A stretch of 31,397 bases of DNA, from the IMG/VR virus record IMGVR_UViG_3300017724_000040, positions 1-31,397 of that record; one strand, given 5' to 3'. Shown here one piece after another: positions 1-31,397 of this stretch; the first letter of the stretch is position 1; the number at the start of each line of letters is the position of its first letter. The notes below the pieces were generated by a model that worked only from the letters and a program-made list of their open reading frames with translations, was not told the origin of the DNA and did not search any database. Both the position numbers and the translations under genes were made by a program. This DNA is from a virus.

Positions 1-1700
1 GTGATTGTTACACTACCACTATCATGATTCATCCCACCAATAGTAACAGTATTACTATTATCTGTTGCAGTAACACCTAAACTAACAGATGATGAAATTG
101 TATATAGAGATGTTTTGTTTGTTATACCCTCAAAAATTTCCATATTAGTACTACCACCTACAAAAGATGCTATACTTCCACTTGAGTCTGCAGGGAATGT
201 ATGAGATTCATTAGTTAAGAAAGTAGTTACCGCATCAGCACCAGCAGCACCATCTTGTCCTTCATTACCACCATCTATTCCAAATATTTTTATTGAATCT
301 TCTAAAGAATCCTTAGATACTGTAATTGTTAAAGGAAGTTTTGTTTTATCTCCACTAACAGTTCCACTAAATGTAATAGTACCAGTAACTTGCCCACTTC
401 CATCTGTTACACTCGCTGAGAGTGTTGGGTCTGATAGAGTGCTACCATTCGCATCTACGATTGTAAAATCACCACCACCTACAGTACCACTTAGGTTTTG
501 TTGATTAATTGTGATTAAAATATCATCATCAATCGCAGTTGATGAAGATGCCGATGGGAATGAGAATACCTGTGAATCAGATGAAACTGTAAGAATCTTA
601 GCATCAGAACCTGCTAAACCAGCTGTTCCTTGTTTAGATTTAGTTAATGACATCGATTTAGAAAGTGATACACTTGCAGATGTTGCGGTTATTGTAACCG
701 AACCACTATCGTGTGTCATACCACTTATAGTTACTGTCTTTCCACTATCTGTGGCGGTTACACCCAATCCTCTTGATGAGGATATTGTATAATTGGCCGT
801 TGAGTTTGTTACTCCCTCAAATACTTCCATGTCGGTTGAACCACCAATGAAAGAAATAATAGTACCATCACTTTCTGCGGTAAAGGTATGGGATTCATTA
901 GTAAGGAATGTTGTTACGGCATCAGTACCATCTGCACCAGCTGTACCATCTGCCCCACCTTCTACTTTAAAGAGTTTGATTGAATCACTCAACCCATCTT
1001 TAGTTACCGAAATGGTTACTGGGAAGTTAGATTTAGTAGAATTTAATCCACCACTATTTAATGCACCTGTAAATGATATACTACCTGATGATATACCACT
1101 ATGTTTACCACTACTATTTGTTACACTATTATTATCGAATCCAAAATTCGTTACATTACCACCAGCAGTTGATATTGTGATATCAGAACTACCAATAGCA
1201 GCGTTTAAGTTTTGTTGGTTAAATGAGAATACAACTTCGGTTGGTGTTGCTGAAGTATCTGATGTATCATCAAATGCCATTACTTGTGAATCGATACTCG
1301 CAACTAATGTTTTTGCGGAAGTACCATCTAAACCAGCCGCACCATCACTACCATCTGCTCCATCAGAACCAGTTTGTCCTGCAATTGCTTTGGATAAAGA
1401 CATTGTTTTTGATAATGATGTACTTGCTGAGGTTGCTGTAATTATAATAGAACCACTATCGTGAGCCATCGATGTTACTGTAATTGTGTTTGCATCTATA
1501 GATGAACTTACTGATGTAGTTGAACTTCTACTATATGAATAAGATGTTGTTTTATCAGTTACCCCTTCAAACACAATCATATCTGTTGAACCACCAGTTA
1601 GAGATACAATACTCTTATCAGGATTAGCGGCAAATGTATGAGCTTCATTAGTTAAGAAAGCAGTTACCGCATCTACCCCATCTTGTCCTGATGTTCCATC
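1..1700 (-). repeat. Long in-frame repeated modules inside the tail-tip/fibre gene
   Basis: The phrase encoding DAVT(T/A)FLTNE(S/A)HTF starts near 207, 894 and 1644, so units are about 687 and 750 bp (229 and 250 codons). Each unit carries a collagen-like linker such as GADGTDAVT or GQDGVDAVT, a GGSTDMxVFEGVT-type segment, and an HDSGSVTI-type segment (3-29, about 690-716, about 1443-1470). The copies have diverged at both DNA and protein level. The array continues beyond the left edge. Confidence 0.8.
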
Positions 1701-4700
1701 ACTTCCACTCGCTCCTGCCTGAACTCCAAATAATGTTAATGAATCACTTGCGATTTGAGAACCACCAGATGCCACTTCGAATGTTTTTACTTCGTATGTA
1801 ACAGGTGTTGTTGCAGATGGTTGTTCGGAAGATTGGTCTGCTACAAATGTATTTGTTGTTCCTCTACTTCCTTGTAGTGAAGCTCCTTTGTAAAATTCGT
1901 AATATACAGTTCCAGCGTGATTTTGTTCGGTTGCGGTTAAAGTTATACTCTGTCCCGCTGGGTCTTGGTTACCTAATGAGTTAAACGTAATAACATAATT
2001 ACTAGCACCCAATGATACTGTTTTAGAAGTATTAGATGAAGTTGCCTCTGCAAGAGCAGAACCTACATCACTACCATCTGATAATTGTAATTGTCCTCTA
2101 ATTACTAAGGCCTCTGTTGTTGGATTCCAAACTAATTTATTACCCAATGAAAATTGAGAATCGGAATCAACATAAAATCCTGTATTTGAGTTTCCATATG
2201 AACCATTACCTGTAAATAACTTACCATCGGTCATTTTAATACCAGCAATAGAACCTGTGTTAGCGATTATACCACCTTGTAAGAATACATTATCTGTTGC
2301 TAAACCAAAACCTGGATTTGGATTTCCAAATACATAATCGGAATTAGCCAATCCACTTAAATCACCTAATCTCACTTTTAATTGTGCATCAAACAATCCA
2401 CTACCTGTTCTCTCAACAATATCCATATAAGGAGTTGCAGTATCTTTTGGGTTAGCGTTCATTTTAATATAACCACTACCACTTAGACCTGTTGATACAA
2501 TAACTTGTCCTTCATCATATGTTTGAGCTGATGATGCTAAATCACCTACAAACTCACCTTGTTGACCACTACCATATGCTCTTTGAACATATATCCTACC
2601 ATGTACTTCTTCGGCTCCCGAATTATCACCATCAATAGATGCTGATTCGATTAGTAGATATTCTGTTTGAAATCCAGTTCCATCTACTTTTTTAGCTAAT
2701 AAGATTTCACCTACAGCAAAACCACTCGCATTCTTAACAGACATTGTAGTTTGAGTTGATGTGATATTTGAACCTGTTAGGGTTGTAGCATTAGTAACCC
2801 ATAATTGTCCACCAACGGCGTTTACGGATTCTTTTTCAAAGGTAGTTGTTCTTAACGTACCTCTAATTCTAATATTCTCAAACTCTGCCGTTCCATTTCC
2901 TTCAGATGAAATCTTCCATCCCTTTACACCACTTGCGAAATCTCTTGTCTGTAAGATACCTTCTGGTCTCATTACTAAATTACTACCTTGTATAGTATTT
3001 GGTGTAATATCCCATCCACCTATAGATGCTGATTTAAACGATGCAAACCCTTGGTCTGTAATAGATGAACTGGCGTTTGTTAATGTTGATGGGTTACCAC
3101 CAATTGTTGCTGGAGTTTGGATACTGTTAGCAGATACTGAACCTAATATAGTTACATTATCAGTAATAGTACCACCTTGTAATAATACTTTTGATGCTGT
3201 TATGTTACCATCGGCCTTTAATCTTAATGATTCATCAGCTGATTTAATTTCTGATTCGTTTACCGTAAACCCTGCTATAGAAGCAGATGTAAACTTAGCA
3301 AAACCATCTTGTGTTATAGATGAGGATGCATTATTTATGTTTGATGGAGCTCCATCAATGATTGCAGGAGTAAATATTCTATCGGCAGATAATCCCGCTT
3401 TAATTACGGCATCGGCCCCAATTGTTAATAAATTGTTCTTAGGGTCTAAGTGAAATAATGATGAACTAATTTCTATGTTAGAATCAGAACCACTTATAAA
3501 TTGTGAGTTTTCTGTACCAATGAAAAACTTATCTGTTTTAACATCTAACAAACCACCATTTGCAGTTGTGAATATAAGGTGTCTTTCATCGTTATCACCG
3601 ATGAATTGCATACCAACACCTTCTAAGGTATCCACACCCATTTGTAGATTACCAGAACCACTATAGATTACAAATCCACCTGGAGCTTTTCCTAAAGATG
3701 CTGATGTTTGTCCTTCAAATCCCACAGAACGCATAAACCCACTACTCGCACCACCAAGTTCTATACCAGTTCCTACAGTATTAGATACGAAGATAGAACC
3801 ACTAATTAAGTTTTGTGAACCACCAATATAGGAATTACCACCTTGAAATACAAATGGGCCTATATTAGTTTCTGTTCTTGATATCTCACCAATTGAGTTA
3901 AGATATTGTATTTTTAATAATTTAGGGTCTTGTAAGTTTTCAGATGGCATTGGTATCTTCACACTAAATGAAGAACTAAATGGTACTGCCACTTCGTTTA
4001 ATAATTCAAACTCACCCGGTAACCCATCTGATTTTTGAAGTACTTTTATTTTATCAACCACACCAGCTATCGGGTCTACATTGTTAAACGAAATGTTTAC
4101 AAAAGAACGTTGATTTTCTGTAGCTACGTTTGAGCTAGTTCTAAAATACTCTATCTTATAGTCAGACTCTTCTACAGAATCATAAGTATGTTTTAACCCC
4201 TCTCTATTTTGAAAAGAAGCGGTGTATGGGTTATTTAACTGAACTGTTGTTGTGTTAGTTACTCTCTTAATAGAACCACTAAAGAAATTTAAATTAGTAG
4301 GTTCTTCTTTTGATTTAGGAGTAGCTGGAGTTGTAAAGTTTGATAAAATAATAGAACTATCTTGCATCTCTTGATTGAAAGTAGTACCATCTGTTATCTG
4401 TACGATTGGAGTCTTACCTTTAAATATGTATCTAACTTTACCTTCTTGAACGGTTAAATCTAAATCATTACCACTCTGTGGTTGATTTTGATAACTTTCA
4501 ATACTTTCAGATAATATTAGTGATGGAGTTATCCCATTTGAATTAAAGATAATAGGAGTTGTACTACTTCTATCTCTATCAACGTTTACTTTAGTCTGCC
4601 ATCTTACATTAAGTTTGTTTTTGTAAGAAGCTGGTACTGGTAACCCATCTACATCATTATTAGCAACACCAACTAATGTAATAGTAGCCTCACCGTTTGG

Positions 4701-5009
4701 AGTATTATCATCACCTTTATCATGATATACCCAAATAGAAATTACCCTACTCTTATCATCTTCGATATAATCGGGTATTTCATAATATATAGGGTTTCCG
4801 TTAGAATCCCTAACATCTATAAATATTTGTGTGTCTTCTTTTAGGTTAGTAGGGTGACCTGAAATCTTAATAAGGTTCTTACCCTTTGTAAGTATTTGTG
4901 GTACATCTGATACTCTAAAATAATTAGGCGATGATGATGTCTTATCATCAACTAATACTGCTATGTTATCAACTCTATCTCTAAAAGATTTTTTAAAAAC
5001 TAAAGGCAT
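1..5009 (-). CDS. Large tail-tip/tail-fibre structural protein with repeated modules (partial, C-terminus off the window)
   Basis: The frame opens at an ATG at 5009, preceded by a GGAG ribosome-binding site, and stays open to the left edge: about 1669 codons are visible and the stop lies outside the window. The N-terminus begins MPLVFKKSFRDRVDNIAVLV. The middle holds two related segments of about 80 residues with SADRIFTPAIIDG/SANSIQTPATIGG followed by NASSSIT and TSASIAGF/KSASIGGW (about 3010-3130 and 3265-3390). GGW-type segments of this sort occur in central fibre and tail-tip proteins of tailed phages. The C-terminal third is built of long modules with short collagen-like G-x-x-G stretches, the phrase DAVTTFLTNESHTF and the phrase HDSGSVTI. 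By content it is a virion adhesion or tail-tip protein. It follows the recombination nuclease gene with a 26-bp gap. The exact role (fibre, tip or host-recognition spike) is inferred, not shown. Confidence 0.85.
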   Translation of the reverse strand, partial: MPLVFKKSFRDRVDNIAVLVDDKTSSSPNYFRVSDVPQILTKGKNLIKISGHPTNLKEDTQIFIDVRDSNGNPIYYEIPDYIEDDKSRVISIWVYHDKGDDNTPNGEATITLVGVANNDVDGLPVPASYKNKLNVRWQTKVNVDRDRSSTTPIIFNSNGITPSLILSESIESYQNQPQSGNDLDLTVQEGKVRYIFKGKTPIVQITDGTTFNQEMQDSSIILSNFTTPATPKSKEEPTNLNFFSGSIKRVTNTTTVQLNNPYTASFQNREGLKHTYDSVEESDYKIEYFRTSSNVATENQRSFVNISFNNVDPIAGVVDKIKVLQKSDGLPGEFELLNEVAVPFSSSFSVKIPMPSENLQDPKLLKIQYLNSIGEISRTETNIGPFVFQGGNSYIGGSQNLISGSIFVSNTVGTGIELGGASSGFMRSVGFEGQTSASLGKAPGGFVIYSGSGNLQMGVDTLEGVGMQFIGDNDERHLIFTTANGGLLDVKTDKFFIGTENSQFISGSDSNIEISSSLFHLDPKNNLLTIGADAVIKAGLSADRIFTPAIIDGAPSNINNASSSITQDGFAKFTSASIAGFTVNESEIKSADESLRLKADGNITASKVLLQGGTITDNVTILGSVSANSIQTPATIGGNPSTLTNASSSITDQGFASFKSASIGGWDITPNTIQGSNLVMRPEGILQTRDFASGVKGWKISSEGNGTAEFENIRIRGTLRTTTFEKESVNAVGGQLWVTNATTLTGSNITSTQTTMSVKNASGFAVGEILLAKKVDGTGFQTEYLLIESASIDGDNSGAEEVHGRIYVQRAYGSGQQGEFVGDLASSAQTYDEGQVIVSTGLSGSGYIKMNANPKDTATPYMDIVERTGSGLFDAQLKVRLGDLSGLANSDYVFGNPNPGFGLATDNVFLQGGIIANTGSIAGIKMTDGKLFTGNGSYGNSNTGFYVDSDSQFSLGNKLVWNPTTEALVIRGQLQLSDGSDVGSALAEATSSNTSKTVSLGASNYVITFNSLGNQDPAGQSITLTATEQNHAGTVYYEFYKGASLQGSRGTTNTFVADQSSEQPSATTPVTYEVKTFEVASGGSQIASDSLTLFGVQAGASGSDGTSGQDGVDAVTAFLTNEAHTFAANPDKSIVSLTGGSTDMIVFEGVTDKTTSYSYSRSSTTSVSSSIDANTITVTSMAHDSGSIIITATSASTSLSKTMSLSKAIAGQTGSDGADGSDGAAGLDGTSAKTLVASIDSQVMAFDDTSDTSATPTEVVFSFNQQNLNAAIGSSDITISTAGGNVTNFGFDNNSVTNSSGKHSGISSGSISFTGALNSGGLNSTKSNFPVTISVTKDGLSDSIKLFKVEGGADGTAGADGTDAVTTFLTNESHTFTAESDGTIISFIGGSTDMEVFEGVTNSTANYTISSSRGLGVTATDSGKTVTISGMTHDSGSVTITATSASVSLSKSMSLTKSKQGTAGLAGSDAKILTVSSDSQVFSFPSASSSTAIDDDILITINQQNLSGTVGGGDFTIVDANGSTLSDPTLSASVTDGSGQVTGTITFSGTVSGDKTKLPLTITVSKDSLEDSIKIFGIDGGNEGQDGAAGADAVTTFLTNESHTFPADSSGSIASFVGGSTNMEIFEGITNKTSLYTISSSVSLGVTATDNSNTVTIGGMNHDSGSVTI

Positions 5010-5035
5010 TCAATCTCCATCTATTCTTTTTATAA

Positions 5036-8000
5036 CTATAAATATCTAATTGATGAAAATCCATCAACTTTTGTGATATCAATAATTTGGTCTACCATAT
5101 CTCTTGTTTTATCGATATGGGAAATTGTAACTATAAAATCAAATTGATTCTTTAGGTAATCGAATAATAAATATAGAGAATTAAAGTTATCCGTATCTAA
5201 AGAACCAAATCCTTCATCAATTGCTATGAAGTTTGGACGTGGTAAATTTGATACGTTTACTAATGCAGTTCTGATGGCCACCGATGAAATAAATTTCTCC
5301 ATACCACTTGTTAACTCTAATGGCCAAAACTCATCCGTTCCGTATGCAATAGATGAATTTATATTTCTACCATCTGTACTTAGTATGATTTGAAAATCTA
5401 CAATAGGTTGTAATATATTATTTATCTCTACTTCTAACTTAGGAAGTATGTCTGAAATCAACTGATATGGTATTCCATCTCTCTTTACACATTGTAGATA
5501 ATATTCATATCCTTCATATTTTTTTTCCATACCTTCCAACTTATCAATAGAATCATTTACAGTTTGAATAGTATTTTCAGCAATTCGTATATTACCATTA
5601 ATATCAATTATTTCATCATTTATTTCAAATATTACAGAATCAATTTCATCTAAATCTTCTTTATATTTAATAATTTGATTTTGTATTTTTTCATTATGCT
5701 CTACAGATTCCTTTTGTTCTAAAGATTTATCTATATCATCTACAACGGATTTTAGTTTTGTTTTTAACTCAGTATGTTCTAAATTACAAGATTTATTAGT
5801 TAGTTCTAACTTATCTTTTTTAATCTGTAGTGAGTCTTTTTTTGTTTTTAAATCCTGTATAGTATTTAATACACTCGTAACATCATATTTAAATTTATCT
5901 AAATTTAATGTTTCTATTTCGTTATTTTTAGATATAATTGAGTTTTTTAAAGTAATTATTTCTGATTCTAAAGATTGGGCTTTTTTTGCAAATGGTGTAT
6001 TTTGATTCTTTACACAATGTTCACAATCATCATCAAATGATAACGAACCAATTCCATCTAAATGTTCTGTAGCGTGTTCTAAATCAGAATTAAGTACCTT
6101 TATCTCAGAATCAATCACCTCTACTCTATTTACAATAGTCTCATATTGTAAGTGTTTTGTTTTCAATTCCAACAAATCATACGAATTATATTTAAATTCT
6201 ACTTCGTTGAGTTCATCGGTTAAATTACTTAACTCACCCGCATATCCAACACATTCTTCTGATTTTTCTGATATCTTAGTGGTTAATTCATTTTGTAATT
6301 GTATCAGAGATTCTGTATCTATTACTGTATTATCTACCGATTTTAACTTTGATGTTAAGTCATAAATATTAGAACGAGTTTTAACTCTCTTATCGTTATA
6401 TTCCTCAAATCTATTTTTTGTAGATTTTAGTATAATAGTATTCTCTTTTAATTCTTTCTTAGCATCTACCAACTTATCAGTAAAGTTTTGGTTCTTATAA
6501 TCTTTTAGTAGAGCACTTAACTCTCTAATCTCTTCGTTGGCGATTTGATACAATTCTTCAAATATATTCATATCTAAGAATTGGGCAAGTAGTTCTTTTT
6601 TTTCTTTCTGTGATTTCTCAATGAACCCACTACTGTTAGATTGGTTAGACATTGCGGTTAGTATAAAATCTTCATATGAACCAACATATTGTCTAATTAT
6701 AGAGTTAGTATCTCTTCTCTCTTCACCATTCAATGAATGAGTAACACCATCTACAATACAATAAAAATCAACATCAACCTTTACAGTTCCCCTCTTAGGT
6801 GATTTCTTACCAATCCTTTCAATAAAGTAATCAACGCCGTTTATTTCAAAATTTATCTTACAATTAAACTTTGATTTAGAATAGTTTAGTACATCCAATG
6901 CTTTATTTGTACGAGAACACTTATCAAATAAACAGAATGATAGAGCATCCCACAATGATGATTTACCACTTGCATTTGGAGCGAAGATTCCATAAGCACC
7001 TTTCATTTGACTGAAATCTATTACATTATTTTCACCATATGAAAACATATTAGAGAACTCAAATGTTTTTGGTTTCCATATAATATTCTTCAGACCTGGT
7101 CGAGCTCCTAACTTATTGTTGATATCTTGATTAATACCACCAATAATCTCTAATTCTTCTTTACCAACCACATATCTATCCGATAGATAACCTTCTATAA
7201 GTTGGTTTTGAAATGCGATATCTCTTACATTCTGAAGAACTATAGATGATGTTTGAGAACTATCCTTTGTATCAGCTAATACCTTCTGTATTGATACTTC
7301 TTGTACTTTTGTTTTAGATTTTAACTCAGATAATATTTTTTTTAATTGAGATTGAGATGTATCTTTTGCTCTAATTCTCATTCGAGATTTGTTTGGTATC
7401 TTTGGATTACCAATTACCTTACCATCCTCAACATCAATGGTCACATACCCATAATCGTTGTGAATTGGAACGAATTCCGATTCTTTGGTTTGAACATCCC
7501 ATACTAAGATTCCATGCTCAGGATACTTAGCTTCAGCATGATTCTGCATAATTGTAGAACCACAATACTTAATCGTACCCTCATCGTTTAGTGATTGATT
7601 TGGCACGTGAATATCACCTAATAGTACTAAATCGTATCCATCGAATGAATCTACTTTTACGTTTTTATTCTCTAATTGGAATCCGTATTCTGTTTTTACC
7701 TTATCGACAGGAGCATGATATAGAGCAATCTTATAATCACCATGTACCTCTTCAGATGGGATAATTTCCTTAGATTCCCCAAAAACCGATGAGTGTGAAA
7801 AGGAAATTCCACCCATCTTCCAAACTCCATCATCCTTCAGATAATGTAGATTAGGATGTCCTAATGCATTTACAATTGGTGATAACGCATCTAATCTATG
7901 TGGGTTATTTAAGTTAGCATCGTGGTTACCTGGTATCAAAATAGTTGGTAACATATCTGATAGAGATTTTAGAAATGTCTGTGTCATCTCTATAACCTCA

Positions 8001-8206
8001 GGAGTCATATCCGTTTTTGCGTGAACAATATCCCCACATAATACAATGATGGAATCATCTGTTTTTGTAGTGGAAATGTAATCATAAAGATGGGAAAACA
8101 CTTCCCTATATTCTTTATGTCTTTTTAAATTTCTGATATGTACATCAGCTATGTGGTAAATCTTTTTGATTGTACCATCATACTTAATTCTCTTCGATTT
8201 TCTCAT
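5036..8206 (-). CDS. Fused SbcD/gp47-SbcC/gp46-type recombination nuclease-ATPase
   Basis: This 1056-aa protein joins two subunits that are separate genes in T4 (47 and 46) and in E. coli (sbcD and sbcC). Residues 15-240 are a Mre11-type metallophosphoesterase: D21-x-H23, GD at 58-59, GNHD at 93-96, H164 and GDIH ending at H200. Residues 380-1056 are a Rad50/SbcC ATPase: Walker A in GIFAPNASGKSS (406-417), a long coiled coil, a CxxC zinc hook (C728, C731), a signature-like LTSGMEKF near 961-968, Walker B and D-loop in IAIDEGFGSLD near 992-1003, and the histidine switch TISHID. In this family the complex processes double-strand ends for recombination-dependent replication. Its start overlaps the primase stop by 4 bp (ATGA), so the two are probably translationally coupled. 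No frameshift separates the halves. Identity is very secure; the fusion is seen directly in the sequence. Confidence 0.97.
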   Translation of the reverse strand: MRKSKRIKYDGTIKKIYHIADVHIRNLKRHKEYREVFSHLYDYISTTKTDDSIIVLCGDIVHAKTDMTPEVIEMTQTFLKSLSDMLPTILIPGNHDANLNNPHRLDALSPIVNALGHPNLHYLKDDGVWKMGGISFSHSSVFGESKEIIPSEEVHGDYKIALYHAPVDKVKTEYGFQLENKNVKVDSFDGYDLVLLGDIHVPNQSLNDEGTIKYCGSTIMQNHAEAKYPEHGILVWDVQTKESEFVPIHNDYGYVTIDVEDGKVIGNPKIPNKSRMRIRAKDTSQSQLKKILSELKSKTKVQEVSIQKVLADTKDSSQTSSIVLQNVRDIAFQNQLIEGYLSDRYVVGKEELEIIGGINQDINNKLGARPGLKNIIWKPKTFEFSNMFSYGENNVIDFSQMKGAYGIFAPNASGKSSLWDALSFCLFDKCSRTNKALDVLNYSKSKFNCKINFEINGVDYFIERIGKKSPKRGTVKVDVDFYCIVDGVTHSLNGEERRDTNSIIRQYVGSYEDFILTAMSNQSNSSGFIEKSQKEKKELLAQFLDMNIFEELYQIANEEIRELSALLKDYKNQNFTDKLVDAKKELKENTIILKSTKNRFEEYNDKRVKTRSNIYDLTSKLKSVDNTVIDTESLIQLQNELTTKISEKSEECVGYAGELSNLTDELNEVEFKYNSYDLLELKTKHLQYETIVNRVEVIDSEIKVLNSDLEHATEHLDGIGSLSFDDDCEHCVKNQNTPFAKKAQSLESEIITLKNSIISKNNEIETLNLDKFKYDVTSVLNTIQDLKTKKDSLQIKKDKLELTNKSCNLEHTELKTKLKSVVDDIDKSLEQKESVEHNEKIQNQIIKYKEDLDEIDSVIFEINDEIIDINGNIRIAENTIQTVNDSIDKLEGMEKKYEGYEYYLQCVKRDGIPYQLISDILPKLEVEINNILQPIVDFQIILSTDGRNINSSIAYGTDEFWPLELTSGMEKFISSVAIRTALVNVSNLPRPNFIAIDEGFGSLDTDNFNSLYLLFDYLKNQFDFIVTISHIDKTRDMVDQIIDITKVDGFSSIRYL
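5037..5045 (-). promoter_or_regulatory. ATATTTATA motif upstream of the tail-tip gene (candidate promoter element)
   Basis: The coding strand reads ATATTTATA 27 nt before the ATG at 5009, overlapping the stop codon of the nuclease gene. The same motif recurs in other gaps (11503, 13420, 13488, 13506, 27299). Function as a phage -10-like element is inferred from recurrence and position only. Confidence 0.35.
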
Positions 8207-9135
8207 ACACCTAATAACTTATACTCCATTAACTTCCTTAGTGAAAGTAATTCGGTATTTTCTATCTTTTCATTAATATTTTTAAAACCCATATCTGATG
8301 GGTCTGAATCTTTTAGTTCAACGATGTGAACTCCCACTCCGTTATTCATAAGGGATTCTGCGAATCGGAGTGAGTTCTTAAAAGCATCTGAATCTAATGC
8401 TAGATATACACTTTTAACACCCTTACTAATTATTTTCTTTTGTAGTTCCGATTGTGGTGATTTACCAAACAATGGGATACTATTCATTCTAACTGCTATT
8501 GCATCAAATACTCCTTCACATATTACAATTGGTAAATCCCAATTAATAAACATCTCAAATCCCACCACATCTTTAGATACATCTGGATTCTTATGTTTAA
8601 ATGTCGTATCGTAGAAACTTCTACCTACAAAATAATTTAACATACCATTCTCATCATACGATGGAACTATGATTTTATGTTTATACATACCCTCTTCACA
8701 ATACCCCATTTGATACTTTAAAATTTCCGAAGGTGATACCCCCCTTCTGTCAAGATAAGACAATGCGTGTTTTCTAATTACCGATGAGGATGGTTTCCAC
8801 AATGGGATATATTCTTTAGGTAATTGAACTACCTTAGATTCTTCGGTAGTTGAATCTGTTTTGTATCTATACTTTCTACTGAATATGGAATTATGTTCAT
8901 CCCAAATCTCCTTAGATACTTTAAGTTTTCTAAATAGAGAACGAATTGATTTACCTTTCTCATCCGATATCCAACAATGCCAAGGGTTATCTGCATTAGA
9001 GTTTAACTTTATGTTTATCTCCAATTTAGGTTTATGATGATTCACAAATGGTGACCAAAAAGCATAGTTATCACCACTTGTTTTCTTAGATTTCCCTAAG
9101 ACAGATTCTAGTAAAGAGAGTAGTCTTTCTTCCAT
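8203..9135 (-). CDS. DnaG-like DNA primase (TOPRIM) with degenerate zinc ribbon
   Basis: This 310-aa protein would make RNA primers for lagging-strand synthesis. Residues 25-70 have the shape of a CHC2 zinc ribbon (SPFVNHHKPKLEIN, then PWHCWISDEKGKSIRSLF), but of the usual metal ligands only C54 remains. The sequence YLDRRGVSPSEILKYQMGY (128-146) and the segment around KIIVPSYDENG match the start of the primase catalytic core. The TOPRIM motifs are complete: E207-G with D211 in CEGVFDAIA, and DSD at 248-250. It is shorter than bacterial DnaG and has no helicase domain, so a separate helicase gene is expected elsewhere. No Shine-Dalgarno sequence is visible before the ATG. The endonuclease gene lies 30 bp upstream and the recombination nuclease overlaps downstream. 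A non-primase TOPRIM protein is less likely because of the RGV and PSYDENG core. Confidence 0.88.
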   Translation of the reverse strand: MEERLLSLLESVLGKSKKTSGDNYAFWSPFVNHHKPKLEINIKLNSNADNPWHCWISDEKGKSIRSLFRKLKVSKEIWDEHNSIFSRKYRYKTDSTTEESKVVQLPKEYIPLWKPSSSVIRKHALSYLDRRGVSPSEILKYQMGYCEEGMYKHKIIVPSYDENGMLNYFVGRSFYDTTFKHKNPDVSKDVVGFEMFINWDLPIVICEGVFDAIAVRMNSIPLFGKSPQSELQKKIISKGVKSVYLALDSDAFKNSLRFAESLMNNGVGVHIVELKDSDPSDMGFKNINEKIENTELLSLRKLMEYKLLGV

Positions 9136-9165
9136 ATTGTTCTAAATATACAAAAAATATTTGAA

Positions 9166-9591
9166 TTAACCAAAGAATTTTACTTTTTCTTTTTCATCTA
9201 TCCATTCTTGTGGGATTTCTTTTTTAGCCCATTTGAATCCGTTCTTTTCACACCATTGTGCATATGTGGTTTTAGAACCTTTGTATATTTTTCCATTTGG
9301 AGATTGTAGTACGAACCTTAAATCCATATCAGGATTCTGTTCTTTTATTAATAAATGTTTCTTTCTATCTTCAGGTAAGAACCATCCTTTTGATTCTATA
9401 AAGATATTATTAGGTAATCTGAAGTCAGGTTTGTAAGAATGAGTAGTTGCTGGAATTGTATATGATACTTCATGCTCTTCATACTCACCATCAATACCTT
9501 GTGATTTAAGCTGCTCATCTATGCGGGTTTCCAATCCACTTTTATGTCCCTTCATCTTTTGGATGTGAGACCAGTTTCCTTTTTTATTCAT
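9166..9591 (-). CDS. Endonuclease I, T7 gp3-type Holliday junction resolvase
   Basis: This 141-aa protein aligns by eye over nearly its full length with T7 endonuclease I. Shared phrases include SGLE, EYEE, the segment IPATTHSYKPDFRLPNNIF (compare T7 IPASNHTYTPDFLLPNGIF), DRKKHLL and IPQEWI. The four T7 catalytic residues (E20, D55, E65, K67) correspond to E21, D56, E66 and K68 here. The family resolves branched DNA and debranches replicated phage DNA before packaging; in T7 it also degrades host DNA. T4 uses an unrelated enzyme (gp49, endonuclease VII) for this job. It is the first gene of the replication cassette, 12 bp after the end of the 625-aa structural gene on the map. No ribosome-binding site is evident, the leader being AAAAATAAAAAGTT before the ATG. 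Confidence 0.95.
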   Translation of the reverse strand: MNKKGNWSHIQKMKGHKSGLETRIDEQLKSQGIDGEYEEHEVSYTIPATTHSYKPDFRLPNNIFIESKGWFLPEDRKKHLLIKEQNPDMDLRFVLQSPNGKIYKGSKTTYAQWCEKNGFKWAKKEIPQEWIDEKEKVKFFG

Positions 9592-9603
9592 AACTTTTTA
9601 TTT

Positions 9604-11481
9604 TTAAAAACCTTGTGGATTCCAAGTAAAGTTTCCATCTCGTCTTTTTTGTAACTTAATATTATGTTCCGTAGCTGGTTGTAGTGAACCTGTTCCAGGT
9701 GCACCAAATGGGCCATCCATATCCAATCTAACTTTAATAGTTATATCAACATCGTTTCTGTTTTGAATGGCAGAACCTAATTTTCCAATTGCAAGTAAAT
9801 CCCCTTGCTTATTATATAATCCTATTTCTGTAAAGTATGGAGCAAAATCTGAACCTGTTACGAATGGTTTTAAGAACATTTCTCTAATATCATTATTTTT
9901 TCTTAATGATACATTTGTACTAATATTAAATTCAGAAGCACCAACTTCACACATTACAACGGTTTCATATAATTTTTTAGTAGATTTCCACTTTGCAGTA
10001 AATCCAAGTCTACTTGAGTCGTAATCCCAATTTCCACCACCTACTAATATGTGTTTGTATTTTGGACGTGGGTCTGATACAACTACGATTCCATGATTGT
10101 AAAACACTTCACCTACAATATCTTCTTGATATGCGGAACCTGTTAGGTAATCGTTAGATGATAACCCTTTTATCTCAGCTGAGGTTAATCCTTTTCTATA
10201 GTATCTAAATTCATCTAATGAACCAGATAGTGTATTAAATGATGATATCTCTGCTTCTTTACTTAAAGATTTGGGAGTTGTACCGTACCTACCTAAATCA
10301 GAAATGTACCTAGAACCTAATAAAATATCATACTCATTCCAAATTTCTTTTACTTTTAAAGATGAAGAAGCTTCTTTAATACCATCTACCCACAGTTCTA
10401 AATTAGAACCCGTTTTGTTAAAACAGATGTGATGTGAATTACCATCATTTACTTTTGTAGATGAGGTTATTTCTGTTATTTTAGTACCACCACCAATACT
10501 TGCAACTACCTTACCATTTGAATTAAAATTATTTTGATTGAAAACTTTTAAATCATATGGAAATATAGGAGTATTTAGATTACGTTGTCTATTTAAAGGT
10601 TCTCCTTTTTTAGTTGTGTAATCTTCTCTAAAAGTTCCATTTTTACTTATAAGCCAATTATAATCAGATGTTACATCAGATTGTGATACTGGCATATCAG
10701 TCCATATAGATATTGAATAATCATTTCCTTTTACAGGTGAATATCTTTTTTTATCATCTATCTTAATATATGAATTTGAACCATTAAATGATACTTTAGT
10801 TCCTGAATATACAGAGGATGTACCAGTCGTTTTAATTCCTGATTGATAGTTTAACTCTCTACCTACTGCGTGATTTTGATAACCACTTCTATCTTCTATC
10901 TTTGTATCAAATGAGCAGGAACGAGGTGTTACTTCATCGTTAAATCCCCAATATCCCATCAAATCACCAAACGGAACATATGAACCTGTGTTTAACGATT
11001 TATCAATTATGTAACCATGATACTCATCAATCTTTCTATCGTACAACTCAACATACTCTACAAAATCATCTTGAGATTTATCTTCAATTATCACACTTCC
11101 AGGTAAAATACCATCACCTAATCTATTATGTGGTATTGATATTATAGAAGCGGATGCGAATAAATCTCTTTCATTGTTAGGTCTATGTTTAAAGAATGTT
11201 TGATTTAATCCAGACCACACTACCTTCTGCTCCTTACTACCTAAGAACGGAGTTGAGTTAGAATTTAGATTATCCAATTGAGTATTATCAGATACATTAG
11301 CACCTGCTATTGATTTTGATAAAGGAACTAATTCTTTATATAAAGGCGATACTCCTTTAAGTATGGATGTTTGATATATATCACTTCTGTAATCTATATC
11401 AGTTACTATCCACCTTTTATGGGAATTGAAAGGGTAGAGTTGTTGTCCACCGCCATTAATTGGTTTTAGTGCTTCTGCCAT
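9604..11481 (-). CDS. Virion protein with LamG/concanavalin-like domain
   Basis: This is a 625-aa predicted virion surface protein. Residues about 175-440 look like a LamG-type jelly roll: MGYWGFND, DRSGYQNHAVG, VSFNGSNSYIKI, a central DGNSHHICFNKTGSNLELWVDG, and LSGSLDEFRYYRKGLTSAEI. Such domains bind glycans or act as structural sandwiches on phage tails. Residues about 452-605 (from VGEVFYNHGIVVV to VDITIKVRLDMDG) are clearly related to the C-terminus of the 362-aa protein encoded just upstream, including TEIGLYNKQGDLLAIGKL against TSVGLFNSSQELLAVAKL. The start is supported by AAGGA 9 nt before the ATG. A terminator and the 129-bp gap before it suggest it has its own promoter. Exact location in the virion is unknown. 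Confidence 0.8.
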   Translation of the reverse strand: MAEALKPINGGGQQLYPFNSHKRWIVTDIDYRSDIYQTSILKGVSPLYKELVPLSKSIAGANVSDNTQLDNLNSNSTPFLGSKEQKVVWSGLNQTFFKHRPNNERDLFASASIISIPHNRLGDGILPGSVIIEDKSQDDFVEYVELYDRKIDEYHGYIIDKSLNTGSYVPFGDLMGYWGFNDEVTPRSCSFDTKIEDRSGYQNHAVGRELNYQSGIKTTGTSSVYSGTKVSFNGSNSYIKIDDKKRYSPVKGNDYSISIWTDMPVSQSDVTSDYNWLISKNGTFREDYTTKKGEPLNRQRNLNTPIFPYDLKVFNQNNFNSNGKVVASIGGGTKITEITSSTKVNDGNSHHICFNKTGSNLELWVDGIKEASSSLKVKEIWNEYDILLGSRYISDLGRYGTTPKSLSKEAEISSFNTLSGSLDEFRYYRKGLTSAEIKGLSSNDYLTGSAYQEDIVGEVFYNHGIVVVSDPRPKYKHILVGGGNWDYDSSRLGFTAKWKSTKKLYETVVMCEVGASEFNISTNVSLRKNNDIREMFLKPFVTGSDFAPYFTEIGLYNKQGDLLAIGKLGSAIQNRNDVDITIKVRLDMDGPFGAPGTGSLQPATEHNIKLQKRRDGNFTWNPQGF

Positions 11482-11502
11482 ATATTAATCCTTAGATTCT
11501 AC

Positions 11503-11520
11503 TATAAATATGGATTTATA
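11503..11520 (-). promoter_or_regulatory. Candidate promoter region of the LamG virion gene
   Basis: Just downstream of a terminator, the coding strand carries TATAAATC (11520-11513) and then the recurrent ATATTTATA (11511-11503), 21 nt before the ATG at 11481. TATAAATC is one mismatch from the T4 late -10 box TATAAATA; the gp55-like sigma encoded near 29600 could use either. Assignment is tentative. Confidence 0.4.
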
Positions 11521-11548
11521 ATTTATTAATACTAAGCTTGATAAAATG

Positions 11549-11586
11549 AAAAAAAATGCCGTAAATATATTAAACACTTACGGCAT
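11549..11586 (-). terminator. Rho-independent terminator after the 362-aa virion gene
   Basis: On the minus strand a perfect 9-bp stem, ATGCCGTAA (11586-11578) pairing with TTACGGCAT (11564-11556), is separated by a 13-nt loop and followed at once by a run of eight T (11556-11549, the first also in the stem). It lies 24 bp past the stop codon of the 362-aa gene. It is the only strong intrinsic terminator I see in the window. Confidence 0.9.
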
Positions 11587-11610
11587 CTTAAATTACATAT
11601 TTGTTAGTTA

Positions 11611-12699
11611 TTAAAAGTCTAATTTAACTTTTACTAAAACTTCATTTGAAAATGATTTTAGAATTGGTTTAGATAACTTAGCCACTGCCAATAATTCTTG
11701 TGAACTATTAAACAATCCAACTGATGTTATGTATGATTTAGGATTGTTAGCAAATGATACTTGTCTAAACGCCCCATTTGAACCAGTTACATACGATGGG
11801 TTGTTTGAGAAGTTATACTCACCATTCTTAGCTCTTACGAAATAGAATGTTGATTGTACTTTTTCTTCATTTCTAGCTTGGAATCCATATCTCGGTGCAC
11901 CATCTACTCCACTATACGAACCACTAATTGATTGGAATAGTTTGTATGAGTTATCACCATTAACGTTAGAAGCAGTTACCGAACCAAAGTTTAGTGATGC
12001 ATCTAAAGTATCACCGTTTAGAATAATAACACCTTGTTCAGGATATACAGCTCCGTAATAAGTTTTTGGTGAATAAACACCTCTATTAATAGAACCAGAT
12101 ACTAAGTTATATACTCTACCAACTTGTCCAGCTGATTGTTCTGTATCTGCAGAATCATCAATAAGTGAGGTAATTTCATTATCAGTATGTACTGAAACGT
12201 TAGAACCTGTATTGTATTGTAATACTGCCGAACCACTTAGTTTAGCCAAATTTAATTGGAAGTTTCCAGGGTCAAGTCTATCTTTTAATCTAGCTCTGTT
12301 TAGATTAAGTGCATATATTTGTTCTGATGCAACTGAGTTAAACTTAAATGTTCTTTGATTTCCAGGTAAAAGAATTTGTTGGTACTGTGAGTAGATTGCA
12401 TTTGAAGGCGAATCTTCGTTTTGTCCCAATGAACCACTACCTGCGTTGTGTCCGTAAGCAATAGAGAACTGACTCTCATTTTGTGAGTTTGTCGAAATTC
12501 CGTTATATACTTCGTAGTAATATTGTTTTTGAGTAGATGATTGTGCTGATGAAGTATGGAATGAAGTTAACGTTCCCACGTTACCACTCCAAAGACCTCT
12601 AGTCACTCGTTCTACACCACCTTCGACAACATCCCCTACTTTGAATGCTGTGTAAACTCTTTTTGATGTATTAAACGAACCTGCTGGTAAAATTGCCAT
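11611..12699 (-). CDS. Virion structural protein sharing a C-terminal domain with its downstream neighbour
   Basis: This is a 362-aa protein with no catalytic motif, rich in Ser, Gly, Asn and Tyr, typical of phage tail structural proteins. The first 200 residues contain SNAIYSQYQQILLPGNQRTF and KLSGSAVLQYNTGSNVSVHT and match nothing I can name. Residues about 212-362 (YYGAVYPEQGVIIL to VLVKVKLDF) are paralogous to residues 452-605 of the 625-aa LamG protein, which implies a duplicated attachment or assembly module. The start is supported by AAGGA 7 nt upstream, and the gene follows the 220-aa gene by 23 bp. A strong terminator follows its stop, which fits an abundant late product. A role in the baseplate or tail surface is inferred from context. 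Confidence 0.7.
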   Translation of the reverse strand: MAILPAGSFNTSKRVYTAFKVGDVVEGGVERVTRGLWSGNVGTLTSFHTSSAQSSTQKQYYYEVYNGISTNSQNESQFSIAYGHNAGSGSLGQNEDSPSNAIYSQYQQILLPGNQRTFKFNSVASEQIYALNLNRARLKDRLDPGNFQLNLAKLSGSAVLQYNTGSNVSVHTDNEITSLIDDSADTEQSAGQVGRVYNLVSGSINRGVYSPKTYYGAVYPEQGVIILNGDTLDASLNFGSVTASNVNGDNSYKLFQSISGSYSGVDGAPRYGFQARNEEKVQSTFYFVRAKNGEYNFSNNPSYVTGSNGAFRQVSFANNPKSYITSVGLFNSSQELLAVAKLSKPILKSFSNEVLVKVKLDF

Positions 12700-12722
12700 A
12701 TCTTTATCCTTTTAAATTTTTA

Positions 12723-13385
12723 TTATAATGTACCACCAATAGTGTTACCTACTGTAATATCTGGGTTGTTAGTTACTGATAGTGTAATTTCTTCTCTACC
12801 ACCTGTTTCGTTTCCAACTATAATAACTCTAGTTGAAATATCTATGTTATCCGCCAATACTTTAGAAGTAATTGTGAATGTTTGATTTGTACTAATGGTT
12901 ACACTTCTCTTATCTTCATTTGGTCCTACCGGGTCTGCATTATTTGCAATACCGTTTCCATCACCAATTATACTCGCGGCATCAGAGTTAATTAATGTTA
13001 CAGTATATCCTAATGTTTCATTACCACCATTTTTAGTAGTTATCGTAACAACCTGATTGTTACCACCCTCTTCCAACGTTATAGCAGTTGGGTTTGGTAA
13101 AATCTGAGGAATACGGATTGTATTCTTCGGTAATGTTAATAGTTTGTACTTTAAAGAGTAACTTTCATCAGTTACTGCTTCAACAATCGGCATATTTTCA
13201 ATAATGATTCCGTAGTAATCAGAACCGAGTGGATGTGCCGCATTCCACAATTCATAATCAACTTCATCATCTGCTAATGCAAACTGACTGATTACGAAAA
13301 AGTCTCTCCCTTTTGCCAACAGTTCTCTACCTTTTTTGGTAAGGATTGCATCTACTGTTATTGACGAATTATCTAAATATCCCAT
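12723..13385 (-). CDS. Phage structural protein of the MGYLDNSSITVDAILTKKGR family
   Basis: This 220-aa protein starts MGYLDNSSITVDAILTKKGR and continues ELLAKGRDFFVISQFALADD. I have seen this N-terminal block in predicted virion proteins of marine T4-like phages, where its role is undefined. Residues 1-95 form this conserved block, ending in LPKNTIRIPQI. Residues 95-220 are a beta-rich segment with VVTITTKNGGNETLGYTVTL and EEITLSVTNNPDITVGN that could be an immunoglobulin-like or other beta-sandwich domain. AAAGGT before the ATG is the probable ribosome-binding site. The 149-bp gap before it, with three ATATTTAT motifs, may drive a transcript covering this gene and the 362-aa gene up to the terminator at 11549. 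Family membership is likely; function is unknown. Confidence 0.7.
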   Translation of the reverse strand: MGYLDNSSITVDAILTKKGRELLAKGRDFFVISQFALADDEVDYELWNAAHPLGSDYYGIIIENMPIVEAVTDESYSLKYKLLTLPKNTIRIPQILPNPTAITLEEGGNNQVVTITTKNGGNETLGYTVTLINSDAASIIGDGNGIANNADPVGPNEDKRSVTISTNQTFTITSKVLADNIDISTRVIIVGNETGGREEITLSVTNNPDITVGNTIGGTL

Positions 13386-13534
13386 AATGTGTTACCTTTT
13401 TGTATTTTCTTTGTTCCCTTATAAATATGATAAAAAATATTTTTAAGTTAATTTGACCTTTTAGTCTTATAATTTCTTTTCAACCATTAATAAATATGAG
13501 GTTTCTAATAAATATAGAATTTTATTTAAAAAAG
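13386..13534 (-). promoter_or_regulatory. AT-rich intergenic region with three ATATTTAT motifs
   Basis: This 149-bp gap holds no open frame of note. The coding strand carries ATATTTATTA at 13515-13506 and 13497-13488 and ATATTTATA at 13428-13420. The last lies 34 nt before the ATG at 13385. The gap is the most motif-dense non-coding stretch in the window and is the best candidate for a multi-site late promoter region. An AT palindrome, AAAAATATTTTT near 13430-13445, is too AT-only to call a terminator. Confidence 0.4.
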
Positions 13535-14881
13535 TTAATTTCCTCTTCTAAATCTTTCAGAACCTCTTTTTCTTCTTTTAATAAAATCTTCTTCTGTTGG
13601 TGTACGTTTAGCTAAACCACGTCTTATATTTACTAATTTATTTAATTTATTGTAATCTTTAAGAGGTTTATTGTCTTTAGGTACAATTATTAAAATATCA
13701 TCTGGTTCTGTTTGAGCTTTTCTATCAAAATCAGATTCTTCACTTTCAACAATATCTCTATGTGGTACAATTTTTCTACCTAATTGTTTTTCAAATTTAG
13801 CGATTTCTCTACGTTTAGTTTGAACATCAGTTTCACCCCTAACATCAGGATTACGTTCCTGTTTCTCTTTCTGTTCTAATAATACATCACCTTCAAAAAA
13901 AGTTTGAACTTCTGATTTTCTTAATCTATTTACTTTAAATTTAGTTTCCTCAGCTTTTCTTACTCTTTCATTCTTTAATCTTTCAATTTTTCTTTTTTGT
14001 AACTTAGCCTTTTCTTTTCTAATAACTTCTTTATCTTGTTGTATCTTTCGTCTATCTTTAATTCTCTGACTTTCGATTTCTTTTAATTCAGTTTCAGATT
14101 GTTTCTTTTTACCTGTAGTATTAATTTTACTAAACTCAGGATACTTTTCTTGCATTAATAACTGAAACTCTTTTTTTCTCTGAAGTATATCTGAATCAAA
14201 TAATTCTCTTCTTTCAGTTTCATCTTCCAACGCATCATCTCTTTCACTTCTTCTTTCTTCTTCTATCTCTCTACGTTTAAGTTCTTCTTTTTCTAAACGG
14301 ATTCGTTCTTCCTCATCTTCTAATTCAGATGCCTTAACAACATCAACAGGTACTTCTTTTGTAACTACCTGCTCTTTATCTGTTATCTTATCAATTAAAT
14401 CATCAGATGATGTTCTATCACTATCATCAATCTTATCAGTTCCAGTAATGTTTTGTGCAGTATCAACTTCCTTTTCTACTGTTTTGATTATATCATCAAT
14501 TTCCTCTTCTGTTGTTTGAGGTTTTACAGGAGATAATGGTTTTGTATTTTCTTTTAAAGAATCTTTTAAAATTTCGTTTGTTGCATCAGAAACATTATCA
14601 ATAGGTTTATCTATACCTTTAGGAACATCTGTAGTTATAATTTCATTTAACGTTACATCCTCAACAAAATCACTACCCTTTGGCTCACTTACCTTAGATG
14701 GTTCAATTGGTTTAGTTTTACTAACTTCAGGCTCTTTTATAGCAGGTGGAAGTGGTGGTGAAACTCTTGGTGGAGTTACTACCGTTTCTTCCGTTACTGG
14801 TGGAGCTGGATTACGTGGTGGAACAGGTGGATTAACTCTACCTCTTCTACCTTTACCTTTACCTCTTCGTGTCTTAGCCAT
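13535..14881 (-). CDS. Highly charged, probably disordered/coiled-coil protein of unknown function
   Basis: This is a 448-aa protein with three compositional zones. Residues 1-15 are very basic (KTRRGKGKGRRGR). Residues 16-60 are proline-rich. Residues 60-190 are acidic and Thr/Ser-rich (EEEIDDIIKTVEKEVDT). Residues 190-370 are a Glu/Arg/Lys helix likely to form a coiled coil (EEERIRLEKEELKRREIEEE). The end is basic again (RRKRGSERFRRGN). No enzyme motif is visible. It is linked to the 1837-aa gene by a TAATG stop-start overlap and preceded by a strong AAGGAG. The giant protein also ends in a Glu/Arg-rich basic tail, so the two may interact or share an origin. A scaffold, tape-like or internal virion role is possible, but nothing in the sequence decides this. 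Confidence 0.75.
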   Translation of the reverse strand: MAKTRRGKGKGRRGRVNPPVPPRNPAPPVTEETVVTPPRVSPPLPPAIKEPEVSKTKPIEPSKVSEPKGSDFVEDVTLNEIITTDVPKGIDKPIDNVSDATNEILKDSLKENTKPLSPVKPQTTEEEIDDIIKTVEKEVDTAQNITGTDKIDDSDRTSSDDLIDKITDKEQVVTKEVPVDVVKASELEDEEERIRLEKEELKRREIEEERRSERDDALEDETERRELFDSDILQRKKEFQLLMQEKYPEFSKINTTGKKKQSETELKEIESQRIKDRRKIQQDKEVIRKEKAKLQKRKIERLKNERVRKAEETKFKVNRLRKSEVQTFFEGDVLLEQKEKQERNPDVRGETDVQTKRREIAKFEKQLGRKIVPHRDIVESEESDFDRKAQTEPDDILIIVPKDNKPLKDYNKLNKLVNIRRGLAKRTPTEEDFIKRRKRGSERFRRGN

Positions 14882-17800
14882 TAGTCACGTCTCCTTTTTG
14901 TTCTTCTATTTCGTTTCTCATTTTGTTTTTTACTTACTGGAATCTCTAATCGTCTTAACACCCTCTTATCGATTTCTTCTTCTTCTATAAAAGATTCTCT
15001 TTCTTCCATTGGAAGTTCGTTTAATTTTTGAATTAATTCAGAAGTTTGTTCTTTTTCAATTTCTTCTTTTCTCTCAACATTAATTGGTTGACCATCTAAG
15101 AATTTAACTTCTTCTGGTTCTTCTGGTTGAATGAATTTTTCTTCTTCTCGTACTTCTTTTTCTTCGATTTCTTTTTTAACAACAATTGGGTCGTTTACAA
15201 CATCAAATTCATCTTGTCTTGCTGATTCTCTATTACTAATATCTTCTGAGTTTTGTAATCTTAAATCAAATTCAGCTCTTCGTGAGTTTTCTATTTGTTG
15301 TATTCTTGCAATTTCTCTACGGAACTTTTGAACTTCCGCTCTGTACTCCAATTCTCTTTGATATCTAATTTCTTCAGATATTTTTAAATCATCAACATTA
15401 ATGGTAGCGATTCCTGTATTAGTATCTACATCTAAGTTTCCATCTTCAGCTGTTTGTGATGTATTGATTAGTACATTTGGGTCAGCTTCAAATATTTCTA
15501 TTACAGGTTTACCATCAGGAGTTTGTGTGGAATTTGTTGTCAATGAATCAGAACTCATCTTACAACCTAAATATCTTAAATTCTCAACTGCCAATGGTAG
15601 ATTATCTGTTGATACCTGTGATGGGGATAGAGATGATGAATATGATAATCCCATAGAAGCGGATACGGAAGAACTATAGAAGTAATTTGTAGTTCTTGCA
15701 TATTGTGCATTTCGTTGGTTAATTATCGATGTTCCTAGTGGGTTGTAATTCCAACTACCATTTGAACCAGTAATCCAACCAACACCATATCCCACATCAC
15801 CACCTTCTTTTGGTATTAGTATATCAAACTTGTATGAAGATGGTTTATATGGAAGTTTTGCTCGAATTAATCCTCTTTCTTCTAAATCACTTTTTTCTAC
15901 AAATATAGATTGAGTAACTCTAAATGATGTATTTAGTAAATAAAAATTACCATTTAAATCTTTTGGAGTAGACCATATATTTTGTTGGTCTTGTAACTGA
16001 TATGTACCTGACATACTTCTCTCAGTATCTACAACAATCGATGTTTTATGGGTTACATAATCTGCGGATTGTAGTAATGATTGTGTTAATGGAATTTCAG
16101 TATTGTGAGTTAAATATTCGGCTGATGAAGTAACATTTTGATTTAAATCAATTAATGTTTCATGTGTTAGATATTCGGCCGATTCTTTTATTGTATTTAA
16201 ATCAAGTCGTAATCCATACGTTAAGTATTCAGACTCAAAACTAGCAGTTGCTCTTGGTATGTATTTGCTTTTAAAATTATCGTAAGTAGGATATGTCATT
16301 ATAAACTTAGGTGATACAGTACCACTTACTGTTGTGTTATAAGTAGGACACTCCATAAGAATATCAGGAGATGCCGTACCACTTATCGTTGTGTTATAAG
16401 TTGGAACAGTCCAATCAGTTACGCTAGGTGAACCATATAATGATGCACTCAATGGAGTAATAAACATCTGTGGAACTTTATCTATAGGATTAACCGTAAC
16501 CTCATACATAGGTTCGGTCTTAACAACTTTAACTTTAGATTTAACTTTAGGTCTTTCTAAGATATGTGGTTCAATTAAAATACCTGAGTTGTAATCAACC
16601 CTAGCTGGTACAGTTTGTCTAATCTGTTCAAATACAGAGAAATCATATCTTGCCAATATATCGATAGTACTATTGATTAAGTTCTTAGTACTATACTTTT
16701 TAAATACCTGTCTTCTTAAATAATCTAATTGTTCGTTTTGTTCTGTAAAACCTTCTCTACCATCTGGGTCTCCAATATAATCATCTATATCAAAATAACC
16801 TGTGTGGTTGTATATATCTTCATTGTACATTTTTGTAGCCGATAGATAAACACCCAATACATTGGAATCATTTGGAGCAGAATCAAACTTTGAAGTTTCT
16901 TTTCTTTCATCAACATCTAACATTCCTCTTAATCTATTTGGCTCAACCCTTATCTTGTTGTTCATAATGTTGTTTGCTCCTGCCGATGGTACTTTTGTAT
17001 GGTACTCTTCGGTTACACCTCTTAAATCATCTGATTCAAAGTTGTGTAATGATGCGGATAATATCTGTCCATTTAATAGTGTGGATATTTTTTGATTAGG
17101 ATGTTGTGATGGTTGTGAATCAGAAACATCTACACTCTTTAGTCTTGAATCAGGTAAAAATCTAAACTTTAAATCAAAGTAAGATGAGGTTTCTGAATTA
17201 CCATGATATGATTCTCTTGCAAGAGTGTGTTCATCAATAACAATATCTTTTAATGGGTTTGCCCAATATCTTAATTCTTGTATAGAACCACTTAGATACT
17301 CAGTATTACCCCACAATGATGGAGTATTATCTGTTGGGAAACTCTTACCTACAGTTAGTGTACCACTACCAGTCCACGCCGCGTTGTAAGATGGTTCGGT
17401 TGAACCTGTAATAAAGATACTTGCAGATTTATCTACAATAATATTATCTCTACGACTTCTACGGTAAATTAATTTATATTCATTATCTTGTGTAATATCA
17501 TCTACTGATTTTTCTCTTTGAACAATCAATGTTCCCATCTTAGAATCAAATAAACTAACATTATTAATAGATGCTGATTTATAACCACTACTACCACTTA
17601 GGTAAAAATGTATATTACCTTTCTTACCAGTTTTTGCGGTAGATAGAGATTCGTATAATACTCCGAAGTTTTTATCTTTATTTAAAACAGCAGTTGTTCT
17701 ATTCTTATTTTGTTGAACTTGTAACTCAATCGTATCAATTGGGTTAGGGTCTCTGTTCAAATATGTGTTAGGGTCAATATCATTTACTTTATCAAATGGA

Positions 17801-20394
17801 ACTTCCATATAATTATCAGTATCAAATCTTAAATGATATACAAATCTTTCATGTTCCCAAAATTGTCGCTTATCTTCTATTACAGGCCCACCATATTCTC
17901 TGATTGATAAGAATGTTTGTGGAATACCATATGTAGATATTAATGCCTTTACAGCTCTAGCAGAACCTTTTGATTTAAGAAGATATGGTATATTGTTTAC
18001 AATTCTTCTCCAAATTTCATTTGTATATTGTTCTACTGGTTTGGCCGCCAATGAACCAGATTGTTGTGGGTTACCGTACTTATCTGTACCTAAAGCATAG
18101 CTCCAAAGTTCTTCCCTATCCTTACCATGTGTTAGTTTCCAACCCATTGATTTTGCCACATCATAAAGTAAGTTGTTCGGCATACCATCGTATGGATGTT
18201 CTTCTCTACTATTAATAGATGTTAACTTTTTAACATACGCCCATGTGATATCAAAATGATGACCTATCATGTCAATAAACAATAAGTAATCAGCATTAAG
18301 TGTATCTTCACTTATTGAAGCTGGTATTGTTTTGGTTAACCTTGCATCATTCATAGAATCAAAGTAACTAGCAGAATCAATTAACCCATTATAATGTGAT
18401 ATGGCCAATGATGATGTTACAGAATATAAATTTACTGGTTGTGCACTATACTTCGGCCAAGGGCTAATTGTAAATGCAGAAGAACTATAGTGTGTATATA
18501 GTGATGAAGATGGTTCGTTATACATCCAACGTTCCCATCCATCCATACCACTAACTACGTTATTTTTTCTTACTATAGATTGTGATATGTTTGTTAGTGC
18601 CTCAGTTCCACTTACGGATTCTAAAGTTTTTATTCTACTTTCATACCCCTCTATCAATTCAACCTTATATTTAAAGTTATTTACTCTTTCTACTGCAGAT
18701 GAATAATGTACAAATTCTGAGAAGTCAGAATAGTTTACATTTATATTATTTTCAAATGATGAACTTATGTATTTATCTACTATCTGTTGAGATGTTGATA
18801 GGTTTGTATCTAATAAATCATTCCAACTTCTTAAATCAGTACCTACAGACTTACCATAAGTACCCATATCAATTTTAAAGTTAGGTTCGGAAAAGTTATC
18901 TTCTACTAATTTTTTAGAGGTTGGATATACTAATAGTTTTTCTATGTAAGAATCTCTTACTAGTCTCTCAATACGTGGTGTTTTGTTTTGTAAATCACCT
19001 CTTAATGGTTTGTACAATTTTACTGTAACCGTATTAAGTTTTACATCTGGTTCTTCCTCTGTACCAGTGTTCTTAAAATTTGGATTATTATATTGTACTT
19101 CAGATGATATAGGAACTCCTCTAAGTAATTTAGTGTAATCAGAATTAGGTCTTATTGGAAATCCCTTATCGTCATTACCAAATTCAAAATATTGTTGTTC
19201 TAATTTATCAAAAACAGGTATCCATTTTAATTCTTCGTTATCATTAAAATCTAATACAAATTTTGAACCCCTACCTGTAGTTCTAAATTTTTTACTTATT
19301 TTCTGTGGTGAGATTGATACAAGTAATCTATCATTTAGACTATCTTTAAAAGAGGCTCTCTTATCTGAACCTTTATTTAAAATCGCACCATCTGAAACTA
19401 TAGAGGGGTCTTTTACCTGTGGATTTTTAATAATTTTAGATGTCTTGTTCGATACTTCTGTATTTGTAACATTTGTTTTACTACTACCAGCTACTGATTT
19501 TGTAGATGTTTTTGAGGTTTTTCCAAGAGCAGCATCCATAATTGCCTTACCAGCATCGGTTTGTAAAGCTTTCCCTAAATCACTATCATCAGTTGTTTTG
19601 AGTGGATTATCAAACGATACTATACTTGGTGTTTGATTTGCATCTTCTACCTCTTCTACTATAATAGCACCTTCTACTTCAGAAATTTCTTCATCATCTA
19701 TATATACTTCACACCAATACCCATCTAAATTTTGCATTGGATAGAATCTAGTTCTAATACCCTGATAGATATCTGTTGGGAAATCAACTTCTTCTAACTG
19801 ATACCCTTCTCTTTCATTTAAACTAAAATCAAACTGTGTAATTGCAGCTAAATCATTGTTTCCAAAATTTAAAACATACTGAATGTGTTCTGTATTACCA
19901 TCTCTAAGTTCGGGTAACCCTAACCCATCTGAATATAGATTTTCGATTGCCTTCAACCCTTCGTAAGAGTCTACAGTACCATCTTTTTCGGAATCAATTA
20001 CTAATTGTAATTCACTCGCATCTGCAGATATATTTTCTATTTTTAACTTATCTGTTTGTTTATCTAAGAAATTGTAAACTACAGAAAAATTACCTTTTGA
20101 TATATTTGATTGTCTTACATCTTTTTCAGGTGTTAGTAAAATATCATACGGTTGGCTGTTGTTACTATCAGCTTTGGTGTTTATTTCATATCTAAGTGAT
20201 TTATCATTAGATTTTAATAGATTTTCACCTGAGTATATGTGATATTCTTGAGCTATTTGTAAATCACCCTCTTTTAAATCCGTTTGTATAGATTCAATTC
20301 TCTCTAAATCTTCAATAGAATATATAGCAGGAGCATCTACTGGAGATTTGGATGTTACTACATCAGTTCCTTTTATGTAAATATCTAATGCCAT
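14881..20394 (-). CDS. Giant baseplate/tail protein: P2 gpI-like region, LamG-like domain, tandem repeats, charged tail
   Basis: This is an 1837-aa protein in the position that gpI-type wedge proteins occupy after gp25 and gp6 homologues. Residues about 690-830 contain GWKLTHGKDREELW and NNIPYLLKSKGSARAVKALI followed by STYGIP, the pattern of P2 gpI-like tail proteins. Residues about 850-1060 look LamG-like (YHLRFDTDNYMEVPF, GTLTVGKSFP, LSGSIQELRYWANPLKDIVI). Residues about 1328-1453 carry two tandem repeat families (PTYNTT-SGT and SAEYLTH). Near 1590-1650 is AVENLRYLGCKMSSDS with TPDGKPVIEIFEADPN. From about 1670 to the end it is a Glu/Arg-rich coiled coil ending NRRTKRRRD. It would combine a wedge function with surface display. 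The start overlaps the 646-aa gene's stop (TAATG), with GGGAG upstream. Structural nature is secure; the gpI/gp7 equivalence is an inference. Confidence 0.8.
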   Translation of the reverse strand: MALDIYIKGTDVVTSKSPVDAPAIYSIEDLERIESIQTDLKEGDLQIAQEYHIYSGENLLKSNDKSLRYEINTKADSNNSQPYDILLTPEKDVRQSNISKGNFSVVYNFLDKQTDKLKIENISADASELQLVIDSEKDGTVDSYEGLKAIENLYSDGLGLPELRDGNTEHIQYVLNFGNNDLAAITQFDFSLNEREGYQLEEVDFPTDIYQGIRTRFYPMQNLDGYWCEVYIDDEEISEVEGAIIVEEVEDANQTPSIVSFDNPLKTTDDSDLGKALQTDAGKAIMDAALGKTSKTSTKSVAGSSKTNVTNTEVSNKTSKIIKNPQVKDPSIVSDGAILNKGSDKRASFKDSLNDRLLVSISPQKISKKFRTTGRGSKFVLDFNDNEELKWIPVFDKLEQQYFEFGNDDKGFPIRPNSDYTKLLRGVPISSEVQYNNPNFKNTGTEEEPDVKLNTVTVKLYKPLRGDLQNKTPRIERLVRDSYIEKLLVYPTSKKLVEDNFSEPNFKIDMGTYGKSVGTDLRSWNDLLDTNLSTSQQIVDKYISSSFENNINVNYSDFSEFVHYSSAVERVNNFKYKVELIEGYESRIKTLESVSGTEALTNISQSIVRKNNVVSGMDGWERWMYNEPSSSLYTHYSSSAFTISPWPKYSAQPVNLYSVTSSLAISHYNGLIDSASYFDSMNDARLTKTIPASISEDTLNADYLLFIDMIGHHFDITWAYVKKLTSINSREEHPYDGMPNNLLYDVAKSMGWKLTHGKDREELWSYALGTDKYGNPQQSGSLAAKPVEQYTNEIWRRIVNNIPYLLKSKGSARAVKALISTYGIPQTFLSIREYGGPVIEDKRQFWEHERFVYHLRFDTDNYMEVPFDKVNDIDPNTYLNRDPNPIDTIELQVQQNKNRTTAVLNKDKNFGVLYESLSTAKTGKKGNIHFYLSGSSGYKSASINNVSLFDSKMGTLIVQREKSVDDITQDNEYKLIYRRSRRDNIIVDKSASIFITGSTEPSYNAAWTGSGTLTVGKSFPTDNTPSLWGNTEYLSGSIQELRYWANPLKDIVIDEHTLARESYHGNSETSSYFDLKFRFLPDSRLKSVDVSDSQPSQHPNQKISTLLNGQILSASLHNFESDDLRGVTEEYHTKVPSAGANNIMNNKIRVEPNRLRGMLDVDERKETSKFDSAPNDSNVLGVYLSATKMYNEDIYNHTGYFDIDDYIGDPDGREGFTEQNEQLDYLRRQVFKKYSTKNLINSTIDILARYDFSVFEQIRQTVPARVDYNSGILIEPHILERPKVKSKVKVVKTEPMYEVTVNPIDKVPQMFITPLSASLYGSPSVTDWTVPTYNTTISGTASPDILMECPTYNTTVSGTVSPKFIMTYPTYDNFKSKYIPRATASFESEYLTYGLRLDLNTIKESAEYLTHETLIDLNQNVTSSAEYLTHNTEIPLTQSLLQSADYVTHKTSIVVDTERSMSGTYQLQDQQNIWSTPKDLNGNFYLLNTSFRVTQSIFVEKSDLEERGLIRAKLPYKPSSYKFDILIPKEGGDVGYGVGWITGSNGSWNYNPLGTSIINQRNAQYARTTNYFYSSSVSASMGLSYSSSLSPSQVSTDNLPLAVENLRYLGCKMSSDSLTTNSTQTPDGKPVIEIFEADPNVLINTSQTAEDGNLDVDTNTGIATINVDDLKISEEIRYQRELEYRAEVQKFRREIARIQQIENSRRAEFDLRLQNSEDISNRESARQDEFDVVNDPIVVKKEIEEKEVREEEKFIQPEEPEEVKFLDGQPINVERKEEIEKEQTSELIQKLNELPMEERESFIEEEEIDKRVLRRLEIPVSKKQNEKRNRRTKRRRD
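16033..16236 (-). repeat. Tandem SAEYLTH repeats inside the giant tail protein
   Basis: Four consecutive in-frame units of about 17-19 residues encode SFESEYLTYGLRLDLN, SAEYLTHETLIDLNQN, SAEYLTHNTEIPLTQS and SADYVTHKTSIVVDTE. Similarity is visible at protein level, with (S/E)(A/S)(E/D)Y(L/V)T(H/Y) followed by a T/L-x-I/L-x-L pattern. Boundaries are approximate. Confidence 0.8.
16270..16410 (-). repeat. Tandem PTYNTT-SGT repeats inside the giant tail protein
   Basis: Two units of about 19-20 residues, PTYNTTISGTASPDILMEC and PTYNTTVSGTVSPKFIMTY, are followed by a truncated third, PTYDNFKS. They sit directly upstream in the protein of the SAEYLTH repeats. At DNA level the segment encoding YNTT(I/V)SGT is close to identical in both copies. 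Confidence 0.8.
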
Positions 20395-22334
20395 TATATA
20401 ATTCTCCCGTTACCGCTACGGATTTTAGCTCGTGCTGTGTGTCCTAATAATCTTAATAAATCTTTTTCTTCTCTACCACTAGAACGTTTTTCAATACACG
20501 CTTTCCAAGTATTTACTGTTCTATTTACATTTGCCTTATTATCAGATTTTTCAGAGTTACTAACATAAGCACCACCAAATGTTGATGAACCATCACCCTT
20601 TTCCCATGCTTGTTCCAAATCTCTTCGTACACCATTATTTCCAGTGTTTATAAGTGAGTTCTTACTAATCAACAATTCTAAATTTGCAGTTAGGTCGTAG
20701 TAATTTAATGTAACATTGGAATTAGTTCCTGTTTCTGGAAGGTTAGCATTTTTAAATGGATTACCTGATAAGTAACCTGTACCACCATCTAAAATATCTT
20801 GAGCCGTTTGTGTAAGTACATCTTTTAATTTAGTCTCATCATTAGATGATGACCTGTTTCCTATTTTATCAAACCATGTGTTGTAACTTTTCTTATTCTG
20901 ATACCCTCTTATTATGTTAAGTTTAGCTAATGTATCTTGTGCAGCTTCCCATAGGTCATCTACTAACTCATCACCACCTCTCATATCGCTATCACTACCA
21001 TAAAGAGCTATTAAGTTACCATCCATCATTTGATAATCAATTAATGCAGTTCCAAGTGGTGGAATATATTCTTCATAATAACTACCATTCCAGAAATAAT
21101 CTTGACCAAGTATAGAATATGGTACTGCACTGTTACCACTATCTATTTGCCATTCATCCGCAGATGAATTAAATTTGTACAATACAGCACCACCACCAGG
21201 TGTACCAGTTAGAGCCCACCGTTTCTCATTAGGTGTTCCTTGTTGCATAAATGGTTTATATTTTACAAAGTCTTGAATTATTATTTTGTTTATATCGGAT
21301 GTTATAAAACTTCCTGGAATTTTATAGGCCTTTCGTATATCACCATTCCATATTGTTTCGTTTACCCAACTAGGTTCAACGACTTCCATTCTACCATCTT
21401 TATAAAATATTTTAAATCTTAACTGCCTCTCATCACCCTCAGTATCTAATTTCTGGAAGAGAACTTTTAATTCAGTATTTACTGACGTAAACATTTCTCT
21501 TATCTTTCTACCCTTGTGACGCCAGTATTGAACTAAAGTAGAATCAGCACCACCCACCTGCATGGATTCAAATGCATTTTCACCCACCTCACTATGAAAT
21601 GGAAGATAAACAACGTTATCATTACCATCTTTACCTAATATTTTTTGTCTGGTTAATGCACCACCGTATTTATTTGTTTCTAAATACGCAATTGTACGTC
21701 TCTTATATGTATTATCATTGTATAAACTATACTGATTCATACCTCTATCAATTTCTACACCACCTGGTTCTGGTGTGTAATCAAAGTCATCTCCAATTCG
21801 AAACCCCATAGGTTTACCTAATCGTTCTGCAACAATGTGCCATAAGTGACCTTGTTGAAATGTGTAAAACTTACCTTCTTCAATATAAAAAATTGTAGAT
21901 GGAGTTGTACCAATTCGTACCAACTCACCATTAAATGCTAATGGTGTTTCGTCTTCAATCTGGTCTAACTCTAATTCTGGAAATGATACACTATTAATAG
22001 ACTTTACCTCAATATCAATATCATCTATAGTTCGTGTAAACTGTTCAATATCATTATCCATAACTCTATTAAACTGTATTTTATTAAGTTGAGATTTAAC
22101 AGCAGGAATTAAAACATTACCATACTGTGTGGCGGATGATTCTTTAAGCTTATTCTTTGGAAGTGTATATGATATAATTTGGTTAGACGAGTTTCTTCTA
22201 ATTGGATTTAAATCAGGCTCAATTATATTTTGAGATTCTTCTGCAGAAAATCCAATTACTTTAACTTCTTCTCGCCTAGGGTTCGGTGTAGCTTCAGTTT
22301 GTTTTACTTTATTTTTTGATTTCTCTATTGCCAT
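20394..22334 (-). CDS. Baseplate-region structural protein, unassigned
   Basis: This 646-aa protein is not a family I can name. The N-terminus is charged (EKSKNKVKQTEATPNPRREE). Residues about 150-200 contain FYIEEGKFYTFQQGHLWHIV followed by AERLGKPMGFRIGDDFDYTP. The middle has repeated aromatic beta-type stretches (YWRHKGRKIREMF, VEPSWVNETIWNGDIRKAYK). The C-terminus is Asn/Gly-rich and then basic (EKRSSGREEKDLLRLLGHTARAKIR). No signal peptide, membrane span or catalytic motif is seen. It lies between the DNRLRE-like protein and the giant gpI-like protein with TAATG overlaps on both sides, so it is almost certainly translated with them and works in the same baseplate or tail structure. Confidence 0.7.
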   Translation of the reverse strand: MAIEKSKNKVKQTEATPNPRREEVKVIGFSAEESQNIIEPDLNPIRRNSSNQIISYTLPKNKLKESSATQYGNVLIPAVKSQLNKIQFNRVMDNDIEQFTRTIDDIDIEVKSINSVSFPELELDQIEDETPLAFNGELVRIGTTPSTIFYIEEGKFYTFQQGHLWHIVAERLGKPMGFRIGDDFDYTPEPGGVEIDRGMNQYSLYNDNTYKRRTIAYLETNKYGGALTRQKILGKDGNDNVVYLPFHSEVGENAFESMQVGGADSTLVQYWRHKGRKIREMFTSVNTELKVLFQKLDTEGDERQLRFKIFYKDGRMEVVEPSWVNETIWNGDIRKAYKIPGSFITSDINKIIIQDFVKYKPFMQQGTPNEKRWALTGTPGGGAVLYKFNSSADEWQIDSGNSAVPYSILGQDYFWNGSYYEEYIPPLGTALIDYQMMDGNLIALYGSDSDMRGGDELVDDLWEAAQDTLAKLNIIRGYQNKKSYNTWFDKIGNRSSSNDETKLKDVLTQTAQDILDGGTGYLSGNPFKNANLPETGTNSNVTLNYYDLTANLELLISKNSLINTGNNGVRRDLEQAWEKGDGSSTFGGAYVSNSEKSDNKANVNRTVNTWKACIEKRSSGREEKDLLRLLGHTARAKIRSGNGRII

Positions 22335-24364
22335 TATCTAACCACTTTAAATACGTGTCCATCAAAATACTGTTGTCTGTTATCTCTATCGACTCTGAAT
22401 TCCATATTATAGAATCTCTCAGGTTGTAAAGTATTAAACCAAAAATCAAAATAGTTTCCGTTTGCATCACAACTTACTTTCGTATATGTTGTATCAAATG
22501 GAACTATAACTAAATTAGTTTCAGCATCTCTTACTTGGTAATAAGTATTCTGTGGAAGATATTTAATTGTAGTATATGGGTTAGATTCCGAAAAACTTCT
22601 TTGTGGATATCGCTCTCTACCTACAATTCTAATTCTAGCTTTTGAATTTTCTTTATACTCTGATAGTAAATTCTTTGGATAGATTACAATATCATCTCCT
22701 GTTAATTCCAATAATGAACCTGTTACGAATGATGAATCATCCCATTGAACTTCCAATGTAGGAACGTAAATTGTATGAGTATCATTAGAAAAGAATTTAG
22801 ATGAGCCGTATCTAATAGAACTACTTTCTTCTGCAATAGGTCTTTTGATTATAAATCCGTTGTTAGGTCGTGAACCATTTATCCAATCATTTACATAATC
22901 AGTAACATCAGCATTTAAATCCGTTGTGTATTTGGTAAACTTCTGAGAAACGTTTGTGTTACTTAATGATGCAGTGTACCATGTACCACCACCTTCATTT
23001 TTAAAGTATGAAGCTTCTGTTTGGGGTACAATTGGTAGTGAACCCGAATACGATATTCTAAAGTTATCAATAGACCCGGTAACTCCACCAGAACCACTTT
23101 GGAAATAAGTGTATGCGAATCTATAAGTACCCGATTTCGGTGGTGTAAATACAAGTGATTGAGTTGATGATGCTGTTATTTGACTCTGTAACCCTGTCAC
23201 TTGTGAAGGATTCATTTTTAAATCATTAACATCATACATTGTAAATCCAAACGATGGAAATGTTCCTAAATTGAGTTCTGATGTAATTGTATATTGTAAA
23301 CTACTTTCTAAATGTTTTGAGTATTCAGCATCAGCACCAGCTATATTTCTTGCTTCTAATTGTAATTTAGAATTCTTTACACCTTGAAATGGTGTTGAAT
23401 TATCAGTTCCCTTAATTACGTTTCGTTGTACAAAACTTCCTTCATTAACTGAGAAGGTTTCCCATATTAAAGTATTACTATCTTTTTCTGTAACAAATAC
23501 TTCATCAAAGATACCAGTTGTTGATTTAGAAGTACCTTCATTATCAAAAAATGTGAATCTTAATTTATGTTCACCTTCAGATGTAGTATTTAAATCAAAT
23601 GATTGAGTAGAAGCAGTTGTAATATTACCTACCATATCTGTATATACATCTGAACCGTTGATTTGACCATCAGGTGTTTCTACTCTGAATTGTACATCTG
23701 TATAATCTTTTGGGTCTATTTGAAATTGAACTCCATATGTTTTAGCGTTTTCTAAATATAACGGAAATATCAAAGTAGTACCAGAAAAGTTAGATGCAGA
23801 AACAACCAACCTCTCATCTTCTACGAACATAAAAGGAGAATTACCAGCAATATCGTTGATAGATTCTGTTAAAAATGTTGAACCTGTTCCATTCGCAAAT
23901 GTTTGAGATAGTACAATACCTTCTGTTGGGTTTGATGATACAGATGACCCATTGAAGATACTAGATGAATTTACATTCCAAATAGTATTACCATCTGTTG
24001 TTCCCCAATTACATCCAGTTTTGGTTATAGGAGTATGTAACCACTTACCAATACCCTCAGACCAACTTTGAGATATTGGAAATATATCTAATGAGTACTC
24101 TGATTGAACTTCATTTTCTTCGACAGATGTTAGATTTAGTTTGTATTTTATACTACCACTAATATCACCATCTACTATAGATTGTGATATTGATGTTAAA
24201 TCAAATGTGGTTAATACCCTACTATTACCAACCCATATTGAATTTGTATCTTCATCATACAGTTTGGTAATTTCTAATATTTCATCTTTACCTGTGTTCT
24301 GATTCTTACGCAGGTTTGATTCGTATATCGTAGTATCTTTTTGTCCGTATATTCTATAAATCAT
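22334..24364 (-). CDS. DNRLRE-like tail protein with two inserted carbohydrate-binding-like modules
   Basis: This is a 676-aa predicted virion protein. Residues 1-130 (MIYRIYGQKDTTIYES, VGNSRVLTTFDLTSI, GSIKYKLNL, ISQSWSEGIGKWLHTP) resemble the first half of a DNRLRE beta-sandwich domain. Its second half appears at about 480-570 (DVTDYVNDWINGSRPNNGFI, SSIRYGSSKFFSNDTHTIY, PTLEVQWDD). Between them are two similar CBM-like modules whose ends align: ASTQSFDLNTTSEGEHKLRF then IFDEVFV, and SSTQSLVFTPPKSGTYRFAY then SIDNFRI. The C-terminal 100 residues (PKNLLSEYKENSKARIRIVG) are a separate domain. Such folds usually mediate glycan or protein contacts. A strong AAGGAG precedes the ATG, and the gene follows the gp6-like gene by 10 bp. 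The domain calls are by eye and need a profile search. Confidence 0.7.
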   Translation of the reverse strand: MIYRIYGQKDTTIYESNLRKNQNTGKDEILEITKLYDEDTNSIWVGNSRVLTTFDLTSISQSIVDGDISGSIKYKLNLTSVEENEVQSEYSLDIFPISQSWSEGIGKWLHTPITKTGCNWGTTDGNTIWNVNSSSIFNGSSVSSNPTEGIVLSQTFANGTGSTFLTESINDIAGNSPFMFVEDERLVVSASNFSGTTLIFPLYLENAKTYGVQFQIDPKDYTDVQFRVETPDGQINGSDVYTDMVGNITTASTQSFDLNTTSEGEHKLRFTFFDNEGTSKSTTGIFDEVFVTEKDSNTLIWETFSVNEGSFVQRNVIKGTDNSTPFQGVKNSKLQLEARNIAGADAEYSKHLESSLQYTITSELNLGTFPSFGFTMYDVNDLKMNPSQVTGLQSQITASSTQSLVFTPPKSGTYRFAYTYFQSGSGGVTGSIDNFRISYSGSLPIVPQTEASYFKNEGGGTWYTASLSNTNVSQKFTKYTTDLNADVTDYVNDWINGSRPNNGFIIKRPIAEESSSIRYGSSKFFSNDTHTIYVPTLEVQWDDSSFVTGSLLELTGDDIVIYPKNLLSEYKENSKARIRIVGRERYPQRSFSESNPYTTIKYLPQNTYYQVRDAETNLVIVPFDTTYTKVSCDANGNYFDFWFNTLQPERFYNMEFRVDRDNRQQYFDGHVFKVVR

Positions 24365-24374
24365 ATTATTCTCC

Positions 24375-26354
24375 TTAGAAAGATTGAGTTACAACCTTAC
24401 CCCTTATATCTACATTAGGATACTTAACTTCAAATATAGCAGGGTCTTTAGGTGGATATATAATACCCAATCTAGTTGCCGGCTTTAAATCATATTTGTT
24501 TGGTGAATAGTTTCCATTAAATTTATTAAATATTTGTAAACCACCTTCTCCATCAGAATTAGGTCGTGGTACTGTTTGAACTCCATCTACTTTATCTAAT
24601 AAAACATAAACCTGTGATATGTTTATTGGTTGATTTACTTTCCAATTATCAATATTAAAGAAATCTTTTAGTGCGGCTATACACCTTAAAAGAACTTCAT
24701 TAGAGTTGTAATCTGGTAAAGTTATTATATCAAAATTCATTGCAATGTTAACAATGTATGCATCTTTAATATTAACAGCATCGGTTAGGATTCTATAATA
24801 AGATAGATAATTTTTTAAATTGTTTTTAGTAGCAGGGTTTAACTGAGTTACCTTTTTATCCTTATCGTAACCTAATGTGTATAGGTTAAGAGCCAATGGA
24901 TTTGGAGATTCTGTTTCAACGATTGTTGGTATAGGGTCGTTTGGTAATATAGCATGAGGTGAAAAACTTCCGTTACCTTTTGTTTCTATTTGGTAATCTT
25001 GTACTAAATAAGCTTTAGCAACAGAACCAAACTGAGGTGGTAATGCATAACATCTCATAATATAATCTTCTCTACTTACCGTTCTGTTCTGAGCTGCAAA
25101 ATAGGCCATTGCATTATTACGAATCTCATCTTCACTTTCTTTACTTCTACCACCAACAGCTGGTTCTGGATTTGTAACTGCCAATGAGTTTTGAATAAAT
25201 CTTAAAGTATCTTGATTTAGATTTATAGTATTATCATTTTCAAATACCCTACTATTAATCGATGTTAAATCTTTAGCAGGTACGTTATCCTCAACACCGT
25301 TACCAACTAAATATTCTACTGTAAGAGTTGTGTTTGATGGAGCAACCCCATATGTTTTTGTATATAAAAAATTAGACGGGTCTATACCCTGGTCTAAATC
25401 ACCTGAATTTTCATATAAGGAAGAACCTACATTGTCAGGATTAGGAATTATCTCTTCATCTGCATTAGATGATATACCCGCTCCAAACTGTATAACCAAT
25501 TCTGTTTCTGATTCGAATCGAGTTATAAATCTTTTAGGTACTCTTTTCAATTCCAATAAGAATGGAGTTTCTCCACTATATGGTTGTAAGTTAGTAGAGT
25601 TATCTTCATTATTTTCTATTTGTTCAAATACAGTATCCTGTGCTAAAAACGGAACTTCAGTCCAACTATCTCCATCATCATCCATTATGGATTTGATTTT
25701 AATTATTTTATCATCTGTTACTTTTATTTTATCATATATTCTAGGTGAATCAAATGTATATTGTTCTGATTTAACAGCACCACTTGATGCCTTAACAGAT
25801 TTTTTTAATAAATAATAAATAGGTTCGTTAGTGTTTTCATCAATCTGATAAACGGAAACTTCTGTTGGACTAAATGATGATGATACAGAAAAATCTACAC
25901 CAAATTGGGTTGTAAACTCTACACTTCCATTAGAATCAGAACCAACTTTCATTCCACTTGCAACTTTTAACGCATAATCAAAATCAGGTTTCACATTTAC
26001 ACCACTTCCTTTTGCTGGTACTAAATGAAATAAATCCAAATTAACAGATGCTGGACAAACGTTTTTTGGTTTATAACCATATGTTGTAGCTAGATTAAAA
26101 AGGTTTGCCTTTTCTTCTGCATTGGTTAGTAGAGATTCTCTCAACTGAGTATCTGTATAAAAGGATAATACATCACCTACATACGATGCCATTTCTATAA
26201 ACATCATACCAGGTGAAGATTCATTAAAATCATTATAGGTGTTTGGGAAATAAGTTTTAGAAAAATCAACTAAGTTTTTTCTCAACTCCCCAAAGTCCTT
26301 ACCTATAAGTTTTACATCCTTTTGGACTAAATCTGATTTGTTTGCCTTTGCCAT
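24375..26354 (-). CDS. 6: Baseplate wedge protein, T4 gp6 / P2 gpJ family
   Basis: This 659-aa protein matches the gp6/J pattern. The N-terminus has DFGELRKNLVDFSKTYFPNT, then FNESSPGMMFIEMASYVGDVLSFYTD and EKANLFNLATTYGYKP, as in T4-like gp6 proteins. Around residues 405-440 is KESEDEIRNNAMAYFAAQNR followed by TVSREDYI, the conserved J-type core. The C-terminus (VNIAMNFDIITLPDYN, WKVNQPINISQVYVLLDKVD) is the usual late domain. In T4, gp6 dimers form the ring that joins the baseplate wedges. It lies directly after the gp25-like gene (8-bp gap), the same order as W-J in P2. AGGA precedes the start. Confidence 0.93.
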   Translation of the reverse strand: MAKANKSDLVQKDVKLIGKDFGELRKNLVDFSKTYFPNTYNDFNESSPGMMFIEMASYVGDVLSFYTDTQLRESLLTNAEEKANLFNLATTYGYKPKNVCPASVNLDLFHLVPAKGSGVNVKPDFDYALKVASGMKVGSDSNGSVEFTTQFGVDFSVSSSFSPTEVSVYQIDENTNEPIYYLLKKSVKASSGAVKSEQYTFDSPRIYDKIKVTDDKIIKIKSIMDDDGDSWTEVPFLAQDTVFEQIENNEDNSTNLQPYSGETPFLLELKRVPKRFITRFESETELVIQFGAGISSNADEEIIPNPDNVGSSLYENSGDLDQGIDPSNFLYTKTYGVAPSNTTLTVEYLVGNGVEDNVPAKDLTSINSRVFENDNTINLNQDTLRFIQNSLAVTNPEPAVGGRSKESEDEIRNNAMAYFAAQNRTVSREDYIMRCYALPPQFGSVAKAYLVQDYQIETKGNGSFSPHAILPNDPIPTIVETESPNPLALNLYTLGYDKDKKVTQLNPATKNNLKNYLSYYRILTDAVNIKDAYIVNIAMNFDIITLPDYNSNEVLLRCIAALKDFFNIDNWKVNQPINISQVYVLLDKVDGVQTVPRPNSDGEGGLQIFNKFNGNYSPNKYDLKPATRLGIIYPPKDPAIFEVKYPNVDIRGKVVTQSF

Positions 26355-26362
26355 TTAAGTTC

Positions 26363-26806
26363 CTATTCTATAGTTGCAGTTCCTGCGGAATCTACATATA
26401 ATATTATTTGTTCGTTAGCACCTTGTTCTGTGACTCTAAAGTCTAATGTGATACCAACATAATTTCTATCCTCATCAGGTGTAACGTTTACCTTGTCAAT
26501 AATTATGTAGGGAAGCCAGAAATTGATATCTTCTATAATACCAGATTCTAATCTTTGTTTTAAATCTAATGTTATTGGTTCAAATAACAATGCGTATATC
26601 TGAGAACCGAACTCAGGTTGAAATAATCTTTCACCTTTTCTCGTCAGTAACAAATTTTTTAAATTAGATATGGCTTGTTCTTCGGTTGAGTATGATAAAT
26701 CAAATAACCCACCACGTAGTCCAGAGAATGGTAATTTTATACCAACGGCCACATCGGGCTCAAAATCTATTGGATTGTAAAAATATTCTTTTCTCGCCTT
26801 AGCCAT
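26363..26806 (-). CDS. 25: Baseplate wedge protein, gp25/GPW family
   Basis: This 147-aa protein is close to the usual gp25 length. Diagnostic phrases are VGIKLPFSGL, EEQAISNLKNLLLTRKGERL followed by FQPEFGSQIYALLFEPI, and the ending VGITLDFRVTEQG. This family (T4 gp25, P2 gpW) nucleates sheath assembly at the baseplate and contacts gp6. The start MAKARKEYFYNPIDF is supported by AAGGG upstream. It sits 2 bp after the 157-aa gene and 8 bp before the gp6-like gene, in one operon. Confidence 0.95.
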   Translation of the reverse strand: MAKARKEYFYNPIDFEPDVAVGIKLPFSGLRGGLFDLSYSTEEQAISNLKNLLLTRKGERLFQPEFGSQIYALLFEPITLDLKQRLESGIIEDINFWLPYIIIDKVNVTPDEDRNYVGITLDFRVTEQGANEQIILYVDSAGTATIE

Positions 26807-26808
26807 TT

Positions 26809-27282
26809 TTATCTACCCTTTTTCTTTTCAATAGCTTTCATTAATTGAGAATAATCTTTTGTCATAGCTCCAACTGCGGCCGCTACTTGTTCGTTATTAG
26901 TATCAATCGGTTTACCATCTATATCAGTAGTTGGTGCTACTGAGGTAGAACCATTATCCACCCATCGTTGTGCTTGATTAGACCCAAATTGAGAATCCAT
27001 AGTTCTCCATTCGCCATCATTCATTGTTTGATTTAACATTTCATTTAACATTGGATTCTTAACAAATGTTTTTGGTTTAGATGGAGTTGATACTTTTTCT
27101 TCTTTTAAAATTTCAGATAAATCAATATCCAACGGGTCTTTAACCGTTTTAGATTTAGATTTTGTTTCTTTTATAAGTGGTTTAGAAGCACGTTTAATCT
27201 CCGTAATGATAGGTTTTAGTTCTTCACGAACTACCTTTCTTACGATTACTTCTAATAATTCTGCTAATTGTTTTGCCTTCAT
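26809..27282 (-). CDS. Small phage protein with amphipathic N-terminus, unknown function
   Basis: This is a 157-aa protein. Residues 1-35 (KQLAELLEVIVRKVVREELK) form a probable amphipathic helix or coiled coil. The middle is Lys/Ser/Pro-rich and probably disordered (ETKSKSKTVKDPLDIDL). NPMLNEMLNQTMNDGEWRTM near 77-96 and the C-terminal NEQVAAAVGAMTKDYSQLMK look like short helical binding motifs. The ATG has only a weak AAAG upstream, but an ATATTTATA motif lies 16 nt before it, so a transcript may begin here. It lies directly before the gp25-like gene. A chaperone, scaffold or adaptor role in baseplate assembly is a guess from context. Confidence 0.65.
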   Translation of the reverse strand: MKAKQLAELLEVIVRKVVREELKPIITEIKRASKPLIKETKSKSKTVKDPLDIDLSEILKEEKVSTPSKPKTFVKNPMLNEMLNQTMNDGEWRTMDSQFGSNQAQRWVDNGSTSVAPTTDIDGKPIDTNNEQVAAAVGAMTKDYSQLMKAIEKKKGR

Positions 27283-27298
27283 ACTGTTTTACTTTATA

Positions 27299-27307
27299 TA
27301 TAAATAT
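27299..27307 (-). promoter_or_regulatory. ATATTTATA motif before the 157-aa gene (candidate promoter element)
   Basis: In the 39-bp gap between the 204-aa and 157-aa genes, the coding strand reads ATATTTATA followed by TATAAAG, 16 nt before the ATG at 27282. Same motif as in the gaps near 5040, 11507 and 13424. If used, it would start a wedge sub-operon with gp25 and gp6 homologues. Confidence 0.35.
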
Positions 27308-27321
27308 TAAAAACTTTCTTT

Positions 27322-27936
27322 TTATACTAACTGAATCCAAGGTATTGGTAACGCTGGTATCGGTATTGGTGATAAAGGTGTTCCACTTGTTACCGCCATT
27401 GTATGAGTTCCCCCTACTGTTGTTAGATGAGTTGTAAATGCTTTTGCTAATTTCCCTGCTACTGGTATTCCGTTTGGGACTGGTGATGGTGGGTTTGTAA
27501 ACGCCGTTAATAAGTCCGCCTGTAATGCGGGTAGAACTCCACCATTTAGAACAACATTTTTTATTGGTAAAGTTACACCTGGTATTCCAGTCGCAGCTGC
27601 TAAATGTAATGGGTCTGGTACGATTGCTGAGAATTTGGTTTTTAACCAAAACTTAGTTACCTCACTTGCCCATTTATCAAAATGAAACAATTTTGGTTCA
27701 CCTTCAGATTCCTTAATATCTTCTAAAGATTTTCTTATAGCTCGTTTCATTGGATTTATTGATGGGAGTTGAGATGGTTTATTTATCCCAGCAGGTGCAA
27801 CAGTAAACACAGTAGTTACTGCCTTTTTGTATTCTGTTGCTAATTTCTCAGCAACATCTTTTTCGGTTCTACCTTCCGCAGGGTCGTTTAAGAATGCACC
27901 TACAGTTGTGATATATAAGGGCCATTGAGCTGCCAT
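27322..27936 (-). CDS. Unassigned phage protein in the baseplate operon
   Basis: This 204-aa protein is unrecognised. Residues 1-110 are mixed helical (EGRTEKDVAEKLATEYKKAV, INPMKRAIRKSLEDIKES, FDKWASEVTKFWLKTKF). Residues 110-204 are Gly/Pro/Thr-rich and hydrophobic (GIPGVTLPIKNVVLNGG, PLSPIPIPALPIPWIQLV) with no predicted membrane span or Cys. AGGA precedes the ATG. It sits 9 bp after the hub/spike gene, where T4-like phages often encode small hub- or spike-associated proteins. A spike-tip or hub accessory is plausible, but nothing in the sequence proves it. Confidence 0.65.
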   Translation of the reverse strand: MAAQWPLYITTVGAFLNDPAEGRTEKDVAEKLATEYKKAVTTVFTVAPAGINKPSQLPSINPMKRAIRKSLEDIKESEGEPKLFHFDKWASEVTKFWLKTKFSAIVPDPLHLAAATGIPGVTLPIKNVVLNGGVLPALQADLLTAFTNPPSPVPNGIPVAGKLAKAFTTHLTTVGGTHTMAVTSGTPLSPIPIPALPIPWIQLV

Positions 27937-27945
27937 AACTTAATC

Positions 27946-28920
27946 CTATTGTTTCATACTTTTTATTTTACCCAAAATCGAACTAAAATCAGCAACATTA
28001 ATAGGTGGGCCTGATGGGCCAACACCTGTTGGGTGTGTCATCTTTGTAATCGCTTCTACACATTTTTCAAACTCTGTAAAGAAGTCATCCATATCAACTG
28101 CCCATTTTTTGGTAGCTACTTTAACATCTGTTTTACCTGATAAAATAATAGAATCTTCTTTTGAGTTTAATAATATCCTATCAGATGTTATTATTATCGT
28201 TGGATTACTATATGAAGATTGAGCTGATGCTGTACCTAATTTCTTTTGAGATGTTTTAATTGGAATCTTTTGTGATGATGTTAAATAGATTGATGAAAGG
28301 TCATCATCAACTGATTCAATAACGAATTTATTATATCCTTTAAATTGTTTTCTACCATTCGATAAAATAGTAACTGGGTCGGTATCTGTAGATGAGCTCC
28401 ACGATGGTTCTTTAGTTGTTTCTGCTCCAGATGGGGTGTAACCAAATCTTAATGAATGTCCGAATCTACCTTCTAACAATACATCTCCAAGAAATGGTTG
28501 TAATGGGTTAACCGAATCTGGTTCAGTAAACCCCTTTCCATAATCATGTTCTTCATCACCACCTGATGTATTAGGAGTTCCAGCCGATGCTTGTGAATAT
28601 GAAGTAGAACTTCCTTTTGATTTTTTGGCAATAGAACCACCCGGTAATGCATTATTAGAAATGTTTTTTTGTAGAGATATAGATGGTATGTAATAACTGA
28701 CTGGGTCAGTTGCACCCCCTGCGGTTTCAGCACCTATACCTGTAACAATGATTACAGTTTCACCAATGATAGGAATTCTTTTAAGATTAGCATCGATTGG
28801 ATAACAAACCTCACCCCTATTCATACTTTTAGTGGTTATAACAGTAATGCTGTATAGCTTATTGACATCATTATCTTTAAGATTTACTTTCTCAACAACA
28901 CCAACTCTTATACTACTCAT
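27946..28920 (-). CDS. Baseplate hub/spike protein, gp5-like OB-fold
   Basis: This is a 324-aa protein. Residues 1-90 (IRVGVVEKVNLKDNDVNKLY, PIDANLKRIPIIGETVIIVT) look like the N-terminal OB-fold of T4 gp5 and P2 gpV hub/spike proteins. A Ser/Gly-rich linker follows, then a beta segment (ITSDRILLNSKEDSIILSGK) typical of gp5-like proteins of cyanophages and other marine T4-like phages. The C-terminal HPTGVGPSGPP phrase is also typical of those proteins. I see no lysozyme domain, unlike T4 gp5. The product would form the central spike or hub that punctures the outer envelope. AGGAG precedes the ATG, which overlaps the 124-aa gene by 8 bp. The order spike, gp25, gp6 matches V-W-J of P2. Confidence 0.75.
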   Translation of the reverse strand: MSSIRVGVVEKVNLKDNDVNKLYSITVITTKSMNRGEVCYPIDANLKRIPIIGETVIIVTGIGAETAGGATDPVSYYIPSISLQKNISNNALPGGSIAKKSKGSSTSYSQASAGTPNTSGGDEEHDYGKGFTEPDSVNPLQPFLGDVLLEGRFGHSLRFGYTPSGAETTKEPSWSSSTDTDPVTILSNGRKQFKGYNKFVIESVDDDLSSIYLTSSQKIPIKTSQKKLGTASAQSSYSNPTIIITSDRILLNSKEDSIILSGKTDVKVATKKWAVDMDDFFTEFEKCVEAITKMTHPTGVGPSGPPINVADFSSILGKIKSMKQ

Positions 28921-29287
28921 CTTCTTTCTCCTCTAAACCATTAAGGGCATCTATCTTTTCATCAATCGCTTCGGCGTTTGAAATTAACTGTTTCTTTTCT
29001 TCATCAGATAAACCAAACCCACCATCTTCACCTGAGTTAGCATCTTTCATCATTCGTTGAACAATGGCAGCTAACTTAACAATCTGGTCATCGTTTCTAA
29101 CCGCCACTTCCATATATTCCTTTATCAAAGGAACGATTACTGTAGCATCTTGTAGGTTTTTAACTAATGGTTCTAACTGAGCAATAAGAAGTTTAAGTTG
29201 CCTATCCTTCTTTTTTGAATTGTTATAAACATCAGACATGATATCTGAAAATGTTTTTCCTTTAAATAATTCTGTATCTTTATCCAT
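28913..29287 (-). CDS. Small helical phage protein, unknown
   Basis: This 124-aa protein is almost wholly helical in appearance: KKKDRQLKLLIAQLEPLVKN, then VPLIKEYMEVAVRNDDQIVK and LAAIVQRMM, then an acidic end (DEEKKQLISNAEAIDEKIDA). It has no Cys, no membrane segment and no known catalytic motif. AAGGA precedes its start. It overlaps the sigma gene upstream and the spike gene downstream by 8 bp each, so the three are co-translated. A regulatory partner of the sigma factor or a baseplate assembly factor are both possible; I cannot choose between them. Confidence 0.7.
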   Translation of the reverse strand: MDKDTELFKGKTFSDIMSDVYNNSKKKDRQLKLLIAQLEPLVKNLQDATVIVPLIKEYMEVAVRNDDQIVKLAAIVQRMMKDANSGEDGGFGLSDEEKKQLISNAEAIDEKIDALNGLEEKEDE

Positions 29288-30002
29288 TACTATCCTTTAA
29301 CTTATAGTGAACTGATAAGTATCCTGTTTTGGTATATTCTGTATATAATTCTAAATAAAGTCCTTTTAACTTTCCAACTACTTTTGTTATATACTGAGTA
29401 TGTACTCCAGTTCTCTCTCTAATAAGTATGTAGAGTGCTTTCTTATTGTAAGAATAAAGGTCTAATCTATTTTTAAATAACTCATTTATTGAATCTGCTA
29501 TTGCTCTATCTCTATCTTTTAAGAATAAAGTATATAAATGATAGTCTACATATTTAGTAAAATGGTCAATGAAATCTGATTTAGCTTCTTTATTATTTTG
29601 GTCTACAATCTCATTAGTGATATTTCGTTGTGTATCAATCGCCGCAACTTTCTCTTTTGATTTCATTCGAGCATAGTTAGCATTGTTCTCATTAAATAAA
29701 TAGTTTCTTGCCACTACTGTAAAGTAAGAAAAGGCCCTACCATTCTCTCCATTGAACTTATGAATTTTTTCATTTAGAAAAGCAACTACATTTGCTTTTA
29801 CATCTTCATAAGGTACATCGAAGTAATATGTTTTGTAGGTATGAATTACATTTTCTGCTAACTTATCAAATGGGTAATGAATGAATCTGTTATAAATTTT
29901 ATTTTTCAGTGCGTTATCATCACATCCATTATATGCATTTATAGCTATTTCTGTAATTTTGGTAAAATATCTTTTACTCCTTTTTCTTCTTTTTTTAGGC
30001 AT
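29280..30002 (-). CDS. 55: Late-transcription sigma factor, T4 gp55-like
   Basis: This is a 240-aa protein. Residues about 40-115 hold a sigma-70 region 2-like block, FDVPYEDVKANVVAFLNEKI followed by HKFNGENGRAFSYFTVVARN at 81-100. This is the part of gp55 of T4-like phages that binds core RNA polymerase and melts the -10 box. The N-terminus is very basic (PKKRRKRSKR). The C-terminal part (DRDRAIADSINELFKNRLDL, ALYILIRERTGVHTQYITKV) could be a helix-turn-helix that stands in for region 4. It is longer than T4 gp55 (185 aa). It would direct host RNA polymerase to late promoters, possibly the ATATTTATA motifs found here. The gene overlaps both neighbours by 8 bp and lacks a clear ribosome-binding site. 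Confidence 0.85.
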   Translation of the reverse strand: MPKKRRKRSKRYFTKITEIAINAYNGCDDNALKNKIYNRFIHYPFDKLAENVIHTYKTYYFDVPYEDVKANVVAFLNEKIHKFNGENGRAFSYFTVVARNYLFNENNANYARMKSKEKVAAIDTQRNITNEIVDQNNKEAKSDFIDHFTKYVDYHLYTLFLKDRDRAIADSINELFKNRLDLYSYNKKALYILIRERTGVHTQYITKVVGKLKGLYLELYTEYTKTGYLSVHYKLKDSNG

Positions 30003-30273
30003 TCTTATTTATTTCGTTGTTTAACTTATCTAATGCAGCTTGTATCTCTTCAAAAATAAAACCACTTTCATCATCGGCTTCAAAAGAACCCAATCTATCT
30101 ACTTCTTTCATTCTACTTAAAGCAGATTGTACTGATTCTTTTGAAGAATCTAAAACTTCATTAACTTCATTTACACTATCTTCTAACTTCTCAACTTTAC
30201 GAAGTAAATTCCATACTATATAAAGTAAACAAGCTATTATTAGTATTGATAAAATTAACTGTACTGTACTCAT
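29995..30273 (-). CDS. Small membrane-anchored coiled-coil protein
   Basis: This 92-aa protein has one N-terminal transmembrane helix (QLILSILIIACLLYIVWNLL, residues about 5-24), a basic RK after it, and a coiled coil (KVEKLEDSVNEVNEVLDSSK). It ends in an acidic segment with FIFEEIQAALDKLNNEINKN. The topology is probably N-out with the coil in the cytoplasm. It has no lysis motif and is not an obvious holin, since it has a single span and a long soluble coil, although a pinholin or spanin-like role cannot be ruled out. It lies 1 bp after the HD gene and overlaps the sigma gene by 8 bp. Confidence 0.7.
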   Translation of the reverse strand: MSTVQLILSILIIACLLYIVWNLLRKVEKLEDSVNEVNEVLDSSKESVQSALSRMKEVDRLGSFEADDESGFIFEEIQAALDKLNNEINKNA

Positions 30274-30274
30274 A

Positions 30275-31039
30275 TTATTTTTCTATTTCACCAAATATAG
30301 ATTTGAAATCTATCTTCTCTGGCATTATTACGTTTTCTAGTTTCTTTTTTGTAGTTGGTCTACCACCAACATTTTTAGTTTGAAGTTTCTTATCAGAATT
30401 TATTACTCTATCTCTTTCAAAGTTAGCAGCACATAAATCAGCTTGATGCATTACAAATGGTAATTGAGTTTTAATAACATTATCTTTATTGTAAGTAATG
30501 TAATACTCTTTGTTGTTATCATCATACAACCCATCAGTTAATTTAATTCCAATATATTCCTCTTCAGTTATTGTGATACCATAGTGATTTAATAACCATA
30601 TAGTTCTATCATTAAGATTCATCCAATGCATATTAGAACTTGTCTTATAAATCTTTCCTTGATTTTCTATATGCCATTGTGAATCATTTGGTATGTACCA
30701 ATTCTCTTTGTGATTACCTACCTTACCTAAATCATGATGAAGTGCTGTAAAGATTAGGGTTTGTTTATCGAACCCTAAAGGCATTCCTAACTCTTTATAC
30801 AAATCATAAATCTTAACGGCGTTAAATGTAACCCTAAGAATGTGGTCAATGTATCCACCCGCAAATGCGTTGTGGAAATGTTCTGTAGATGATGCTGGAG
30901 TTAGAATGATTCTATCTTCCAATTCATCATACATCTTATTTAATTTTTCTAATCTCTCACCCTCAAAAGTTTGATTGATTAATTTTCTGAACTTCTCGTA
31001 GTTCTCTTTGATTTTGTTTTCATCTAAAATGTGTACCAT
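30275..31039 (-). CDS. HD-domain phosphohydrolase
   Basis: This 254-aa protein carries the HD-superfamily metal ligands: H66 in GGYIDHILRV, H102-D103 in TALHHDLGKVGN, and a later D201 in MHQADLCAANFER. The first 50 residues are a helical cap (RKLINQTFEGERLEKLNKMY). HD proteins hydrolyse nucleotides, cyclic nucleotides or (p)ppGpp, and related proteins occur in marine T4-like phages without a known substrate. No nucleotidyltransferase or effector domain is attached, so dNTP or alarmone hydrolysis is equally possible. The ATG lacks a Shine-Dalgarno sequence. The gene lies 82 bp after the co-chaperonin gene. Confidence 0.85.
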   Translation of the reverse strand: MVHILDENKIKENYEKFRKLINQTFEGERLEKLNKMYDELEDRIILTPASSTEHFHNAFAGGYIDHILRVTFNAVKIYDLYKELGMPLGFDKQTLIFTALHHDLGKVGNHKENWYIPNDSQWHIENQGKIYKTSSNMHWMNLNDRTIWLLNHYGITITEEEYIGIKLTDGLYDDNNKEYYITYNKDNVIKTQLPFVMHQADLCAANFERDRVINSDKKLQTKNVGGRPTTKKKLENVIMPEKIDFKSIFGEIEK

Positions 31040-31121
31040 AATTTAATTTTTATTTGTTAACTAATTGATTATCAATGTGTTGTGATGATAGTGATAGTGT
31101 AACTGATTGATTATCAGACAC
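31040..31121 (-). repeat. Intergenic 17-bp direct repeat and stem-loop
   Basis: TAACTAATTGATTATCA (31058-31074) recurs as TAACTGATTGATTATCA (31100-31116) with one mismatch and a 42-bp period. Between them is a GTGATGATAGTGATAGTG stretch. Overlapping the second copy, AGTGTAACTGAT (31096-31107) pairs with ATCAG (31113-31117) and TTACACT (31122-31128) around a 4-nt bulge, giving a bulged 12-bp stem that reaches the co-chaperonin stop. There is no T-run after it, so it is not a standard terminator. It may be an operator or an RNA processing or attenuation site. Confidence 0.55.
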
Positions 31122-31397
31122 TTACACTTCATCTAATATAGATAAGAATTCACTTTCTCTATAAATGTGATATGTTTTACCACCATTTTTGTGTTTGAAT
31201 CCAGTTCCATCTAATAGAACTGTATCACCCACCTTTGTACTCATAGGTATAATCTCACCTGAATGAGTGAATAATCCACTACCAACGGCTACTACTGTAC
31301 CCATCATTGTAGTTTCTGAACCTGATGGTTTGTATAAACCACCTTTAGTTTTTTCATCGTTTCTTTTGAGTATCTCTACTACTACTCTATCCCCTAA
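31122..31397 (-). CDS. GroES-like co-chaperonin (partial, N-terminus off the window)
   Basis: The visible 91 codons read [14 protein letters not shown] at the window edge and continue to a stop at 31122. They align over nearly the full length of GroES (97 aa): GDRVVVE with [27 protein letters not shown] with [31 protein letters not shown] with LDVKVGDIVIF, and ESEFLSIL with ESDILAIV. An internal ATG at 31307 is not the start, because the homology continues upstream in frame to the edge. Only a few N-terminal residues are missing. The GroEL-binding mobile loop reads [10 protein letters not shown], where GroES has GGIVLTG. Phages that carry a GroES-like gene (T4 gp31 is the model) use it to let host GroEL fold their capsid protein. 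Confidence 0.93.
   Translation of the reverse strand, partial: [91 protein letters not shown]

Follow-up and report, generated by a model that had tools for sequence, protein, structure and literature searches.

The window, as we call the whole stretch of viral DNA analysed here (31,397 nt), carries on its minus strand a gene whose 1056-aa product comprises a full phosphoesterase, a capping domain, a helix-loop-helix (HLH), an ABC ATPase and a CxxC hook. We regard this protein, with a probability of about 0.85, as an R555-like Mre11-Rad50 (SbcDC) of a large contractile-tailed phage, which would process DNA ends as gp46/gp47 do in T4. A broad family of aquatic phages shares this conserved fusion. 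The fusion, its GDxH motif and its neighbour set were already published in 2011, and the gene in the window is a good example of this known type; more unusual than the fusion itself are relatives in which the gene is broken.

Domain architecture of the fusion gene

The fusion gene, its parts and its two upstream neighbours are the following:

5036..8206, minus strand: Mre11-Rad50 (SbcD-SbcC) fusion gene, 1056 aa, uninterrupted ORF with Pfam and PHROG matches
7457..8164, minus strand: Mre11/SbcD phosphoesterase domain, about residues 15-250 (Pfam Metallophos, motif table, structure model), with metal-site residues D21, H23, D59, N94, H95, H164, D198 and H200
7607..7618, minus strand: GDIH, residues 197-200, a GHxH motif in which Asp replaces the first His
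7568..7606, minus strand: post-GDIH loop or hairpin, residues 201-213, closed in the window and the break site in relatives
7283..7453, minus strand: capping domain, about residues 252-308 (structure model)
7109..7219, minus strand: HLH, residues 330-366 (structure model; HLH role after PMC3175470)
6572..7081, minus strand: Rad50/SbcC N-terminal ATPase lobe, Walker A APNASGKS at residues 409-416 (Pfam, structure model)
5486..6568, minus strand: coiled coil, about residues 547-907 (structure model)
6014..6025, minus strand: zinc hook CEHC, residues 728-731, both Cys invariant in 71 sequences
5039..5473, minus strand: Rad50/SbcC C-terminal lobe (motif table, structure model, profile matches)
8203..9135, minus strand: 310-aa primase-like gene, sharing 4 nt (ATGA) with the fusion start; phrog_47, E 5.9e-29
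9166..9591, minus strand: T7-type endonuclease I (Holliday junction resolvase), 141 aa; PF05367, E 6.4e-54

The initial annotation had described a complete SbcD-type nuclease in frame with a complete SbcC-type ATPase, and the domain matches bear this out, as do the single-ORF loci described below. Pfam Metallophos matches residues 15-202 (E 4.5e-11), SMC_N matches residues 382-1048 (E 9.8e-10, slightly below the curated cut-off) and phrog_77, 'SbcC-like subunit of palindrome specific endonuclease', matches residues 284-1054 (E 6.9e-45); E. coli SbcC, archaeal Rad50 and Thermotoga Mre11 chains were also among the profile matches. The Mre11/Rad50 phosphoesterase motifs DxH, GD, GNH[DE], H and GHxH are all present, the last one as GDIH, and the Rad50-type ATPase is in two halves separated by the coiled coil with its CxxC hook, the C-terminal lobe holding the signature LTSGMEKF, the Walker B FIAIDE, the D-loop GSLD and the H-loop SHI. 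The residues that had been named beforehand (D21, H23, D59, GNHD 93-96, H164, GDIH 197-200, C728-E-H-C731 and LTSGMEKF) were all correct.

An AlphaFold2 model of the fusion, built with 71 homologues, reached a mean pLDDT of 82.6 and a pTM of 0.45, a low value that is expected with a long coiled coil, and the relative placement of the domains is not to be read from it; an earlier run with 20 close homologues (pLDDT 58) was set aside. Along the chain the model orders the phosphoesterase, the capping domain, the two-helix HLH, the ATPase N lobe from residue 376, a coiled coil of about 360 residues with the CEHC hook near its midpoint, and the C lobe. The capping and HLH regions were assigned by position and secondary structure, and the linker 310-321 is of low confidence. 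A capping region is thus present in what had been called a linker between nuclease and ATPase, but the model resolves this region into a capping domain plus HLH with short flexible stretches only. The ABC signature does read LTSGMEKF as first noted, yet it is less odd than suggested, since T4 gp46 reads FSEGEK and not LSGGE.

Foldseek against the PDB returned a Mre11-Rad50 complex as best match, followed by SbcCD. Against viral structures, the top matches were full-length giant-virus proteins of about 1200-1390 aa (Tupanvirus with E 2.3e-75, Harvfovirus, Yasminevirus and Catovirus), several of which carry the annotation DNA repair or DNA repair exonuclease, and Tenacibaculum phage pT24 was also among the best.

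Spread of the fusion and its relation to known systems

Scanning IMG/VR with the window protein gave 35 loci, and scanning it with the alignment gave at least 582 confirmed stretches encoding relatives, the best 80 of which were kept. The window itself and three phage records from GenBank are counted in the resulting set of 118 loci, and some contigs turned up in both scans; the whole fusion is a single ORF without stop or frameshift in 103 of the 118 (90 distinct relatives), 13 are cut by contig ends only and two (L028 and L038) are interrupted. GDIH is invariant in 91/91 aligned sequences, and the distance from GDIH to Walker A is 205-229 residues where measurable in this alignment; every sequence tabulated from it retains GNH[DE] and the signature's SGME core. 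In the alignment of 71 sequences, D21, H23, D59, N94, H95, H164 and H200 are invariant. The 735-kb phage LR756501.1 encodes a 1202-aa fusion (L039:3998-7606) that is 24% identical to that of the window. A scan of 84,980 bacterial and archaeal genomes found only seven loci, all on MAG contigs below 20 kb and most likely phage DNA.

A survey showing the fusion to be common in phages had been named beforehand as what would remove its novelty and leave the domain call, and this is what was found: the fusion is common and the domain call is unaffected. Besides its abundance in IMG/VR, the claim of novelty is contradicted by Yoshida, Claverie and Ogata (2011; PMC3175470), who described Mre11/Rad50 fusions in Mimivirus (R555), bacteria, plasmids, eukaryotes and Bacillus phage 0305phi8-36, with Asp242 of R555 at the position of His206 in the P. 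furiosus motif His206/His208. According to the same authors, R555-like sequences are abundant in viral fractions of aquatic metagenomes, many of them argued to be phage, and phage primases and T7-type endonuclease homologues lie on R555-like metagenomic scaffolds (PMC3175470). Judged by this published description, the window gene shares with the R555 type the Mre11-first order with both proteins in one frame, the HLH, the Asp at the His206 position and the primase and T7 endonuclease I neighbours, and the best structural matches of its model are mimivirus-group proteins of fusion length; R555 has 1351 aa, as against 1056 aa in the window.

T4 gp46/gp47 have the same domains and the same expected role, and the profile of the fusions matches gp46, but these are two separate genes and gp47 keeps GHFH; a pairwise comparison of the fusion with gp47 gave no significant match. 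E. coli SbcCD and archaeal and eukaryotic Mre11-Rad50 are alike in fold and motifs but consist of two chains, and the motif of their family is GHxH, not GDxH. In Microcystis phage Mel-JY01 the same fusion (WWT39521.1) is 39.5% identical over 99% of the length and has a DNA primase-like gene upstream, but a GIY-YIG gene upstream takes the place of the window's endonuclease I, and the protein is annotated by its ATPase half only, as 'AAA domain containing protein'. A label such as 'AAA domain protein' or 'SbcC' alone hides the nuclease half of the fusion.

Neighbouring genes and predicted function

Homologues of the primase-like gene and of endonuclease I are found in 90 and 81, respectively, of the 91 loci with more than 2.5 kb of upstream DNA. 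Adjoining endonuclease I, the window encodes a laminin-G/concanavalin-A-like lectin domain protein (9604-11481; homologues in 80/91 loci), possibly a tail or adhesion protein. Baseplate-wedge genes at 24375-26806, whose best matches lie in Mel-JY01 and in Flavobacterium phages, indicate that the window comes from a contractile-tailed phage. Very large proteins occupy the baseplate stretch (14881-20394, 1837 aa; 20394-22334, 646 aa; 22334-24364, 676 aa; 3-5009, >1669 aa), with no Pfam match for any of the four and a single, weak PHROG match (phrog_33923, for 3-5009). An HD-domain-like phosphohydrolase gene (30275-31039; phrog_28876, Pfam HD slightly below the cut-off) adjoins a spanin-like gene (29995-30273).

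Nine records of 96-190 kb, eight from IMG/VR plus Mel-JY01, were searched for separate copies of the two proteins. None held a second AAA_23 match, a model that gave no score at all in G002, which has the intact fusion, and in G005, which has a split gene. The fusion was also the only Metallophos match in the intact-fusion records of this size, except for G008 with two further phosphoesterase ORFs, one of them below the cut-off. The huge-phage records (484 and 735 kb) contain further phosphoesterases, and further AAA_23 proteins occur in the 735-kb record. Separate gp46/gp47 are therefore likely, and only likely, to be absent from the fusion-bearing relatives, because the completeness of the records is not certified and AAA_23 failed to detect the fusion in G002. 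A RecA-family recombinase was found in 8/8 records searched, and gp46/gp47 of T4 are annotated as necessary both for recombination and for degrading host DNA. In the 96-190 kb relatives no SbcC-type gene other than the fusion was detected, a further phosphoesterase is rare, and a RecA-type recombinase is encoded as well, so that the fusion most likely fills the place of gp46/gp47 in a single chain. Together with the primase and endonuclease I neighbours, this suggests that a one-chain SbcCD resects ends for recombination-dependent replication.

Two fusion chains would dimerise through their Mre11 parts and their ATP-bound Rad50 heads, giving the usual M2R2 body with M and R fused. The HLH would dock on the root of the coiled coil, and the fusion would thereby fix a 1:1 stoichiometry and limit the relative motion of both parts. 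ATP binding and hydrolysis would gate DNA ends to the nuclease site, where the complex may open hairpins or resect ends, and the phage recombinase would take over the resulting 3' single strand for repair and recombination-dependent replication, as with gp46/gp47 in T4. In GDIH, the Asp is probably still a metal ligand. We know of no activity for any fused Mre11-Rad50 member.

The window is an unfinished metagenomic contig, in which two adjacent genes might have been linked by an assembly join, a chimera or a read-through artefact, but the probability of this is negligible: independent contigs with the same full-length ORF rule it out, the 103 loci coming from many independent assemblies and the isolated phage Mel-JY01 carrying a 1067-aa ORF of the same fusion. 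The change from GHxH to GDxH could instead mean that nuclease activity has been lost or narrowed and that the protein is mainly an ATP-driven DNA tether or end-binding clamp, given that the first His is replaced by Asp in every aligned sequence and in Mimivirus R555. We find this improbable, as the seven other invariant residues of the phosphoesterase argue for a kept metal site and Asp commonly serves as a metal ligand.

Somewhat less improbable, though still unlikely, is that the main role is host-DNA breakdown and not recombination-dependent replication. The annotation of gp46/gp47 covers both tasks and a T7-type endonuclease I lies beside the fusion, but the primase-like gene directly upstream with its 4-nt overlap, and RecA in all relatives searched, speak for replication and recombination; the two roles are not mutually exclusive. 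A role in a defence system was dropped, since the fusion belongs to a core locus of the phage whose neighbouring genes are fixed.

Relatives broken after GDIH

In the two interrupted loci, an ORF splits the gene immediately behind GDIH, and the ends of the two N-terminal pieces are similar to each other (score reached by 0/100,000 shuffles). An initial pattern search for more broken copies returned L028 only; a pattern drawn from both N-piece tails found five more in IMG/VR. The break sites are the following:

L028:6589-7590: 169-kb contig, HNH/NUMOD3-like ORF (E 0.007, below the cut-off)
L038:3556-4645: 484-kb phage LR756508.1, TnsA-like ORF (E 5.8e-6)
L172:11948-12440: Vsr/DUF559-like ORF (weak matches)
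L169:7413-7676: no ORF, 106-nt spacer
L180:10034-10579: cut by contig end, C-piece outside the sequence
L166:14777-14878: cut by contig end, C-piece outside the sequence
L188, minus strand: stop and restart 2 nt apart

The N-piece tail resembles TLQEYSYEELEIDExxLDKYLKEGWE, with a net charge of -5 to -11, and the C-piece head resembles MNKKIKIKRIKPAIKY, with a net charge of +5 to +7 (only +1 in L038). An in-frame version, with LQEYSCEELVVNESKLTTKKIKHIKPAIKYSGS in place of the short post-GDIH loop, occurs in L079, L162, L168 and L187 (L079 and L162 being the same contig) and also in L199-L201, and retains both strands as a 38-residue stretch, as against about 17 residues in relatives. Relatives that share up to 88% identity with the L172 C-piece have the short closed loop. 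In the tree, the copies with both pieces (L028, L038, L172 and L188) fall in four places, each nearest to closed copies, which argues for at least four separate broken lineages.

A group I or II intron at the break was rejected, with no Rfam match in L028, L038, L169, L172, L180 and L188 and with spacers in L169 and L188 that are too short. A split intein was likewise rejected, as most tails have no Cys/Ser start and the heads have no terminal Asn with a Cys/Ser/Thr junction. Searches for the tail peptide elsewhere gave no more than chance hits among 50,697 phage records and none at other sites of the 11 records examined. A comparable layout is known from the Aeh1 nrdA/mobE gene-in-pieces, where the split enzyme is functional (PMC2988022). 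Tail and head carry opposite charges there as well, but with a basic tail (+6) and an acidic head (-9, its start placed by eye), the reverse of the broken fusions, and the NrdA-a tail is not similar in sequence to theirs.

We give slightly better than even odds to a scheme in which a mobile element splits Mre11-Rad50 within the nuclease domain, right after GDIH, and brings its own acidic tail and basic head, which would pair as a beta-hairpin so that the pieces reassemble. Unrelated endonuclease-like ORFs (HNH/NUMOD3-like, TnsA-like and Vsr/DUF559-like) would use the same site across lineages, some copies being split without an endonuclease and others in frame with a scar. Here we infer both the order of events and the function given to tail and head.

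In a large group of aquatic phages with contractile tails, the fusion family seems to provide the only SbcCD. At about 1050 aa, a single-chain Mre11-Rad50 is a compact model for the ATP gating of a nuclease, and the 90 diverse homologues aligned, with their invariant GDIH, make the role of this motif at the metal open to test. The broken relatives provide a natural series (closed, split with an endonuclease, split without one, joined with a scar) in which the entry of a homing endonuclease into an active site without death of the phage can be studied. If the scheme is true, phage recombination nucleases would pass through fusion, fission and re-fusion.
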